64,000 nt of DNA from Christensenellaceae bacterium. GTDB taxonomy: Bacteria > Bacillota > Clostridia > Christensenellales > Christensenellaceae. The translations under genes and the position numbers were made by a program. Below, in pieces: positions 1 through 64,000 of this stretch. The notes under the pieces were generated by a model that searched no databases, was not told where the DNA came from, and saw nothing but the letters and a program-made list of their open reading frames with translations. The stretch lies in NCBI GenBank assembly GCA_022846035.1, contig AP025580.1:806001-870000 (forward strand), read 5' to 3'. Each line of letters begins with the position of its first letter. The first letter of the stretch is position 1.

Positions 1-54
1 TAGGCCCTGAAATACCACGCGATACTAAAAACAGCGCCCGAAGTTGATTGCCGG

Positions 55-108
55 ATATTCCAATAAAAAAACCCTGTCTTATGCGGCAGGGTTTTTTTAT
101 TGGAATAT
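55..108. terminator. Perfect 22-bp inverted repeat, probable bidirectional terminator
   Basis: Positions 55-76 and 87-108 are exact reverse complements around a 10-nt loop. The inner arm is a CCCTG/CAGGG core flanked by seven A on one side and seven T on the other, so either strand yields a GC stem followed by a U-run. It would end a transcript entering from the left edge and insulate the small gene at 161. The stem is longer than most intrinsic terminators. Confidence 0.8.
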
Positions 109-160
109 TAACCAAATTTGTACACATTTAGTGGTATAATATATAAGCGGAGGGAAAAAC

Positions 161-313
161 ATGAATTGCAAACAATGTGGAACAAAAATGTACGAGAGAA
201 TTTCTAAACAGGCGTATCATGCAACAAGAGTATATATTTGTCCCAAATGCCGCGCGATTATATACGTATGGCCCGATGGAGACATAAAAGAGGAAAAAGG
301 ACAACACTCATAG
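161..313 (+). CDS. Small zinc-ribbon protein (50 aa), function unknown
   Basis: An ATG frame of 50 codons starts 6 nt after a strong ribosome binding site (GGAGGG, 149-154), with a TATAAT-like -10 at 135-140. The product has two CxxC pairs, Cys3/Cys6 and Cys27/Cys30, the usual layout of a single zinc ribbon. The tail is acidic and basic with no membrane segment. It stands alone between the terminator at 55-108 and the end of the convergent ABC ATPase gene. I do not recognise a family. The strong start signals and the paired cysteines are the reason to call it a gene despite its size. Confidence 0.65.
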   Translation: MNCKQCGTKMYERISKQAYHATRVYICPKCRAIIYVWPDGDIKEEKGQHS

Positions 314-347
314 GCTTCGCCGCCATGCGCATGGACGCGCTTTGCAT

Positions 348-1853
348 TTACAATTTACCGGACGCGTATTGCAGGATGCGCACGGAATTGGCCTCCTTGG
401 CGTTCAGTTCCGCGACGACCTGTCCGGAAAACATGACATAAATACGGTCGCACATACCGATGAGCTCAGTGAGGTCCGAGGACATCATAAAAATTGCTTT
501 TCCGGAATGGGCGATCTTGTTCAAAATATTATACAGCTCGACCTTGGAAGCGATGTCCAAACTGATGGACGGCTCGTCAAGGACCATCAGGCTGGCGTCC
601 GCCCGCAGCCATTTGCTGAGGGCGACCTTTTGCTGGGTGCCGCGTGAAAGCCATTTTACAGTCGTATTGGGCGTTACCCGCTTTAAATCCAGCTTGTCGA
701 TATAGTACCTGGCGTTTTGCTGGACCTCTTTGTGATTGAGCAGCGCCGCGTGTGTAAATTGCTCGAGCGAAGTGAGAGACATGTTATACTGAACGTCCTG
801 CTTGACGATCAGGTTGGCGGCGCAGTCCTTGGCAAGGTAGATGATTCCGTTTTTTACAAACTGGTCGAGCCGGCAGGTCTGCATCGGCTTACCTTTATAG
901 TAGTATTCGCCGCGGGCAACAGGCTCCACACCGGCGATCAGCTTGGCAAGGCTGGATTTTCCCGCGCCCACAAGACCGGCGACGCCGATGATCTCGCCTT
1001 CCCGAATATACAGGCTGGCGTCTGTGACCGTTCCCTGGGCGTTGCTCACGCCATGCATTTTCATGAGGATATTTCCGTGTTTGGCCTTTGTTTTTGGATA
1101 ACGGTTGATATAATCGTCGCCGGCCATCTCCAAAAGGATGTGGTCCACGTCGATGTAAACGGAATTGTTTTCAATGGTTTTGGTTTCCACCGTTTTTCCG
1201 TCGCGCATAATCACCAGCCGTTCGGCAATGGCCAGCACCTCGTCGATCTTGTGGGAAATAAAGACGACGGCGATCCCCTGCGCCTTTAATTTGTGAATGA
1301 TCTCGAAGAGTATTTCGCGGTCGTAAGAGGTAAAGGAAGCCGTCACCTCGTCAAGAATCAGCACCTTGACGCTGTAAACGAGGGAGCGCGCGATTTCAAC
1401 CATCTTTTTCTGCGCGATGTTCAGCTCTTCGACAGGCGCATGGATGTCAATATCCGCCTGCAGAAAGTCAAGGATTTCCCGCGCTTTCTGCTTTTGAAGC
1501 TTTTTATTGATAAAGGGCAGGCCGGGATAGCAGATTTCGTTTCCCGAAAAAATATTCTGCTCTACGTTGAACTCATTGATCAGCTGGGATTCCTGATGGA
1601 TCATGCGGACCCCGTGCTTTTGCGCTTTGATAATGCTGTCCACGGATTCTGCCTGTCCGTCGAAAAAGATTTCGCCCGAATAGCGCGGATAATTTCCGGC
1701 CAGCACTTTCATTAAAGTGGATTTCCCCGCGCCGTTTTCACCAAGAATAGAACAGATTTCCCCCTCTTTTAAGTAAAAATTGGCATCACTTAAGACGCTG
1801 TTGGTATCGAGCGTCAGGGAAATATTCTTCATCTCAATGATTTTTTTATCCAC
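348..1853 (-). CDS. Orphan sugar ABC transporter ATPase, two nucleotide-binding domains
   Basis: A fused double ATPase of about 501 aa of the RbsA/MglA type, expected to energise a monosaccharide importer at the inner face of the membrane. The first domain has an intact P-loop (GENGAGKST) and Walker B (LILDE). The second also keeps a P-loop (GLVGAGKSSL), whereas most family members have an altered second site (GAGRTE). The second signature is LSRGTQQK instead of LSGGNQQK. GTG at 1853 is preferred because AGGTGA lies 5 nt upstream; GTG at 1862 is also in frame. It follows the deoR-type gene by about 18 nt, probably as an operon, and no permease or binding protein is adjacent. It may serve importer 1 across the divergent promoter region or be a regulatory paralogue. 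Confidence 0.88.
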   Translation of the reverse strand: MDKKIIEMKNISLTLDTNSVLSDANFYLKEGEICSILGENGAGKSTLMKVLAGNYPRYSGEIFFDGQAESVDSIIKAQKHGVRMIHQESQLINEFNVEQNIFSGNEICYPGLPFINKKLQKQKAREILDFLQADIDIHAPVEELNIAQKKMVEIARSLVYSVKVLILDEVTASFTSYDREILFEIIHKLKAQGIAVVFISHKIDEVLAIAERLVIMRDGKTVETKTIENNSVYIDVDHILLEMAGDDYINRYPKTKAKHGNILMKMHGVSNAQGTVTDASLYIREGEIIGVAGLVGAGKSSLAKLIAGVEPVARGEYYYKGKPMQTCRLDQFVKNGIIYLAKDCAANLIVKQDVQYNMSLTSLEQFTHAALLNHKEVQQNARYYIDKLDLKRVTPNTTVKWLSRGTQQKVALSKWLRADASLMVLDEPSISLDIASKVELYNILNKIAHSGKAIFMMSSDLTELIGMCDRIYVMFSGQVVAELNAKEANSVRILQYASGKL

Positions 1854-1871
1854 CGAAATCACCTATCATAT

Positions 1872-2708
1872 TTAAATATTGTAGGATGTCAGGATTTTAA
1901 TGTCTCTTTCAAAAAAGTATTGTTTATATTTTTCATCGAGCTTCTTATCGGATACGTATATTTTAAACTGGTCAAGATCCGCGATTTTGTGTAAACCGAT
2001 CTTATCGTATTGGGTATGCTCGGCAAGGACGACAATCTGCCTTGAAATGTCTACGATTTTGTTAATGATCTCATAAAGCTCGAAATCGTTGACGGTGACG
2101 CCCACGGCGGTATCGATCCCGTCCACGCCGATGAACGCTTTCTGTACGAAAATATCGTCGAGCTGCTGGATCGCCTTAGTGCCGCACGAGTAAAGATTAC
2201 CGTTTTGCACAAGCACCTCGCCGCCGATAAAGAAGAGCTTGCGCACATTGGCGGCAATATCGGGTACGGCGTTGATATTATTGGTGATTACCGTCAGGTT
2301 ATTGATCGTACGAAGCTTTTTGGCAAGCGCCAGGCAAAGGCTGCCCTGGCCGATAAAGATGGAATCGCCCTCTTCGATCAAAGAGGCCGCCAGGGTCGCG
2401 ATTTGTTCGATGTCTTCTTTTTCCAGAGATTCGTCCCCATCGGGCATGGTATCAAACAGGACGTCGCTTTCCGTTTCCAAAAGCATCGCTCCGCCATGTA
2501 ATTTTTTGAGGAAACCTTCTTTTTCCAGTTGATCCAGATATTTGCGTACGGTAACGTCGCTGACATTGAGCGCCGAACATAAGGTGGCAATATCAACTGT
2601 CTTTTGCTCCCGTACGATTTGTTTTAATGTTGCGATCCTCTGTGCTGGAAACACGGTATTCCCCTCTGCTTTTTCGTTGGCGCTTGTTTTTTTCGCAGCG
2701 GGCGCCAA
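1872..2708 (-). CDS. DeoR-family transcriptional regulator
   Basis: A 278-aa regulator. An N-terminal winged helix-turn-helix (about residues 22-75, with DVTVRKYLDQLEKEGFLKK as recognition region and the family HGGA turn) precedes a DeoR C-terminal effector domain containing the IGQGS and TNN segments that normally bind phosphorylated sugars. The start is TTG at 2708, preceded by GAGGCGGG and a good promoter. The first 20 residues are a polar extension before the family's usual start. It is divergent from importer 1 and cotranscribed with the orphan ATPase, so a sugar phosphate made from an imported substrate is the likely effector. The family is clear; the effector is inference. Confidence 0.92.
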   Translation of the reverse strand: MAPAAKKTSANEKAEGNTVFPAQRIATLKQIVREQKTVDIATLCSALNVSDVTVRKYLDQLEKEGFLKKLHGGAMLLETESDVLFDTMPDGDESLEKEDIEQIATLAASLIEEGDSIFIGQGSLCLALAKKLRTINNLTVITNNINAVPDIAANVRKLFFIGGEVLVQNGNLYSCGTKAIQQLDDIFVQKAFIGVDGIDTAVGVTVNDFELYEIINKIVDISRQIVVLAEHTQYDKIGLHKIADLDQFKIYVSDKKLDEKYKQYFFERDIKILTSYNI

Positions 2709-2726
2709 ACTTAGTCCCGCCTCTTT

Positions 2727-2754
2727 ATTATAACAGTTTTATGGAAAACCGCAA
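2727..2754 (-). promoter_or_regulatory. Promoter of the deoR-ATPase operon
   Basis: On the minus strand TTGCGG (2754-2749) is separated by 16 nt from TATAAT (2732-2727). Transcription would start just before the TTG start codon at 2708. The rest of the divergent region (2755-3027) is very AT-rich and holds no gene. Confidence 0.6.
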
Positions 2755-3027
2755 GGTTTTCTCGCGCGATCCATGAAAAAATAGTAATATTTTAGAAATA
2801 ATATTTTAATTAAATATAAGTAAATCAAATAAAAAATAAAAAATAATAAAAAACTATTGAAATGTTCAAAATTATCTGTTATGATTGACCCATACACAAG
2901 AGACATCAGCTTTAAAGGATGCTCCCATACCAATAATCGGAATTCAAGGATAAAATAAAGTTTTGCGTAAAATGTAATAATGAAAAGGGCTTATATTAAG
3001 ATATATTTGCGCGGTATGATCTTATGT

Positions 3028-3054
3028 ACGTAGGGAAAGCCCTCGTGCTTTTTT
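3028..3054 (+). terminator. Small hairpin with T-run in the leader of importer 1
   Basis: ACG(T)AGGG pairs with CCCTCGT around an AAAG loop, with one bulged T, and is followed by GC and six T. It resembles a short intrinsic terminator upstream of the LacI-type palindrome at 3064. It could attenuate the importer 1 transcript or stop upstream readthrough. Confidence 0.4.
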
Positions 3055-3063
3055 AAACAGCTA

Positions 3064-3075
3064 GAAAACGTTTGC
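3064..3075. promoter_or_regulatory. LacI-type operator upstream of importer 1
   Basis: GAAAACGTTTGC differs by one base from the perfect palindrome GCAAACGTTTGC found twice before the glycyl radical activase gene at 10.9 kb, and shares the core with the copy before lacI. It lies about 76 nt before the importer 1 ATPase start. Confidence 0.6.
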
Positions 3076-3150
3076 ATAAATCAGAAAAGACAGGACAACC
3101 GAAAAAATTTAATTTATATAAAAACAATAAGGTTGAAGGAGGGAAAAGAA

Positions 3151-4668
3151 TTGCCGGACGAAAAAGCATTGGAAATGAAAAACATCACCAAAAGTTTTAT
3201 GGGCGTCCATGCGTTAAAAAATGTCAATTTTACCGCCTGCAAGGGAAAAGTCAACATATTGATCGGCGAAAACGGGGCAGGAAAATCGACGTTGATGAAG
3301 ATACTGGCTGGCGTATATCCAAAGGATTCCGGAGAAATTGTCATCGATGGGAAGACGGTGGAAATCAATAATCCGAATGATTCCATGAGGAACAAGATCG
3401 CGATGATCTATCAGGAACTGAATTTATGCCGCGATATGACTGTGCAGGAAAATGTCTTTTTGGGCAAGGAAATCACCAAGGGTATGCTTATCGACAAGAA
3501 AGAGACTATGAAGCGTACGGTCGAACTGATGGAAAAGTACGAGATGGGTATCAGGCCGGACGAAATGGTAGGGTCCTTAAGCGTTGCCAAGCAGCAAATG
3601 CTGGAAATCGTCAAAGCCTTATCGGAAGACGCCAAGATCCTTGTTATGGATGAACCGACGTCCTCGCTGACGCTGCAGGAGGTGGAGCACCTTTTCCGGA
3701 TCATCAAACAGCTCACTGCGAACGGAGTAACGATCATCTATATTTCGCACAGGATGGAGGAGCTTTTTGAGATAGGGGATTATATCACGGTCATGCGCGA
3801 CGGGGAATTTATCAGCGAAAACCCGATTGCCAATGTAACGCAGGAGAGCCTGATCGCGTCCATGGTCGGCCGTGAGATCACGCAAATGTTCCCCAAGCAG
3901 GAAGTACCGATCGGCGATACGGTGCTTGAGGTAAAAGGGCTGAGCAAGAAAGGCATGTACCGCGACGTCAGCTTTGAGTTGAGGCGGGGAGAGATCCTCG
4001 GGTTTTCGGGTCTTGTAGGAGCGGGACGTACGGAAGTCGCGATGTCTGTATTCGGGGCGATCAAGCCGGACGCGGGAACCATCCTCATCGATGGAAAAGA
4101 AGTAAAAATCCGCAGCCCATATGACGCGATAAAGCATAAACTGGCCTATCTGCCGGAGGACCGAAAACTCCTCGGGGTAGACCTAAACAGCAAAATCAGA
4201 AATAACATCAGCGTAACAAATATGGATAAAATTGCAAACAAAGGCGGATTCCTGAATTTTAAAAAGGAAGAAGAAATTTGCACGAATGCTGTAAAACAGC
4301 TTCGTATTAAGACGCCTTCTATTATGCAATTGGTAGGAAACTTATCCGGCGGCAACCAGCAAAAGGTTGCGATTGCGAAATGGATTACGCGCGATATTGA
4401 CGTTCTGATCCTCGACGAACCGACCAGAGGCGTGGACGTCGGCGCGAAAGAAGAGATCCACAAAATGATTGTAGAACTTGCGCGCCAGGGGATCGGCATC
4501 GTGCTGATCTCGTCCGAGCTGCCCGAAGTATTGGGGATGTCGGATCGAGTCGTGGTAATGCATGAGGGAGAGATAAAAGCCATGCTGAATGCGCAGGAAG
4601 CGACGCAGGAATTGGTAATGTCTTACTCGGTTGGATCAGAAGAAAAAGTTCAAGGGGGAATCTGTTAG
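3151..4668 (+). CDS. Sugar ABC importer 1, ATP-binding protein (RbsA/XylG type)
   Basis: A double-domain ATPase of 505 aa. The first domain has P-loop GENGAGKST, signature LSVAKQQ and Walker B LVMDEPT. The second has the usual altered P-loop (GLVGAGRTE), signature LSGGNQQK and Walker B LILDEPTRGVD. The start is placed at TTG 3151 because AGGAGGG (3137-3143) sits 7 nt upstream; a longer frame from TTG 3133 would put that ribosome binding site inside the gene. The permease gene starts 2 nt after the stop and the binding protein follows. The operator at 3064 suggests control by the LacI protein encoded at 9.8 kb, and the divergent DeoR protein may also act here. Confidence 0.93.
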   Translation: MPDEKALEMKNITKSFMGVHALKNVNFTACKGKVNILIGENGAGKSTLMKILAGVYPKDSGEIVIDGKTVEINNPNDSMRNKIAMIYQELNLCRDMTVQENVFLGKEITKGMLIDKKETMKRTVELMEKYEMGIRPDEMVGSLSVAKQQMLEIVKALSEDAKILVMDEPTSSLTLQEVEHLFRIIKQLTANGVTIIYISHRMEELFEIGDYITVMRDGEFISENPIANVTQESLIASMVGREITQMFPKQEVPIGDTVLEVKGLSKKGMYRDVSFELRRGEILGFSGLVGAGRTEVAMSVFGAIKPDAGTILIDGKEVKIRSPYDAIKHKLAYLPEDRKLLGVDLNSKIRNNISVTNMDKIANKGGFLNFKKEEEICTNAVKQLRIKTPSIMQLVGNLSGGNQQKVAIAKWITRDIDVLILDEPTRGVDVGAKEEIHKMIVELARQGIGIVLISSELPEVLGMSDRVVVMHEGEIKAMLNAQEATQELVMSYSVGSEEKVQGGIC

Positions 4669-4670
4669 TT

Positions 4671-5639
4671 ATGGATAAGGAAGTAGTATTGGTAAAAGAA
4701 AATTCGGTATGGAGCAAAATCAAGCGGTTTCCACAGCTAAGTATCCTGTGCGCGTTCATTGTGTTATTTGTCGTATTGTCTGTGGCGTCCGATACCTTTT
4801 TGACGGCGGACAACCTGATGAGCGTCGTACGTCAGGCTTCTCCATCGCTCATTGTGGCGATCGGTATGACGTTTGTACTGATTCTGGGCGGGATCGACCT
4901 TTCCGTAGGGTCTGTCGCGTGCCTGTCGGGAATACTGGCGGCAGGACTTATGACGATGAATGGCCTGCCGGTTGCGGCGGCTATCCTGATCGCGCTGGCG
5001 GTCGGCGCGGCAATTGGATTCGTAAACGGGATCGTAATCGCCAAGATCAAAATTCCGGCGTTTATCGTTACTTTGGCGCTGATGAGTACGGCGCGCGGCT
5101 TGGCGCTCGTTTATACGGGCGGACGCGCAATTTCAGGCGTTCCCGCGGAAGCGGCGCAGCTCGGGCGCGGTTACGTCGGCCCCATCCCTACGCCTGTGAT
5201 TTTTATGATCGTCGTGGTCGTCGTTGCCTGGATACTTTTAAGCTCCACAAAATTCGGCAGACACGTATTCGCGACAGGCGGCAACGAGGAATGCGCGCGC
5301 CTTTCGGGTATTAAGGTTGATATAACCAAGATCATCGTTTATACGATCAGCGGTCTTACGGCAGGCCTGACGGGTATCCTGCTGACGATGCGCCTTGCTT
5401 CCGGCCAGCCGACGCTCGGCCAGGGCATGGAGCTTGACGCGATCGCGGCGGTCGTTTTGGGCGGAACGACGCTCACAGGCGGAAAGGGATTTGTGCTGGG
5501 CACGATTATCGGCTGTCTGTTCATGCAAATCCTGAGCAACGGATTTAACATCCTGGGCGTATCATCGTTCTGGCAGCAGGTATTTACCGGAATCATCCTT
5601 TTGGTGGCGGTATGCCTGTACGAACGGGGAAATAAATAA
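4671..5639 (+). CDS. Sugar ABC importer 1, permease (RbsC type)
   Basis: A 322-aa hydrophobic protein of the branched-chain/monosaccharide permease family with about nine or ten membrane segments and the family motifs GGIDLSVGS in the first third and ATGGNEECARLSGI before the cytoplasmic loop that contacts the ATPase. It would form the membrane channel, probably as a homodimer, since this operon has only one permease gene. It begins 2 nt after the ATPase stop codon and is followed 54 nt later by the lipoprotein gene. Substrate specificity cannot be read from the permease. Confidence 0.93.
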   Translation: MDKEVVLVKENSVWSKIKRFPQLSILCAFIVLFVVLSVASDTFLTADNLMSVVRQASPSLIVAIGMTFVLILGGIDLSVGSVACLSGILAAGLMTMNGLPVAAAILIALAVGAAIGFVNGIVIAKIKIPAFIVTLALMSTARGLALVYTGGRAISGVPAEAAQLGRGYVGPIPTPVIFMIVVVVVAWILLSSTKFGRHVFATGGNEECARLSGIKVDITKIIVYTISGLTAGLTGILLTMRLASGQPTLGQGMELDAIAAVVLGGTTLTGGKGFVLGTIIGCLFMQILSNGFNILGVSSFWQQVFTGIILLVAVCLYERGNK

Positions 5640-5693
5640 GTTTGCATGGCGATATGTTATGCAACAATATAATAACTTGACGGAGGAAAAGAA

Positions 5694-6770
5694 ATGAAAA
5701 AAGTATTGGCACTGATACTCGTAGTAGTATTGGCGGCAGCCGCGTTTGCAGGTTGCTCGGCTCCCGCGGCACAGGAATCCGCTTCCACGCAGCCCAGTGA
5801 AGCGGCGACGACAGAGGCTACGGACAGCACGGAATCCGCTGCTCCGGCAGCGGCGGATGGCGATCTTACGATTGGTATCGCTCTGATGGACTACAATTAC
5901 ACCTTCTTCCAGGACATGCTGGCGGCAGCTAAGATGGAAGCAGAAGCGCAGGGCGTGAAGCTGGTCGATGTGGACGGCGGCAACGACGTTCAGCAGCAGC
6001 TCGAGGGCGTGGAAGATATGATCACAGGCTCTCACATCAACGCACTGATCCTGAATCCGGTTGACTCCGCTGCAATCGGTACGGCGACATTGCAGGCCAA
6101 CGAAGCGGGCATTCCGGTTGTTACCGTTGACATCCGTTCCGAGGAAGGCGAAGTCGTAGCACACGTAGCATCCGACAACAAAGACATCGGTAGGCAGTCT
6201 GCTGAGATGGCGGTCGAAACACTGAAAGAGAAAAACGGTTCCGAAACAGGTACGGTTCTGGTAGTCGGTATGGATCAGATTACTTCCGTCCGCGACCGTA
6301 CAGAGGGCTTCATGGAGTACATGGAACAGTATCCTGACATCGAAATCATCAAACAGGATCCGGTAAACTACGTAGTGGAAGGCTCGCAGGAACTGGTTAC
6401 CAACCTGCTTCAGACCTATCCGGAAGGTAAGCTGGACATCATCTTCGGCGGAAACTCCACCAATGCAATGGGCGCGTTCGCGGCAGTCGAGGCGGCAGGC
6501 CGTACGGATGTCCTGATCCAGGGCGTAGACGACGATCCGGTAGAACTGGAAGCAATCGAAAAGGGAGATATTTTCCTGTCCACGATCGTACAGTCCCCGA
6601 CAGATATGGGCAAACTGGCGGTACAGATCGCGGTAGCGGCGGCAAAGGGCGAGGAAATCACGGAGAAAGAAGTAGCAACGGAACTGACGCTGGTAAATAA
6701 AGACAACATCGCTGAATTCTATGAAGCATACAACGCCAACCAGGCTGCTCTGGAACCCTACAAATCATAA
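5694..6770 (+). CDS. Sugar ABC importer 1, substrate-binding lipoprotein (RbsB type)
   Basis: A 358-aa secreted binding protein. The N-terminus has a signal peptide ending in a lipobox (AFAGC), then a low-complexity Ser/Thr/Ala/Glu linker of about 40 residues, then a type-1 periplasmic-binding fold starting near ITIGIALMD-like residues 60-68. The protein would be lipid-anchored outside the membrane and hand sugar to the permease. GGAGG lies 7 nt before the ATG. A hairpin follows the gene (6808-6829), which would help keep this mRNA part abundant. The kinase and epimerase that follow suggest a pentose or ketose substrate; that is inference. Confidence 0.93.
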   Translation: MKKVLALILVVVLAAAAFAGCSAPAAQESASTQPSEAATTEATDSTESAAPAAADGDLTIGIALMDYNYTFFQDMLAAAKMEAEAQGVKLVDVDGGNDVQQQLEGVEDMITGSHINALILNPVDSAAIGTATLQANEAGIPVVTVDIRSEEGEVVAHVASDNKDIGRQSAEMAVETLKEKNGSETGTVLVVGMDQITSVRDRTEGFMEYMEQYPDIEIIKQDPVNYVVEGSQELVTNLLQTYPEGKLDIIFGGNSTNAMGAFAAVEAAGRTDVLIQGVDDDPVELEAIEKGDIFLSTIVQSPTDMGKLAVQIAVAAAKGEEITEKEVATELTLVNKDNIAEFYEAYNANQAALEPYKS

Positions 6771-6807
6771 CCACTATAAGACACAATTATATAAACAGAC
6801 ATGTTTT

Positions 6808-6829
6808 TGAGGCAGGTTCTCCTGCCTCA
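6808..6829 (+). promoter_or_regulatory. Intercistronic hairpin after binding protein 1
   Basis: TGAGGCAGG pairs perfectly with CCTGCCTCA around TTCT. No T-run follows, so it is more likely a 3'-end protector of the binding-protein mRNA than a terminator. Equivalent hairpins follow the other two binding-protein genes (18406 and 53083). Confidence 0.6.
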
Positions 6830-6881
6830 AAAGCATATTACGGCGTATGTACGGGAATTTGGGAAAAGGAGAACGCGAAGA

Positions 6882-7523
6882 ATGAAAGTATCTGCATCAT
6901 TGCTGGCGTGCGATTATCTGAAATTAGAGCAGGAAATAGATAGGATCGAGCGGGCGGGCGCGGATTTATTACATTTGGATATTATGGACGGGCATTATGT
7001 AAACAATTTTGCCTTTAGTATAGATATGGTAGAAAAGATAAAAAGGGTCGCCGGTCTTCCGGTCGAGGTCCATCTGGAAATCGACAACCCGCAGGAGCAT
7101 ATAGAAAATTTCGCAAAGGCGGGCGCGGACATTATCATCGTCCAAGCGGACTGTGTACATCACCCGATCAGGCTATTAAGCAAGATACGGAGCCTGGGCA
7201 AAAAGGCGGGATACGCGGTGAATCCGTGCGAACCGGCCGAAAGAATAGACGAGGTGTTCCCCTATATCGATTATTTGCTGATGATGTCGGCGGAACCCGG
7301 CTTTGGCGGCCAGCCGTTCAATGGAAATTGCATCAGGAAAATCAAATATGCGGACGATATTCGCAAAGCGAATCCGCAGGCAGCCTACAGTATCGGCGTA
7401 GACGGCGGCGTAACTGCGGAAAACACGGCGGATTTGCGGGAAGCCGGAACAGACGTGATTATCGTAGGCTCCGCCATTTTTTGCACGGATGATTACGCGG
7501 GCAATATTGCGAAATTTAAATAA
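6882..7523 (+). CDS. Ribulose-phosphate 3-epimerase family protein
   Basis: A TIM-barrel protein of 213 aa, the usual length for Rpe. It keeps the metal and catalytic segments LHLDIMDGHYVNN, VHLEI and MSAEPGFGGQPF near the middle, and VDGGVTAEN with the phosphate-binding VGSAIF near the C-terminus. Two positions differ from classical Rpe: HLMI/V is HLEI, and the residue before the MDGH-proximal loop follows a FAFS pattern closer to allulose-6-phosphate epimerase. ATG 6882 is chosen since AAAGGAG lies upstream; an in-frame ATG at 6801 has no ribosome binding site. It precedes the sugar kinase gene by 18 nt, so a 2-ketose phosphate made by that kinase is a likely substrate. Confidence 0.85.
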   Translation: MKVSASLLACDYLKLEQEIDRIERAGADLLHLDIMDGHYVNNFAFSIDMVEKIKRVAGLPVEVHLEIDNPQEHIENFAKAGADIIIVQADCVHHPIRLLSKIRSLGKKAGYAVNPCEPAERIDEVFPYIDYLLMMSAEPGFGGQPFNGNCIRKIKYADDIRKANPQAAYSIGVDGGVTAENTADLREAGTDVIIVGSAIFCTDDYAGNIAKFK

Positions 7524-7541
7524 GAAAGGAGAGAGGCGTAA

Positions 7542-9098
7542 ATGAATAAAGAATGCCTTTTAGGAATCGATATGGGAACGAGCAGCGTAAAGGTTGGACT
7601 GTTCGACCTCAAAGGAGAGCCCATCGCTTTTGCGGACGAAACGTATCCGCTGTATACGCCGAGGTCGGGCTGGGCGGAGCAAAAGGCGGAGGATTGGTGG
7701 AACGCGATCTGCGCGGCCACGCGCGCTCTCATGGAAAAGAGCGGCGCCGATCCGGCGTCGATCATCGGGATGAGCGTGGATACCACGTGCTGCACGGTGC
7801 TGATGGCGGACGAGCATATGAATATCCTGCGTCCGGCAATCATGTGGATGGACGTGCGCGCTTCAAGGCAGGCTAAGGCGATCACGCGGACGGGGAATCC
7901 GGCGCTCAAAATAAACGGCAACGGAACGGGCAATGTATCGGCGGAATCCATGCCGGCAAAGGCGCTGTGGCTGAAAGAAAATGAAAGGGAGCTGTATAAC
8001 AAGGCGAAATACGTATTCGAATGCGTGGACTGGCTGACGCATAAGCTGACGGGAGAGCTGACGGCGAGTATCGATACTACGGCGCCACGCTGGTATTACG
8101 ACCGCCCAGGCGGCGGCTGGCCGGTATCATTTTATGAGGAGATCGGCCTTGGCGACCTGCTTGACAAGTTTCCTAAGGACGTGCTCGATATGGGCGTACG
8201 GGTGGGCAAACTGACAAAGGAAGCGGCGGACGACCTGGGACTTGCGGCAGGGATACCCGTAGGCGAGGGAGGCGCGGACGCGTTTGTGGGCATGATCGGC
8301 CTCAACGTGGTTCGGCCGGGCAGCATTGCGATGATCACGGGCACGTCGCACCTGCTCCTTGGACTGACGGAAAAAGAGATGCACAGCAAGGGAATGTGGG
8401 GGTCGTATCCGGACGCGGTGATTGCGGGGCTGCAGATGATCGAGGGAGGCCAGACTTCGACGGGAGCGGTCGTCAATTGGTTTAAGACAAATTTCTGCGC
8501 CAATATCGAACAGGAGGCAAAGCGCGGGGGAAAAAGCGTCTATGACCTTTTAAACGAGGGGGCGCAAAAGCTGCCCATCGGCGCGGACGGCCTGCTGGCG
8601 CTCGATTATTTCCAGGGCAACCGCACGCCGTACGCCGATCCCGACGTACGGGGCATGTTTTACGGGCTGTCCTTAGGGCATACGCCGTATCACCTGTATC
8701 GGGCGATCATCGAGTCGATCTGCTATGGTACGGAGACGATCATGCAGACTTTCCGCGAGGGAGGTATGCGTCCGGAGGGAATCTATATATCCGGCGGCGC
8801 TGTGAAAAGCGCGTTTTGGACGCAGGCGCACGCGGATGTGTGCAATTTGCCGATCCTGATCCCCAAGGTGACGGAAGCGCCGTGCCTGGGATCGGCGATC
8901 CTCGGCGCGGTGGCGTGCGGGGCGTACGGAAGTATCCAGGAGGCGGCGGAAAACATGGTCGCGATCAAAGGACGGGTCGAGCCGGACCAGGGCAGGCACG
9001 AGGAATACCGTTTTTACTATCAGAAATACATGGAAGCGTACCAGTCGTCTAAGGATTGGATGCATGAGGTTACGACGCACCAGGCGGGAGGCAAATGA
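7542..9098 (+). CDS. FGGY-family carbohydrate kinase (xylulokinase/ribulokinase-like)
   Basis: A 518-aa sugar kinase of two ribonuclease-H-like domains. Visible are the N-terminal phosphate-binding GIDMGTSSVKVG, the sugar-binding WMDVRA region, GGADAFVG with its catalytic-base aspartate, ITGTSH, the FGGY hallmark around GNRTPYADPDVRG, and the adenosine segment ISGGAVKS. It would phosphorylate a ketose or polyol with ATP in the cytoplasm. The exact sugar (xylulose, ribulose or another) cannot be fixed from these motifs. The epimerase directly upstream makes D-ribulose or D-xylulose attractive. Its stop overlaps the next gene, so translation is probably coupled. Confidence 0.9.
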   Translation: MNKECLLGIDMGTSSVKVGLFDLKGEPIAFADETYPLYTPRSGWAEQKAEDWWNAICAATRALMEKSGADPASIIGMSVDTTCCTVLMADEHMNILRPAIMWMDVRASRQAKAITRTGNPALKINGNGTGNVSAESMPAKALWLKENERELYNKAKYVFECVDWLTHKLTGELTASIDTTAPRWYYDRPGGGWPVSFYEEIGLGDLLDKFPKDVLDMGVRVGKLTKEAADDLGLAAGIPVGEGGADAFVGMIGLNVVRPGSIAMITGTSHLLLGLTEKEMHSKGMWGSYPDAVIAGLQMIEGGQTSTGAVVNWFKTNFCANIEQEAKRGGKSVYDLLNEGAQKLPIGADGLLALDYFQGNRTPYADPDVRGMFYGLSLGHTPYHLYRAIIESICYGTETIMQTFREGGMRPEGIYISGGAVKSAFWTQAHADVCNLPILIPKVTEAPCLGSAILGAVACGAYGSIQEAAENMVAIKGRVEPDQGRHEEYRFYYQKYMEAYQSSKDWMHEVTTHQAGGK

Positions 9099-9703
9099 TG
9101 ACAAAAGAGGAATTGGTTGAGCAAATCATTCTCAAGGAATGGAAGATGTTTGACGCCGTAAACAATGTGGGCGGGCGCGCGAGCTGCCAGGATGATTACA
9201 GGACGTTTCACATTATGCGCAGGTCGCAGTTTTCCGCATGGAACAAAAAGACGCTGCAAAGCTATCATAACGATCTGGAAAAGGCCGGAGAGGACGGCAG
9301 GAATCTGGTAAGCGAGAAATACGGCTTTATGATGGAATATACGCATCCGGAAGAATACCAGGCGATTGCGGGAATGCTGACGCCCGTCGGTCCTCAAAAG
9401 CAGGCCTGCATTGAAAAAATAGCGGAAATTTATCTGGAGCAGACGGAAGAATTCATGAAGGAATATCCGAAATTCCTGCGCAGAACGAGGCCCGTTCATG
9501 CGGACGGCGATCCTTATTTTACTTCCATCGAAACATACCTGAAAGGAGAACTGAAAACATATTCGGAGGAAACCCTGCGCTCCTACCTTGAATATTTGCA
9601 TGAACTGCGCGGGGAGGGGAAGAAAATCGTCTATATGATCTTTGAAAACGAGGTGCGCGATTACGGCTACGGAAGCCTTGCGGAGGCGGAAAAAAGCATG
9701 TAA
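9098..9703 (+). CDS. DUF4125-like protein, function unknown
   Basis: A soluble, charged protein of about 201 aa, mostly helical, that I associate with the DUF4125 family. Conserved-looking features are the N-terminal KEELVEQIILKEWKMFDAVNN segment (given here in part as KEWKMFDAVNN), a Cys in RASCQDD, and YTHPEEY in the middle. ATG 9098 is preferred over ATG 9095, as GGGAGG at 9086-9091 is better spaced. It overlaps the kinase stop and ends the importer 1 operon. Nothing in the sequence shows catalysis. Its link with glycyl radical genes here, together with the TPR protein at 14.5 kb, suggests an accessory role. Family assignment is from memory and moderately sure. Confidence 0.6.
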   Translation: MTKEELVEQIILKEWKMFDAVNNVGGRASCQDDYRTFHIMRRSQFSAWNKKTLQSYHNDLEKAGEDGRNLVSEKYGFMMEYTHPEEYQAIAGMLTPVGPQKQACIEKIAEIYLEQTEEFMKEYPKFLRRTRPVHADGDPYFTSIETYLKGELKTYSEETLRSYLEYLHELRGEGKKIVYMIFENEVRDYGYGSLAEAEKSM

Positions 9704-9736
9704 CGCAGGCGGGAAAGATTAAATTCAGAAAACGGC

Positions 9737-9765
9737 TTGACAGATTCAATAATACATGATATTTT
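9737..9765 (+). promoter_or_regulatory. Promoter of the lacI-type gene
   Basis: TTGACA (9737-9742) and TATTTT (9760-9765) are 17 nt apart. The palindrome at 9783-9794 would lie just after the transcription start, a position that fits autorepression. Confidence 0.6.
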
Positions 9766-9782
9766 CTATATAAGAGAGTTAG

Positions 9783-9794
9783 TCAAACGTTTGC
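9783..9794. promoter_or_regulatory. LacI-type operator, autoregulatory
   Basis: TCAAACGTTTGC contains the perfect 10-bp palindrome CAAACGTTTG, between the promoter and the start codon of the LacI gene. The centre CG and flanks are typical of LacI/GalR operators. Confidence 0.65.
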
Positions 9795-9813
9795 TGAAAG
9801 GCGGTCAAGCATT

Positions 9814-10815
9814 ATGCGCGTAACGATCAAAGACATTGCGAAAGCGGCGAATGTGTCGTATTCTACCGTATCGCGCGCGCTTGCGGGACAGCCGCAGATT
9901 CCGGAAGAGACAAGAAATAAAATCCTGGCGCTGGCAAACGAAATGGGCTACACGCCCAATATCCTGGCCAAAGGCCTGGTGACGAAAAGCACCCATACGC
10001 TGGGTATTATCGTTCCGGACATCACAAACCCCTTTTTTCCGGAAGCGATCCAGGGAATCGAGGAGCAGGCAAACAGCTACGGCTACCGCGTATACCTGTG
10101 CAATTCGAACTGGAATATCGAAAAGGAAAAGGAATGCCTGCATAAGCTTTATGGCAGCAGCGTGGATGGGATTATCATTTTTCCATCGTCCGACGACGTA
10201 TCGCACATCATTGATTCGCAGATTAAAATACCGATCGTGTTCGCCAACTATAAACCGGAAAAAGAGAACTGCAGTTATGTAGCCTTTAATGATTTCGAGG
10301 GCGCAAGCAGCGCGGTGGAATATCTCATTAAGCTCGGGCACAGGAACATCGTTTTCATGGGCGGTCTTAAAACCAACAGGTCCAACATGGAGCGTATAGG
10401 CGGCTATAAGGCGGTTATGAAAAAGCACGGGATACCGGTGAGGCCGGACTATATCCTGCACGGCGAATATAAGCAGTCGAGCGGCTACGAGCTGACCAAA
10501 AAACTGCTTCTGAGCAGCGAGCTGCCTACAGCGATCATCGCCGGCGACGATATTATGGCGCTGGGCGTGATCCAGGCGATCGAGGAATTCGGCCTGCACG
10601 TCCCTAAGGATATATCGGTTATAGGATTCGACGACATTTCTTATGCGTCCCTTGATAAAATCCAGTTAACGACCGTATGCATGCCGAGGCAGGATATGGG
10701 GCAGGCAAGCGTCGAGCTGTTGATGGAGCAGATACAGAATCCACAGAATCACGAAGCCAGAAATAAGATTCTGGAAACGGAGCTTATTGTCAGAAAGACC
10801 TGCAAAGGGATTTAA
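9814..10815 (+). CDS. LacI-family transcriptional regulator
   Basis: A 333-aa repressor. The N-terminal DNA-binding domain is canonical: TIKDIAKAANVSYSTVSRAL for the helix-turn-helix, then the hinge helix near LANEMGYTPN. The rest is a periplasmic-binding-like effector domain (TLGIIVPDITNPFF onward; second lobe with AIIAGDDIMALG and DISVIGFDD). It would bind a sugar or sugar phosphate and release its operators. Palindromes of one sequence class lie before this gene, before importer 1 and twice before the downstream activase gene, so it likely controls all three units. It stands between its own promoter and the operators of the next operon. Confidence 0.95.
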   Translation: MRVTIKDIAKAANVSYSTVSRALAGQPQIPEETRNKILALANEMGYTPNILAKGLVTKSTHTLGIIVPDITNPFFPEAIQGIEEQANSYGYRVYLCNSNWNIEKEKECLHKLYGSSVDGIIIFPSSDDVSHIIDSQIKIPIVFANYKPEKENCSYVAFNDFEGASSAVEYLIKLGHRNIVFMGGLKTNRSNMERIGGYKAVMKKHGIPVRPDYILHGEYKQSSGYELTKKLLLSSELPTAIIAGDDIMALGVIQAIEEFGLHVPKDISVIGFDDISYASLDKIQLTTVCMPRQDMGQASVELLMEQIQNPQNHEARNKILETELIVRKTCKGI

Positions 10816-10830
10816 ATTTTTTTAGGCATT

Positions 10831-10866
10831 TAGCAAACGTTTGCGTAAAGCTAGCAAACGTTTGCG
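10831..10866. promoter_or_regulatory. Tandem LacI-type operators before the GRE1 operon
   Basis: Two identical 15-mers, TAGCAAACGTTTGCG, start at 10831 and 10852. Each contains the perfect 12-bp palindrome GCAAACGTTTGC (10833-10844 and 10854-10865). Their centres are 21 bp apart, two helical turns, so two dimers would sit on one DNA face. The palindrome differs from a CcpA cre site at several conserved positions. Confidence 0.75.
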
Positions 10867-10913
10867 CGAAAAATAAGGAATATTTCAAAAAACGGTGGAG
10901 AGAGGTAATTATT

Positions 10914-11813
10914 ATGAAAGGCTATATTTCGACGATCAGGCGATATTCGCGATATGACGGGCCGGGCATTCGGACGACGGTATTTTTAAAGGGCTGCCCT
11001 TTGCGCTGCAGATGGTGCAGCAGCCCGCAAACCTGGACTTTGAAGCCGAATCCGGTATTTCTGGCGGCCAAATGCATTGGTTGCGGCAAGTGCCTTGAGG
11101 CATGCGAATACGGCGCGATCGACATGAGCGGCCAAAGGCACCGCATTATATACGACAAATGCACCGCCTGCGGAAAATGCGCTCAGGCCTGCCCGCCGCA
11201 GGCAATCAGGATGGACGGCAAAGAAATGACGGCGGAAGAGGTCGTAGAGGTAGTCAGGCGGGATTCTTCCTATTATCGTTCGACGGGCGGCGGCGTCACG
11301 GTTTCGGGCGGCGAGATTCTTACACAGCCGGATTTTACGGCCGAGATATTGCGGATCGCGGGAGAAGCGGGAATCCATACCTGTATTGAAACAAGCGGAT
11401 ACGGCGACTGGGAGAAGCTGGAAGCCATTTTAAAGCAGACTAAGATCGCTTATATCGACTTAAAGCATATGGACAGCGAGCGGCATAAGGAACTGACAGG
11501 GCTGCCAAACGACAGGATTATCGAGAATATCAAACGGGCGGCGGCTTCGGGGCTGTGCCGCGTGGTGCTCGACCTGCCGGCGATCCCGGGGCTTAACGAT
11601 ACCAGGGAAAATATGAAAGCGATGGCCGAATTTATGCACAGCATAGGGCTCAAGGATTTGAAATACTTAAACTTCCATAAGCTGGGCCAGCATGAATATG
11701 AGGAACTCGGCATGGAATATCCGGTCAAGGACCTGGAATCAAATACGCCTGAGAAAGATGAGGAGAACAAGGAATATTTCAGAGAACTGGGCATCAATAT
11801 CGTCACGGAATGA
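10914..11813 (+). CDS. Glycyl radical enzyme activase 1 (radical SAM)
   Basis: A 299-aa activase that would use S-adenosylmethionine and a [4Fe-4S] cluster to place the glycyl radical on GRE1. The radical SAM cluster motif is Cys28-x3-Cys32-x2-Cys35, preceded by DGPGIRTTVFLKG, and the SAM-binding VSGGE follows. Between them lies a two-cluster ferredoxin insert with Cys54/57/60/64 and Cys83/86/89/93, as in activases of dehydratases and decarboxylases rather than of pyruvate formate-lyase. The start follows GGAGAGAGG. The activase gene precedes its enzyme by 100 nt, the reverse of the order in the GRE2 operon. Confidence 0.93.
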   Translation: MKGYISTIRRYSRYDGPGIRTTVFLKGCPLRCRWCSSPQTWTLKPNPVFLAAKCIGCGKCLEACEYGAIDMSGQRHRIIYDKCTACGKCAQACPPQAIRMDGKEMTAEEVVEVVRRDSSYYRSTGGGVTVSGGEILTQPDFTAEILRIAGEAGIHTCIETSGYGDWEKLEAILKQTKIAYIDLKHMDSERHKELTGLPNDRIIENIKRAAASGLCRVVLDLPAIPGLNDTRENMKAMAEFMHSIGLKDLKYLNFHKLGQHEYEELGMEYPVKDLESNTPEKDEENKEYFRELGINIVTE

Positions 11814-11913
11814 CAGGCGTTATAAAATACGGTCGCATATTGTGCTGCTTATGAGGAAAGGGCAGCGCTTCAATTATCAACAAATCATCGGACAAAACGA
11901 AAGGAGAATGATT

Positions 11914-14373
11914 ATGTTATTTACTCAGAAACCTTACAAGGTACGCAAAAGAGAAGAAGAGACACCGAGGATCAACGCTCTCAAGAAAAGATTTTTAGAG
12001 GACAAGTTTTATGTGGATGTGCAGAGGGCGCGCCTGGTGACACAATCCTACAAAGAGTCGGAGGGCCAGCCGATGGTAATCCGCCGCGCGCTTGCTTTCA
12101 AAGCGGTTATGGAGGGCCTTGACTGCGCGATCCGCCCGGGCGAGCTGATCGTCGGCTCACAGAGCGGCGTTACCAACAGGAGCTGCAGTGTTTTTCCGGA
12201 ATCCCGCGTGAACTTTATCAGGGAAGAGATCGACGATTTCGAAACGCGCGCGACGGACAGGTTTATCGTGACCCCCGAAGTGAAAAAAGAATTGCTGGAG
12301 GACATCATTCCCTACTGGGAAGATAAGTGCCTGTATTCCAACATGCTCAAAGCTCTGCCGGACGAAACGCGCCGCCATCAGCTTGCGGAGAACCAGGTAA
12401 TCAACGGCTGGTGCGCATTCGGCAACGGCCCCGGACACTATGTGCCGGATCATGAGAACCTGCTGAAAATGGGCCTTAAGGGCAAACGCGAGCAGGCGGA
12501 AAAGGTCCTGGCGTCGCTTGACATGTGCGACAAAGACGGCGTACAGAAAATGAACGACTTAAAGGCTATGATCATCAGTATCGACGCTGCTATCGCGTTT
12601 GCGCACAGGTATGCGGCAAAAGCGCGCGAAATGGCGGCTGAGGAGACGGATGAAAAGCGTAAGGCGGAGCTTTTAAGGATTGCCGATACGTGCGAATGGG
12701 TACCGGAAAATCCGGCGCGCAATTTCTATGAGGCGACTCAGTTCGTATGGTTTACGGAATTGATTACACAGCTCGAGGCAAACGGCGTTTCCATCGCGCC
12801 CGGTAACTTTGACCGCTATATGCTTCCTTACTATGAAAAGGACCTGGCGGAGGGAACCGAAACGCAGGAATCCATCGCCGAATACCTTGGATGCTTCTAT
12901 ATCAAGCTGGCGGAAATGGTTATCCTCTACGATACGCAGCAGGCTACGTTTATCGCGAACTTCTCCATGGGCGAGCACATGAGCCTGGGCGGTACGGACA
13001 AATACGGACGGGACATCACCAACGAACTTTCGTATGTCTGCCTGCAGGCGCAGATGGACGTAGGTCTGTTCCAGCCGAATATGTCGGTGCGTTGGCATAA
13101 CAAGTGCGATGATAACCTGATCAAGGAAGCGATGCGCGTCGTAAGCGTGCGCAACGCGATTCCGCAGATTATCAACGACGAAATGTTCGTGAAATCGCTT
13201 CTTGCCCGCGGGATACCGATCGACGAGGCGCGCGGCTATGCCTGCGCCGGCTGTTCCGAGGTACAGATACCGGGCAAGACGGCCAGCCTGCTGATGATTT
13301 GGGTAAGCGACCTCAAGGTTCTTGAGATGGCGCTCAACAACGGCCGTGACCAGCTTACAGGCAAGCAGTATGGTCCCAAGACGGGCGAGGTGGAAGACTT
13401 TAAGTCCATCGACGACGTCATCAAGGCATACGAGACGCAGATGCGGTATTTCTACAAACAGGCTTCCATCCTCATGAACACGGAAGTAAACGTACACAAA
13501 AACGTGATGCCTCTGCCGTGGATGTCCGTTACCAACGGAACGTGCATTGAAAAGGCTACGGAAATCTGGCATGGCGGCGCGGAATACTACTGGACGTCGA
13601 TGATCGGCGTCGTCGGCATGGCCAACGTAGGAAACTCCCTGGCGGCGATCCAAAAGATCTGCTTCGAGGACCAGAAATATACGCTCAAAGAAGTCATGGA
13701 CGCTTGCCGCGTAAACTTTGATGGACATGAGGATATGCGCCAGATCCTGCTTAACGTTGACAAATACGGCAACGATGTGGACTGGGTCGACGAGATCACG
13801 GCGGATATGATGAACCTTTCGTATGAGCTGAGCCAGAAATATATTGACGACAACGGCGTAGAGCATGAGTTCAAGGACCCGCGCGGCGGAAAGCTTCCGC
13901 GTTCTATGTGGCCTTCCTACCTGACGGTTTCGGCCAACACGGCTTACGGAAAATACTGCGGCGCAAGTCCGGACGGACGTCTGGCGACGACACCGTGCAA
14001 CGACAGCGTATGCCCGACGCAGGGTTCGGATACGCAGGGCCTGACGGCAATGCTCAACTCTGTCTCCAAGCTGGACCAGACACAGGCGACGGGCGGCATT
14101 ATCTTCAACGTGAAATTCTCGCCCGACGCGCTTTCCACGGAAGATGCGCTTGACGATTCCGTTGAGATCATCAAGTCCTATTTCCGCAACAACGGCGCGC
14201 AGATCCAGTTCCAGGTAACCTCGCACAAGACGCTGCGCGCGGCCCAGGAACGTCCCGAGGAATACAGGGACCTGATGGTGCGTATCACGGGATATGCCGC
14301 ATTGTTTACGGAAATCGTCAAAGACGTTCAGGACGAACTGATTTCGCGTACGCAATTCGAAGAAGTAAGGTAA
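11914..14373 (+). CDS. Glycyl radical enzyme 1, substrate unknown
   Basis: A glycyl radical enzyme of 819 aa. The C-terminal radical loop RITGYAALF places the radical on Gly793. The thiyl cysteine is Cys447 in CAGCSEVQIPG, with Glu449 two residues on, as in dehydratases, choline lyase and decarboxylases (GCVE), but with Ser in place of Val. GHYVPDHENLLKMGLKG near residue 170 matches the region holding a catalytic histidine in glycerol dehydratase. At the position 14 residues after the cysteine, where diol dehydratases have an aspartate, there is a methionine. ATG 11914 is chosen for AAGGAG 7 nt upstream; a far-upstream in-frame start would overlap the activase gene. Neighbouring sugar genes suggest a polyol or sugar substrate, but this is inference. 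Confidence 0.93.
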   Translation: MLFTQKPYKVRKREEETPRINALKKRFLEDKFYVDVQRARLVTQSYKESEGQPMVIRRALAFKAVMEGLDCAIRPGELIVGSQSGVTNRSCSVFPESRVNFIREEIDDFETRATDRFIVTPEVKKELLEDIIPYWEDKCLYSNMLKALPDETRRHQLAENQVINGWCAFGNGPGHYVPDHENLLKMGLKGKREQAEKVLASLDMCDKDGVQKMNDLKAMIISIDAAIAFAHRYAAKAREMAAEETDEKRKAELLRIADTCEWVPENPARNFYEATQFVWFTELITQLEANGVSIAPGNFDRYMLPYYEKDLAEGTETQESIAEYLGCFYIKLAEMVILYDTQQATFIANFSMGEHMSLGGTDKYGRDITNELSYVCLQAQMDVGLFQPNMSVRWHNKCDDNLIKEAMRVVSVRNAIPQIINDEMFVKSLLARGIPIDEARGYACAGCSEVQIPGKTASLLMIWVSDLKVLEMALNNGRDQLTGKQYGPKTGEVEDFKSIDDVIKAYETQMRYFYKQASILMNTEVNVHKNVMPLPWMSVTNGTCIEKATEIWHGGAEYYWTSMIGVVGMANVGNSLAAIQKICFEDQKYTLKEVMDACRVNFDGHEDMRQILLNVDKYGNDVDWVDEITADMMNLSYELSQKYIDDNGVEHEFKDPRGGKLPRSMWPSYLTVSANTAYGKYCGASPDGRLATTPCNDSVCPTQGSDTQGLTAMLNSVSKLDQTQATGGIIFNVKFSPDALSTEDALDDSVEIIKSYFRNNGAQIQFQVTSHKTLRAAQERPEEYRDLMVRITGYAALFTEIVKDVQDELISRTQFEEVR

Positions 14374-14409
14374 CATAAGCTGGCAGCCTGCGGGCTGCAG
14401 GGGAAACGG

Positions 14410-14447
14410 ACGGGAACGCTCCTTAAGAAAGGGCGCTCCCGTTTTTT
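14410..14447 (+). terminator. Terminator or attenuator after GRE1
   Basis: ACGGGAACGC pairs with GCGCTCCCGT with one mismatch, followed by six T. A second stem, GCAGCC/GGCTGC at 14383-14398, precedes it. The next gene starts 15 nt later with its own ribosome binding site, so this may lower rather than abolish TPR expression. Confidence 0.7.
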
Positions 14448-14462
14448 GAAAGGAGCATAGAT

Positions 14463-15380
14463 ATGCTGAACGAATTTTACCAGAAGCTGGAAGAAAAATA
14501 TGCCACGGGCAATCCGCAGGAAGTGGAGAATTTCCTGCTGGACGAAACAAAATGCCATTTCCTGTGCTGCGGCAAAACGGACGATGTGCAGGTCGCGGTA
14601 TATAATGAGCTGGGCTCTTTTTACATGAACCAGGGAAAAGTCCTGCAGGCGATCGACCAGTTTAAGGCGGCGAGGGATTTTGTGGCCACCCTTTGCGGGT
14701 CGGAATCGCCGGAATATGCGACGGTCGTCGGCAACCTGGCGGACGCCTACCGCCTTGGAGACGAAGATGAAAAGGCGCTGCAAAGCTATAAAGAAGCGCT
14801 GGGAGTCTACGAGAGAACGACAGGCAAGGACAGTTATCTTTATGCATCCGCGCTCAATAACGTGGCCTTGCTGTATACAAAAATGAAACGGTTCGAAGAA
14901 GCGGAGCGCTCGCTCGCGGGGGTGCTGGAACTGACAAATGAATATGCGGAGCTCAAGCCTGAGCAGGCCATCGCGCTTACCAACCTCGCGACCCTTTATA
15001 TGTGCCAGGGAAAAAACGGCGAGGCAACGGAATATTTAAAACAGGCGATCGGCGTTTATGCTTCGCTGCCTGAAGAATGCAGGATCCACCTCGCTGCCGC
15101 CTATAACACGATGGGGGATTTGCAGGTAAAGCAGGGCGAGCGTAAAGCGGCAAAAGAAGCGTATATAAGCGCGAAAGACCTGACAAAGCAGTTTTACGGA
15201 AAGAACACGGAATATGCGATCGCGTGCAAAAAGCTGGCAATGCTTGCGAAAAGCGACGGCGAGAAACAGGAAGCCAAAGAATATGTAACCGAAGCGCTGG
15301 ATATTTTAAAAAGCCTGGGGCTGGAAGAAAAGGAAATCTATGCGGATACCAAAAAACTGGCGGACGCGATTGAAGCGTAA
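14463..15380 (+). CDS. Tetratricopeptide-repeat protein
   Basis: A soluble 305-aa all-helical protein built of about six or seven 34- to 42-residue repeats. Recognisable units include AVYNELGSFYMNQGKVLQA, ATVVGNLADAYRLGDEDEKA, ASALNNVALLYTKMKRFEEA and ALTNLATLYMCQGKNGEA, the kinesin-light-chain-like TPR pattern. Such proteins are scaffolds. It follows GRE1 with AAAGGAG 9 nt before the ATG, so an interaction with GRE1, its activase or the DUF4125-like protein is possible. No catalytic motif is visible. Confidence 0.85.
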   Translation: MLNEFYQKLEEKYATGNPQEVENFLLDETKCHFLCCGKTDDVQVAVYNELGSFYMNQGKVLQAIDQFKAARDFVATLCGSESPEYATVVGNLADAYRLGDEDEKALQSYKEALGVYERTTGKDSYLYASALNNVALLYTKMKRFEEAERSLAGVLELTNEYAELKPEQAIALTNLATLYMCQGKNGEATEYLKQAIGVYASLPEECRIHLAAAYNTMGDLQVKQGERKAAKEAYISAKDLTKQFYGKNTEYAIACKKLAMLAKSDGEKQEAKEYVTEALDILKSLGLEEKEIYADTKKLADAIEA

Positions 15381-15473
15381 GGAAAAACAGGCGGCTTGCG
15401 CCAAGGGCTGCGGCAAAACTTTTTGAGCACGACGTCCGGTAGCCGGTGAGCCGACAAGATGGGTCGTAAATAG
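15381..15473. other. GC-rich noncoding stretch with short pairings, unexplained
   Basis: Ninety-three bases between the TPR gene and the shared terminator contain ACGAC/GTCGT around CGGTGAGCCG and a TTTTT run after a TGCGGC segment. No convincing gene lies on either strand. It looks more structured than ordinary spacer and may be a small RNA or a dispersed repeat. Confidence 0.3.
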
Positions 15474-15506
15474 AAAACCCCTGCTTTTATAAAAGCGGGG
15501 GGTTTT
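15474..15506. terminator. Bidirectional terminator between TPR gene and AraC-type gene
   Basis: AAAACCCC pairs with GGGGTTTT and GCTTTT with AAAAGC, with a small internal loop. Runs of A and T flank both sides, so it can serve both convergent genes. Confidence 0.8.
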
Positions 15507-15522
15507 CATAATCGCAAATGTC

Positions 15523-16425
15523 CTATTGATTTTGTTGCCTGTATTTAGAAGGGGAGAGTCCGACTTCTTTTTTAAAAACCTTAATAAAATAACTGCAGTC
15601 ATTATAACCGAAATGGGAAGCGATCTCATTAACGGACATATCGGTTGAAATAAGTAATTTTTTGGCGTATTCGATCTTTTTCTGATTCACATAATTCGAA
15701 AAGGTGGTATCGTTAAACTTACTGAACAATCGGCTCAGATAGTTGGCGCTGATGTTGCAGGCCGATGCCACGCAGCTCAGGGAAAGATCATCGAAAATAT
15801 TTTTCTCGATATATTCATAGACAGGAGCAAGAATTCCTTTATTCACATAAGGGGAGGAAGGCGGCGGTTCGTTCTGCATTTCTTCCGGAGGACAGGACAG
15901 TTTTTTGACCGCAAGCTCTAAAAACATATTGCACACGGAAAACAACATATTGGATATGGAAACGATTTTTTCAAGACTCATTTTCGGCAGCGCGAGATAT
16001 GCGTCGTAGTATTTTCCTGATTTCAATGGGGCGACGCTGTTGTCCGTATAAATTTGCTCTAACCCGCTTGTATTTTTATCATCATCCAGCATAACCTGTC
16101 CGGCCATAATGGCGCCGAGGTAGGCGTTGTTATATATAATAGGTATTGCAAAATCAACGATACCGGAGTGGCAGGTATAAATGTAAGGAGTACGGGTTCG
16201 TGCCGCTTCCAGCCCGCCGCGCGAATCGCAGCGTTCGCATAAGGTTTTATAATAAGGATGGTCGCGCACCATTGCGCAAAAGCGCGTGCACAAGCTATGC
16301 TGTGTAATGGGAGTTCCGGCATAATCCGTTGCGATGAGCGCTAGTCCCACAGATGCCGCAATATCGTCCTGCATTTTTTGAAAACTAGCAGTGTTGAAAA
16401 GATCCATAATGTTAAAATGAGGCAT
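15523..16425 (-). CDS. PocR-domain AraC-family regulator
   Basis: A 300-aa regulator. Residues about 5-165 look like a PocR sensory domain, with cysteine-rich segments FCAMVRDH and CERCDSRGGLEAA and the GIVDFAIPI and LGAIMAGQ strands. The C-terminal 100 residues are an AraC-type double helix-turn-helix (ISANYLSRLFSKF; MSVNEIASHFGYNDCSYF; VGLSPSKYR). PocR domains sense small diols in the propanediol regulator. It is divergent from the importer 2/GRE2 operon, whose promoter region carries a direct repeat of the kind AraC proteins bind. Activation of that operon by its substrate is the natural reading. Confidence 0.9.
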   Translation of the reverse strand: MPHFNIMDLFNTASFQKMQDDIAASVGLALIATDYAGTPITQHSLCTRFCAMVRDHPYYKTLCERCDSRGGLEAARTRTPYIYTCHSGIVDFAIPIIYNNAYLGAIMAGQVMLDDDKNTSGLEQIYTDNSVAPLKSGKYYDAYLALPKMSLEKIVSISNMLFSVCNMFLELAVKKLSCPPEEMQNEPPPSSPYVNKGILAPVYEYIEKNIFDDLSLSCVASACNISANYLSRLFSKFNDTTFSNYVNQKKIEYAKKLLISTDMSVNEIASHFGYNDCSYFIKVFKKEVGLSPSKYRQQNQ

Positions 16426-16653
16426 ACGAAAACTCCTTAATAAAAAGTGGTTACAATATCTTCTGGGATGAAATAGGATATAGAAACTTTTCTTCAGGGA
16501 ATAAACTCATTATATAACGAAGAACTTTTTAGATTCAATGAAACGAATTTGCATTTAATATTAAATATTGTTACAAATAATTACCACGCATTTCCAGCAG
16601 ATTACCATTTTTGAGCAATAAAACGGTATATACATATAAAAAAGCGTAAAACA
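16426..16653. other. AT-rich noncoding part of the divergent AraC/importer 2 region
   Basis: No coding frame or strong hairpin seen. Several TTAATATTAAATATT-like stretches give possible -10 boxes for the minus-strand regulator gene, none of which I can single out. Confidence 0.4.
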
Positions 16654-16683
16654 TGTGCTAAATAGTACTTTTTTTGTGCTAAA
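16654..16683 (+). promoter_or_regulatory. Direct repeat, probable AraC-type activator site
   Basis: TGTGCTAAA occurs at 16654-16662 and again at 16675-16683, exactly 21 bp apart (two helical turns). The second copy ends 4 bp before the -35 element at 16688. This is the standard geometry of activator half-sites for AraC-family proteins, and the divergent gene encodes one. Confidence 0.6.
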
Positions 16684-16687
16684 AATT

Positions 16688-16717
16688 TTGACGTTTATTT
16701 TTATATGTGTGGATAAA
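16688..16717 (+). promoter_or_regulatory. Promoter of the importer 2/GRE2 operon
   Basis: TTGACG (16688-16693) is followed after 18 nt by GATAAA (16712-16717), which overlaps TAAAAT. The weak -10 and the adjoining direct repeat suit an activated promoter. It leaves a leader of about 165 nt. Confidence 0.5.
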
Positions 16718-16889
16718 ATAGTTTAATGACTTTTATTTTAAAAGCCCGTATGATGGGGATAATCCAAAAAGAAACAAAACATATCCAAGCTATTTCAGAA
16801 CAGAAAAAAAGAATGCTCACAGTATATTTAGGCATAGTGTATTTGATTTCGTGGCTTTCGCCACAAATAAATGATAAAGGGGAACAAAT

Positions 16890-18383
16890 ATGAAAAAAAG
16901 ACTGAAAAAAGTATTAAGCACGTTTGTAGTAATGTGCTTAGCGGCAACGCTTGTATTTGCTGGCTGCGCGCCGGCACAACAGGTACCGGCCGCAAGCGAA
17001 CAACCGAGCGAGTCTCAGGCGGCAGAGCCTTCGGAGAGCGCAACGAATATTGAGTCTGCGACGCCTGAGGAAAAGTCGGCGGAGGCCGGAGACGATGTAG
17101 TCGCACAGCTTGTGGCAGAGGCATCGGGACTTTCGGACCTTGAGGCGCTGGCTTTCTTTGAAGGATTGGCAGATAAAGGATTGTCGGATGCGCAGATCAT
17201 TCAGTTCTTCATCGATCTTCCGCTCTCTGACGCCAACAAGCAAATTCACGACATGTATTTGGAAGAAGGACTCGATACGTATGCGCAGGCTTATCCGGCG
17301 GGCGAGTTTTATGACGGATTTGAATGGAAATCCGGCATGGGAACGGAAATTACCGGCGGGTTTACAAGCAACAGCCTTAAGCTGCCTTTCTCTGACGACT
17401 ATGTGCCGCTTCCGGAAGGGCCGATAGGGGATCCGAACAAGACATATACGATCGGCGTGGTTTCATCCGGCTTGAATGACGCATGGATCGGCAACTATCA
17501 GGACAGTATCATGTATGAAGCGGAACGCCATGACAACGTAGAAGTCGTCTACATGGATTACAACTTTGATATGAACACTTTCTCTTCCCAGTTCGATACG
17601 TTTATCGCGCAAGGCGTGGATGCCATTGTGACATGGCCGATGATCGAAGCGTCGTCCGGCCCGCCGGCACAAAGAGCGGAAGAAGCAGGGATACCGGTCA
17701 TTACCTCTGACCGTGTTACCTCCTATCCGGATGTCACATGCCGTATTACAGGAAATTTTCCGGCAAACGGCGCGCAAAACGGCATGTATCTCGTATGGAA
17801 ACTGGCGCAGGAAACACAGGGCAAGGAAGTAAAGGCAAATGTTGTGCTCTTAAGAAAGCCGGCGGGAAGCACGGCAGACACGATCCGTACAGGCTATTTC
17901 CTTAAGGTATGCAGTTACTTTCCGGGCATCAATATTCTACAATCGTACCACGACCAGGACAACAGGCAGGAATCCTATGTGAACGCGCAAAATGCTTTCC
18001 AGGCTTATGATAATATCGATGCTGTATTCAGCGGAGACTGTAATAAGGCCGCGGTCGCGTACGAGGCATGCAAGGAAGCGGACCGCCTCACAAGCAGGGA
18101 GGGCGGAAAAGAGGTCATTATTCTGTCTATCGACGACTCTAAGGAGGTTTACAGTATGATGGATGCGGGCGGTATCCAGATGAACGCGCCATACACCCCC
18201 CTGATCGGCGATATTTCACTGCGGGCCGCGCTCAAAATCCTGGCAGGTGAAGAGGTACCGCAGGATATTGCAACGCCGAATATCCCGATGGTAACGACGG
18301 ACGGAGCCGTGATTTTCGGACTGCAAACGCAAAAGCCGGATCAGTGGTACCAGTATACATTTGGTCCTCCTTACGAAGCATAA
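16890..18383 (+). CDS. Sugar ABC importer 2, substrate-binding lipoprotein with extra N-terminal region
   Basis: At 497 aa this is about 140 residues longer than a typical RbsB-type protein. A signal peptide ends in the lipobox VFAGC (Cys26), then comes an acidic Ser/Glu/Ala linker to about residue 70. A probably helical region (about 70-150, ASGLSDLEALAFFEGLADK and similar) precedes the type-1 periplasmic-binding fold, which starts near residue 186 (YTIGVVSSGLNDAW) and holds VDAIVTWPM and IPVITSDR. It is the extracellular receptor of importer 2. GGGGAA lies before the ATG. A perfect hairpin follows the gene. The extra region is unlike importers 1 and 3. Confidence 0.9.
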   Translation: MKKRLKKVLSTFVVMCLAATLVFAGCAPAQQVPAASEQPSESQAAEPSESATNIESATPEEKSAEAGDDVVAQLVAEASGLSDLEALAFFEGLADKGLSDAQIIQFFIDLPLSDANKQIHDMYLEEGLDTYAQAYPAGEFYDGFEWKSGMGTEITGGFTSNSLKLPFSDDYVPLPEGPIGDPNKTYTIGVVSSGLNDAWIGNYQDSIMYEAERHDNVEVVYMDYNFDMNTFSSQFDTFIAQGVDAIVTWPMIEASSGPPAQRAEEAGIPVITSDRVTSYPDVTCRITGNFPANGAQNGMYLVWKLAQETQGKEVKANVVLLRKPAGSTADTIRTGYFLKVCSYFPGINILQSYHDQDNRQESYVNAQNAFQAYDNIDAVFSGDCNKAAVAYEACKEADRLTSREGGKEVIILSIDDSKEVYSMMDAGGIQMNAPYTPLIGDISLRAALKILAGEEVPQDIATPNIPMVTTDGAVIFGLQTQKPDQWYQYTFGPPYEA

Positions 18384-18405
18384 AAGCTCTGAAATAGCAA
18401 AAGGA

Positions 18406-18438
18406 CTGCCGCTTCTTTTTAAAGGGAAGAAGCGGCAG
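18406..18438 (+). promoter_or_regulatory. Intercistronic hairpin after binding protein 2
   Basis: A perfect 12-bp stem, CTGCCGCTTCTT with AAGAAGCGGCAG, closes a 9-nt loop. No T-run follows. It likely protects the upstream binding-protein mRNA. Confidence 0.65.
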
Positions 18439-18481
18439 CCCGAAAGCATCATGGTTTATGATGGCGCGAGGTGAAGAAAAA

Positions 18482-19459
18482 ATGGAAAATAAGAATAACA
18501 GCATTTCACGGCTTTTATCCAGAGGGAATGGAATATTCGTATCGATCATCATATTGGGGATTTTCCTGATAGTCGCTGCGGTCGCGGTTCCCAATGTATT
18601 TCAGCCGACCAATCTGGCAAACGTCCTGAGGGTCAATTCTCCGGCGGGAATCATGGCGATCGGACTTGCGCTGGTTCTGCTGACAGGAGAAATCGATATT
18701 TCGGTCGGGGCGGTCATGTCACTGAGCGTCATGGTTATTTCCAAAATCGTAGATTACAGTGAGCCGCTTTCGATTCTGGCGATGCTGGGAGTGGGCGCGG
18801 CGTGCGGGTTTTTAAATGGTTGGATCGTTGCCAGGATACGCGTTCCGTCACTCATGGTCACCATTGGAACGATGTCGATCTATTCCGGTCTTGCGTGCAT
18901 CATCACCAACGCGCAGGCAAAATTTATGACAACGGCATACCCCATCTATACGACAATGTCCAAGGGAGACCTGGGCGGCATACCGGTTACGTTTATTTTG
19001 TGCGTCGTATTGGCGTTGCTGTTTTGGGTGATCACAACCAAAACAAAGTTTGGAAAGGACATCTATTATACGGGCGCAAACAAGCGCGCGGCATGGATGA
19101 GCGGTATCCGTATAGACCGCGTAAAAATCATCGTGTTTATGATCTGCGGCATATTAGCGGCATTAGCGGCGCCACTGATCACCACACAGATTGGCAGGAG
19201 CAACGCCGATGCGGGAACGGGACAGGAAGTTACCGCAATCGCAATCGCGGTGCTCGGCGGGGTTTCTTTAGACGGCGGCAGAGGCTCTATTCTGGGCGTG
19301 TTATGCGGTATGGTGACAATGGGTGTCCTGATGAATATGCTTGCGCTTTCCGGTCTTGGCACCTATGTCGAAATGGCGATCAAAGGTATATTGATCATTG
19401 CGGTAGTATTCATTTATGGGCTTGTTAATAGGAAAACAGGCGTACTCAAAGAGGCTTAA
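18482..19459 (+). CDS. Sugar ABC importer 2, permease A
   Basis: A 325-aa RbsC-type permease with about nine or ten membrane helices. The motif GEIDISVGAVMSL and the conserved loop GANKRAAWMSGI are clear. ATG 18482 is preferred, since GAGGTGAAG sits just upstream; ATG 18458 would include that ribosome binding site. Together with the next gene it supplies two different channel subunits, unlike importer 1. Confidence 0.92.
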   Translation: MENKNNSISRLLSRGNGIFVSIIILGIFLIVAAVAVPNVFQPTNLANVLRVNSPAGIMAIGLALVLLTGEIDISVGAVMSLSVMVISKIVDYSEPLSILAMLGVGAACGFLNGWIVARIRVPSLMVTIGTMSIYSGLACIITNAQAKFMTTAYPIYTTMSKGDLGGIPVTFILCVVLALLFWVITTKTKFGKDIYYTGANKRAAWMSGIRIDRVKIIVFMICGILAALAAPLITTQIGRSNADAGTGQEVTAIAIAVLGGVSLDGGRGSILGVLCGMVTMGVLMNMLALSGLGTYVEMAIKGILIIAVVFIYGLVNRKTGVLKEA

Positions 19460-19473
19460 GAGGGAGAAAGACG

Positions 19474-20520
19474 ATGGAAAAGAAATTGGAAAGAAATAAC
19501 AAAAAGGGATTTCTGTCACGGTATTTGCTCCTTCTGGTATTGATCATCGAAATTTTCGTGGGCTGGCTCATCAATCCGAATTTACTGACCCCGATGAATA
19601 TACAGGTGATCCTGTTTGCGTGCACGCTTAACGGGATTATATCGATCGGACAGTCGCTGGTGTTAATTTCAAAGGAGATCGACCTCTCGGTGGGTGCAAA
19701 CCTAGTATTTGCACCGATCCTGGCCGTCACAACGACGAGTATCCTTTATGAAACGGTAACGGGAACAGGCGTCTTGCAGGGCAAATCGGGGTTTATGACA
19801 GGCGGCTGGGAAATGGTTGTCATTCTCACGCTGGCATTTGCCGTGATCGTAGGACTGGGAAACGGGTTGATTGTTACCAAATGTAAAATTCCTGCGTTCA
19901 TCGCAACGATCGGTATGCAGTTCTTTTTGAAAGGCGTCTCGTACATTATTTCGGGCGGTATTCCGATTTTTATCAAAGATGTAGAAGCATCCAAATTTAT
20001 TGGCAATGCGAGCATTGGTAACGTCGTTCCGGTCAGCGTGCTGGTATTCGTAGTAATCGGGCTGGTGATACTGTTCTTATGTAACCGGACGAAATTTGGT
20101 ATGCGGCTGTATGCGACGGGCGGCGGTCTTAAAGCGGCCAAGCTTTCGGGTATCAATACGGATAAGTGGAAAATCGTTGCTTATGCGGTGTGTGGATTTT
20201 TGGTTGGGATCGCGGCCATCATGTCCATGTCGCGTCTTCAGGGGATCGAGATTACACAGGCTACCAAGGGAAACTACGATATGAACAGTATTGCCATATC
20301 GATCATCGGCGGTATCGCGCTTTCCGGCGGAAAAGGCAGTATCGCGGGTACCATGCAGGCGACGGCTATCATTGCGATCCTGCTCAATATCCTGAACATG
20401 CAAGGGCTGATGGCATATTACCAACTGTTTATCACAGGCTGTATCATTGTAGTGATTGCAATTATTCACCAGAAGAATGAGAGCAGAAGACTGAAGGCAC
20501 TGAAGATCATTGAAGTATGA
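19474..20520 (+). CDS. Sugar ABC importer 2, permease B
   Basis: A second RbsC-type permease, 348 aa, with SKEIDLSVGANLV in the first third and YATGGGLKAAKLSGI before the coupling loop. It is preceded by GAGGGAGAAAG and starts 14 nt after permease A. It probably forms a heterodimeric channel with permease A. The N-terminus is basic and cytoplasmic. Confidence 0.92.
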   Translation: MEKKLERNNKKGFLSRYLLLLVLIIEIFVGWLINPNLLTPMNIQVILFACTLNGIISIGQSLVLISKEIDLSVGANLVFAPILAVTTTSILYETVTGTGVLQGKSGFMTGGWEMVVILTLAFAVIVGLGNGLIVTKCKIPAFIATIGMQFFLKGVSYIISGGIPIFIKDVEASKFIGNASIGNVVPVSVLVFVVIGLVILFLCNRTKFGMRLYATGGGLKAAKLSGINTDKWKIVAYAVCGFLVGIAAIMSMSRLQGIEITQATKGNYDMNSIAISIIGGIALSGGKGSIAGTMQATAIIAILLNILNMQGLMAYYQLFITGCIIVVIAIIHQKNESRRLKALKIIEV

Positions 20521-20561
20521 TCAGCACCGTTAAAATTCGAGAATTTCAGTAGGTGGGTAAG

Positions 20562-22073
20562 ATGAGTAAAAAATTACTTGAAATGAAAAATATAGAAAAA
20601 AGCTTTTTGGGCGTGCCTGTCCTGAAGAAGGTCGATTTTTCGCTGGACAGGGGACAGGTCATTTCGATCATCGGTACGAACGGTGCGGGCAAGTCTACGC
20701 TTTCCAATATTATCGCCGGCGTCTATGGAAAGGACGGCGGTACGGTGGAGATCGACGGGGAACAGGTAGATATGCGCAGTCCTAATGACGCGGAAAAATA
20801 CAGTATCGGTATGGTACATCAGGAGCCGACTTTGTGCGAAAATATGCGGGTATATGAAAATATTTTTTTGAACCGCGAGATTAATAAAAAATCAGGCCTG
20901 CTCGACAGGGAAAAAATGAAAGAAGAAAGCAGGCGCGTCTTAAGCTATCTGGGCGTTGATATTGATGTCGAAGAAATCGTGCAAAATCTTTCGCTGGTCG
21001 GAAAAGGGGTCGTGTCCATCGCGAAAGCGATGCTGATGAACCCTAAGATACTGATTCTTGACGAGGTGACGGCGCCGCTTAACCAAAAAGAGGTTGAGCA
21101 TCTGTTCGAAGTGGTGTGCAGCCTGCGGGAAAAAGGTTTGGGGATCATCTATATCAGCCACAAAATCAAGGAGATCGTGGCGATTTCAGACGAGGTCGTC
21201 GTCTTGAAAGACGGCGAAAACGTAGGGACGTTTGTGGCGAAAGAAGAAGCGCTCAGTGAAAAGAAGATCATCCATCTGATGCTGGGCGAGACGGAAGGCT
21301 GGCAGGGCGAATACAGTGAAAAACAGCTTGAACAGCACCAGGAAGAAACGCTTCTTAAGCTGCAGGATCTGAGCAAGGATGAATTATATGAAAACATTTC
21401 TATCGATTTGCACAAGGGTGAAATCATTGGCCTTGCAGGGTTAAAGGGATCAGGGATCACAGAGCTGATGTTTTCCGTATTCGGCGTGCTGCAGCCGGAC
21501 AGCGGCGAAATCATCAAGGACGGCGTGGCGATCAAGCCCGCAACCCCGAAAGAAGCGATCAGAAGCGGAATCGGTATGATTACCAACGACAGGCAAAAGG
21601 AAGGCGCGGCCATCATGCTTTCGGTCGAGGACAACATTACCGTGGCCTCGCTTGACAAGATGAAGCAGAGGGGAACGATCTCAGGTAAAAAGTTGCTTTG
21701 TGCAACGCGGGAATATATCGATAAGTTGCAAATCAAGACGACAGGTCCGAAACAGGCGGTACAATTTTTGTCCGGCGGCAATCAGCAAAAGGTTGTCGTT
21801 GCAAAGTGGCTGCTGAAAAATGCACAGGTCATCCTGATTGACGAACCGACAAGGGGCGTTGACGTAAAGGCCAAAAATGAGATATACAATCTGCTGATTA
21901 CAGAGAAAATGCAGGGCAAGGGGATTATCGTATTTTCACCGGAAACGCGCGAGCTGCTTAATATTTGCGACCGGATATTGGTACTGACCGCAGGAAAAAT
22001 TACGTCGGAAATCAACAGAGCGGACGAAAATTTCAATGAAAAGGGCGTAATGGAAGCTATGCATTCTTTTTAA
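20562..22073 (+). CDS. Sugar ABC importer 2, ATP-binding protein
   Basis: A fused double ATPase of 503 aa. The first domain has P-loop GTNGAGKST and Walker B LILDEVTAPL. In the second the P-loop is degenerate (GLKGSGITEL), as is common in this family, while signature LSGGNQQK and Walker B LIDEPTRGVD are intact. ATG 20562 fits TAGGTGG upstream; GTG 20553 is an in-frame alternative inside the ribosome binding site. It drives permeases A and B encoded just before it. GRE2 begins 46 nt downstream, which ties import to radical chemistry. Confidence 0.92.
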   Translation: MSKKLLEMKNIEKSFLGVPVLKKVDFSLDRGQVISIIGTNGAGKSTLSNIIAGVYGKDGGTVEIDGEQVDMRSPNDAEKYSIGMVHQEPTLCENMRVYENIFLNREINKKSGLLDREKMKEESRRVLSYLGVDIDVEEIVQNLSLVGKGVVSIAKAMLMNPKILILDEVTAPLNQKEVEHLFEVVCSLREKGLGIIYISHKIKEIVAISDEVVVLKDGENVGTFVAKEEALSEKKIIHLMLGETEGWQGEYSEKQLEQHQEETLLKLQDLSKDELYENISIDLHKGEIIGLAGLKGSGITELMFSVFGVLQPDSGEIIKDGVAIKPATPKEAIRSGIGMITNDRQKEGAAIMLSVEDNITVASLDKMKQRGTISGKKLLCATREYIDKLQIKTTGPKQAVQFLSGGNQQKVVVAKWLLKNAQVILIDEPTRGVDVKAKNEIYNLLITEKMQGKGIIVFSPETRELLNICDRILVLTAGKITSEINRADENFNEKGVMEAMHSF

Positions 22074-22119
22074 ACAGAAAAGAGACCCTCAAATAATCAA
22101 AAGGTAGGAGTGAAGTAAA

Positions 22120-24633
22120 ATGTCTGATAAAAAAAACACGCTGGATATGCTGAAAAAACCAAAAAATCTTTCACCGAGGATCAAATGGCTGCGGGATTTC
22201 TATTATAAGGGTCGGGATCGTGAATGGAACAATGAATATCTTTCGTTTTCTACAGGCGAGCCGTGGGATCTTTTGTACGACATGACGATCAATACCATCA
22301 CCTATGAAGAGGTGAGGGGCTACAGGGTAACGGAGGATTCGGCGAAGCAGATAGGCCTTTCGCATGTGGTTCGCGTGCCGGACGGATTTTATGCACAGAC
22401 GATCGCGGAGCGCAAAGCATGGTTTAACAAAGAGGTGATGCTGCATCATGTTCCCATCGAAATATTTCCAGGAGACCTGATCGCGGGAGGACGCTTTAAC
22501 CTGCGCGTGTCGCACTGCCTGACAAAAGAGGAAACGCAGGAACGCGAAGAAATGTTGTGTGGGCAAAACGGATTCTCGCCACGCTGCGACGAGTATAACA
22601 ACAGGGGCTTTGGCAATCTGGGGCCCGCGGCGGGACACCTGATTCCCGGGCATCAGAAAATTATTGACTTTGGGTTGCGCAGCGAGTATGAGTACTACGA
22701 AAAATTACTGTCTGAACTTTCCCCGCAGGAACGCGAGGGGGCGCATGGCGGGCAGCTGCGGGCAATGATGACGTCCTGCCTGATGGGTAAGGAACTGGCG
22801 GAAAAGTATGCCGATCGGTGCGAAGAGCTGGCGCCGCAGGCAAATACACAGGAACGTAAAAAAGAACTGCTGGAAATGGCGAAGATGCTGCGCCGCGTGC
22901 CGTGGGAACCGGCGACCAACTTCTGGGAAGCCATGCTGAGCCTTTGGATCCCGCATATGCTGATCATGGCGGATGAAAATTATCCGGGCGCGGGGACATC
23001 GTTTGGAAATATCGACCGCTATCTTTATCCCTATTGGAAAAAATCATTGGAGCAGGGCATGGATCGTGAATTTGGCAAAGAGATCCTAAAGTGCTTTTTT
23101 ATTCACTGCAATACGGCGTATGATGCGGCGATCCAGGTAGGGTGTAATCAGGGGATCACAGCGGGATATGGACAATTGTTCAACTTTTCAGGCGCGGGGA
23201 AAGGGGGCGTAGACGTATCCAACGACCTGACAATGGCGCTTTTTGAAGTGATCGACGATATGACGCCCATGCTGGAACCGAAGCCGAATGTACGTTTGCA
23301 CAGGAATACGCCGGACGTGGTGCTGGATAAGGTCGTGGATATGGTCAGCCACAGCCAGGGTGCCCCTTTCCTTATCAACTTTGACGAGCGTGCGATGGCG
23401 GGCATGATGAGGGAAGCAAAGGAAGGGCATGTGGAGAAGCTGATCAATGAGGATAATGTATTCGAATATGCTTCTGTCGGTTGTATGGAAAATACGATGG
23501 TCGGCAACGACCGCTCGGAAACGGTAAACTGCAATGTGGTTCTGGTCAAAGCCGTGGAACTGGCGCTGGGAGACGGCAAGGACCTCGTCGATCATTATGA
23601 TTTTGCAGGAAAGCCGTATCCGATCAGGCAAGACGGCCCCAAGACGGGGGATCCGCGCGATTTTAAAGACTTCGAGCAATTCTACAGGGCGTTTGAAGAG
23701 CAGATTAAATTTGTAATCAAAAAGAGCGTCGATTTATACAATTTAGGAGACCTGATGCGTGCGAGATACAGCCCGACGCCATTCCTCTCCGTATTGGTTA
23801 AGGGATGTGCGGAAAAGGGAAAAGACATCGTTGAGGGAGGGGCGGAATTGCGGTTTTGCACGATCGAGGGCGTTGCTTTTGCTACGACCGTAGACTCGCT
23901 CTTAGCAGTGAAATATTTGGTATACGATGAAAAAATCTGTACGATGGACGAACTGCTGACCGCGCTTAAGGCCAATTGGGAAGGATATGAGGTATTGCAG
24001 GCGATTGCCAAAAATAAAGCGCCTAAATATGGCAGGGACGACGATGAGGCGGACGCGCTCGCCAAGCGTATTATGGACCTGTGGACGGCGGAATGCTGGA
24101 AATATCGAACGGTGGGCAGCGACGAACAGTTTCGGCCCGGCATGTTGAGTTGGAACTATTGGGTGACCTATGCGGGAATTACCTTTGCCACGCCGGACGG
24201 CAGGAAACGCGGGCAATTTTTATCGAACGCGATCTGTCCATCGAACGGGGCGGACATCAACGGTCCTACCGCGAATGCGAACTCTGTAGGAAAGGCGCTG
24301 GGCGGAAAGGACTGGGAAGCGGGAGACTTTGAACATTATAAAAACAGTCTGCCCAACGGCGCGAGCCATACGATTACTTTCAACCCGACTGTGTTGCGCG
24401 ACCCGGAGCACAAAAAGAAATTTAAAACGTTTTTGAAAGGATATATTGAGAATGGAGGCACGGCGCTGCAGATCAATATACTGGATGTGGATATGTTAAA
24501 GGATGCGCAGGAACATCCGGAAGATTACAGTACGCTTCTCGTACGGGTGACGGGATATAACGCATATTTTACATCCATCGGCAAGGAATTGCAGAATGAG
24601 ATCATCGCACGGGAAAGCCACCAGAAGTTTTAG
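22120..24633 (+). CDS. Glycyl radical enzyme 2, substrate unknown
   Basis: An 837-aa glycyl radical enzyme. The radical site is Gly812 in RVTGYNAYF. The thiyl cysteine is Cys455 in ASVGCMENTMVGNDRS, with Glu457 as the probable acid/base, so the pair is GCME rather than GCVE. GHLIPGHQKIIDFG keeps the histidine region seen in dehydratase-like members. It is clearly diverged from GRE1 and from pyruvate formate-lyase, which has two adjacent cysteines. AGGAGTG precedes the ATG. The following genes encode the activase, a split-barrel protein, a glycerol-dehydrogenase-like enzyme and DhaKL, so a product that is, or becomes, glycerol or a dihydroxyacetone analogue is plausible. That last step is inference. 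Confidence 0.92.
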   Translation: MSDKKNTLDMLKKPKNLSPRIKWLRDFYYKGRDREWNNEYLSFSTGEPWDLLYDMTINTITYEEVRGYRVTEDSAKQIGLSHVVRVPDGFYAQTIAERKAWFNKEVMLHHVPIEIFPGDLIAGGRFNLRVSHCLTKEETQEREEMLCGQNGFSPRCDEYNNRGFGNLGPAAGHLIPGHQKIIDFGLRSEYEYYEKLLSELSPQEREGAHGGQLRAMMTSCLMGKELAEKYADRCEELAPQANTQERKKELLEMAKMLRRVPWEPATNFWEAMLSLWIPHMLIMADENYPGAGTSFGNIDRYLYPYWKKSLEQGMDREFGKEILKCFFIHCNTAYDAAIQVGCNQGITAGYGQLFNFSGAGKGGVDVSNDLTMALFEVIDDMTPMLEPKPNVRLHRNTPDVVLDKVVDMVSHSQGAPFLINFDERAMAGMMREAKEGHVEKLINEDNVFEYASVGCMENTMVGNDRSETVNCNVVLVKAVELALGDGKDLVDHYDFAGKPYPIRQDGPKTGDPRDFKDFEQFYRAFEEQIKFVIKKSVDLYNLGDLMRARYSPTPFLSVLVKGCAEKGKDIVEGGAELRFCTIEGVAFATTVDSLLAVKYLVYDEKICTMDELLTALKANWEGYEVLQAIAKNKAPKYGRDDDEADALAKRIMDLWTAECWKYRTVGSDEQFRPGMLSWNYWVTYAGITFATPDGRKRGQFLSNAICPSNGADINGPTANANSVGKALGGKDWEAGDFEHYKNSLPNGASHTITFNPTVLRDPEHKKKFKTFLKGYIENGGTALQINILDVDMLKDAQEHPEDYSTLLVRVTGYNAYFTSIGKELQNEIIARESHQKF

Positions 24634-24649
24634 GAAAGAGAGCAAGGAC

Positions 24650-25630
24650 ATGGATGATAACAAAGCATTGATACTGAATATCCAAAGATTGTCTACGGAA
24701 GACGGGCCGGGCCTGAGGACAACTGTTTTTTTCAAGGGATGCAATCTGCGGTGCGTATGGTGCCACAATCCGGAAAGCTTGTCCTCTGAAAAGCAAATCG
24801 AATGGTACGCGGCGAGATGTATGGGATGCGGTTTATGTGTTACGGCATGTCCGACTCATAGCATACGGCGCGAAGAGGCGGGCTTTGTGATCAACAGGGA
24901 AACGTGTATCGCTTGCGAAAGCTGCGTGAAGAGATGTCCCACCCTCGCGATGGAAGTGCAGGGAACACAGTGGAATCTTGAAGAGCTCGTTTATGAAGTG
25001 CTTAAGGATAAAAACTATTTTGGGGTGGATGGAGGTATTACCGCGTCGGGAGGAGAATGCCTGCTTCAGGGAAAATTTATTACGGCGTTTTTCAAACGGC
25101 TGCGGGCGAAAGGGATACATACAGCCCTTGATACCGCGGGGTTGGTACGGCAGGATGTATTTGCAAAGGTCCTGCCGTACACAAGCCTGGTGCTTTTGGA
25201 CCTGAAAATTTTCGAACGGCAAAGGCACCAGAAATATACGAGTGTCGATAACGAAGTGATTCTAAAAAATGCCCGCTATATCGCGGAATACTGCGCCTTA
25301 CATCCGGATACCAAGTTGTGGATCAGAACGCCGGTGATTCCCCATATCACCGATACAGAGCAAAATATCCTCTATATTGGCAAATTCATTACAGAATATC
25401 TGCAGCCGGTCGTGGAACGTTGGGAGTTGCTTGCTTTTAACAATCTGTGCAAGGATAAGTATGAGCGGCTGGATATGGATTGGCAGCTAAATGATATTGC
25501 GCTCATCAAACAGGAAAAAATGGAAGAGCTGTATGAAGTTGCTTTAAAAAGCGGCGTAGATCCGGAAAAAGTGATATGGACGGGAGCGATGAAAACGGAA
25601 ACGGAAGCCCCGCGGGAAGCGGAGATATAA
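24650..25630 (+). CDS. Glycyl radical enzyme activase 2 (radical SAM)
   Basis: A 326-aa activase for GRE2. Radical SAM cysteines are Cys31-x3-Cys35-x2-Cys38 following GPGLRTTVFFKG. A ferredoxin-like insert carries Cys57/60/63/67 and Cys86/89/92/96 for two more [4Fe-4S] clusters. ITASGGE is the SAM-binding segment. ATG 24650 is chosen because AAGAGAGCAAGG lies just upstream and the longer in-frame start would overlap GRE2. It starts 16 nt after the GRE2 stop. Confidence 0.92.
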   Translation: MDDNKALILNIQRLSTEDGPGLRTTVFFKGCNLRCVWCHNPESLSSEKQIEWYAARCMGCGLCVTACPTHSIRREEAGFVINRETCIACESCVKRCPTLAMEVQGTQWNLEELVYEVLKDKNYFGVDGGITASGGECLLQGKFITAFFKRLRAKGIHTALDTAGLVRQDVFAKVLPYTSLVLLDLKIFERQRHQKYTSVDNEVILKNARYIAEYCALHPDTKLWIRTPVIPHITDTEQNILYIGKFITEYLQPVVERWELLAFNNLCKDKYERLDMDWQLNDIALIKQEKMEELYEVALKSGVDPEKVIWTGAMKTETEAPREAEI

Positions 25631-25655
25631 TCAGGGTAAGATAGGAGAAAAGAGT

Positions 25656-26513
25656 ATGAGATCATTACAACATGTAAATCAGTCGTATAAACATGACGAG
25701 GAACAGATTGACTTTTATGCAACGGTCAACGAGGATAAAACGCCGCATATCACAATGTTGACGTCGCTTCACATTTATGATGAAAACACGTTGATTTGGG
25801 GCGAATATTCAGCGGGGCGTTCCAAGCATAACCAACAAGAGCGTCGTAAAATCGGCTTTTTATCGGTGATTAACGGAAAAGAAACGGTCAGTGGAAAGGC
25901 GGACTTCATAGGGAGTGAAAAAAGCGGGGAAAAGCTCGACGCACTCAATCAAATACCGGAATTCCGATATAACAACGTCAATGGATATTCTCCCGCGCAT
26001 ATTCTTCGTAAAAAGAGCATGTATGAAAGCGGGCTTGACAGGGAAGCGTACGCGCGGGCGAGGGAAGAGAGCGAAAAGGCGATAAAGAAAGCGGGCGAGG
26101 GAAGCAATCCGGAGGCCATCAGTGTATTGACGAGAAAATATATGGATGCGGAAAACGGCTTTAAAGTGCTTGCCTATGTGGGCGGTGACGGCTATCCCAC
26201 GGTACTGCCTGTTCCGCAGGCATTGCTCACACCGTCCAATCGCGCGGTTTTTTCGATGGAATATGACGCGGCGCTGCAAGAGATCGCCGAGGGCGCTGCC
26301 GTCGCGATCTATGCGATTGAATATCCGTCCATGTGCGCGGTGCTGGTAAGCGGAACGCTGGAGAAAAAGGATATAGACGGAAGAACATATGGGATCGTCG
26401 ATATTACGCGGGTATATAACCCAATGCTATCGGTGGCGGGATATATTTATCCGCCGCAGGAAATAAAGACGGTAACGGAGTTTTGCGACACAGTTTATGA
26501 GTATAATGTTTGA
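25656..26513 (+). CDS. Pyridoxamine-phosphate-oxidase-like split-barrel protein
   Basis: A 285-aa soluble protein that seems to hold two related FMN-binding split-barrel units. The first (about 15-110) contains DFYATVNEDKTPHITML and TLIWGEYSAG. The second (about 165-280) contains FKVLAYVGGDGYPTVLPV and AVFSMEYDA. This half-to-half similarity is visible by eye. The family binds FMN, F420 or heme and often reduces small molecules or acts as a flavin carrier. AGGAGAAAAG precedes the ATG. Its place between the activase and the dehydrogenase genes suggests a redox step in the same pathway. The family call is fairly good; the function is unknown. Confidence 0.65.
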   Translation: MRSLQHVNQSYKHDEEQIDFYATVNEDKTPHITMLTSLHIYDENTLIWGEYSAGRSKHNQQERRKIGFLSVINGKETVSGKADFIGSEKSGEKLDALNQIPEFRYNNVNGYSPAHILRKKSMYESGLDREAYARAREESEKAIKKAGEGSNPEAISVLTRKYMDAENGFKVLAYVGGDGYPTVLPVPQALLTPSNRAVFSMEYDAALQEIAEGAAVAIYAIEYPSMCAVLVSGTLEKKDIDGRTYGIVDITRVYNPMLSVAGYIYPPQEIKTVTEFCDTVYEYNV

Positions 26514-26566
26514 CCGTCCGCACAGATGGAAAATTGTGCGGTAATACAATGAAAAGGAGTAAGAAT

Positions 26567-27652
26567 ATGACAAGGACAATGACTTCCCCATCAAAATTTA
26601 TATTGGGAAACGGTGAACTGAAAAATTTAGGAAAATACATTTCCCAGTTGGGAAGCAAGGCGATGATTGTTGCGCATCCGGATGACTATGCGAGGGTGGA
26701 GGACATTCTGAAGCCGGCGCTTGTGGAAGTACCTTTTACGCATGTCGCGTTTGGCGGGGAATCGTGCGATAAAGAGATTAACCGCATTGTGAAGCTGGCG
26801 GAAGAGGAAAAGGCCGATGTAGTAATCGGGCTGGGCGGCGGTAAGGCGCTGGATACGGCAAAGGCGACAGGAACGCTGACGAAAAAGCCGGTCATCATCG
26901 TACCGACGATCGCGTCGACGGACGCGCCGACGAGCGCGCTGGCAATCATTTATACGGAAAACGGAGAGTTCGAACGGTATATGCACCTGCCGAAGAATCC
27001 GGACCTGGTGCTGGTAGATTCCGGAGTGATCGCCAAGGCGCCTACGCGCTTCCTGATCTCAGGAATGGGAGACGCGCTGGCAACGGTGTTTGAGGCGCGG
27101 GCATGCATCAAGGCAAGCAAGCCGAACATGTCGGGCGGCATGAGCACAAAAGCGGCTCTGGCGATCGCTGAAACATGCTATGCGACGCTGCTGGAGGATG
27201 CGCACAAGGCGAAAGCGGCGTGTGACGCGGGCGTAGTAACGATCGCGTTGGAGAATATTATAGAAACGAACATCCTGCTTTCAGGATTGGGCTTTGAGAG
27301 CAGCGGACTCGCGGCGGCGCACGCGGTACACGACGGACTGACGGTTCTGGAAGAAACGCATCATTACTTCCATGGTGAGAAAGTAGCGTTCGGAACGCTG
27401 GTACAGTTGGTTCTGGAAAACGCGGAGGAAGAAACGATCATCGAGGTTCTTGATTTCTGCCGTTCGCTGGGACTGCCGGTATGCCTCGCAGACCTTGGGG
27501 TAGAAGAGCTGGATGACGAGAGACTGATGCGGGTAGCGACGCACGCGTGTTCGGATCTGGAGACAATGGACAATATGCCGTTTGAGGTACGGCCGTCGGA
27601 TGTGGCGGCAGCGATCCGCGCGGCCGATAAGATTGGCGGTGATTACGTATGA
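26567..27652 (+). CDS. gldA: Glycerol dehydrogenase-like iron/zinc alcohol dehydrogenase
   Basis: A 361-aa member of the GldA family, which oxidises glycerol to dihydroxyacetone with NAD. The NAD-binding GLGGGKALDTAK, the metal aspartate in GMGDALATVFEA, and the metal histidines in AHAVHDGL and HYFHGEKVAFG are all present. ATG 26567 is chosen for AAAAGGAG upstream; a start at 26510 would overlap the previous gene and lacks the family start. A small hairpin (26518-26541) lies in the gap. dhaK begins within its stop codon, so both are translationally coupled. Glycerol is the family substrate, but related polyols are possible. Confidence 0.88.
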   Translation: MTRTMTSPSKFILGNGELKNLGKYISQLGSKAMIVAHPDDYARVEDILKPALVEVPFTHVAFGGESCDKEINRIVKLAEEEKADVVIGLGGGKALDTAKATGTLTKKPVIIVPTIASTDAPTSALAIIYTENGEFERYMHLPKNPDLVLVDSGVIAKAPTRFLISGMGDALATVFEARACIKASKPNMSGGMSTKAALAIAETCYATLLEDAHKAKAACDAGVVTIALENIIETNILLSGLGFESSGLAAAHAVHDGLTVLEETHHYFHGEKVAFGTLVQLVLENAEEETIIEVLDFCRSLGLPVCLADLGVEELDDERLMRVATHACSDLETMDNMPFEVRPSDVAAAIRAADKIGGDYV

Positions 27653-28635
27653 AAAAAATCATCAACAATATTGAGGATATTGTAGGTGAAATGTGCGAAG
27701 GAATTGTTTGCGGCAGGCCGGAATTAGCATTTGACCCTAAGTACAGGATTGTAAAACGCTCGCAAATCGACGCGTCGAAGGTCAGCCTGATCTCCGGAGG
27801 CGGCAGCGGCCATGAACCGGCGCACGCGGGCTTTGTGGGCAAGGGAATGCTCAGCGCGGCAGTATGCGGGGATGTATTTGCTTCGCCGTCGACGATCCAG
27901 GTATACAACGCCATCCTGCAGACGGAAAGCGACGCGGGAACACTGCTGATCATCAAAAATTATTCGGGCGATTGTATGAATTTTGAAGCGGCGAAAGAAA
28001 TGGCCGAGGATGACGACATTAAGGTGGAGTGCGTCTATGTAAATGATGATATAGCGGTGCAGGACAGCCTGTATACAACAGGACGCAGGGGCGTCGCGGG
28101 CACGGTTTTTGTACACAAAATCGCCGGCGCGGCGGCAGAAGCGGGCAAGGACTTAAAAGAAGTAAAACGGATCGCGGAAAAAACGATCAAAAATGTAAAG
28201 TCCATTGGGTTTGCGCTGACATCGTGTACGGTTCCGGCCAAGGGAAGTCCGACTTTCAACATAGGAGAAAATGAGATCGAATTTGGCGTGGGCATACATG
28301 GAGAACCAGGGATCGAGCGCTGCAGGATCGAAACATCCGCACGGCTTGCTGAAAGGATGATGCAAAAGCTGCGCGATGAGCTTAAGCTAAAGGTGGGCGA
28401 CAGGTGCGCGGTCATGGTCAATGGACTGGGCGGAACGCCGTTGATGGAACTGTATATCTTAAACCATGATATACAGGCGATATTGGCGGCAGAGGAGATC
28501 ATACCGGCCAAGATATTGGTAGGAAATTATATGACATCGCTGGATATGGCGGGAGCGTCGGTGACTCTCCTGAAACTTGACGATGAGTTGGAAAGCCTGC
28601 TGACAGAACCAACAGACATCGCATTATTCTGCTAA
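27649..28635 (+). CDS. dhaK: Dihydroxyacetone kinase, substrate-binding subunit DhaK
   Basis: A 328-aa protein of normal DhaK length. SLISGGGSGHEPAHAGFVG binds the ketose and GVGIHGEPG carries the histidine that forms the covalent hemiaminal with dihydroxyacetone. It would present the ketose to DhaL for phosphorylation. It overlaps gldA by 4 nt and is followed by dhaL 14 nt later. No phosphotransferase subunit (dhaM) is nearby, so either ATP is the donor or DhaM is encoded elsewhere. Related kinases phosphorylate erythrulose and similar ketoses. Confidence 0.93.
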   Translation: MKKIINNIEDIVGEMCEGIVCGRPELAFDPKYRIVKRSQIDASKVSLISGGGSGHEPAHAGFVGKGMLSAAVCGDVFASPSTIQVYNAILQTESDAGTLLIIKNYSGDCMNFEAAKEMAEDDDIKVECVYVNDDIAVQDSLYTTGRRGVAGTVFVHKIAGAAAEAGKDLKEVKRIAEKTIKNVKSIGFALTSCTVPAKGSPTFNIGENEIEFGVGIHGEPGIERCRIETSARLAERMMQKLRDELKLKVGDRCAVMVNGLGGTPLMELYILNHDIQAILAAEEIIPAKILVGNYMTSLDMAGASVTLLKLDDELESLLTEPTDIALFC

Positions 28636-28649
28636 AGAAGGAGGCAAAT

Positions 28650-29270
28650 ATGAGTGTGACATTGGATGAAGTCAAAAAAACGATCGCGCGTTTGTGCGAT
28701 ATTATCATCGATAATGAGGTTTATTTTTGCGAACTGGATTCTGTCGCGGGCGACGGGGATTTTGGTATGTCGATAGCCAAAGGTTTCAAAGAAGTAAAGA
28801 GACAGTTGGACGAGATCAATGATGTGGATATTGCGGCGTTTATCAAGGGATGTGCTTTGATTATTACAGAGCATTGCGGCGGCGCGTCCGGCCCGATCTG
28901 GGGTTCAGGGTTCCGCGCGGCTGCAAAAAGCGTACAGGGAAAAGAGACAATGACATTGGATGATATTGCTGGCCTGTTTGAAGCGGCTATTGTGGGAATC
29001 CAAAAGCGCGGCGGCGCAGCGCAGGGGGAAAAGACGCTGCTGGATGCTTTGATTCCGGCAACGGAAGCGTTGCGCGACGCTGCGCAAAAGGATCTGCAGA
29101 TCAAAGAAGCGTTTGTAAATGCGGCAAAAAGTGCTGAAAAGGGAGCGGAGGCGACAAAGAATATGATCGCTTCCAAAGGACGGGCTTCTTATGTCGGCGA
29201 TAGAAGCCTGCACTATCCGGATGCAGGAGCAATGGCAATCAGCGTGATCTTAAGGGAGTTTGTCAGTTAA
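28650..29270 (+). CDS. dhaL: Dihydroxyacetone kinase, nucleotide subunit DhaL (variant)
   Basis: A 206-aa DhaL-type subunit. LDSVAGDGDFG corresponds to the magnesium/ADP motif of E. coli DhaL (IGDADHG), so the histidine after the last aspartate is phenylalanine here. HCGGASGPIWG and GRASYVGDRSLHYPDAGA match the GGASGP and GRASYLGERS regions with changes in the second. AGGAGG lies just before the ATG. It is the last gene of the 12 kb operon and is followed by a strong terminator. The differences may mark an ATP-dependent or non-dihydroxyacetone subgroup. Confidence 0.9.
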   Translation: MSVTLDEVKKTIARLCDIIIDNEVYFCELDSVAGDGDFGMSIAKGFKEVKRQLDEINDVDIAAFIKGCALIITEHCGGASGPIWGSGFRAAAKSVQGKETMTLDDIAGLFEAAIVGIQKRGGAAQGEKTLLDALIPATEALRDAAQKDLQIKEAFVNAAKSAEKGAEATKNMIASKGRASYVGDRSLHYPDAGAMAISVILREFVS

Positions 29271-29294
29271 GAGTCAACAGTAAAAACATATCCT

Positions 29295-29328
29295 AAAGAG
29301 CCGCCTTTTACGGCGGCTCTTTTTTTAT
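29295..29328. terminator. Terminator shared by dhaL and the convergent pucR-type gene
   Basis: AAAGAGCCGCC pairs perfectly with GGCGGCTCTTT around TTTTAC, followed by a long T-run on the plus strand and A-rich sequence on the other side. Confidence 0.9.
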
Positions 29329-30590
29329 TCCTTTGTTTCGTACATACGGTATAACTGGATCGATGCGGAAAGGGCGCGGGCGACCTTGGGCTGTTCGAAA
29401 TCCGCCTGCAGGATCTGGAAAATACGTTCCAGGCGGTATCGAAGAGTGCCCCGATCGACAAACAGGGATTTTGCGGCGGCCGAATAAGAGTTCCCGTTCT
29501 TCAGATATTGCTCAAGCGTTTTCAGGTAAGAGGTATTGTTCTCACGGTCGAACAGGACCAGCTTGTGGATTTCGGATAAAAGCAGCACAGGAACGCCAAA
29601 GCGTTCCGCCGCGCTTGTCAAAAGCAGCTCCGTATAAAAATCGATATAATGATAAAGATATCTTTGCGGCGCCTGCCGTATACCGATTTTCAAAACCGCC
29701 AACGCCTGCTGCTTAAAAAAGCGGCGCTGGTCGATACTTTCAAAAGGATCCGAGACGGCGGCAAAGAGCTGCTGCTGGTAACAGAAGCTTTCGATCTCTC
29801 CCAGTTGCGCCTGCGTATAGCCGTAAAAAAATACCAGCAGCCGGTTTCTGTGGACCAATGAAAAGCTATTGGGAAAATGGTATTCCAGCTCGTAAAGGAC
29901 GTAAGTATAATCCGGTACTTTCTCTTTGCAGCTGCGGAATTGCAGGGCCGCGATCACAAAGGGCGGCCGCACGGGATCGCCTTTTGTTTTTTGTTTCAGG
30001 AAAGCCTCGTATTTCTGGAAGCTGTTACCGGACAGCGTTTTTACGGTGTCATTGTCGTAAAGAAGCAATTCCCGCGCGATCATGACGTCCGTTACGTCTT
30101 TTTTTAAGGGAGGCCTCGCGGACGTCTCGTGAAGCTGCGTTTCGCATAAAAGGGCGATCAGCGAGGCGGCTTCTTTTGCAACCGCCAGCAATTGCGGATC
30201 GTCAAACTTAAGGACCAGCACCCACGCCGGCTGGTTGTCTTTGCGGACAGGATAAAAGACCGTACAATAAGGATCCTGCGGCGCGGCGGGCGTAATATGC
30301 GGCGCGGAATCTTCAAAGATACGTTTCACAATATCAAAAAAAGCGGCTTCGCTGTTATCGACATAACAAATGAAATCTTCTTTGCCAAGATAAGAAGAGG
30401 GAAAATAATTCGGCAGCGCTTTCGCGGCAGAGTGAAGCATCAGCCGGCCGTCAAGATCGAGCACAAAAATATTGAGCAGGATATGATCGCGGATATGCTG
30501 CAAAATGATAGGAAGCGGATGCCCGTCCACAAGGTCCTGAAGGATCACGCGATTCAATTCGTAAGAAGCCGGCGGATTCAACAGCCTCAC
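29325..30590 (-). CDS. PucR/CdaR-type helix-turn-helix regulator (second of pair)
   Basis: A 421-aa regulator whose C-terminus is a PucR-type helix-turn-helix: LEQYLKNGNSYSAAAKSLF followed by VDRGTLRYRLERI. The N-terminal 300 residues hold a GAF-like sensory region without a recognisable ligand motif. It starts at GTG 30590, overlapping the stop of the upstream paralogue by 4 nt, so the two are cotranslated. Members of the family respond to purines, sugar diacids or other small metabolites, usually as activators. The target is probably the divergent SDR operon. Confidence 0.88.
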   Translation of the reverse strand: MRLLNPPASYELNRVILQDLVDGHPLPIILQHIRDHILLNIFVLDLDGRLMLHSAAKALPNYFPSSYLGKEDFICYVDNSEAAFFDIVKRIFEDSAPHITPAAPQDPYCTVFYPVRKDNQPAWVLVLKFDDPQLLAVAKEAASLIALLCETQLHETSARPPLKKDVTDVMIARELLLYDNDTVKTLSGNSFQKYEAFLKQKTKGDPVRPPFVIAALQFRSCKEKVPDYTYVLYELEYHFPNSFSLVHRNRLLVFFYGYTQAQLGEIESFCYQQQLFAAVSDPFESIDQRRFFKQQALAVLKIGIRQAPQRYLYHYIDFYTELLLTSAAERFGVPVLLLSEIHKLVLFDRENNTSYLKTLEQYLKNGNSYSAAAKSLFVDRGTLRYRLERIFQILQADFEQPKVARALSASIQLYRMYETKE

Positions 30591-31831
30591 CCCCCGTTTT
30601 GATTTTGGTCCGGAACATGGTAGCGTTGTAAAACGCGCATCATATTAAGGCCGGTATATAGCTGCCGCGCGACCTCAAAATCCCTCACGTCAAGCCCCAG
30701 GAGATCGGTTATTTTATCCAGCCGCAGGCGTATCGTATTGGGATGTACGGCAAGGGCGGGCGCGGTTTCCGAGAGGTTGCGCTGATGGTCGAAATAACAG
30801 GATAAAGTCGCCAGGAAATCGCTTTGCTCATGCTCGTCGAAAGCCGCGAGCTTGCGCAGCGCATAGGGAAGGGAGGCGCTCCCGCCCAGCCTTTCGATCG
30901 TGTTGTAACAGATAATATCCATATATGAGTCGCGGAAAGAAAAACATTTTTGGTCCGGATTCAAGCTGCTGCCCACCGATCGCGCGTGGATCGCCTGCAC
31001 CCTGTGGTCCGGCAATGTCCGAATATCCGAAAAATAATCGGACAGGCTGTAGTGGAAAGCCTGCTGCAGGGAAAGCCGGAACAGCAGGTCCTCGATTTCC
31101 TGCAGGGCCGCCTGGCCCGCGACGGACGAAAACAACAGGTAGAGATACTGACTTTCCGAGGAGCAACCGATTACATGGGGATTGGTTTTGCAGATATGCC
31201 CGCGGGTATATTGCAGCTCCACCTCGTTCGCGTTCGCGAAGTAGAGAATCGCCAGCACATACGGCGGCGAAAATTGAGTCTCGTAAGCGTGGATCACTTG
31301 CTGGTCGGGAACGTCGGAAAGCAAAAGCTGCTGCGCGTATTGCTGGGGCGAAGTAATATCCCGTTGTTCCTCAGCCGCCGCATAGAGCAGGCAGCCAAGC
31401 GTTCCGGCCATGATCCCGTTGATTTCCATGACCTCGTCGACAAAAGGAGAATCGCCAAGGTCGATCCCGATATAACCGTATAAAAAATGATTATGGAAAA
31501 TCGGACAACAGGTTTGCGGATGGTTTTCGCAGGTGCCCCAGGTAATGAGCGTCGGTTTCCCGTTGCGGTAGATGACGTCCTGATAGTCAAGCTGGGTATC
31601 GATTATTTTTTGCTGCGGCGCGCTGCCGCGTTCCGCGATTTCCTCCCAATCCTGAAAATAGAACGGACGGGAAAACGCATAGGTAATCAGGGTGAGCGTT
31701 TCGTCGAATACGATGATCGGGTAACATAACTCGTCGTACACATTGCGCACAAAAACACTGACATCCTGCTTTTTCAGGATCGCTTCCATGCAAAGACGCT
31801 GGATTTTAACGATGTCAGGACGGCTTTTCAT
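30587..31831 (-). CDS. PucR/CdaR-type helix-turn-helix regulator (first of pair)
   Basis: A 414-aa paralogue of the next gene, weakly similar by eye. The C-terminal domain has LSCYFDHQRNLSETAPALA and VHPNTIRLRLDKITDLLG, the PucR helix-turn-helix. The N-terminal part contains PIIVFDETLTLITYA and a regulatory domain with a likely ligand pocket but no catalytic motif. It is divergent from the SDR/flavoprotein operon, separated by 371 nt that contain repeated GTGAAA boxes. Two overlapping copies could act as a heterodimer or sense two ligands. Confidence 0.88.
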   Translation of the reverse strand: MKSRPDIVKIQRLCMEAILKKQDVSVFVRNVYDELCYPIIVFDETLTLITYAFSRPFYFQDWEEIAERGSAPQQKIIDTQLDYQDVIYRNGKPTLITWGTCENHPQTCCPIFHNHFLYGYIGIDLGDSPFVDEVMEINGIMAGTLGCLLYAAAEEQRDITSPQQYAQQLLLSDVPDQQVIHAYETQFSPPYVLAILYFANANEVELQYTRGHICKTNPHVIGCSSESQYLYLLFSSVAGQAALQEIEDLLFRLSLQQAFHYSLSDYFSDIRTLPDHRVQAIHARSVGSSLNPDQKCFSFRDSYMDIICYNTIERLGGSASLPYALRKLAAFDEHEQSDFLATLSCYFDHQRNLSETAPALAVHPNTIRLRLDKITDLLGLDVRDFEVARQLYTGLNMMRVLQRYHVPDQNQNGG

Positions 31832-32202
31832 GTGCTTTATCCCCCAATAGTAATATTATAATACAAGAAAGGTCATATATCAAACTGTCATTTTTTTCAC
31901 AAAAATGAAAATAGCCGTAATGTGGAAAATGGTGAAACCCCGAAATGAAATTTCACGAAATCTACAATGTTTGTGAAAAAAGTAGCGATTCGTCGGCTTT
32001 TTGCTATGGGAAAAGCGGTAAAAGCGATACGGGGATGGATGGCGGAGGCGGTTTGTGTTGGACAATGCGGAATCGATGAAAGCTTCAATTCAACATTTCA
32101 TACATTGATAAAATATGATCAAAAAGATACGATTATACCATGCAAAGAACAGGTTTGTTCGTATATCAAGTAATATAAACAAATAAAAAGGGGGAAGTAA
32201 AA
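31832..32202. other. Divergent control region with GTGAAA/TTTCAC boxes
   Basis: No gene is seen. Four exact 6-mers alternate in direction: TTTCAC 31895, GTGAAA 31932, TTTCAC 31951, GTGAAA 31973, the third inside the palindrome TGAAATTTCA (31946-31955). A separate dyad, GAACA/TGTTC, is at 32147-32160. These are candidate binding sites for the PucR-type proteins. The distal part from 32100 is AT-rich and likely holds the SDR operon promoter. Confidence 0.4.
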
Positions 32203-32958
32203 ATGTTTGATTTAAAAGGAAACGTTGCGGTTGTTACAGGCGGCGGCGGTGGCCTGGGACGTCAGTTCGCGCTGGCTCTCGCGAAAGCGGGCGCAAAGGT
32301 TGCTCTTCTCGCGCGCAGGCAGGCGAAGCTGGATGCGGTGAAAGCGGAAATAGAGGCTCTGGGGGGAGAGGCGCTCGCAATATCGACGGATGTTACGGAT
32401 GTGAAAACCATTATTGCGGCCCGCGATAAAATCCTGGAACAATGGGGCAGGGTAGATATTCTTGTCAATAACGCCGGCGGCGGCGTTACCGTGCCCATCG
32501 AAGAACTTTCGGAAGAAGACTGGGCGGCGAACCGCGCGCTGGATTTTGACGGCGTTTTCTATTGTATGAAATATTTCGGACAGGTCATGCTAAAGCAGGG
32601 CTATGGCCGGATCATCAACATTGCCTCCATCCTCGGCAAAGGCGGGCTCAAAGAAATGCCGATCATCGCTTATACGTCGGCAAAGGGCGGCGTTGTCAAT
32701 ATGACGCGCCACGCGGCAGCCGAATGGGCGACCAAAGGGATCACCGTGAATGCGATCTGCCCGGGATTTTTCGCCTCGGAAGCAAACAGTGAAGAAGCGA
32801 TGGAGCTCATGGCGGATATGATCAGGACGCGTACGCCTATGGAAAGGCCCGGAAAGGAAGGAGAGCTCGATTCTACTGTCGTATATCTTGCCGCTCCCGA
32901 ATCATCCTATGTTACGGGAGTCATCCTTCCCGTGGACGGCGGCTGGACCTGTATCTGA
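32203..32958 (+). CDS. Short-chain dehydrogenase/reductase
   Basis: A 251-aa classical SDR. The cofactor motif is TGGGGGLG (residues 12-19), followed by NNAG at 89-92, catalytic Ser142, Tyr157 and Lys161 (YTSAK), and the C-terminal VDGGWT typical of the FabG-like branch. It would interconvert an alcohol and a ketone with NAD(P). It is first in an operon with a flavin enoate-type reductase, an MFS transporter and a secondary alcohol dehydrogenase. Substrate unknown. GGGGGAAG precedes the ATG. Confidence 0.93.
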   Translation: MFDLKGNVAVVTGGGGGLGRQFALALAKAGAKVALLARRQAKLDAVKAEIEALGGEALAISTDVTDVKTIIAARDKILEQWGRVDILVNNAGGGVTVPIEELSEEDWAANRALDFDGVFYCMKYFGQVMLKQGYGRIINIASILGKGGLKEMPIIAYTSAKGGVVNMTRHAAAEWATKGITVNAICPGFFASEANSEEAMELMADMIRTRTPMERPGKEGELDSTVVYLAAPESSYVTGVILPVDGGWTCI

Positions 32959-32986
32959 CGCCGGACGCCAATAAGGAGGTAATACT

Positions 32987-34927
32987 ATGGCTTACAACTA
33001 TAACCGGCTTTTTGAGCCCATAAAGATCAATGGGATGCGGCTCAAAAACCGTATTTCACTTTCGCCGATGGGCACGTTCACGCCTAATATCGACGGAACG
33101 GACAGCGAAGAGGGAATCCGTTATTATGAAGAACGTGCCAAAGGAGGAGCGGGACTGATCCAGACGGGAGCGATGTTCCTTACGAGCAAGCTTGCGCAGG
33201 GAAGCCCGACTATCGCTGTAGACAGTATCCGTTCGATTCCACGGCAGACGCTCATGATCGAACGCTGCCACCGGTGGGGCGCGAAGGTCAGCTTGCAGTT
33301 AAGCTGCGGCACGGGCCGTAACGGCGCGATCACCGTAACGGACGACGTACTCGTTTCCGCTTCGGCGGTACCGGCGTATTACGATCCGAATATGATCTGC
33401 CGGCCTCTGACCGTTGAAGAAATCAAGGAATCGATGAACGATTGGGAAAACGATACGCGTATCGCGCTGGAAGCGGGCTACGACGCCATAGAAATCCACG
33501 CGCACGCGGGATACCTGATCGATCAATTTATGTCTCCGCTCTGGAACAAACGTACGGACGAATACGGCGGGAGCTTTGAAAACAGGGCGCGTTTCGCGGT
33601 GGAAATCGTGCAGGCCATCCGCAATGTAGCGGGCCCCAAATTTCCGATCCTATTCCGTATTTCGCTTGACCACCGCTTCAACGGCGGTCGTACGGTGGAA
33701 GAAAGCATGAAGCTTCTGCAGGTTCTCGAAAAGGCGGGCGTAGATGCCTTTGACATCGACGCGGGCTGTTATGAATCGCAGGATTATATTTTCCCGACCT
33801 GCTATACGGGCGAGGGATGTATGGCATATGTGTGCGAGGAAGCGCGCAAGCACGTCAGCGTGCCGCTGTTAAACGCGGGCAACCACTCGATGGAAACCGC
33901 GGTCGAGCTGCTGGAATCGGGCAACTGCGATATTATTCAGTTCGGACGTCAGCTCATAGCCGATCCACATTTCCCAAACAAGCTGAAAGCAGGGCATCGG
34001 GAAGACGTCCGTCCGTGTATCATGTGCAACGAAGAATGTATCGGCAGGATATTCGGACGCTTAACCCAGCTTTCCTGTACCGTTAATATTCAAACGGCGA
34101 TGGAAGACGCGATGAAGATCACTAAGCTTGAAAAACCCAAAAACGTGGTTGTGATCGGCGCGGGACCGGGGGGGCTGGAAGCGGCGCGCGTCGCCGCTAT
34201 GCGCGGCTGCAAGGTAACGGTTTACGAAAAAGCCGATAAGATCGGCGGTATCTTCCGCGCGATCGCCACCGCGGATTTCAAGAAGAGGATACGCGACCTG
34301 ATTACCTGGTACGGCGTACAACTGGAAAAACTGGGAGTCGAAATTAAATTCAACACGGAAATCACGCCGGACGATCCGGTTTTGCAGGACGCGGACGAAA
34401 TTTTTGTGGCGACAGGCTCCAGGCCTTTCCTGCCGCCTATCAAAGGGATCGATCTTCCGAACGTGATCGACGTTACGAAAGCGCACCAGTTTGGCGTAGA
34501 CGCTGAAAACATCGTGATATGTGGCGGCGGCCTTTCCGGCTGCGATACCGCCATTGAGCTGGGAGAGCGCGGCAAGAAGATCACGATTGTGGAAATGCGC
34601 GACGACGTGGCGCTGGACGTTATGCCCATCAACAAAATCAGTATCATGCGCCTGCTGGATGAATACGGCGTCAATCTGCAGGTCGGGAAAACGGTCATGA
34701 AAATCGAGGAGGACGGCGTTATCGTGGTCGATAAGGAATGCAATGAGATCAAGATTCCGGCGGACGCGGTCATCACTGCTTTCGGACAGAAGCCGGCGGC
34801 GGAGGTAGCGGAAGCGATTCTTGACAAATATCCGATGAAGACGACGCTGATTGGGGATTGCGACGGCGTATCCAAAGCCGGCAAGGCAATTCGGGAAGGC
34901 TTTTATGCCGCAATGGCATTGCAATAA
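32987..34927 (+). CDS. NADH:flavin oxidoreductase, 2,4-dienoyl-CoA reductase/enoate reductase type
   Basis: A 646-aa three-domain flavoprotein. Residues 1-340 form an FMN TIM barrel with IHAHAGYLIDQF, including the tyrosine that protonates substrate in dienoyl-CoA reductase, and the NKRTDEYGGS signature. A [4Fe-4S] cluster is bound by Cys344, 347, 351 and 364. The C-terminal half has two dinucleotide folds (VVIGAGPGGLEAA; VICGGGLSGCDTA) for FAD and NAD(P)H. It would reduce an activated C=C bond. The layout resembles BaiCD/BaiH and enoate reductases. AGGAGG precedes the ATG, 28 nt after the SDR gene. Confidence 0.93.
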   Translation: MAYNYNRLFEPIKINGMRLKNRISLSPMGTFTPNIDGTDSEEGIRYYEERAKGGAGLIQTGAMFLTSKLAQGSPTIAVDSIRSIPRQTLMIERCHRWGAKVSLQLSCGTGRNGAITVTDDVLVSASAVPAYYDPNMICRPLTVEEIKESMNDWENDTRIALEAGYDAIEIHAHAGYLIDQFMSPLWNKRTDEYGGSFENRARFAVEIVQAIRNVAGPKFPILFRISLDHRFNGGRTVEESMKLLQVLEKAGVDAFDIDAGCYESQDYIFPTCYTGEGCMAYVCEEARKHVSVPLLNAGNHSMETAVELLESGNCDIIQFGRQLIADPHFPNKLKAGHREDVRPCIMCNEECIGRIFGRLTQLSCTVNIQTAMEDAMKITKLEKPKNVVVIGAGPGGLEAARVAAMRGCKVTVYEKADKIGGIFRAIATADFKKRIRDLITWYGVQLEKLGVEIKFNTEITPDDPVLQDADEIFVATGSRPFLPPIKGIDLPNVIDVTKAHQFGVDAENIVICGGGLSGCDTAIELGERGKKITIVEMRDDVALDVMPINKISIMRLLDEYGVNLQVGKTVMKIEEDGVIVVDKECNEIKIPADAVITAFGQKPAAEVAEAILDKYPMKTTLIGDCDGVSKAGKAIREGFYAAMALQ

Positions 34928-34955
34928 GCAATCATAATAAAAAGGGGAATGTATT

Positions 34956-36245
34956 ATGGAAAAGACGAAAAAGTTCTTTGGCTATAAAGCGTCTCTGGGT
35001 GCGTTTTTAGTCATCTTTGTAAACCTCGGTATCTGTACCTGCTTGGGAGTATTCCTCGCGAGTATCGCAGAGTACATCGGCTGGGATGTGGGAACGGTAG
35101 CGATTCTGGGAACCCTGAACACGGTGGGGAATATTTTCCTGAGCCTGGTGGTCGTACAGGTTGTGAAAAAGATAGGCGTAAGATGGACGATGCTTATTTC
35201 CATCATTGCCTGCGCGCTGCACATCACGCTCTATACTTTTACCACGCCCGGACAAAACGCGGGCAGCCTCGCTCTTATGTATATCGGCGGACTTGTCGCT
35301 TCCGTCGCGATCACTTTCGGTTCGCACGCGGTATGCACAAGTCTTGTGGCGGAATGGTTTGCAGACACGCACGGGCGTGAAAAAGTAACCAGCATGGTCG
35401 TTTCCGGAGCAGGCTTCGGCGCGGCGATCTGGGTGTTCTTCGCAGGACAGTTGCTCGCTAATTTTTCATGGCAGGACAGCTACCATATCATGGCTATCGT
35501 AGGCCTTGTAATCGGCCTTGTGGCGGTATTTATCTTTATCAGAACGCCCAAGCAGGTTGGGCAGGAACCAAAAGGACTGGAGCTCGCGCGGCAGGAGGCA
35601 AAGATCGCCGAGGGGCAGGAACTTCCGGGCGTTACGAGAAAGCAGGCGCTCAAGACGGCTTCTTTCTGGCTGCTGTGCATCGGCATGGTGCTCGCTATCG
35701 CGGGCGCGTCGGGATTTATCTCCTATAACGCGACATACTGGCAGTCGATGGGGATGAACATCACGGAGTCGGCTAACTGGAATGCTATCTGGCTGATCCT
35801 TTCCGCGGTAATCATGCTTTTTGTAGGCAATATGTTCAAGAAGATCGGCGGAAAAGGCTTTACGATCTACGTAAGCGTCGCCTTTGCCCTGGCGTGTGTG
35901 TTTATGATTCTGTGGGGCGACCAGCTCCAGACCTACCTCGTGATCATTACCATCATCTTCGGGGCGCTCGGCTATCCGCTCTGCGCGGCGTATCCCACGC
36001 TGGTTACGCACAGCATGTTCGGACCGCGCGATATTGGCGCGATCGTCGGTACATCCATGGCGGCCGTTTACATCGGCCAAATGCTTGGGCCGCTGACGCT
36101 GACGGCGTTTCTCCCGATGGGCTGGACGACGGTATGGGCGATCTGGGCTGTTATGGCGATCATCGGTATGGTGATTCTTTTGATCGCGGTCACAAAGTCG
36201 CCGATGAACCAGCTTGCAAAAGAAAAGAAATTGGCGCAGAATTAA
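34956..36245 (+). CDS. MFS transporter
   Basis: A 429-aa membrane protein with about 12 helices and a short cytoplasmic loop in the middle (around residues 193-225, rich in Lys, Glu and Gln), as in the major facilitator superfamily. The segment GIRWTML-like after helix 2 (KKIGVRWTM) is the usual loop motif. It may be of the oxalate/formate antiporter or monocarboxylate branch. Placed between the flavoprotein and the alcohol dehydrogenase genes, it likely moves the substrate or product of this operon. Confidence 0.88.
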   Translation: MEKTKKFFGYKASLGAFLVIFVNLGICTCLGVFLASIAEYIGWDVGTVAILGTLNTVGNIFLSLVVVQVVKKIGVRWTMLISIIACALHITLYTFTTPGQNAGSLALMYIGGLVASVAITFGSHAVCTSLVAEWFADTHGREKVTSMVVSGAGFGAAIWVFFAGQLLANFSWQDSYHIMAIVGLVIGLVAVFIFIRTPKQVGQEPKGLELARQEAKIAEGQELPGVTRKQALKTASFWLLCIGMVLAIAGASGFISYNATYWQSMGMNITESANWNAIWLILSAVIMLFVGNMFKKIGGKGFTIYVSVAFALACVFMILWGDQLQTYLVIITIIFGALGYPLCAAYPTLVTHSMFGPRDIGAIVGTSMAAVYIGQMLGPLTLTAFLPMGWTTVWAIWAVMAIIGMVILLIAVTKSPMNQLAKEKKLAQN

Positions 36246-36277
36246 GAAACGTCTTTTAGCTGATTTGGAGGGAAAAC

Positions 36278-37342
36278 ATGAAAGGAACAATGAAAGGATA
36301 TGGCGTTGTCGTACCGTTTAAGGAATTCGGCCTGGTTGAGGCGGAAGTTCCGGTATGCGGGCCGCTTGACGCGATCGCGCAGCCGGTGGTGATGGCAACG
36401 TGCTCTTCCGATCCGCACCAGGTTCATGCCGGATTGCCGGCGGGATTGATTCTGGGACATGAGGTAGTCGCGCGGATCGTGGAGATTGGTTCCCTGGTGA
36501 AAGATTATAAGGTCGGCGACGTGGTGGCGGTCGGCGCGGTCACGCCCGACTGGCTGAAAATCGAGGGGCAGGACAACCTGTCCCAGCACGCCGGCGGACA
36601 AAATTACGGAATGAATTGGTGCGTGTTTGAAAACGGGACCTTTGCGGAATATTTCCGTATCCGCCAGGTAGACCAGAACGCCGCGCGTATTCCGGAGGGC
36701 CTGACCTATGAGCACGCGCTTATGACGGGCGACATGGTAACGACGGGCTTTCACGGCGCGGAACTTGCCCACGTCACATGGGGGGATACGGTCGTTGTTA
36801 TGGGGATTGGTCCGGTTGGGCTGATGGCTGTAGCGGGCGCCGCCCTGCGCGGAGCGGGCAGGATCATTGCGATCGGAAACCGCCCGAACACCATGCAGCT
36901 TGCAAAGGAATACGGGGCGACGGACGTCCTCAATTATAAGGACGGCCCCATTGACGAGCAGGTGCAGGAGCTTTTGGGCGGCGGACAGCCGGATAGCTGC
37001 ATCGCTACGGGCGGTACCAGCGATACGTTTGCGCGCTGCCTGAAAATGGTAAAACCGAACGGTTATGTGACGAATCTGCAGGCGCAGACGTTTGATACGG
37101 AAATACCGGCGGATTACACTTTGGCATGGTGCGCGCACAAGCATCTCAACGGCGGGCTGTGCCCGGGCGGGCGCAGACGGCTTGAACGCCTGATGGCGAT
37201 CATGGCGGCGGGCAGGCTCGACCCCACAAAGCTGATCACACAGCGTTTCCATGGCTTCGAGCACGTGATGGACGCATACGCGCTTATGGACGCTTATCCG
37301 AAGAGCGACGAAGTGATCAAACCGATTATCTATTTTGAGTAA
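36278..37342 (+). CDS. Zinc-dependent secondary alcohol dehydrogenase
   Basis: A 354-aa medium-chain dehydrogenase close in layout to the NADP-dependent secondary alcohol dehydrogenases of Clostridium beijerinckii and Thermoanaerobacter. Catalytic zinc ligands are Cys42 (TCSSD), His61 (GHE) and the aspartate in TGDMVTTGFHGAEL. The structural-zinc cysteines of other family members are absent, as in that subgroup. The cofactor motif is GIGPVGLMAVAGA, followed by GNRP, similar to the NADP-type GSRP. The start follows GGAGGG. It would interconvert a ketone and a secondary alcohol, adding a second redox step beside the SDR. Confidence 0.92.
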   Translation: MKGTMKGYGVVVPFKEFGLVEAEVPVCGPLDAIAQPVVMATCSSDPHQVHAGLPAGLILGHEVVARIVEIGSLVKDYKVGDVVAVGAVTPDWLKIEGQDNLSQHAGGQNYGMNWCVFENGTFAEYFRIRQVDQNAARIPEGLTYEHALMTGDMVTTGFHGAELAHVTWGDTVVVMGIGPVGLMAVAGAALRGAGRIIAIGNRPNTMQLAKEYGATDVLNYKDGPIDEQVQELLGGGQPDSCIATGGTSDTFARCLKMVKPNGYVTNLQAQTFDTEIPADYTLAWCAHKHLNGGLCPGGRRRLERLMAIMAAGRLDPTKLITQRFHGFEHVMDAYALMDAYPKSDEVIKPIIYFE

Positions 37343-37350
37343 TCAGAGCA

Positions 37351-37383
37351 TGTGAGTCGGGGCGGGAACGCCCCCGACTCACA
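37351..37383 (+). terminator. Strong hairpin after the alcohol dehydrogenase gene
   Basis: TGTGAGTCGGGGCG pairs with CGCCCCCGACTCACA with one extra C and a GGAA loop. No T-run follows, so termination may be partial; the next gene is 80 nt away. Confidence 0.6.
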
Positions 37384-37461
37384 AAATACAAAGACAGAAA
37401 GAAATCGGTACGTATGCGCTGCCTGATCCGGCAATGTTTGCGTACAAGAGGGGGATGAGTA

Positions 37462-38637
37462 GTGATGAGAGGCGAAAAATTGACCGCCAAGGAGCTGGGA
37501 AGCTCGTTTGGCGTCGCAAACGTATATATCGGCGCGCTCGTGGGCCCCGCGCTGGTGGCGGGAACCTATGCGACGGTATTTTTCCTGCCGGATGGATGTA
37601 ATTCGTTGTGGTTGCCGTTTATCGCATTGGGGATCGTAGGCCTGTTGTGTTTTCTGGCGGCAGAGGTCATCCGGCGTTTTAAAATCTATGAATACGGTTC
37701 TCTGGCGAAAAAGATTTATTTTAACAAAAAGTTCTTTTATACATTATTTGAAATATATGTCCTGGCATCCAATATCGTCGGCGTGGCGATCGTACAAAAT
37801 ATGTCGGGCACTTTTATGAAGGAATTATTCGGCATGCCGGATTTTGTGGGCATGATCATTATTGGCGTCATTTCGCTTTTCCTGATCCGCTACCGTGATT
37901 CGCTGATCCGCATTGTCAACAGCGTGATGTCGGTCGTCATGCTGGCGGGGTTTGTCATTATCTCCATTTTGGTAATCATGCTGTTTGGGCCGCAGGTAAG
38001 CGAGATCCTGTCCAGCTGGACCGTTCCCGAAACGGCGAATATGGGCGACGCGCTCTTGCGCTGCTGCCAGTTTGCATTCGCTTCCTCAGCATTCGCGATT
38101 ACGCTGTGCTGTGTGGAACAGCCGATCAAAAAGCACAAGCAAAGTATATGGATCGGACTGTTTATCATGATTTGCGCGGGATTCATGATGGCGCTTTCCT
38201 GCTTCAGTTTCCTGCCGTTCCAGAGCGAGATCATGAACGATCCGGTGCCGCTCGTATATGTCATGAACAATTACATTGCCGGTTCCTATCCCTGGATCCC
38301 CATGGTATATTACATTGTTATGCTGCTGGCCATTATCTCTTCGGTGATTCCGGCAACCTATATGATCTCTTCAAGGTGGCAGAACCTTGTGCCCAGCTTT
38401 GGACCGATCAAGACGGACGACAGGAAGAACGTTTTTGTCGCCGCGATTTTCATTGCGATTTGCACGGCGATCTCCCTGCTGGGGCTGACAAACATCGTAA
38501 ACGTCGGCTTAAGTATGCTCGCGTATGTGGGTATGCCGCTTGTTGTAATCCCGATTTGCGTGATCTGGCCGATCATTTTGCACAAGGAAAAGAAAAAACA
38601 AAGAATACTCGAGCGTTCAGAGGCAGAAAATGCCTGA
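37462..38637 (+). CDS. YkvI-like polytopic membrane protein
   Basis: A 391-aa protein with about ten or eleven hydrophobic segments, starting with GSSFGVANVYIGALVG, like the amino acid-polyamine-organocation fold of the YkvI family. No ATPase or receptor domain. The start is GTG 37462 or ATG 37465, both after GAGGGGG. It follows the SDR operon after a hairpin and may be coregulated as a second transporter. Function is not established for this family. Confidence 0.7.
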   Translation: MMRGEKLTAKELGSSFGVANVYIGALVGPALVAGTYATVFFLPDGCNSLWLPFIALGIVGLLCFLAAEVIRRFKIYEYGSLAKKIYFNKKFFYTLFEIYVLASNIVGVAIVQNMSGTFMKELFGMPDFVGMIIIGVISLFLIRYRDSLIRIVNSVMSVVMLAGFVIISILVIMLFGPQVSEILSSWTVPETANMGDALLRCCQFAFASSAFAITLCCVEQPIKKHKQSIWIGLFIMICAGFMMALSCFSFLPFQSEIMNDPVPLVYVMNNYIAGSYPWIPMVYYIVMLLAIISSVIPATYMISSRWQNLVPSFGPIKTDDRKNVFVAAIFIAICTAISLLGLTNIVNVGLSMLAYVGMPLVVIPICVIWPIILHKEKKKQRILERSEAENA

Positions 38638-38661
38638 ATGGGCAAACAAACATAAAACACA

Positions 38662-38687
38662 AAAACCCGCCGGTTCCGGCGGGTTTT
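38662..38687. terminator. Bidirectional terminator between membrane protein and methyltransferase genes
   Basis: AAAACCCGCC pairs perfectly with GGCGGGTTTT around GGTTCC. It serves both convergent operons, the second being the long ech-hyp unit. Confidence 0.85.
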
Positions 38688-38701
38688 AAATTGTCTTGTC
38701 A

Positions 38702-39328
38702 TTACAGCGCGTTTAGGTGAAAGGCGGAAGAAGCCTGCCTTGAAGTGCCGGAGAGGATGTAGCAATCGTCCGTATCCACGCGGATGTCGATCTCAAAATA
38801 ATGACTGAGGATCTTGGATTCGTCCGCGCACGGGCGCAGAGGGGTGGAAACGGCGGAAACGGCGCCGCCGGTATGTACCTGGTTGATCGTCTCGCGGCCA
38901 CTGCCGTGCAGGATCATGAAGCGCCCGCCCGGAACGAGGAGCCCGCAGAGCTTTTCTGCGAACAGGAGCTTATCAAGGAAGTGGGGATATGCGTTATAAA
39001 TAACCGCCGTATCGTAGGTACAGTCAGATGGCAGGTCGTAAAAATCCGCCTGCCGCACATGGATCCGTTCGTCAGTGTTTTTGGCCTGGGCAATGGACGC
39101 CATCCTGCCTGATAAATCGATCGCGTCGACCCGCGATGGGGAAAATTCCAAAAGATAAGGGAAGAGAATGCCCGTTCCGCAGCCAATATCCAGAATGCGT
39201 TCCTGGTTTTGGAGTCCGGCGACGGTAAGCATGGAGCGAAGCTTCTTACCGTCCGCGTGGTTATGCGCGTCCCATGTCTGCGCCAGTCTGTCAAAAAAAT
39301 CCTGTATCTGAGTCGTATGTTTCATCAT
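38702..39328 (-). CDS. Class I SAM-dependent methyltransferase
   Basis: A 208-aa Rossmann methyltransferase. Motif I is ILDIGCGTGILFPYL, motif II DAIDLS, and an acidic QADFYDLP loop follows. No target-recognition domain is seen, so a small-molecule substrate is likely. It follows hypE by about 33 nt on the same strand, with GTGGAG before tandem ATG codons, so it may be the last gene of the hydrogenase operon. Any role in hydrogenase biogenesis is speculation. Confidence 0.88.
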   Translation of the reverse strand: MMKHTTQIQDFFDRLAQTWDAHNHADGKKLRSMLTVAGLQNQERILDIGCGTGILFPYLLEFSPSRVDAIDLSGRMASIAQAKNTDERIHVRQADFYDLPSDCTYDTAVIYNAYPHFLDKLLFAEKLCGLLVPGGRFMILHGSGRETINQVHTGGAVSAVSTPLRPCADESKILSHYFEIDIRVDTDDCYILSGTSRQASSAFHLNAL

Positions 39329-39361
39329 CTGTCTCCACTGTTGTTTTTTATGCGCATGTGT

Positions 39362-40348
39362 TCAGCAAATGCGGGGAAGGCCCTCTCCGACCAAGGCGCT
39401 TAGCAGCCGCATGCCGCCGATTTCCGTATGAAGCAGCACGCGGGGATCCGCCTCCTTTGCTATGTGGCCAATGATCTGCGCGTTCTCTCCATATTTGCTG
39501 CCGCGCATGATGGAAAGGGCGCTTTGGGCGTCGTTTTCAGAGACGACGGCAATCATTTTGCCCTCGTTGCCCATGACAAGGGGATCAAGCCCCAGGATTT
39601 TGCAGAAAGCGCGTACCTCGCCTGAAACCGGAATCAAGGCTTCGTAAAGCTCGATCTGGCAAAAGGAGGCGCGCGCTACCTCGTCCAGTACGGTGGCAAG
39701 TCCGCCGCGCGTCACGTCCCGCATGGCGCTGATATGGATTCCGGCCGCTATCATGCTGCTTACCATGTCGCCAAGTGGGGCGCAGTCGCTCCTGATCTGG
39801 TTTTTGATCGCCATACGCGTACTGAGGATGGACGCGTGGTGGTCGCCCAGATTGCCGGATAACAAAACCGCGTCGCCTGCCTTACAGTTCGCGGCGCTGA
39901 TGTGAAGTCCGGCAGGAACAAAGCCTACGCCTGACGTGTTGATATAAATACCGCCGTTGCCGTTGATCACCTTAGTATCTCCGGCCACGATGACAACGCC
40001 GGCTTCCTTTGCCGCACGCGCCATCGAAGCGGCGATTTTTTCAAGGTCCGCGCTGTCCGCGCCCTCTTCGATGATGAAGCCGCAGGTAAGGTATTTAGGC
40101 GTAGCGCCGCTCATCAAAAGATCGTTTACCGTGCCGCATACGCACAGCCTGCCGATGTCTCCGCCCGAAAAAAAGAGGGGGGTCACGACAAAGCTGTCCG
40201 TCGTAACGGCGATCGTGCCGGAACCCGCAACAACGGCGGAATCTTCCATGCGCGCCAGAACGGGGTTTTTAAAGTTTTTGGCAAAGATCTCATCGATCAG
40301 GCGGGAAGTCTCCTGCCCGCCGCTGCCATGGGCCATCGCGATTTTCAT
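39362..40348 (-). CDS. hypE: Hydrogenase maturation protein HypE
   Basis: A 328-aa protein that dehydrates the carbamoyl group received from HypF to the cyanide ligand of the [NiFe] site. The N-terminal MAHGSGGQET motif and the AIRS/PurM fold (TTDSFVVTPLFF, RDVTRGGLATVL) are present. The C-terminal PRIC ends in the cysteine that is carbamoylated. The start follows TAGGAGAAACGATC. It is downstream of hypD by 11 nt. Confidence 0.96.
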   Translation of the reverse strand: MKIAMAHGSGGQETSRLIDEIFAKNFKNPVLARMEDSAVVAGSGTIAVTTDSFVVTPLFFSGGDIGRLCVCGTVNDLLMSGATPKYLTCGFIIEEGADSADLEKIAASMARAAKEAGVVIVAGDTKVINGNGGIYINTSGVGFVPAGLHISAANCKAGDAVLLSGNLGDHHASILSTRMAIKNQIRSDCAPLGDMVSSMIAAGIHISAMRDVTRGGLATVLDEVARASFCQIELYEALIPVSGEVRAFCKILGLDPLVMGNEGKMIAVVSENDAQSALSIMRGSKYGENAQIIGHIAKEADPRVLLHTEIGGMRLLSALVGEGLPRIC

Positions 40349-40359
40349 GATCGTTTCTC

Positions 40360-41391
40360 CTATTTGCGCAAATGGATTAGGTGCTGGTAGCAGCTACCCT
40401 CCGTCGATACCATGCATGCGCCGCGCGGGTGCTGAAAGCTGCATTCTTTTCCGAAAAGAGGGCATTGGCATGGAAGCAATTCGCCCGTCAAGACCTGCGC
40501 GCAATGGCAGGCGGGATCGGTATGGTCAAGGTCAAGGCCGGCGCTCCCCGCGTCAAAGCGCGCATATTCCGGCCTGAGTATCATGCCGGACGCGGCTATG
40601 GTGCCCATACCGCGCCACGCGGCGTCGCAGGGCATGAAATATTTTGCCGTTATCGCCTGCGCCCGCGTATTTCCTGCGGGCGTGACGGCGGATGGATATA
40701 AATTGAAGACGCCAGGCTCGCCGCGCTTTACTACAAGCGCGTAAATAGCGGCAAGCAAGCTTTCGCCGTCAAAGCCGGCAACGGCGAACGGCAGTTGATA
40801 TTTTTCGGCCAGAGGCCGGAAAATATTGCTTCCCGTAACGACGCTCACATGCCCGGGGGCGATGAATCCGTCAATGTTTTGCGTATGACCGCATACCCAG
40901 TCGATGACGGCGGGCATCGTTTTCAGGGATGTCAGCAGGCGGACGTTATCAATGCCGTTTATCTGCGCTTCCTCAAGAAGCAGGGCATAGGCGGGAGCCG
41001 TCGTTTCAAAGCCTACCGCCGCGAATACAAAGATACGTTCGGGCTGATTTTGGGCAAGGGCAAGCATATCCATCGGCGAGTAGACCATGCGGACGTCGCC
41101 GCCGCGCGCGGATACGTCGTTTAAGCAGCCGTCAGCGACGGGAACGCGCAGCATGTCGCCAAAGGAAACGACCGTATACCCGGGCGTACAGGCGAGGGCA
41201 ATCAGCTTATCGATGTAATCCGTCACCGTGACGCATACAGGGCAGCCCGGTCCGCTGATGAGGCGGATGCGGCCGGAAAGCATATCCGGAATTCCGTTGC
41301 GCGAAATTTCCGCCGTATGCGTACCGCATACTTCCATCAGGCGCAGAGGCGGTCCGCCGTATTCCTTTAAAAAACGTTTTATATCCGTCAT
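40360..41391 (-). CDS. hypD: Hydrogenase maturation protein HypD
   Basis: A 343-aa iron-sulfur scaffold for assembling the Fe(CN)2CO unit with HypC. Conserved motifs are MEVCGTHT, SGPGCPVCVT and AVGFETTAP, and the C-terminal cysteines in PACHCAQVLTGELLPCQC and GSCYQH hold the [4Fe-4S] cluster. Its ATG overlaps the hypC stop by 4 nt, matching the physical HypC-HypD complex. Confidence 0.96.
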   Translation of the reverse strand: MTDIKRFLKEYGGPPLRLMEVCGTHTAEISRNGIPDMLSGRIRLISGPGCPVCVTVTDYIDKLIALACTPGYTVVSFGDMLRVPVADGCLNDVSARGGDVRMVYSPMDMLALAQNQPERIFVFAAVGFETTAPAYALLLEEAQINGIDNVRLLTSLKTMPAVIDWVCGHTQNIDGFIAPGHVSVVTGSNIFRPLAEKYQLPFAVAGFDGESLLAAIYALVVKRGEPGVFNLYPSAVTPAGNTRAQAITAKYFMPCDAAWRGMGTIAASGMILRPEYARFDAGSAGLDLDHTDPACHCAQVLTGELLPCQCPLFGKECSFQHPRGACMVSTEGSCYQHLIHLRK

Positions 41392-41600
41392 AGCTCTTCG
41401 ATTTCCCGAAACAGATTTTGCAGAGAGTCGTGCTCGCCGCGATTGATCTTTTGTAAAATAAATCCGGCGTGCACCAACACATAATCGCCCGGCTGTATCT
41501 GCACAAGGCCGGAACGGACCTCTATCAAATTTCCATTAAAATCCACGGTCGCCGTCGTTTGTCCGGTGGATACGACCCGACCCGATGCCGCAACGCACAT
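41388..41600 (-). CDS. hypC: Hydrogenase maturation chaperone HypC
   Basis: A 70-aa chaperone. The N-terminus is Met-Cys-Val-Ala, exposing the essential Cys2, and VQPGDYVLVHAGF-like residues (QIQPGDYVLVHAGFILQK) match the family barrel. It binds the iron centre and the large-subunit precursor. Overlap with hypD suggests coupled translation. Confidence 0.95.
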   Translation of the reverse strand: MCVAASGRVVSTGQTTATVDFNGNLIEVRSGLVQIQPGDYVLVHAGFILQKINRGEHDSLQNLFREIEEL

Positions 41601-41612
41601 AGCATAGTCTCC

Positions 41613-43850
41613 TTACTGTGCGGACAAAGCCGCGAAATAGGCTTGCCCGAAAGCGATTCCCCCGTCGTTACACGGAACGGCGAAATTCAGGTACACGTCA
41701 AAATGATCCTGCTCCAAAAGGGATACGCACCGCTCAAGAAGCAATTCATTGGCAAAAACGCCTCCCGACAACGCGACCCGGTTTTCCTGCGTTCGGAGCC
41801 GGATCCTCCGGCACATGGCGAGCACCATTTCCGCGACCGAAATGTGAAAACCAAGCGCCAGCGCGCCGGCGTCTGTTTTTTCGCGCCTGTGCGCCAGTTC
41901 CCTTATCAAAGGGGCGCGCCTGGCCCAGAGCATGCCGCCCGTTTCGACGATGTCGAAAGGAAGCGGATAAGGAGATATTCCCGCGCGCCGCGCATCCGCC
42001 GCGCGATTTTCCAGGGCAATGGCGCATTCGCCTTCATAACTATTATAACACCTAAGGTCAAGGAGCGCGCTTACAGCGTCAAAAAGCCGCCCCATACTGG
42101 AATTGCGGGTGATATTGATTTGTTCCATAATAGCGGCGCGAACCATGGGGAAGCGTTCATCCCCGCTGGCAAGGCCGCAGGCGTGCAGGTGGCACAGGGC
42201 GCCCAGCCCCGCGTCGCGCGAAAGCTGGTCGCCGCCCAGCAGCGAAACAGGCTCAAGGCTGCCCATACGCGTCATGCGGTCCTGCCTGCACAGCAAAAAT
42301 TCACCGCCCCATACCGTGCCGTCCGTGCCGTAGCCCGTACCGTCGAAAGCGACGCCGATACATCCGGACAGGCTGTGCTCCGCCATGACGGAGAGAATAT
42401 GCGCGTGGTGGTGCTGGACGCAAAGCAAAGGAATACCGCGCTTTTGGGAGAGTTCCCGCGCGAGCTGTGTCGTGTGATAGCGGGGATGCATATCGCATAC
42501 GATCGCCTGCGGACGGATACGAAACAGGCTTTCCATGTGCGAAAGAGTATCCTGATAGCTCCGAAATACATCGTATTGTTCCACGTCTCCCAGATATTGG
42601 CTGAGATATGCTTTTTTTTGGTCGGCGAGGCAAAAGCAGGACTTTAAGTCGCCGCCCATCGCCAGGACAGGGGAGGAAAGCGCGTATGGCAAAATGACGG
42701 GCAGGGGCGCATATCCACGGCTGCGCCGCAAAAGCTGCGTTTTTCCACGGAAGACGCGGGCAACGGAATCGTCCAGAGGCGTGCGGATCCCGCGCGTGTT
42801 ATAGAGTACGCCGCCAAGGTATGGGGAGGACAGTGAAAGCATATCGCTGTCCCGCGTCATGATCGGCTGCGAGGAAATATTGCCGCTTGTCATAATAAGC
42901 GGGCCGCAGGCGTCGGTCAGCAGCTGGTGCAGGGGCGTATAGGGAAGAAACGCGCCCAGCTTGCGGCTTTCACTGCAAACACCGGCTGAAAAGCCGTTCT
43001 TTTTCTGGCCGAGCAAAACGATGGGGCGGGCGGGGGAACGCAAAAGCGATTCTTCCCCCGTGTTCATACGGCAGGCGGCGCGGACGGCCTGGACGTCAGG
43101 AAACATAACAGCAAAGGGCTTTTTCTCCCGATGCTTTAAAAGCCGGAGATCGCGGACGGCTTCGTCCAAAAAGGGAGAGCACGCGAACTGATAGCCGCCG
43201 ATACCTTTTATGGCAAGGACCGCTCCGTTTTTCAGCAAAACGATCGCGCGCTCAAGCGCGGTTTCTTTTTCGTATACGCCGGAAGTGTCCCGCAAGATCA
43301 GTTGCGGGCCGCAGTTATGGCAGGAGATCGTCTGCGCGTGCCGCCGCCGGTCATCGCCGCTATATTCCTGCGCGCAGGAAAGACACATGGGAAACGCTTC
43401 CATCGTCGTCGTTTCGCGGTCATAAGGCAGCGAGGTAATAATACTGTAGCGCGGGCCGCATGAGGTACAACTGATGAACGGATAGCGGTAACGCCGGTTT
43501 TGCGGATCCCGCAGTTCCTTAAGGCAGTCCTCGCACATGGGGAGGTCTGAGGGAACCAGGGGCGATCCCTCCATGCCGCTTTCGCTTTTGATGATGGAAA
43601 AGCCGTCGAATGCCTGGTCGGGAAGCGGCTTTGTATCAATGCTGATAATATCGGCAAAGGCGGGCGGCTGCGAAACAAGGCGATGGATAAACTCATCCAT
43701 CGCCTCCTGACTGGCCGTTGCAATTATTTTTACGATACCGCCGCTATTGCGCACGCTGCCCGTAACAGAAAGGCTGCCTGCGAGCCGCGCCACAAACGGA
43801 CGAAATCCGATGCCCTGTACCATTCCGAGCACCGTGATCTCCAAGGTCAT
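41613..43850 (-). CDS. hypF: Carbamoyltransferase HypF
   Basis: A 745-aa multidomain enzyme that makes thiocarboxamide on HypE from carbamoyl phosphate. In order: acylphosphatase domain (VQGIGFRPFVARLA, residues 11-24), two zinc fingers (CEDCLKE ... CTSCGP; CLSCAQ ... CHNCGP), a YrdC-like domain (AIKGIGGYQFAC; TSGNIS), and a Kae1-like domain with HHHAHILSVMAEH and GVAFDGTGYGTDG. Length is normal. It lies between hypA and hypC with short gaps. Confidence 0.96.
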   Translation of the reverse strand: MTLEITVLGMVQGIGFRPFVARLAGSLSVTGSVRNSGGIVKIIATASQEAMDEFIHRLVSQPPAFADIISIDTKPLPDQAFDGFSIIKSESGMEGSPLVPSDLPMCEDCLKELRDPQNRRYRYPFISCTSCGPRYSIITSLPYDRETTTMEAFPMCLSCAQEYSGDDRRRHAQTISCHNCGPQLILRDTSGVYEKETALERAIVLLKNGAVLAIKGIGGYQFACSPFLDEAVRDLRLLKHREKKPFAVMFPDVQAVRAACRMNTGEESLLRSPARPIVLLGQKKNGFSAGVCSESRKLGAFLPYTPLHQLLTDACGPLIMTSGNISSQPIMTRDSDMLSLSSPYLGGVLYNTRGIRTPLDDSVARVFRGKTQLLRRSRGYAPLPVILPYALSSPVLAMGGDLKSCFCLADQKKAYLSQYLGDVEQYDVFRSYQDTLSHMESLFRIRPQAIVCDMHPRYHTTQLARELSQKRGIPLLCVQHHHAHILSVMAEHSLSGCIGVAFDGTGYGTDGTVWGGEFLLCRQDRMTRMGSLEPVSLLGGDQLSRDAGLGALCHLHACGLASGDERFPMVRAAIMEQINITRNSSMGRLFDAVSALLDLRCYNSYEGECAIALENRAADARRAGISPYPLPFDIVETGGMLWARRAPLIRELAHRREKTDAGALALGFHISVAEMVLAMCRRIRLRTQENRVALSGGVFANELLLERCVSLLEQDHFDVYLNFAVPCNDGGIAFGQAYFAALSAQ

Positions 43851-43853
43851 ACG

Positions 43854-44195
43854 TTATTCTCCCTCAATGCTGTCGATCGCCATCTCCTTGCCGATTTCGC
43901 TGGGCTCGCCCTCCGTTCCGCAATGCGGGCATTCGAAATGAAATGGCCTGCGCACAAAAAGCTCATGGCAATTCGGGCAGCGCAGCATGGTTTTGACGGG
44001 GCGTACGGCAATTTCCGCACCCTCGCAGATAGTGCCCTGCGCGGCGTCTTCAAAATGCATGGCAATGCTGTCGCCTGAAAAGCCGGAGCTTTCCCCGATC
44101 ACCAGGTTGATTTTCGTCACTTTTTTAAACCCTTTTTGCTTTGCCTCATCAACCGCGTGTTCGATGATGTGGATCGCTTCATGATATTCGTGCAT
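43854..44195 (-). CDS. hypA: Nickel-insertion protein HypA
   Basis: A 113-aa protein. The N-terminal Met-His-Glu provides the nickel site, and two CxxC pairs (CPNC, CPHC) bind structural zinc. It normally works with the GTPase HypB, for which no gene is visible in this window. It starts 2 nt downstream of the echF stop and links the ech and hyp parts of the operon. Confidence 0.95.
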   Translation of the reverse strand: MHEYHEAIHIIEHAVDEAKQKGFKKVTKINLVIGESSGFSGDSIAMHFEDAAQGTICEGAEIAVRPVKTMLRCPNCHELFVRRPFHFECPHCGTEGEPSEIGKEMAIDSIEGE

Positions 44196-44197
44196 GT

Positions 44198-44566
44198 TTA
44201 TTTTCCTTCCGTTTCTTCATTTTCGCCCGCCGGCTGCGCGTAGCGGTCCTCGTATTTCTTAGGGGCGGGCTGCGTATACGCGGTCAGCATGTGCAGGCAT
44301 TTTTTGGGACAATTTTCCACACAGCTAGCGCATTGTATGCAGCCAAACCGCTCGATGGACCAGCTTTTCTGCGCCCTGTCAACCGTAATAGCATTCGTAG
44401 GACACTTTTTGGAGCATAGTCCGCAGAAGATACAATCGTCGATATGGATGCTGATCTGGCCGCGCGTGCGCTCCGGATACTGCCGCGCCACAAAGGGATA
44501 GGCGCGCGTCGCGGGCTTGCTGAACAAATTGCGCATAACGGTTTTCGTAAAATTCATGATCTTCAT
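44198..44566 (-). CDS. echF: Ech hydrogenase iron-sulfur subunit EchF
   Basis: A 122-aa ferredoxin-like subunit with two [4Fe-4S] motifs, CIFCGLCSKKCP and CIQCASCVENCP, and a short N-terminal segment like NuoI. It passes electrons from reduced ferredoxin toward EchC. The C-terminal 25 residues are polar. It begins 6 nt after echE and follows the usual ech gene order. Confidence 0.93.
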   Translation of the reverse strand: MKIMNFTKTVMRNLFSKPATRAYPFVARQYPERTRGQISIHIDDCIFCGLCSKKCPTNAITVDRAQKSWSIERFGCIQCASCVENCPKKCLHMLTAYTQPAPKKYEDRYAQPAGENEETEGK

Positions 44567-44572
44567 ATTGTC

Positions 44573-45652
44573 TTACCTCTCGGTGCAGCTAATGCATGGA
44601 TCGATCGTTAAAATCAGGATCGGAATATCCGCGAACTGCGACCCTTTCAGCGTCTCAAGCATACCGGGCAGGTTGGCAAAGGTAGGGGTGCGCACGCGCA
44701 CACGATCCAAAAATTTGCTGCCGTTGGCTTTCACATAATAAATCGCTTCGCCGCGCGGCTGCTCCACACGCATCATATATTCGCCGTCCGGCATTCCCTT
44801 GACAGGAACGGCTACTTCGCCGTCCGGTATTTTGGCCGCCGCCTGGCGGATGATGTCGATAGACTGGTAAATTTCGCGGATACGAACGTCGCAGCGCGCA
44901 TAGCTGTCGCCAACATCGCTGGTGATCGGTTCGAAATCGAGATCGGGATAAGCGGCATAGCCGAGCTTACGCGTATCGAGCGCAATGCCGCTCGCGCGCA
45001 TAAAGGGGCCCACCGCGCCCAAATCGTGCGCCTGTTGCCTAGTCAAAAAGCCCACATCCTTTAAGCGGCTGGCAACGGCATAGTCGTCGAGAAAGGCGCT
45101 TGCCAGAGGTCTAAGCTCGCTTTCGATACCGTCAAAAACGACGAGAAACTGGCGGAGCATATCCGCATCCATATCCTTGCGCTGTCCGCCGATCTTGTTG
45201 ACGGAAAAGATGACGCGCCCGCCGGTGGAATATTCGAACATATCGAGAATCTTTTCGCGCATGCGCCACGACTGCATGAAAAGGCTTTCGTAGCCAAAAG
45301 CGTCCGCCAAAAGCCCCAGCCATAAAAGATGACTGTGTACGCGGGACATTTCGCACCAGATCGTGCGCAGGTACTTTGCGCGCGGCGGCAGCTCCACGTC
45401 CATGATATGCTCTACGGCCTCGCAGTAGCCCATGCCGTGCATGAAGCTGCAAATACCGCAGATGCGCTCCGCCACGTAAACATATTCCTGGAAATCTTTT
45501 TTCTCCACCAGCTTCTCAAGTCCCCTGTGGATGAAGCCGATCGAGGGAACCGCTTCAATAACCTTTTCGTCCTCCAGCACGAGATCCAGGTGAATGGGTT
45601 CCGGCAAAACCGGATGCTGCGGACCGAAAGGTACGATGCTGCGTTCAGACAT
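44573..45652 (-). CDS. echE: Ech hydrogenase large (catalytic) subunit EchE
   Basis: A 359-aa [NiFe] large subunit related to NuoD. The nickel ligands are Cys65/Cys68 in RICGICSFMHG and Cys353/Cys356 in DPCISCTER. The stop follows Arg359 directly, so there is no C-terminal extension to remove, which fits the lack of a maturation protease gene nearby. ATG 45652 follows GGAGGACAAACACA; a longer frame adds a non-homologous tail. It catalyses proton reduction in the membrane-bound complex. Confidence 0.95.
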   Translation of the reverse strand: MSERSIVPFGPQHPVLPEPIHLDLVLEDEKVIEAVPSIGFIHRGLEKLVEKKDFQEYVYVAERICGICSFMHGMGYCEAVEHIMDVELPPRAKYLRTIWCEMSRVHSHLLWLGLLADAFGYESLFMQSWRMREKILDMFEYSTGGRVIFSVNKIGGQRKDMDADMLRQFLVVFDGIESELRPLASAFLDDYAVASRLKDVGFLTRQQAHDLGAVGPFMRASGIALDTRKLGYAAYPDLDFEPITSDVGDSYARCDVRIREIYQSIDIIRQAAAKIPDGEVAVPVKGMPDGEYMMRVEQPRGEAIYYVKANGSKFLDRVRVRTPTFANLPGMLETLKGSQFADIPILILTIDPCISCTER

Positions 45653-45665
45653 TGTGTTTGTCCTC

Positions 45666-46001
45666 CTATTTGAAAGGCGTTTTGTCTTTGATCCGGTACA
45701 GGTTGCCCTCATAATCGAGCGTCATCATTTTGATGTCGATACCGAAGAGATCGTGGATCTCGTTTTCATACAAAAACGCGGGTTCGTAAATATTGCTGAT
45801 ACTAAGGATTTCTGTTCCCGGGCTGATATTCATCCGCAGGTTCTTAAGATCGTACTCCCTGGCAAAGGAATACGTAAGCTCATAGCCGTTTTCTGTCTTT
45901 GTGGCACAAATCTGTACCAGGCGGTAGTTATCGTGCTTTAGGTTAAGCACCTCGGACACCAGGGAACCGGGGCCGATCGTAAAAGCCTTATTGCCTTGCA
46001 T
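45666..46001 (-). CDS. echD: Ech hydrogenase subunit EchD
   Basis: A 111-aa NuoC-like subunit that helps connect the hydrogenase module. The segment FLYENEIHDLFGIDIKMM is the conserved family signature. ATG 46001 follows GGAGGCATAAC and starts just after the echC stop; the longer in-frame extension lies over echC and is not coding. Position between echC and echE is standard. Confidence 0.9.
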   Translation of the reverse strand: MQGNKAFTIGPGSLVSEVLNLKHDNYRLVQICATKTENGYELTYSFAREYDLKNLRMNISPGTEILSISNIYEPAFLYENEIHDLFGIDIKMMTLDYEGNLYRIKDKTPFK

Positions 46002-46002
46002 G

Positions 46003-46449
46003 TTATGCCTCCTTTGCTTCGCCCGCCAGCATCGCCTTGCGCTTTTCATCGAGCAGGGCGACAGCCTTGATGACGCCGTCAATAATGGCCTCCGGCCGCG
46101 CGGCGCATCCGGGCACGTAAATATCAACGGGGATCGTAGTATCCACGCCGCCGATAATATTATAGCATTCTTTGAAAATCCCGCCGTTGCACGCGCAGAT
46201 CCCCACCGCCACCACAACTTTCGGGGAAGGCATCTGCTCATAAATCTGCTGTACGACCGGCTTGTTTTGTTCGTTAATCCCGCCGGTGATGAGGAAAATA
46301 TCCGCATGCTTGGGATTACCGGTATTGATAACGCCGAACCGCTCCACGTCATAGACGGGCGTCAGGCAGGCGAGAACTTCTATATCGCAGCCGTTACAGC
46401 TCGAACCATCGTAATGCAAAAGCCACGGCGATTTTGAAACTTTGAACAT
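46003..46449 (-). CDS. echC: Ech hydrogenase small subunit EchC
   Basis: A 148-aa NuoB-like subunit. Cys18 and Cys21 (SSCNGCDIEVL), a further cysteine in VGICACNGG and one in VPGCAARPE bind the proximal [4Fe-4S] cluster. It carries electrons from EchF to the nickel-iron site of EchE. AGAGAGGT precedes the ATG. Confidence 0.95.
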   Translation of the reverse strand: MFKVSKSPWLLHYDGSSCNGCDIEVLACLTPVYDVERFGVINTGNPKHADIFLITGGINEQNKPVVQQIYEQMPSPKVVVAVGICACNGGIFKECYNIIGGVDTTIPVDIYVPGCAARPEAIIDGVIKAVALLDEKRKAMLAGEAKEA

Positions 46450-46477
46450 GACAGTACCTCTCTTTAAGACAACCGTG

Positions 46478-47344
46478 CTATTTCACAAGCACAAGGATCA
46501 TCAGATTTGTGCAGCCCGCGATCAGCGTCACCAGCCATGCGGATTTCAGCATGCTCTGCCACTTGACGCGGGGGAATACGTTGTCGATCAATATTTCCAG
46601 GAAATAAGCCGCGAGGCAGACCGCGATGGCAATGAAAACGCTCTGCCAGGGGCTATATACGACAAACAACCCGACAACGCCCAGCAGGAAAATATTTTCA
46701 TACCAGTGGGCGATCTCCACTAAGCCGAGGATATTGCCGGAAAGCTCCGTCGTAATGCCCTTGACCATTTCCTGGTGCGCATGGTGGGACGTGCTTAAGT
46801 CAAAGGGCGATTTACGGAACTTGATCGTCAGGATATAAAGGAAGCCGCCGAAAATACCCGGCAGGTATACGATGGACGGCATGTCGCTGGCGACGATATT
46901 GGAAACGTTGAAGCTTCCCGTCGCGACATAAAAACCAATGGCGACGAGCAGCACCATAGGCTCGTAGGTCATGACCTGCAAAAGTTCGCGCTGCGCGGCC
47001 ATAGAGCTGAACGGAGAGTTCGTGGAACTGGCGGACATGATAAAGAAAATTTCCGCCAGCGTCAAAGCAAAGAATACGAGCAGCATATCGCCGCCCCAGA
47101 AAAAGAGTGCTCCGGTGAATACGACAAAGAGCAGAAATCCCACCACAAGAAAATCCTGTACGCGGTTTACGATGAGGGACTGCTTTTTGAACAGCTTGCT
47201 GACATCGTAAAAAGGCTGGAGAAGCGGGGGACCCTGCCGTCCCTGCATGCGCGCAGTGATCTTGCGGTCAAAGCCCTGCAGCAATCCGCCGAGAAACGGG
47301 GCGAGTACAATATATAAAAGCATGGTTATAATCTGCCAGGTCAT
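46478..47344 (-). CDS. echB: Ech hydrogenase membrane subunit EchB
   Basis: A 288-aa membrane protein of the NuoH/HycD family with about eight helices. The conserved quinone-site-derived region MQGRQGPPLLQPFYDVSKL and the KFRKSPFDLSTSHHAHQE loop are present. It anchors the hydrogenase module and takes part in ion translocation. ATG 47344 overlaps the echA stop (TAATG). An in-frame upstream extension over echA is rejected. Confidence 0.94.
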   Translation of the reverse strand: MTWQIITMLLYIVLAPFLGGLLQGFDRKITARMQGRQGPPLLQPFYDVSKLFKKQSLIVNRVQDFLVVGFLLFVVFTGALFFWGGDMLLVFFALTLAEIFFIMSASSTNSPFSSMAAQRELLQVMTYEPMVLLVAIGFYVATGSFNVSNIVASDMPSIVYLPGIFGGFLYILTIKFRKSPFDLSTSHHAHQEMVKGITTELSGNILGLVEIAHWYENIFLLGVVGLFVVYSPWQSVFIAIAVCLAAYFLEILIDNVFPRVKWQSMLKSAWLVTLIAGCTNLMILVLVK

Positions 47345-49260
47345 TATACAGCGCCTCCGATCGTCAGAATCATCAGTATTACAAGCGCCGCCGAGGAAAG
47401 GATCAGCGAAAGGTTCAGTATTTTGCGCTCGCCGAACAGGCTGTCCATATACCAGTTCGTCAGGTACATCTGCTTGGGCCTGCCCAGAGAGTCCGTAAAG
47501 CTGCGGTCGTCGCCGGTATTGGCGCCGCCCATGTAGGATAAGACAAAGGTGTTCTTTTTGCTGATGGGCAAAAAGCGCACGGCAACGGGCAGCAGGGCCA
47601 TCAGCACCAGCATCATGATCATGATGGTCAGGTTCCCGGGACCGATGATCGCCGGCATGGTGATATGGAACATGCCGGATAAGAACGGTTCGATGAAGTA
47701 TGTCGATAACAGCGGAAAGGTGATACACAAAACCACCATGATAACGCTGTGGCAAAGCAGGGAAAACCATTCGCTTTTTTTGGTGATGTTTTTGATCGGT
47801 TTTGAGTTGTGGTGCATGGAAACAAGCGTTCCCAGCCATTTCGTCCAATAGAAAAGGGTGGTGGCGCTGCCGAAGATCAGGAAAATCACAAGCAGAATAC
47901 TGTTAGAATCTACGAAAGCCCGCAGGGCTGCCCATTTGGAGATCAGCATGCCGAACGGGGCTAAGAACATGCCCGCGATACCGATGATCATAACGTAAGC
48001 AAGGCGCGGAAGCTTGACGATAAGGCCGTGCATGTCCTCGATGTTCCGGCTGCCGAGGCTGTTTTCCACAGCGCCCACGGACAGGAACATCAGGGATTTG
48101 GAAACCGCGTGGAAGATCATCAGCAAAATGCCCGCCCAAACGGCTTCATACATGCCTACGCCCGCGCAGGCGGCAATGAGGCCAAGGTTGGATACCGTAG
48201 AATAGGCCAGCACTTTTTTCCCGTCGCTTTGCGAAATGGCAAGCAGGGAAGTGACAAAGAAAGTAAACCCGCCTATGGTTGTCACCATCAGGCCCGCGAG
48301 GTTGCCGAACAACGCGGGGGATAACCGCAATAGTAAAAAGACGCCGGCCTTGACCATAGTCGCGGAATGCAGCAGCGCGCTCGTCGGCGTGGGCGCGACC
48401 ATTGCGCCTAAAAGCCAGCCGGAGAAAGGTAACTGGGCGCTTTTGGTAAGCCCTGCAAACGCGAGTAGGATGACCGGAATGATGGCATACGTAACATTGG
48501 AGCCGAGGAGAACGAGGCTCTGCAAATCGGCGACGTGGAGCTGCAAGGCGCAATAGACGATGGCGATGGCAAAACCAAGGCCACCCAAAAGATTCATCCA
48601 TAAAGCCTTGAAAGAATTATTGACCGCCTCCTGCGTTTGGTTGTAACCGATGAGCAGGAAAGAACAGATACTGGTGATTTCCCAGAAGAAATACATCCAT
48701 GTGAGGTTATTGGAGAACACGAGGCCGAACATCGCGCCTAAAAATACAAAAAGCATGGCGAAAAAGAACGAGCGCCTGTCCTTGAACTCAGAGTGGTGCG
48801 CCTTGTAATCTTTCATATAACCCATCGCGTATACGCAGATGAGACAGCCGACGACGCCGATGATGAGGCACATGACGATGGTCAGGTTGTCCGAAAAGAT
48901 ATGCGCGGCGACCTGCACCTGGTTTTGGCCGGAAAGCTCCAGCCAGGTGATAAGGGCCGTCTGGACGACGGAGAGGATCGCGCAATAATATTTTTTGTAG
49001 CGGAAGCTGTAGTAGCAAACGAGAGCTGCCAGCAGCCACTCGGCGACCAGGATCAGCATGTCGAGCGAATGCGTCTGCTCTAAATAGGACACGGTGTGCC
49101 CCGTAGAAAGGCTTTGTGCCACAAAGTAGATGACTGCGGCAACGATCACCCCGCAGAAAACAAACAACGTAGTCCTGCGCACGGGAGTTCCATGGCGCAT
49201 AAACGCCAGCACGAGCGCGGCCGCAAAAGGAAATAAAATCAAAAATGCAATAATCGTCAA
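47344..49260 (-). CDS. echA: Ech hydrogenase antiporter-like subunit EchA
   Basis: A 638-aa NuoL/MrpA-like membrane protein with about 14-16 helices. Ion-channel signatures include MYFFWEITSICSFLLIGY with its glutamate, KSAQLPFSGWLLGAM with the central lysine, and HSATMVKAGVFLL. It pumps protons or sodium while the complex makes H2. The start is TTG 49260 after GAGGGGG. It is first in an operon that continues through hypE. Confidence 0.94.
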   Translation of the reverse strand: MTIIAFLILFPFAAALVLAFMRHGTPVRRTTLFVFCGVIVAAVIYFVAQSLSTGHTVSYLEQTHSLDMLILVAEWLLAALVCYYSFRYKKYYCAILSVVQTALITWLELSGQNQVQVAAHIFSDNLTIVMCLIIGVVGCLICVYAMGYMKDYKAHHSEFKDRRSFFFAMLFVFLGAMFGLVFSNNLTWMYFFWEITSICSFLLIGYNQTQEAVNNSFKALWMNLLGGLGFAIAIVYCALQLHVADLQSLVLLGSNVTYAIIPVILLAFAGLTKSAQLPFSGWLLGAMVAPTPTSALLHSATMVKAGVFLLLRLSPALFGNLAGLMVTTIGGFTFFVTSLLAISQSDGKKVLAYSTVSNLGLIAACAGVGMYEAVWAGILLMIFHAVSKSLMFLSVGAVENSLGSRNIEDMHGLIVKLPRLAYVMIIGIAGMFLAPFGMLISKWAALRAFVDSNSILLVIFLIFGSATTLFYWTKWLGTLVSMHHNSKPIKNITKKSEWFSLLCHSVIMVVLCITFPLLSTYFIEPFLSGMFHITMPAIIGPGNLTIMIMMLVLMALLPVAVRFLPISKKNTFVLSYMGGANTGDDRSFTDSLGRPKQMYLTNWYMDSLFGERKILNLSLILSSAALVILMILTIGGAV

Positions 49261-49274
49261 AAGATTTCCCCCTC

Positions 49275-49344
49275 AAAATCAGCTTACTTATCTGATTTTA
49301 TTATGATACAATATCAAGCCACACCGCCTGGGCGGCGTGGCTTG
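49275..49344 (-). promoter_or_regulatory. Two hairpins in the ech leader
   Basis: On the minus strand a 14-bp stem with one mismatch (49344-49331 with 49328-49315, GC-rich) is followed by a second stem AAAATCAG/CTGATTTT (49299-49275) just before the echA ribosome binding site. No strong T-run follows the first, so the leader may control mRNA stability or translation. Confidence 0.5.
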
Positions 49345-49370
49345 TAAGCGGTTTTGCGAAAACCATATTA

Positions 49371-49399
49371 ATACTACTGCACAATACTTGTGATGTCAA
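49371..49399 (-). promoter_or_regulatory. Promoter of the ech-hyp operon
   Basis: On the minus strand TTGACA (49399-49394) and TAGTAT (49376-49371) are 17 nt apart, giving a leader of about 100 nt before echA. Confidence 0.65.
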
Positions 49400-49452
49400 T
49401 TAAATAGGAAGAAAAAATGTGGGGATGAAAACGGTATCCGCGTGATTTCAAT

Positions 49453-49481
49453 TTGAACTTTTATACCTGCCATTATATAAT
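49453..49481 (+). promoter_or_regulatory. Promoter of the beta-propeller gene, -10 inside a palindrome
   Basis: TTGAAC (49453-49458), 17 nt, then TATAAT (49476-49481). The -10 lies inside the perfect 14-bp palindrome CCATTATATAATGG (49470-49483). A second TATAAT is at 49500. Confidence 0.65.
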
Positions 49482-49526
49482 GGTGTGTAATTGCTATAGT
49501 ATAATGTATAAAGGCAGGTAACAGGC

Positions 49527-51236
49527 ATGGCGTGGATCATCGTTTTAGTAATATTGGCCGTTTTGGTTATAGCGGGGGGGATATATGTATACCGCCGCCG
49601 CTATGGCAGCAAAACGCAGGGCAGCCTGAAGGCGCGTTACTATCCGCAGGCGCAAAAGGACGCGGACGGACAAAAGCCGTACGCGACGGAAAACACCAAA
49701 CCGGAAAAGATGGGCTTTGTGGCACGGCTGTCCGTGGACGGCAAGGAAGTGCCGGCGGATTCTTACAGGCGCGCAATGCCCATAAACTTTGGCGAGGGGG
49801 ACGAATATACCAAGCTGGAAGGAATCGTTACTTTCCGTGGCAATAACTATCGGGATACGGCCAGTTACGGCAATCCGGTGGTCAGGGAAAAGAAGCTCGA
49901 TCCCAATTATTGGCATATCAAAACAGGCTTTCTGGAAAAGAGCGACTTAAGCAAGGGCAAGGGCTCGGCCGTCTGGTCGGGAAGCGGCTGGACAGGCCAG
50001 CCGCTGATCGTGCGCTGGGACGAAAGAACGCGCAGGGTCATGAACCTGTATCCGGAGAAAAAAGAAAAAGAGGGTCTTGTCGAGGCGATCTACGCGACGA
50101 TGGACGGGAACGTTTACTTTATCGATATAGAGGACGGCACGCCTACGCGCGATACGCTTACGCTTGGCCTGCCCTTTAAGGGTGCGGGCGCGATCGACCC
50201 GCGCGGCATTCCCATGCTGTTTGCGGGCGCGGGGGATTCTCTTCCTGATTCTTATGGCGAGGCAGGATATGCGCGCGCGTTTTTCTGCAGTCTGACAAAT
50301 TTTGATACGATGTACGAGCTGGGAGCAAAGGACCCTTTCTCGCCGCGTATTTTCCACGGCTACGACAGCAGCGCGCTCATCGACGCGCAGACGGATACGC
50401 TCTTTTACCCAGGCGAGAACGCGGTCATTTATTCGATGAAGCTGAATACCAAATTTGACAACGAAACGGGAAAGCTCTCCATCAATCCGTCGGAAATGGT
50501 TAAATGGACGTATAACACGGACCGCACGAGCGAGGAAAGCTTCTGGTGGGGCATGGAGGATTCCGCCGTTATCTGGAAGCAGTATATGTACATCGCGGAC
50601 AACGGCGGCAATATGATGTGTATGGATTTAAATACCATGCAGCTCGTATGGACGCAGGATACATTAGACGATACCAATGCGTCTCCCGTCTTCGAGGAAG
50701 AGGCGGACGGAAGCAAATACCTGTACGTCGCGCCGTCGCTGCATTGGCAAAAAAATGCCGCCACCAATACCGGAAAAATATCGGTTTTCAAGATGAACGC
50801 CGTCACCGGAGAAATCGTGTGGGAAAAGCCGTATGACGTACATACCGTATACGGCGTATCCGGCGGCGTACAGGCGACGCCGGTGCTCGGCAAGGGCAGT
50901 ATCGCGGACCTGCTGATCGTGCCGGTAGCGCGTATGCCCCGCAAACCAAGCGGCGTTCTGGCCGCGCTCGACAAAAAAACGGGCGAAGAGCGGTGGGTGT
51001 TTGATATGAAAGCGTATGCATGGAGCTCGCCGGTAGCGGTATACGCGCAGGACGGTACCGCGTACATCGTGCAATGCGACAGCAAGGGCAATGTATTCCT
51101 TTTGGACGGCCTCACAGGTAAGGTGTATGATAAAATTAATGTGGGAGCGAATGTGGAAGCGTCGCCGGCGGTTTTTGAAAATACAATTGTCGTTGGAACG
51201 CGCGGCTCCCAGATCGTCGGCATCAAAATCCGTTAA
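49527..51236 (+). CDS. Membrane-anchored PQQ-type beta-propeller protein
   Basis: A 569-aa protein with an N-terminal uncleaved membrane anchor (WIIVLVILAVLVIAGGIYV, residues 3-21) followed by an extracytoplasmic domain of seven or eight beta-propeller blades. Blade motifs such as MCMDLNTMQLVWTQ, VTGEIVWEKPY and AALDKKTGEERWVFDM match PQQ-like repeats. No cofactor-binding motif of PQQ dehydrogenases is seen, so a structural or binding role is likely. It is monocistronic, with its own promoter and terminator. The N-terminal region (residues 80-150) is less repeat-like. Confidence 0.85.
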   Translation: MAWIIVLVILAVLVIAGGIYVYRRRYGSKTQGSLKARYYPQAQKDADGQKPYATENTKPEKMGFVARLSVDGKEVPADSYRRAMPINFGEGDEYTKLEGIVTFRGNNYRDTASYGNPVVREKKLDPNYWHIKTGFLEKSDLSKGKGSAVWSGSGWTGQPLIVRWDERTRRVMNLYPEKKEKEGLVEAIYATMDGNVYFIDIEDGTPTRDTLTLGLPFKGAGAIDPRGIPMLFAGAGDSLPDSYGEAGYARAFFCSLTNFDTMYELGAKDPFSPRIFHGYDSSALIDAQTDTLFYPGENAVIYSMKLNTKFDNETGKLSINPSEMVKWTYNTDRTSEESFWWGMEDSAVIWKQYMYIADNGGNMMCMDLNTMQLVWTQDTLDDTNASPVFEEEADGSKYLYVAPSLHWQKNAATNTGKISVFKMNAVTGEIVWEKPYDVHTVYGVSGGVQATPVLGKGSIADLLIVPVARMPRKPSGVLAALDKKTGEERWVFDMKAYAWSSPVAVYAQDGTAYIVQCDSKGNVFLLDGLTGKVYDKINVGANVEASPAVFENTIVVGTRGSQIVGIKIR

Positions 51237-51281
51237 ATAAATAAGAAGTATTAAATTCTGTCATGACCGATGGCATACGCC

Positions 51282-51321
51282 CATCCCCGCAATCCGCAAG
51301 GAGAAACGGGGATGTTTTTTT
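51282..51321 (+). terminator. Terminator of the beta-propeller gene
   Basis: CATCCCCG pairs perfectly with CGGGGATG around a 17-nt loop, followed by seven T. Confidence 0.85.
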
Positions 51322-51827
51322 ACATAAAAGTGACAAAATAAATACAGGTTTGCAATAAAATAATACAGGATATATGAAATAAGATGTATTTTTATAGAAA
51401 AAGTTTGTGAAAGAATACATGCTGTTGACAAAAGATAAATGCGGACAGATTGTGCCAGAAAAACAATAACAGCTTCCGTGTAACTTGTTATTGTTTTTAC
51501 TGAAAAATACTATATTTTATATAAAAATGTAAAAAAATGGAAATAATAGTACAAGTTTATGCTTAAAAATAAGCTTTTATAATACAAGTTTGTGTTGAAA
51601 TGGCGGAAAATCCGTTGACACATGTATTGCAAAATGTTAAGTTACATATAGCGAAAAGAAACAAAATTATTTACTGGGAATTCATAAGAGAAAATTAAAG
51701 CGAACGCCTGTGTGGCAGACGCCCGAAAAAAAGGGAGGGGCGCTGCCGGTGTATTTTGTTTACCGTTTTTTAAAAACAGTTTGCCCGAAAGGCAAAATAA
51801 AGATAAAGAAGGAAAAGGAGAAAGAAC
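51322..51827 (+). promoter_or_regulatory. Long regulatory leader of importer 3
   Basis: No gene is seen in this 506-nt AT-rich stretch. It holds an AT-rich stem of 13 bp plus 3 beyond a bulge (51456-51502), two direct copies of TACAAGTTTRTG (51550 and 51583, 33 bp apart) with a further AAGTTTGTG at 51401, a GCTTA/TAAGC dyad between them, a TTGACA at 51615 with only a weak -10, a GC-rich stem GGCAG(A)CGCCC/GGGCGCTGCC (51714-51747), and TTTGCC/GGCAAA (51780-51796). Confidence 0.5.
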
Positions 51828-53039
51828 ATGTTAAAAAAAGTTTTGTTGGTCGTAATGTGTGTTGCATTACTGGGAACGATGATGGTGGGGTGCTCGGCCC
51901 CTGCATCCGAAAGCTCTGCACCGGCGGAGTCGCCGGCAGCGTCAAGCGACGCGTCGGCTACGGTAGAGGCGGCGAAAGACAGCGTTGCGCCCAAAGCAGA
52001 CGGTGAGAGGATCAAAATCGGCGTAGACTTCTTCAACTACACAATGCCTCTTGCACAGGATCTGAAGAGGATGATCGATTCTGCGGCAGAGGCGCTTGAC
52101 TGCGACGTTGAATATGCGGCAAACGATTTTGAGGATGAAAAGGTTGTTACCGGTATCGAGAACCTGTTTGCAAGCGGCTGCGACGCGGTCATCGTGTGCA
52201 ACACGGCTGAGGGGCAGATTCCTAAAGCGCTGAAGATCGCCGAGCAGTACGACGGCAAGGTATTCCAGTTCTTCCGTACGCTGAATGAAGAAGACGTGAA
52301 AAACGCAGCTTTTTCGTCCCCGTATTATGGCGGACAGGTACACGAGGACGAAATGCAGGTTGGTTACAACATGGGCAAGATTGTCAATGACAAAGGCTGC
52401 AAAAATGTCGGTATCATCAACTTCAACCACGGCGACCTCACGGCTGAAACAAGATACGCAGGCTACATGAAAGCTTTTGAAGAATTCGGCGTCAATGTTG
52501 TTGCCGAGACATGGGAAGTAGCGACAGGCGAGCAGGGCACGCAGGTTACGGAAAACTACCTGGCTTCCTATCCGGAAATGGACGCGCTGGTTGTCGTAGG
52601 CGGCGGCGGTGAGAACCTGATTGGCGCAATGAGCGCGCTGCAGAAAGCAAACAAGACGGACGACATCGTACTCGTTTCCACAGACTTCACGGATACGCTG
52701 ATCGAAGACATGGAAAGCGGCACTCTGGACGCTATGTCCGGCGGTCACTGGTGCGACCCGTTCTTCTCGTTCATGCTGGCTTACAACTCCGTGGCAGGCG
52801 CTGACTGGGCGCAGGAACCGGTAGAGATGGTTATGGACATGATCTATGTAACGAGCGGAGAAGAAGCAAAGCAGTTTGACGAATGGTTCCGCGGAGACAT
52901 CCTTCCTTACACAGCGGAAGAAATCCAGCAGCTTTCTATCACACACAATCCTTCCCTGACAAAGGATGACTTTGTGAAAGCAGCACAGAGCCTCTCGCTG
53001 CAGGATGTTATGGAAAGACACGCCAATCTCGAAAAATAA
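51828..53039 (+). CDS. Sugar ABC importer 3, substrate-binding lipoprotein
   Basis: A 403-aa RbsB-like receptor. The signal peptide ends in the lipobox MMVGC (Cys22), followed by an Ser/Ala-rich linker to about residue 55. The binding fold begins with IKIGVDFFNYTMPLAQ and includes GCDAVIVCN and VVVGGGGENLIGAM. GGAGAAAG precedes the ATG. It opens the third importer operon. A hairpin and then a terminator-like stem follow the gene. The ligand is unknown; downstream genes suggest a glycoside or amine-bearing sugar. Confidence 0.9.
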   Translation: MLKKVLLVVMCVALLGTMMVGCSAPASESSAPAESPAASSDASATVEAAKDSVAPKADGERIKIGVDFFNYTMPLAQDLKRMIDSAAEALDCDVEYAANDFEDEKVVTGIENLFASGCDAVIVCNTAEGQIPKALKIAEQYDGKVFQFFRTLNEEDVKNAAFSSPYYGGQVHEDEMQVGYNMGKIVNDKGCKNVGIINFNHGDLTAETRYAGYMKAFEEFGVNVVAETWEVATGEQGTQVTENYLASYPEMDALVVVGGGGENLIGAMSALQKANKTDDIVLVSTDFTDTLIEDMESGTLDAMSGGHWCDPFFSFMLAYNSVAGADWAQEPVEMVMDMIYVTSGEEAKQFDEWFRGDILPYTAEEIQQLSITHNPSLTKDDFVKAAQSLSLQDVMERHANLEK

Positions 53040-53082
53040 GCGCGGCTTGGCTTAAAGTAATCAATTAAAAAAGATGCCTGAA

Positions 53083-53113
53083 CCTGCCCGGAATGCTGCA
53101 AAGCCCGGGCAGG
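53083..53113 (+). promoter_or_regulatory. Intercistronic hairpin after binding protein 3
   Basis: CCTGCCCGG pairs perfectly with CCGGGCAGG around 13 nt, without a T-run. Same position as the hairpins after the other two binding-protein genes. Confidence 0.65.
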
Positions 53114-53142
53114 AAAAAGGCAACATGGCTTTAAAGGAAGAC

Positions 53143-53163
53143 GGGGCCCTGCGGCCCCTTTTT
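53143..53163 (+). terminator. Attenuator between binding protein 3 and its permease
   Basis: GGGGCC/CTGC/GGCCCC followed by five T is a compact intrinsic terminator 54 nt before the permease start. Partial readthrough would give more binding protein than membrane subunits. Confidence 0.7.
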
Positions 53164-53216
53164 AGGACAGACACACAGGGAAAAGAAATAAAACGGAGAA
53201 ACGTAGGTAAAATCTT

Positions 53217-54149
53217 ATGAAAAACAAAGTGAAGAGTTTAGTTTTACTGCTGGGTTTACTCGTTGTTACCTATCTGGTGTTCTTTATCTTGCAGCCCACA
53301 CGTTTTGGCAGCGCGGAAAGTTTGTTTATTCTGCTGCAGCAATGCCTGCTGCCATCCATCGCCGCCTGCGGTTTTTACTTCGTGCTGACGATGGGGCTGT
53401 TCGATTTCAGTATCGGCGCAAATATCATTCTAAGCGCGCTTGTGGCGTGCATGCTCTCCGTGCAGTTTGGTTTCGTGGGGCTGGTGATCGGCGCGGTTTT
53501 GGTAGGAACGCTGGTAGGCGTGGCAAACGGATTTTTGTATCTGAAGTTTAAGATACCGTCCATCATCGCTACGGTAGGACTGATGATCATTTACGAATGC
53601 GTCGCAAGCTACCTGGCGGGCGGAAACAGTTATGTATTGGCGGAAGAATACCGGATTTTAGGACAGGCGCCGTGGAATATTATCATCGCGGTCATCGCGT
53701 TTGCGATCGCGATGTTTATCATCAAATTCACACGTACGGGTATTTATATCAAAGCAATCGGAAAGAACGAACCGATGGCGCAGAATATGGGCGTTAACGT
53801 TTCAAAATATAAAGTAATCGGATTTATTCTCTGCGGCTTCTTTACAGGGATCACGGCGCTGCTGACGATCTGCTACAGCTCGACGGTTATACCCGTGCAG
53901 GGCATGAGCAGCATGGCGCGGAACTTTACGCCGATTATGGGCTGCTTTATCGGGCTGGCGTTCAAAAAGTATGTCAATCCGGTCATCTCGATTATCATCG
54001 GTGAGTTTATCATCGCGATGATCATCAGCGGAATTATGACCAACGGGCTGGATTCAACGCTGCAAAACACGATCATCGGCGTAATCCTGCTGGTCATTGT
54101 GGCGGCTATGGGCCTCAAAAACAAAGGAAAGGCCGAAGTGGTGAAATAA
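53217..54149 (+). CDS. Sugar ABC importer 3, permease A
   Basis: A 310-aa RbsC-type permease of about ten helices. The motif MGLFDFSIGANIILSAL replaces the common GxIDLSVG pattern, and the cytoplasmic loop AIGKNEPMAQNMGV differs from ATGGN. It is therefore diverged from the permeases of importers 1 and 2. GGAGAAACGTAGG lies upstream. The ATPase gene starts 32 nt downstream. Confidence 0.9.
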   Translation: MKNKVKSLVLLLGLLVVTYLVFFILQPTRFGSAESLFILLQQCLLPSIAACGFYFVLTMGLFDFSIGANIILSALVACMLSVQFGFVGLVIGAVLVGTLVGVANGFLYLKFKIPSIIATVGLMIIYECVASYLAGGNSYVLAEEYRILGQAPWNIIIAVIAFAIAMFIIKFTRTGIYIKAIGKNEPMAQNMGVNVSKYKVIGFILCGFFTGITALLTICYSSTVIPVQGMSSMARNFTPIMGCFIGLAFKKYVNPVISIIIGEFIIAMIISGIMTNGLDSTLQNTIIGVILLVIVAAMGLKNKGKAEVVK

Positions 54150-54181
54150 CCGCTTGCGTGCGGGCAAAGGAGGAGAAAAGA

Positions 54182-55687
54182 ATGAGTAAAGAAGTACTGA
54201 TTAGAACTCAGGACCTTTCCAAAACATTTGGCGCGACCAAAGCCGTAAAGCAGGTTTCCTTTGAAGTATACAAGGGCGAGATCCACGGCCTCATAGGGGA
54301 AAACGGCTCGGGAAAATCGACGATCACCAACATGATCACGGGGATCCATACCGTGACCTCGGGAGAAATGTTTTTAGAAGGGCAAAAATACGAACCGAAA
54401 AACCAGCTTGACGCGAACAGGCATGGCGTCAGCATCATCGTGCAGGAAATGAACACCATCGAGGACCTGACCGTAGCGGAAAATATCTTCTTTGGCAACG
54501 AGGAACTGTTTATCAGGAACGGGGTCATTGATTCTAAGGCAATGAACAAAAAAGCGCGGGAATACCTGGATGTTTTCGGCTTTGATAAGATCAATCCGGC
54601 TGACGACGTGGCGCATTACACGTTTGAAGAAAGAAAGATGATCGAGCTTGTAAAAGCGACTTATTTCAATCCCAAGCTGCTGGTTGTGGATGAAACGACG
54701 ACGGCGCTCTCACACGACGGCCGCGAAAAGCTCTACGGGCTGATCCGGCGGGTAAAAAATAGCGGCGGCAGCGTGATCGTGATTTCGCACGACCTGCAGG
54801 AAGTGCTTGAGCTTTGCGACTCTATTACCGTCCTGCGCGACGGCGAGCACATCAAATCCTTTCCGGTGACGGACGAGGTTACGGAGGACGACCTGAAAAA
54901 GTATATGGTCGGACGTGAGCTTTCCGGAAAATATTACAGGGAAGACACGCATTCCAACATCACAGGCGAGGTCGTGATGTCGCTGAAAGGCGTCAATGTG
55001 GAGGGCATGCTCAGCAATATCAATTTAGAGCTGCACAAGGGCGAAATCCTCGGTATCGGCGGCCTCACGGAATCGGGTATGCACGAACTGGGCAAGGTGA
55101 TGTTCGGCGCGCTTGAAAAGCAGACGGGCACGGTAAGCCTGCCGCAAAAGAATGTGGAAATAGGCAGCATTAAGACGGCGATCGCGTCCGGCGTGGCATA
55201 CGCTTCAAAAAACAGGGATCAAGAGGGCCTTATGATCAATGCCAGTATCCTTGATAACGTGTGCCTGAGCAGTATGGATAAGCTGCAAAGAAAAGGCTTT
55301 ATTTCCCCCAAAAGGGAACGTGGATTCACGAGCGAATACGCAACCAAGATGAACGTAAAGATGGAGAATATCAACCAGTTTGTGTCGGCGCTTTCCGGCG
55401 GCAACAAGCAAAAGGTCGTCCTTGCGAAATGGCTGGGGCGGGATTCGGATATTCTTGTCCTGGACAGCCCGACGCGCGGGATCGACGTCATGGTAAAAGC
55501 GTCTATCTACGAGCTGATGCAGGAGCTTACCAGGCAGGGCAAATCCATCGTAATGATTTCCGAGGAAATCCTGGAGCTGATCGGTATGTGTGACAGGCTG
55601 GTCGTGTTAAAAGACGGCGAGATCACCGGCGAACTGCTCCGTGAAGAGGGACTTTCCGAAGAAAAGATTATCCACTACATGATCTAA
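54182..55687 (+). CDS. Sugar ABC importer 3, ATP-binding protein with altered second site
   Basis: A 501-aa fused ATPase. The first domain has P-loop GENGSGKST and Walker B LVVDETTTAL. The second has lost its P-loop (GLTESGMHEL), keeps signature LSGGNKQKV and has LVLDSPTRGID, where serine replaces the catalytic glutamate. So only the first site should hydrolyse ATP. ATG 54182 is preferred, since AAAGGAGG sits upstream and an earlier in-frame ATG (54158) would overlap it. It lies between the two permease genes. Confidence 0.92.
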   Translation: MSKEVLIRTQDLSKTFGATKAVKQVSFEVYKGEIHGLIGENGSGKSTITNMITGIHTVTSGEMFLEGQKYEPKNQLDANRHGVSIIVQEMNTIEDLTVAENIFFGNEELFIRNGVIDSKAMNKKAREYLDVFGFDKINPADDVAHYTFEERKMIELVKATYFNPKLLVVDETTTALSHDGREKLYGLIRRVKNSGGSVIVISHDLQEVLELCDSITVLRDGEHIKSFPVTDEVTEDDLKKYMVGRELSGKYYREDTHSNITGEVVMSLKGVNVEGMLSNINLELHKGEILGIGGLTESGMHELGKVMFGALEKQTGTVSLPQKNVEIGSIKTAIASGVAYASKNRDQEGLMINASILDNVCLSSMDKLQRKGFISPKRERGFTSEYATKMNVKMENINQFVSALSGGNKQKVVLAKWLGRDSDILVLDSPTRGIDVMVKASIYELMQELTRQGKSIVMISEEILELIGMCDRLVVLKDGEITGELLREEGLSEEKIIHYMI

Positions 55688-55699
55688 GGGGGAAACATC

Positions 55700-56620
55700 A
55701 TGAATAAAAAGATGTTACAAAGCGCTATCCCGTACCTCGGACTTGTGATCGTCATTGTACTGTTTGCCGTACTGACACAAGGAAAATCCATGGACGGCTC
55801 CAACTGGAAACTGATCATAGAACAGGCGCTTACATTACTTATCTGCTCGGCCGGCGTTATGTTCGTCATGACGATGGGATCGCTCGATTTCTCGCAGGGA
55901 TCGATCGTGGGTCTCGCGTGTTATGTGGCGGCGGTCGTATCGAGCTTCAGTATCCCGCTGGCCATCGTAGCGGCGGTCGGCGTGGGCGCGGGCATCGGCC
56001 TTTTAAACGGCGTGATGCATGCGAAATTTAAAATACAGTCCTTTATCGTTACCATGTGTACGATGTTCATCTTCCGTGGATTGGTCGTGTTCTTTACGAG
56101 TAACTTCCGCGTGGAGACGCCTTACGCGATCTACGATTACGACAACCTGGTCGGAAAATTCATCGTCATGGCGGCCATCGTGGCGGCCGGATTTATTGTG
56201 TTCAGGTTCACCAAGCTGGGACGGCAGGTACGCGCGATCGGCTCGGGAGAGATCGCCGCCGCTTATTCCGGCGTAAACGTAGACCGTACCAAGGTCCTGG
56301 CATTCGTCATTGCGGGCGCGCTCGCGGGCGTAGCGGCGTTTTTCGCGCTGGTGCGTACGGGCAGCGCTACGGCGCAGACGGGTAACCTGACGGAAACAAA
56401 CGTAATGATCGCGCTGGTTCTGGGCGGGCTTTCCGTATCCGGCGGCGCGAGATCCAACTACATGGCGGTTATCATCGGCGCCATGATGCTCACCTGCCTG
56501 ACCAACGGCCTCGTCCTCATTGGGGCGGACCCGATCACGCAGCAACTGATCAAGGGTATTATCTTCCTGTTGTGCATTATCATCACGACGGACAGAAAGA
56601 GCGGCCTGATCAGCAAATAA
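55700..56620 (+). CDS. Sugar ABC importer 3, permease B
   Basis: A 306-aa RbsC-type permease with MGSLDFSQGSIVGLA and the loop AIGSGEIAAAYSGVNV, again distant from the classical motifs but close to permease A of this operon. GGGGG lies 8 nt before the ATG, 12 nt after the ATPase stop. It probably pairs with permease A. A GC-rich hairpin follows. Confidence 0.9.
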   Translation: MNKKMLQSAIPYLGLVIVIVLFAVLTQGKSMDGSNWKLIIEQALTLLICSAGVMFVMTMGSLDFSQGSIVGLACYVAAVVSSFSIPLAIVAAVGVGAGIGLLNGVMHAKFKIQSFIVTMCTMFIFRGLVVFFTSNFRVETPYAIYDYDNLVGKFIVMAAIVAAGFIVFRFTKLGRQVRAIGSGEIAAAYSGVNVDRTKVLAFVIAGALAGVAAFFALVRTGSATAQTGNLTETNVMIALVLGGLSVSGGARSNYMAVIIGAMMLTCLTNGLVLIGADPITQQLIKGIIFLLCIIITTDRKSGLISK

Positions 56621-56660
56621 CGGGACCTACACTCCTGAATGTTTCTTGTGTGTGACCCGG

Positions 56661-56689
56661 GCGGCGCAGTTTTGATAGGGCTGCGCCGC
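56661..56689 (+). promoter_or_regulatory. Hairpin between importer 3 and the flavoprotein gene
   Basis: GCGGCGCAG pairs perfectly with CTGCGCCGC around 11 nt with no T-run. It divides the operon into importer and enzyme parts, perhaps as a processing or protection site. Confidence 0.55.
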
Positions 56690-56778
56690 GCAAGGGCGCA
56701 CAGGTCTTAAAGCAAAGGGTGTTTTTGATAGTTACATCCTTAAATATATAAAACATGCAATGGAAAGGAAAGCTTGCA

Positions 56779-58746
56779 ATGGAAACACGAAACGACTTCA
56801 AACACCTGTTGTCTCCGTTTACAATGGGTAAAGTGACCTTTAAAAACAGGTTTGTTTTCCTGCCTCATCATACGGGCTATGCGCTTGACGAGGGGTATCT
56901 GGAAAACGGACTGTTTTCAGACCGGAACGTAAGGCATTACGTAGAGCGCGCCAAGGGCGGCGCGGCGGCCGTAACGGTGAGTCAGAATGTCGATCCGAAC
57001 AGTCAGATGTCTTTTAAATATGTTTTAGGGTTTGAACCGCGGAATAAGGATAATTTCAAACGGCTCGCGGACGAAGTACACGAGTACGGGTGCAAAGCGA
57101 TTACTCAACTGAATCAGGGCGGCCACACGACCCTGCTGAATCCTCCTCAGCTTTTGGTCGCCCCGACGCAGATGAACGAGCCGTATTGCCATTTTAATAC
57201 AAAAGAGCTTGAAAAGGAAGATATGGAGCTCATCAAGGAATATTACGTGAATTCCGCCGCCTGGCAAAAAGAACTCGGGTGGGACGCGGTCGAGCTGAAG
57301 ATCGCGCACGACGGGCTTTTACGTACCTTTGTCTCGCCCTTTTTCAACCGCAGGGAGGATGAATACGGCGGAAGCTTTGAAAACCGTATGCGTTATCCGT
57401 TGGAAGTGATAGCGGCCATCCGCGAGGCGGTTGGGCCGGATTACCCAATCGGTATCCGGTTGTGTGTGGACGAGTTTACCTGGTATGGATATTCGCTTGA
57501 ATACGGCATGAAGATCGCCAAAGCCCTGGAAGAGGGGGGCGTCGATTACCTGAGTACGGACGCGGGCACTTTCAGTAGCTGGTATATGCAGATTCCGCCA
57601 TCGCCGTTGCCGCTTGGCTGGGCGATCTATGAGAGCGCGGAGCTTAAGAAAAATGTAGATATTCCGATCACGGCGTTCGGGCGTATCAACGACCCTGTGC
57701 AGGCGGAAACGATTCTCGCGGAAGGCAATGCAGATCTGATCGGCATGTGCCGCCAGCTGCTTTGCGATCCGCAGACGCCCAATAAAACGATGGAGGGGCG
57801 GCTGGACGATATTCGCCACTGTATCGGCTGCAACGAGGGCTGTGTAGGCGTTGACGGGATTTATGTGGAATGTATCCAGAACCCCGGCGTAAGCAGGGAA
57901 AAGCGGCTTGGTATCGGGACGCTTGAAGCGGCGAAAGAAAAGAAAAATGTTATGGTCGTCGGCGCGGGCGTGGCGGGTCTTAAGGTAGCGGAAATCGCGG
58001 CCAAGCGCGGCCATAACGTGCAGGTATACGAAAAAGACAGCGTGGCGGGCGGACAGGTGCGCCTTGCGGAAAAGCTCCCCTACCGCAACGAGCTTGAGGA
58101 AGTGTACCGCTATATGAAAATACAACTGCAGGAACTGGGCGTTCCCGTGCACTATAACACAGAGGTGGATGAGGCGCTGGTAAGGCAGGTGAATCCCGAG
58201 GTACTGGTGGTGGCGACGGGTTCTTCACCGCTCATTCCCGACTTCAAGGGGCTCAAAACGGCTGAAATGGCGGTCATGGACGTACGCGAGGCGCTCCGGA
58301 ACGTCGAAAAAATCGGCAACAACGTGCTGGTATACGACGATATTGGATTTTGGCAGGGCGGCGGCGTAGCGGATTACTGCCAGGCGCTGAACGCGCAGGT
58401 GACGGTGGTGACGCCGTCCGCGAGCGTGGGAGTGGATATTGAGAGCGGACAGGTATACCTGCTCAACAAGCGCCTTTATGAAAACGGCGCGCGTATCATT
58501 ACCAATCACGCGATCGCCCGCTTTGACGGCGGGGACGTCGTTTTAGAGAATGTTTACAACCACGAGGAAATGCGGCTTAGTGGATTGGATACCGTATTGA
58601 TCGCGGGACAGAGCCGGTCGGTAAACGGCCTTTATAAGGCGTTTAAAGGCAAACGGCCGGAAGTATATTCCGCAGGCGACTGCGTAGCACCGCGCGCGAT
58701 AGAACAGGCGATATTAGAGGCCGAGGTTCTGGCGCGCCGGATATGA
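56779..58746 (+). CDS. Trimethylamine-dehydrogenase-like flavin/iron-sulfur oxidoreductase
   Basis: A 655-aa protein with the three-domain plan of trimethylamine dehydrogenase and dienoyl-CoA reductase: FMN barrel (1-345) with NRREDEYGGS, [4Fe-4S] cysteines 348, 351, 355 and 365, and nucleotide-binding folds (VMVVGAGVAGLKVA near 395). In the active-site strand it has IAHDGLL (175-181), so the proton-donor tyrosine of the enoate reductase at 33 kb (HAGYL) is leucine. IAHDGLL-type members include N-demethylases that pass electrons to Etf, and etfBA follow directly. I infer an Etf-coupled dehydrogenase rather than an enoate reductase. ATG 56779 follows GGAAAGGAAAG; ATG 56755 is the alternative. 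Confidence 0.85.
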   Translation: METRNDFKHLLSPFTMGKVTFKNRFVFLPHHTGYALDEGYLENGLFSDRNVRHYVERAKGGAAAVTVSQNVDPNSQMSFKYVLGFEPRNKDNFKRLADEVHEYGCKAITQLNQGGHTTLLNPPQLLVAPTQMNEPYCHFNTKELEKEDMELIKEYYVNSAAWQKELGWDAVELKIAHDGLLRTFVSPFFNRREDEYGGSFENRMRYPLEVIAAIREAVGPDYPIGIRLCVDEFTWYGYSLEYGMKIAKALEEGGVDYLSTDAGTFSSWYMQIPPSPLPLGWAIYESAELKKNVDIPITAFGRINDPVQAETILAEGNADLIGMCRQLLCDPQTPNKTMEGRLDDIRHCIGCNEGCVGVDGIYVECIQNPGVSREKRLGIGTLEAAKEKKNVMVVGAGVAGLKVAEIAAKRGHNVQVYEKDSVAGGQVRLAEKLPYRNELEEVYRYMKIQLQELGVPVHYNTEVDEALVRQVNPEVLVVATGSSPLIPDFKGLKTAEMAVMDVREALRNVEKIGNNVLVYDDIGFWQGGGVADYCQALNAQVTVVTPSASVGVDIESGQVYLLNKRLYENGARIITNHAIARFDGGDVVLENVYNHEEMRLSGLDTVLIAGQSRSVNGLYKAFKGKRPEVYSAGDCVAPRAIEQAILEAEVLARRI

Positions 58747-58759
58747 TGGGAGGCGCGAT

Positions 58760-59608
58760 ATGAATATCATCGTATTTGTAAAGCAGGTACCGGATACCAG
58801 CGAAGTAAAAATAGACAGCAAAACAAATAATCTGGTGCGCGAGGGCGTTCCCAGTATTATCAATCCCTACGACGAAAACGGTATGGAAACCGCGCTTGCC
58901 CTGCGCGACGAGCTGGGCGGCAAGGTGACTGTCGTTTCCATGGGGCCCATGCAGGCAAGCTCCACTTTGGAATACTGCCTTAAGATGGGGGCGGACGAGG
59001 CGGTGCTTGTATCGGACCGGCTGATCGGCGGTTCGGATACGCTTGCTACGGGATACACGCTTTCCGAGGTCGCGAAAAAGCTTGGTTATGACTTGATTAT
59101 ATGCGGCAACGAGGCCATCGACGGATGTACGGGACAGGTAGGACCGATCATGGCGGAGAATCTGGGTATCCCGCAGTTCACATATGCGCGCGATGTGCAG
59201 GTGGAAGCGGGCAGATTGAAAGTACAGCGCGAGGTGGGCAGGAATATCGAGTTTTATGAAGCGGAGCTGCCGGCGCTCGTATGCGTTTTAAAGGGTATCA
59301 ACCGGCCGAGGAAAGCGGAAAAAACGGACAAGGAAGTCAAGCTGCTGAAAGTGGCGGATCTGGATTTGGATCTTGAGAAGATCGGCAATGGCGGCTCGCC
59401 GACCAAGGTAGTAAAAATCAAGATGTCCGACGCGCGGGCAAAAAGCTATGTGACGATCGACGATTCCCTTTCCGCAGAGGAGCGGATCCGCATGATCATC
59501 AACGGCGGCATCGAGAAAAAGGAAAAAATCGATCTCTGGCGGGGCACGCCAGAAGCGATCAGCGACAGGCTGATGGAATATGACGGTTTTAGCAGGTATA
59601 TCGTTTGA
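58760..59608 (+). CDS. etfB: Electron transfer flavoprotein beta subunit
   Basis: A 282-aa EtfB, slightly longer than the usual 250-260. It starts with NIIVFVKQVPDTSEVKID and has the nucleotide-binding GNEAIDGCTGQVGP and the LPALVCVLKGINRPR segment. It forms a heterodimer with the ferredoxin-EtfA encoded next. GGGAGG precedes the ATG, 13 nt after the flavoprotein stop. Confidence 0.94.
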   Translation: MNIIVFVKQVPDTSEVKIDSKTNNLVREGVPSIINPYDENGMETALALRDELGGKVTVVSMGPMQASSTLEYCLKMGADEAVLVSDRLIGGSDTLATGYTLSEVAKKLGYDLIICGNEAIDGCTGQVGPIMAENLGIPQFTYARDVQVEAGRLKVQREVGRNIEFYEAELPALVCVLKGINRPRKAEKTDKEVKLLKVADLDLDLEKIGNGGSPTKVVKIKMSDARAKSYVTIDDSLSAEERIRMIINGGIEKKEKIDLWRGTPEAISDRLMEYDGFSRYIV

Positions 59609-59627
59609 GCATATAGGGAGAAGAAAT

Positions 59628-60851
59628 ATGATAGTTGTTGATAAAAATAAATGTATCGGCTGCGGCCTGTGTGCGAAAGCATGCTCGTTCGGCGCGATAG
59701 AAATGAGAGATAAGCTGCCCACGGTACTCGACACTTGCGTTTTTTGCGAGGAATGCGTTAAGGCGTGCCCTGTGCAGGCGCTCAAAAATGACAGCGTTTC
59801 CGCGAAAAAGCAGGATTTTAATGAATACGCGGGCGTATGGGCGGTCATGGAAATAAACCATGAACGCGGACAGCTGCAAAAGGTGTCGCTTGAGCTTCTG
59901 AGCGAAGCAAAGCGGTTGGCGGATATATTGGGAGAGCAGGTTTCGGCAGTGCTTCTTTGCAGCGATATTCCCGAGGATTTTGAACAAAACGTTGCCAAGG
60001 TGGGCTGCGATACGGTTTATATTGTGAAAAACGACCTGCTTGACAGGTACGATACGGAGCTTTATACCAGCGCGGTCTGTGAACTTGCCAAACAATATAA
60101 ACCGGCGGGCATTCTCTTTCCGGCGACGGAAAATGGGCGCGACCTCGCGCCGCGCGTGTCGTGCAGGCTGCAAGTCGGGCTGACGGCGGACTGTACGGCC
60201 CTGGATATTGACGAGCAGCGCAATCTGGTGCAAATCCGGCCTACGTATGGCGGCAATATCATGGCTTCCATCATATCGCCCGACCATCGTCCGCAGCTTG
60301 CGTCCGTGCGGCCGAACGTGTTATTGGTGAATCCTTTGAAAACGCCTGCGGATACACAGTTTGTCCGCGTGGATATGGAGCTGGACGCGAAGAGCAGTAA
60401 GGCAAAGTTTGTAAAAGCGGTGGAAAAGGAAGGCGTGTTTCGGGACGTTGGGGAAGCGGAGATCGTCATTTCCGGCGGCTATGGGATCGGCAGCGCGGAG
60501 AACTTTCGGGTCCTGCAGAAACTGGCGGTTAAAATGGACGCCGCGGTGGGCGCAACAAGAAAGGCGGTAGACGAGGGATGGGCGCCGTTCGACATCCAGG
60601 TTGGCCAGACAGGAAAGACCGTCGCGCCTGAGCTTTATATTGCGTGCGGCATCTCCGGCGCGTTGCAGCACACCATCGGTATTAAAAACGCCAAGCATAT
60701 CATTGCTATCAATGCCGATCCGGCAGCGCCGATCTTCGCAATGAGCGACGTGGCGATTATGGGCGACGCGGTGCAGGTGCTTAGCGGATTGTGCGACAAG
60801 GTGGAAAAGTATGGCAGGGATTCGTTGCTTACAACAGGCGGAGTAAAATAA
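59628..60851 (+). CDS. etfA: Electron transfer flavoprotein alpha subunit with ferredoxin domain
   Basis: A 407-aa EtfA fused to an N-terminal two-cluster ferredoxin domain: Cys9/12/15/19 and Cys37/40/43/47. The EtfA body starts near residue 70 and ends with the FAD-binding domain (SGGYGIGSAENF; VGATRKAVDEGW; GQTGKTVAPELYIACGISG). The same fusion occurs in the caffeyl-CoA reductase and lactate dehydrogenase Etf complexes of Acetobacterium, where it allows flavin-based electron bifurcation or confurcation with ferredoxin. ATG 59628 follows TAGGGAGAAG. Partner dehydrogenase is probably the flavoprotein at 56.8 kb. Confidence 0.94.
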   Translation: MIVVDKNKCIGCGLCAKACSFGAIEMRDKLPTVLDTCVFCEECVKACPVQALKNDSVSAKKQDFNEYAGVWAVMEINHERGQLQKVSLELLSEAKRLADILGEQVSAVLLCSDIPEDFEQNVAKVGCDTVYIVKNDLLDRYDTELYTSAVCELAKQYKPAGILFPATENGRDLAPRVSCRLQVGLTADCTALDIDEQRNLVQIRPTYGGNIMASIISPDHRPQLASVRPNVLLVNPLKTPADTQFVRVDMELDAKSSKAKFVKAVEKEGVFRDVGEAEIVISGGYGIGSAENFRVLQKLAVKMDAAVGATRKAVDEGWAPFDIQVGQTGKTVAPELYIACGISGALQHTIGIKNAKHIIAINADPAAPIFAMSDVAIMGDAVQVLSGLCDKVEKYGRDSLLTTGGVK

Positions 60852-60899
60852 CGCGGTAAGCGACGGTATTGGCAGAACGGCTGAAAGGAGCAAAAAGAT

Positions 60900-61736
60900 A
60901 TGTTCAAATATAGCTATGACGCGCTGGTATATTGCGGCGAACCGATCGCAGCGAGTATTGAGCGTTTGGCAAAGTATGGGTACGACGCGATCGAGATGCT
61001 GGGCGAACCGGACAACTTCAATATAAACGAAGTGAACAGATTATGCCAGGATAACGGGATCAAGGTGTCCTCGACCTGTTCGATTTTTACGCCGCAGCGC
61101 GATCTGGTACATCCGGATTATAAAATCCGCGACCACGCGAAAGATTATGTGAAAAAGGTCGTCGATTTTACTGCGGCGCTTGGCGGCGAGAAAGTGATCG
61201 TCGCACCGACGGCGTGCTCTAAGGTCGCGCCTATCGCGGATATTGAAGAAGAGCTTGACTGGGTAGTGGAGAACGTTCGCGAGTGTGCTGAATACGCGCA
61301 AAAATGCGGTATTACGATTTGCCTTGAATCGTGGAACAGGTATGAAACGTATATCACGCACAGCTTGTCGCGCGTGCTTGCCTTATCAAAGCGCATCGAT
61401 ATGCCCAATGTAGGCGTGATGGGCGACACTTTCCATATGAATATAGAAGAAGCGGACATGGCGCGATCGCTGATCGAATGCGGAAAGGACCTGGTGCATA
61501 TCCATCTGGCGGACAGCAACCGCGCCGCGCCGGGAGCCGGACATATCGATTTCGAGCCGATCATAAAGGCGCTGATCGAAATCGGATACGACGGGTACCT
61601 GACGTTTGAGCTTCTTCCCGCAGGAGCGGATCCGTTCGCCGTGATGGCGCAGGGCGGATGCGATGAGTTTTATGACAAGTACACTAAGATGGCGATCGAC
61701 ACCATCAAAGCGGTGGAAAAAAAATTGAATGTATAA
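60900..61736 (+). CDS. Ketose 3-epimerase/sugar-phosphate-isomerase-like TIM barrel
   Basis: A 278-aa barrel of the xylose-isomerase-like family. The metal and catalytic residues of the D-tagatose/D-psicose 3-epimerase group can be matched: Glu in CLESWNRYET, Asp and His in GVMGDTFHMNIEEA, His and Arg in VHIHLADSNRAAPGAGH, and Glu in LTFELLP. It would epimerise or isomerise a free or modified ketose. C-glycoside-cleaving enzymes share this fold, so that is an alternative. AAAGGAG precedes the ATG. Confidence 0.85.
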   Translation: MFKYSYDALVYCGEPIAASIERLAKYGYDAIEMLGEPDNFNINEVNRLCQDNGIKVSSTCSIFTPQRDLVHPDYKIRDHAKDYVKKVVDFTAALGGEKVIVAPTACSKVAPIADIEEELDWVVENVRECAEYAQKCGITICLESWNRYETYITHSLSRVLALSKRIDMPNVGVMGDTFHMNIEEADMARSLIECGKDLVHIHLADSNRAAPGAGHIDFEPIIKALIEIGYDGYLTFELLPAGADPFAVMAQGGCDEFYDKYTKMAIDTIKAVEKKLNV

Positions 61737-61805
61737 CCGGACTGGATAAAATGAATAAAATTTCATACCGGTTTACATAAACAAAAAAATTGCGGAGGAG
61801 AAAAA

Positions 61806-63140
61806 ATGAACAAAGTAGTAATCATTGGTGCAGGCAGCGCGATGTTTGCCAAGAAGCTGATCGGGGATTTACTTCTGTACGATGATATCAGGATCGACAA
61901 TATATCGCTCGTTGATATCAATGTGGAAAAACTGGAAGTGATGGAAAAAGTTGCAAAACAACTTTGCAAACAAGCTAAGAAGGATGTTATAATTAAAGCG
62001 ACAGACAAGCGCAGGGAAGTGCTTGAGGATGCTACTTATGTGATCAACACCATCAATGTCGGGGGATGGGAACAATACAAGTTGGATCTCGAAATACCGG
62101 ACAAGTATGGGGTTCATCAGGCCATCGGCGACATTATCGGGCCAGGGGGGATGTTCCGTTTCCTGCGCGCATATCCGGAGATACTCGCGATCTGCCGTGA
62201 TATGGAAGAATTGTGTCCGGATGCATATTTATTCAATTATACGAATCCCATGGCCCCGCTTTGCCTGGCGCTCGGTAATGCGACGCCAATCAAAGTGTTC
62301 GGTTTTTGCCACAACGTGCAGAGCACGGCGCTGCAATTATCGGCGTATCTTGAAGTGCCGCGTGAACACGTGTCTTTTTGGGCGGCGGGCATCAACCATA
62401 TGGATTGGTTTTTGCAGTATAAGGTGGACGGCAAGGATGCCTATCCCGAGCTTTTCAGGCGCGCTGAAAAGGTGGAGGATATTATCAAGATGGCTGACCG
62501 TGAGCCTGACTATATTACGATGGGCGTACGCCTTGTCGATATTGTCAGGTTCAAAATCATGCAGAACTTTGGGTATTTCGTATCCGAATCGCCTTTCCAT
62601 ATGTCGGAATATGTTCCGTATTTCCGCAAAAACGAACAGGCGATCCGCGATTTGCAGGTAGACAGAAGATGGTGGCTGGACCACGAGATGGCGGCCGACG
62701 ACTATTTTGAAGAACTCAAAGGCATGCTGGAAAAGGGTGAGGAGATCCCGATGGTCAAGACGTTTGAATACGCGCCGGAGATCATACACGCCAACCTGAC
62801 GGGCAAGCCGTTTCGGGCGAACCTAAACGTAAAGAATACGGGGCTGATTGAGAACCTGCCCAGAAACAGCATTGTGGAAGTGCCGTGCTATGCGGACTCC
62901 GAGGGGATTCACCCGTGCTATGTGGGCGAGCTGCCGGAAGCGCTGGCCGCGCTTAACATTTCCAACATCAATGTGCACGTGCTGATGGCAAAGGCCGCAA
63001 ACGAAAAGAAACTGCAATATATCTATGAGGGAATCAAGATGGATCCGCTGACGGCGGCTATGCTCAATCTGGACCAGATCAACGAAATGGTCGGGGAGCT
63101 CATCGATGCCAACAAGGAATATATTGCTGATTTTAAATAG
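61806..63140 (+). CDS. Glycoside hydrolase family 4 enzyme (NAD- and metal-dependent)
   Basis: A 444-aa GH4 enzyme. It has an NAD-binding GAGSAMFAKKLIGDL and the metal ligands Cys in GFCHNVQ and His in GINHMDW. The CHNV pattern is nearest to the CHSV of alpha-galactosidase/galacturonidase members and unlike the CN(V/I)P or CDMP of 6-phosphoglycosidases, so a non-phosphorylated glycoside taken up by importer 3 is likely. GH4 enzymes oxidise C3 of the sugar transiently and eliminate the aglycone. GGAGGAG precedes the ATG. Confidence 0.9.
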   Translation: MNKVVIIGAGSAMFAKKLIGDLLLYDDIRIDNISLVDINVEKLEVMEKVAKQLCKQAKKDVIIKATDKRREVLEDATYVINTINVGGWEQYKLDLEIPDKYGVHQAIGDIIGPGGMFRFLRAYPEILAICRDMEELCPDAYLFNYTNPMAPLCLALGNATPIKVFGFCHNVQSTALQLSAYLEVPREHVSFWAAGINHMDWFLQYKVDGKDAYPELFRRAEKVEDIIKMADREPDYITMGVRLVDIVRFKIMQNFGYFVSESPFHMSEYVPYFRKNEQAIRDLQVDRRWWLDHEMAADDYFEELKGMLEKGEEIPMVKTFEYAPEIIHANLTGKPFRANLNVKNTGLIENLPRNSIVEVPCYADSEGIHPCYVGELPEALAALNISNINVHVLMAKAANEKKLQYIYEGIKMDPLTAAMLNLDQINEMVGELIDANKEYIADFK

Positions 63141-63213
63141 AAAGACAGGGGCGCGTAAAGGGCTTAGATTACTGCGCGGCTACCGATAATTTGTAATAGG
63201 CGAGGACGGACTC

Positions 63214-64000
63214 TTGAAAACACAAGCTGCAGAGACAACTAATTTTAAATACAGGGCGTTGCGCGACTGGCTGGTCGAAAATATCGACAAAGGCCGGTTT
63301 CAATACGGCGACAAACTGCCATCAGAGAACATGCTGTGCAGTAAGTTTTCAGTCAGCAGGCAGACGGTGCGCAAGGCGCTGGACGAGCTGGAGGATGTAG
63401 GCGCGATCGAACGCCGCAAAGGCAGCGGTTCGTATGTCAAAAAGCAGATGCTGAAACCGAAAAATAACATGGTCGGCGTTTGTATGAGCTTTCTTGACAA
63501 CTATATCTTTCCGGAGGTCCTGTCGGGGATCGAGGGCGTGCTGACGGAGGCGGGCTATGGCATAGACCTTGGCTTCGGGCATAACCGTGTGGAAAATGAA
63601 GCGCGGTTTTTAGAACGTATGATCGATTCCAACGTGGCGGGGCTCATTGTGGAGGGCATTAAATCCGCTTTGCCAAATCCGAACATCAAATATTACAAGG
63701 CGCTCACGGCAAACAAGGTGCCGATCGTATTTGTCAACAACTATTATCCTGATTTTCCGTGCACCTGCGTGCTGATGGAGGACGAGAAGTGGACATACGA
63801 CATCACCAATCTGCTGATCGCCGCCGGACATAAAAAAATAGCCGGATATTTCAAGTTTGACGATTTGCAGGGACATTGGCGTTACGCCGGTTATATCCGC
63901 GCGATGATGGACGCGGGACTTGAGGTGGACGAGAACTGTATCGGCTGGTATGATTCATCCAATACGGCGCATACGCCGCAGAAGATGGATATGCTGGAGG
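63214..64000 (+). CDS. GntR/LacI hybrid regulator, AraR-like (cut by window edge)
   Basis: A frame open to the right edge, 262 codons in view. It starts at TTG 63214 with GAGGA about 8 nt upstream. Residues 12-80 are a GntR winged helix-turn-helix (GDKLPSENMLCSKFSVSRQT; VRKALDELEDVGAIERRKGS). From about 90 a LacI-type effector domain begins (NMVGVCMSFLDNYIFPEVL; VAGLIVEGIKS; IVFVNNYYPDF). This combination is the AraR architecture. Position after the GH4 gene suggests it controls the importer 3 cluster. The C-terminus lies outside the window. Confidence 0.9.
   Translation, partial: MKTQAAETTNFKYRALRDWLVENIDKGRFQYGDKLPSENMLCSKFSVSRQTVRKALDELEDVGAIERRKGSGSYVKKQMLKPKNNMVGVCMSFLDNYIFPEVLSGIEGVLTEAGYGIDLGFGHNRVENEARFLERMIDSNVAGLIVEGIKSALPNPNIKYYKALTANKVPIVFVNNYYPDFPCTCVLMEDEKWTYDITNLLIAAGHKKIAGYFKFDDLQGHWRYAGYIRAMMDAGLEVDENCIGWYDSSNTAHTPQKMDMLE

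Follow-up and report, generated by a model that had tools for sequence, protein, structure and literature searches.

Glycyl radical enzymes (GREs) are oxygen-sensitive; diol dehydratases and the choline TMA-lyase CutC yield aldehyde or ketone products, and arylacetate decarboxylases are among the GREs with a CXE motif. According to the text available from PMC11574389, GREs open substrates beyond the reach of other anaerobic chemistry, and many of those abundant in the genomes of gut bacteria are without an assigned function. In the limonenylsuccinate synthase operon, a GRE is encoded together with LssP, a putative pyridoxamine-phosphate-oxidase protein that its authors, in the accessible part of the report, leave without a clear function (PMC12583861).

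In the window, the whole stretch of 64,000 nucleotides analysed here, an operon predicted from the sequence at 16890-29270 on the + strand is real, and encodes an Rbs-type importer, the glycyl radical enzyme GRE2, an activase, a split-barrel protein, GldA, DhaK and DhaL. Gene order, families and motifs can be read off directly, as follows:

15523..16425, -, PocR-AraC regulator, divergent from the operon (PF10114, 149 bits, cut-off 23.9, plus HTH_18)
16890..18383, +, substrate-binding protein of importer 2, 497 aa with a long N-terminal extension (PF13407, 115 bits, residues 188-455)
18384..18457, +, gap between binding protein and first permease, holding a strong hairpin that lacks a T run (-30.1 kcal/mol, z -4.27)
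18458..19459, +, permease of importer 2 (PF02653, 149 bits)
19474..20520, +, second permease of importer 2 (PF02653, 88 bits)
20553..22073, +, double ATPase of importer 2 (two PF00005 stretches)
22120..24633, +, GRE2, glycyl radical enzyme (PF02901, 376 bits; PF01228, 78.5 bits; C455-M456-E457, H173, G812)
24650..25630, +, radical SAM activase (TIGR02494, 288 bits, cut-off 174; cluster motif CNLRCVWC)
25656..26513, +, tandem split-barrel (PNPOx-like) protein (PF01243, 28.4 bits, cut-off 28.1)
26567..27652, +, GldA-like dehydrogenase (NF006941, 518 bits, cut-off 336)
27649..28635, +, DhaK (TIGR02363, 458 bits, cut-off 406)
28650..29270, +, DhaL (TIGR02365, 179 bits, cut-off 138)
29295..29322, +, intrinsic terminator at the operon end, after DhaL (11-pair stem plus T run, z -6.05)

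The genes named in a preliminary description were all found, codirectional and at the coordinates it gave; the gaps are small, as it said, but there is only one true overlap, of 4 nt between GldA and DhaK. The most likely start of GldA is ATG 26567, where its homologues begin and upstream of which lies AAAGGAG, and not TTG 26510, from which the frame is open; the activase probably starts at 24650 and not at 24596, where its frame opens. With these starts, the gap after GRE2 becomes 16 nt and that after the split-barrel gene 53 nt. A transcript ending between importer 2 and GRE2 had been named as counter-evidence to the scheme first described; the sequence holds no terminator there, since the terminator scan gave no terminator-like site in the 46-nt gap before GRE2, and folding of this gap is not beyond chance (z 0.44). 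One weak promoter-like site (22069-22097, 9/12) falls in that gap, and promoter-like sites in the region are at chance level (22 found versus 20.0 expected in the promoter scan). The hairpin at 18384-18457 is absent from the terminator-scan list.

GRE2 carries a glycyl radical domain with RVTGY, which fits the RVxGY pattern, and the radical glycine G812, and it is partnered by a radical SAM activase well over its cut-off. C455-M456-E457 on its Cys loop is a CXE motif, which the available text of PMC7077986 gives as the motif of GRE eliminases; the GCME (Cys455/Glu457) that had been called unassignable is therefore assigned, and its reading as an odd motif was ruled out. H173 of GRE2 aligns with the essential His160 of HypD. 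In a Foldseek search, the GRE2 model matched glycerol dehydratase 1r8w best (E 2e-28, TMq 0.62), followed by propanediol dehydratase, HypD and CutC, the model itself being weak (mean pLDDT 67.5; residues 452-469 below 50) and too weak for active-site geometry. GRE2 lies far under every NCBIfam glycyl-radical cut-off, including those of the sulfopropanediol dehydratases HpfG/HpsG (NF048009 and NF048011; 327 and 326 versus 1000). A close match to a known decarboxylase or dehydratase, which would have told against the first description, was not found, the best PDB match reaching 291 bits. Failed equivalogs were rejected as proof of rarity, as none of the eight other GREs of the same genome passes one.

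The nearest solved chains to the binding protein are of the YtfQ and ribose-binding types, at no more than 64 bits and thus only general sugar-type matches in the PDB search. At E<=1e-50, a search of 381 genomes of the class, its own included, returned only the protein's own copy, a result that is not decisive with at most four candidates scored per genome. The importer ATPase gave 421 bits to the xylose-type ATPase, under the cut-off of 699. The identities first proposed for GldA, DhaK and DhaL held up: DhaK and DhaL pass curated cut-offs and GldA a subfamily cut-off, and the nearest solved structure to GldA is the glycerol dehydrogenase 6csj (402 bits). As for the direction of GldA, a reductase role is possible and was counted against the pathway proposed below. 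DhaK retains H55, D108 and H217, which we take to be the active-site positions. The EIIA-Man domain of DhaM (PF03610) was absent from the genome (0 of 1; control positive in 5 of 14), and no PTS-dependent DhaKLM system was found there.

GRE2 belongs to an unassigned GRE family that was sampled in Spirochaetota, Chloroflexota and Firmicutes, and the neighbourhoods of 48 loci were compared, 40 from the main family (window included) and eight from a sister family. Two of the 30 Spirochaetota matches, G1005 and G1008 (the latter in two pieces), and 12 of the 17 sister-range matches lay outside this set, and the tree was built without the broken copy L037 and without pieces under 600 aa. An activase lies downstream of GRE2 at 48/48 loci and a split-barrel homologue at 47/48, the contig ending at the remaining one; the gene caller had missed the L034 activase and the L111 split-barrel gene, both of which tblastn recovered. 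The three genes were called directly adjacent at 35 loci, while at the other 13 a gene, fragment or miscall intervenes or the contig ends. GldA and PocR were found beside GRE2 only at the window and at L094 (2/48) and DhaKL only in the window (1/48); none of the other 46 loci showed GldA or PocR within flanks of a median of about 8.7 kb per side, several being under 2 kb. The basic reaction of the GRE2 family thus seems to require neither GldA nor PocR. GRE2, activase and split-barrel protein form a core, with the split-barrel gene last, to which the importer, GldA and DhaKL have been added, and GldA and DhaKL as part of the conserved module were rejected by this comparison. No common theme links the proteins seen next to individual loci (sulfatase, BNR protein, molybdopterin oxidoreductase, nitroreductase, peptidase, MFS). 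A GntR-FCD regulator was called at 29 of the 48 loci; FCD-type regulators often sense carboxylates, so their presence in the basic module does not indicate polyols.

The split-barrel protein is a core partner of GRE2, a status that the preliminary description missed, although it correctly placed the protein in the operon. Its model shows two barrels (pLDDT 79.2), and among 41 PDB matches at E<=0.001 the best were the FMN-binding 3in6 (E 1.9e-5) and HupZ (2.3e-5), which we take to be a heme binder; the fold assignment comes from the two-barrel model and Foldseek, PF01243 being barely above its cut-off and the L025 homologue having no Pfam match. Its top structural matches bind FMN, heme or F420, and the protein is a probable flavin-type binder. 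No split-barrel homologue was found at 19 other GRE loci (eight from the same genome, 11 from the class), with flanks only up to 1.5 kb, and the literature searched gave no description of a split-barrel protein paired with a CXE-type GRE.

L094 is the nearest relative of GRE2 (65% identity; sister sequences, tree support 1.0), and there a GldA-like dehydrogenase and an importer recur with it in an operon under a PocR-AraC regulator, whose gene (L126:3135-4262) precedes L094 and encodes a protein with 33% identity to that of the window. E467 and N470 are confined to these two (2/48), the others having G/D (44), H/D (one) or A/D (one). The link first proposed between GRE2, GldA and DhaKL is thus supported as an association; DhaKL itself stands with GRE2 only in the window, is absent at L094 and lies outside the conserved module. 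In a comparison that covered only copies beside DhaK or GRE2, the GldA of the window shares 90.6% identity with the copy beside DhaK at 391 kb in its own genome, and the L094 GldA 76.9% with the one beside DhaK in its genome, versus 52.8% between the two; each is closest to its own-genome copy, which suggests, from sequence, separate recruitment. The linked GldA cases form one clade, and statistics on them rest on at most two events. At 391 kb, and in two genomes of the same genus, PocR, GldA and DhaK also stand together with no GRE2 beside them.

We tentatively propose, at somewhat below an even chance, that this is an anaerobic catabolic operon leading to DHAP. The Rbs-type importer would take up a small hydroxylated compound containing, or convertible to, a three-carbon polyol unit, with the PocR-AraC regulator as likely sensor. 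The activase would radicalise GRE2, which may work as a CXE eliminase: the C455 thiyl radical would abstract hydrogen from a carbinol carbon, E457 would accept the proton from that carbon, and cleavage of an adjacent C-O or other heteroatom bond would give a carbonyl product and release a leaving group. The eliminase reading is supported by the CXE motif, the glycyl radical domain, the activase, the H173/His160 alignment and the GRE fold match. The split-barrel protein may act with GRE2 on the elimination step or its product, family-wide. GldA would interconvert the alcohol and ketone that result, running from glycerol to dihydroxyacetone or acting on a pair of the hydroxyacetone type; dihydroxyacetone would then be phosphorylated to DHAP by DhaKL, probably with ATP as donor. 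We infer the elimination chemistry, the passage of its product on to GldA and DhaKL, and the donor. The occurrence of DhaKL with GRE2 only in the window argues against the polyol scheme.

Possible, if on the unlikely side, is that GldA works as a reductase on an aldehyde or ketone made by GRE2, regenerating NAD+, with DhaKL a cassette leftover or serving parallel glycerol uptake. GldA is kept at L094 without DhaKL, and its next-best models are L-1,2-propanediol/glycerol dehydrogenase (equivalog NF047954, 420 versus 700) and glycolaldehyde reductase (414 versus 550), both below cut-off; but GldA, DhaK and DhaL stand together, with GldA and DhaK overlapping, and DhaK appears to retain its active site. 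It is decidedly unlikely that GldA, DhaK and DhaL are mere passengers that share no pathway with GRE2, having arrived as a duplicated glycerol cassette downstream of an unrelated operon from which they are transcribed by read-through: the cassette closely copies another in the genome (GldA 90.6%, DhaK 75.5%) and the split-barrel gene ends the conserved module, yet a GldA of different lineage stands beside the sister GRE2, again with PocR-AraC and importer. Very improbably, GRE2 is a decarboxylase or of another GRE reaction type, with an FMN-like partner handling the product: CXE by itself does not separate eliminases from decarboxylases and the essential Asp278 and Asp339 of HypD are missing (G290 or A291; G351 or Y350), but of the full-length models of CXE type, those for arylacetate decarboxylases (NF033718, NF033715) give the lowest scores (indoleacetate 225 versus 1100; 4-hydroxyphenylacetate 164 versus 1150), and GldA with DhaKL suits polyol chemistry.

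Beyond the proposed DHAP pathway, a two-component radical-flavin catalyst feeding a new glycerol or polyol route is, with all its claims taken jointly, rather unlikely. GRE and tandem split-barrel protein would form one functional unit throughout a GRE family of at least three phyla; the GRE would cleave a C-heteroatom bond, while its flavin-like partner would either take the product or provide the activase with electrons. One branch, with a changed Cys-loop strand (G467E, D470N), would have acquired a dedicated importer, a sensor and GldA for this unit, and would constitute a new anaerobic route from a glycerol- or polyol-bearing compound to DHAP. The locus offers a testable setting for the GRE2 family, with a binding protein, a regulator and downstream enzymes with known assays.

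Compared with known systems, GRE2 shares the GRE fold, the CXE Cys loop and a radical-SAM activase with the B12-independent glycerol and 1,2-propanediol dehydratases (1r8w, 5i2g), its top Foldseek matches (1r8w, 279 bits by sequence). Unlike them, it stays under TIGR01774, the PFL2/glycerol dehydratase subfamily model (377 versus 678), which six of the eight other GREs of its genome pass, and has an extra partner protein; A291 and G292 presumably occupy the positions of GDH H281 and S282. CutC has CXE and is the best PDB sequence match (291 bits), but GRE2 falls short of TIGR04394 (313 versus 1050), with N472 at the position of CutC Tyr506 (via HypD Tyr450). HypD shares CXE and the aligned histidine, whereas GRE2 scores 356 versus 1100 on NF043068 (positive control L020, 1463), and Asp278, Asp339, Tyr450 and Thr645 are replaced (G/A, G/Y, N472, W678), the first two by non-acidic residues in either alignment. 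The GldA-DhaKL glycerol route has the same GldA, DhaK and DhaL families, and the same cassette occurs at 391 kb in this genome, but here it follows genes for an importer, GRE2, an activase and a split-barrel protein, and lacks DhaM. The limonenylsuccinate synthase operon, as far as the accessible text of PMC12583861 describes it, likewise sets a GRE beside a putative pyridoxamine-phosphate-oxidase protein, LssP, but its enzyme is of the X-succinate synthase class with small subunits, outside the GRE2 family.

All ten genes of the GRE2 operon, from the binding protein through DhaL, are present on one strand (window annotation and profile matches), and the codirectional importer-GRE2-GldA-DhaKL gene set of the preliminary description is borne out, with corrections. 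The operons and the terminator considered here are as follows.

16890-29270 (+): operon of the glycyl radical enzyme (GRE) GRE2, with Rbs-type importer, GRE2, activase, split-barrel protein, GldA, DhaK and DhaL
29295-29322: intrinsic terminator at the operon end (z -6.05)
3133-15380: second GRE operon of the window, with Rbs-type importer, ribulose-phosphate epimerase, FGGY kinase, DUF4125, LacI regulator, activase, GRE1 (11692-14373) and TPR protein
G000:C1 389-401 kb: 391-kb operon (L141) of the window's own genome, with PocR-AraC, GldA, DhaK, DhaL, PF12831 FAD oxidoreductases and Liv-type importer, without a GRE

A divergent PocR-AraC gene (15523-16425) is separated from the GRE2 operon by 464 nt, and two neighbouring PucR-type regulators (29325-31831) are convergent with it. 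The terminator scan found no terminator-like site in the importer-GRE2 gap, which carries one weak promoter-like site from a scan that was at chance level as a whole (22 found vs 20.0 expected). A strong hairpin without a T run (18384-18457, -30 kcal/mol), located between the binding protein and permease genes, possibly raises binding-protein expression.

GRE2 matches PF02901 and PF01228 and falls under every NCBIfam cut-off, including TIGR01774 (377 against 678), HypD (356 against 1100), CutC (313 against 1050), the two sulfopropanediol dehydratase models (327 and 326 against 1000), and the indoleacetate (225 against 1100) and 4-hydroxyphenylacetate (164 against 1150) decarboxylases. Its own genome possesses nine PF02901 genes; the eight besides GRE2, GRE1 among them, likewise fail every equivalog cut-off, but six pass TIGR01774. 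Since GRE2 does not, it is, judged by these scores, a divergent GRE within its genome, although L008 (307 bits) is more divergent still. The nearest solved relatives by sequence are CutC, glycerol dehydratase and HypD (277-291 bits), and glycerol dehydratase also led the structure search (E 2e-28, TMq 0.62), which used a modest model (mean pLDDT 67.5).

The GCME motif, previously regarded as not assignable, can be assigned, as C455 and E457 correspond to the Cys-loop CXE motif, which is conserved among GRE eliminases according to PMC7077986. The same paper shows His160, Asp278, Asp339 and Glu436 as essential residues of HypD. In the alignment, GRE2 shares the Cys, the Glu and the HypD-type His (H173), whereas Asp278, Asp339, Tyr450 and Thr645 are replaced: the Asp278 position is non-acidic (G290 by phmmer, A291 by MAFFT), as is that of Asp339 (G351 or Y350, depending on the alignment), and the other two are N472 and W678. 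Because the former are retained and the latter changed, GRE2 is predicted to have an eliminase-like catalytic core with a pocket of its own kind.

Among the 48 GRE2-type loci compared (40 main family, 8 sister family), tblastn finds GldA and PocR beside GRE2 only in the window and L094. The latter comes from the same Clostridiales Family XIII assembly as L029. The two GRE2 proteins (65% identity) are sisters in the tree (support 1.0) and alone carry E467 and N470; the pair at these positions is G/D in 44 loci, H/D in one and A/D in one. The L094 order is PocR-AraC, GldA, LivG, LivF, Peripla_BP_6 binding protein, LivH, LivM, FAD oxidoreductase, GRE2, activase and split barrel, with Liv names assigned from gene position and resemblance to the 391-kb operon. 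The two operons correspond gene for gene (PocR 39%, LivG 51%, LivH 50%, binding protein 35%), except that DhaKL in the 391-kb operon occupies the place of GRE2, activase and split barrel. The 391-kb arrangement recurs in genome G001, and PocR-GldA-DhaK in G005. Within a comparison set of GldAs adjoining DhaK or GRE2, the window GldA shares 90.6% identity with that of the 391-kb operon (DhaK pair, 75.5%), and the L094 GldA shows 76.9% identity to a GldA beside fused DhaKL in its own genome vs 52.8% to the window GldA. The simplest reading of these identities is that two lineages each put a copy of their own GldA next to a GRE2 of this branch, and this is the strongest evidence for a pathway common to GldA and GRE2. 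The L094 operon is adjoined by genes for a DUF4037 and a TPR protein (L094:1111-4880), and the GRE1 operon carries a TPR protein (14463-15380) and a DUF4125 protein; genes of these types near GREs may be a common theme.

It had been proposed that GRE2 cleaves or dehydrates an imported compound whose product passes through GldA to DhaKL; the GldA link is supported by the window and L094, but DhaKL accompanies GRE2 in only 1/48 loci, which argues against a firm claim for the route to DHAP. GldA may instead run as a reductase. The most likely reading is still that the importer takes up a hydroxylated compound, GRE2 acts on it as an eliminase, and GldA and DhaKL would carry the C3 product to DHAP. 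For instance, with a CXE eliminase a 1-O-substituted glycerol would yield the freed substituent alcohol and hydroxyacetone, and diglycerol would yield glycerol in addition to hydroxyacetone, both being types that GldA would handle. DhaM was not found in the window's own genome, so ATP is the likely phosphoryl donor of DhaKL.

Family members were searched with GRE2 and then a 13-sequence profile, and were assigned to main or sister type by score range and, for examined loci, by tree too. They occur in 30/296 sampled Spirochaetota genomes (28 main, one of these in two pieces, and 2 sister), in 19/199 genomes of the class to which G409 belongs (2 main, the other 17 scoring in the range of the sister type) and in 4/398 of the window's own phylum (3 main, own included, and 1 sister); three further genomes of its class have a member. 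Ten loci (57-62% identity) come from assemblies named as Spirochaetes, Anaerolineales and Clostridiales Family XIII. Among 18 genomes of the window's own taxonomic family, GRE2 is confined to the window's genome, which suggests that it reached this lineage by transfer. One copy (L012 / L037:2022-4523) is broken by an in-frame TAA, while its activase and split-barrel genes appear whole.

The activase is present downstream of the GRE in 48/48 loci and a split-barrel homologue in 47/48, the exception (L039) being a contig that stops 1.1 kb past the GRE; the three were called as immediate neighbours in 35, and a GntR-FCD regulator in 29 (27/40 main, 2/8 sister; ten Pfam-confirmed). In the related loci L108 (10.1-13.6 kb region) and L111, GRE2 and activase are separated by a protein of 176-178 aa. 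The sister-family locus L121 has a ferredoxin-nitroreductase protein between GRE and activase (L121:4579-5502) and, after the split-barrel gene, a DUF1786 protein (L121:7387-8451; Pfam name, putative PFL-activating enzyme).

The split-barrel protein is thus a near-universal partner of the GRE2 family. Its Pfam score is borderline (28.4 vs cut-off 28.1), and its model contains two barrels (pLDDT 79.2), matching FMN-, heme- and F420-type split barrels with a single barrel per match. The literature search found neither the GRE2 family nor a pair of CXE-type GRE and split-barrel protein described, one phrase query having lacked the prime mark and possibly missing papers. The sole parallel found is the limonenylsuccinate synthase operon of PMC12583861, which carries LssP, a putative pyridoxamine-phosphate oxidase that lacks a clear role.
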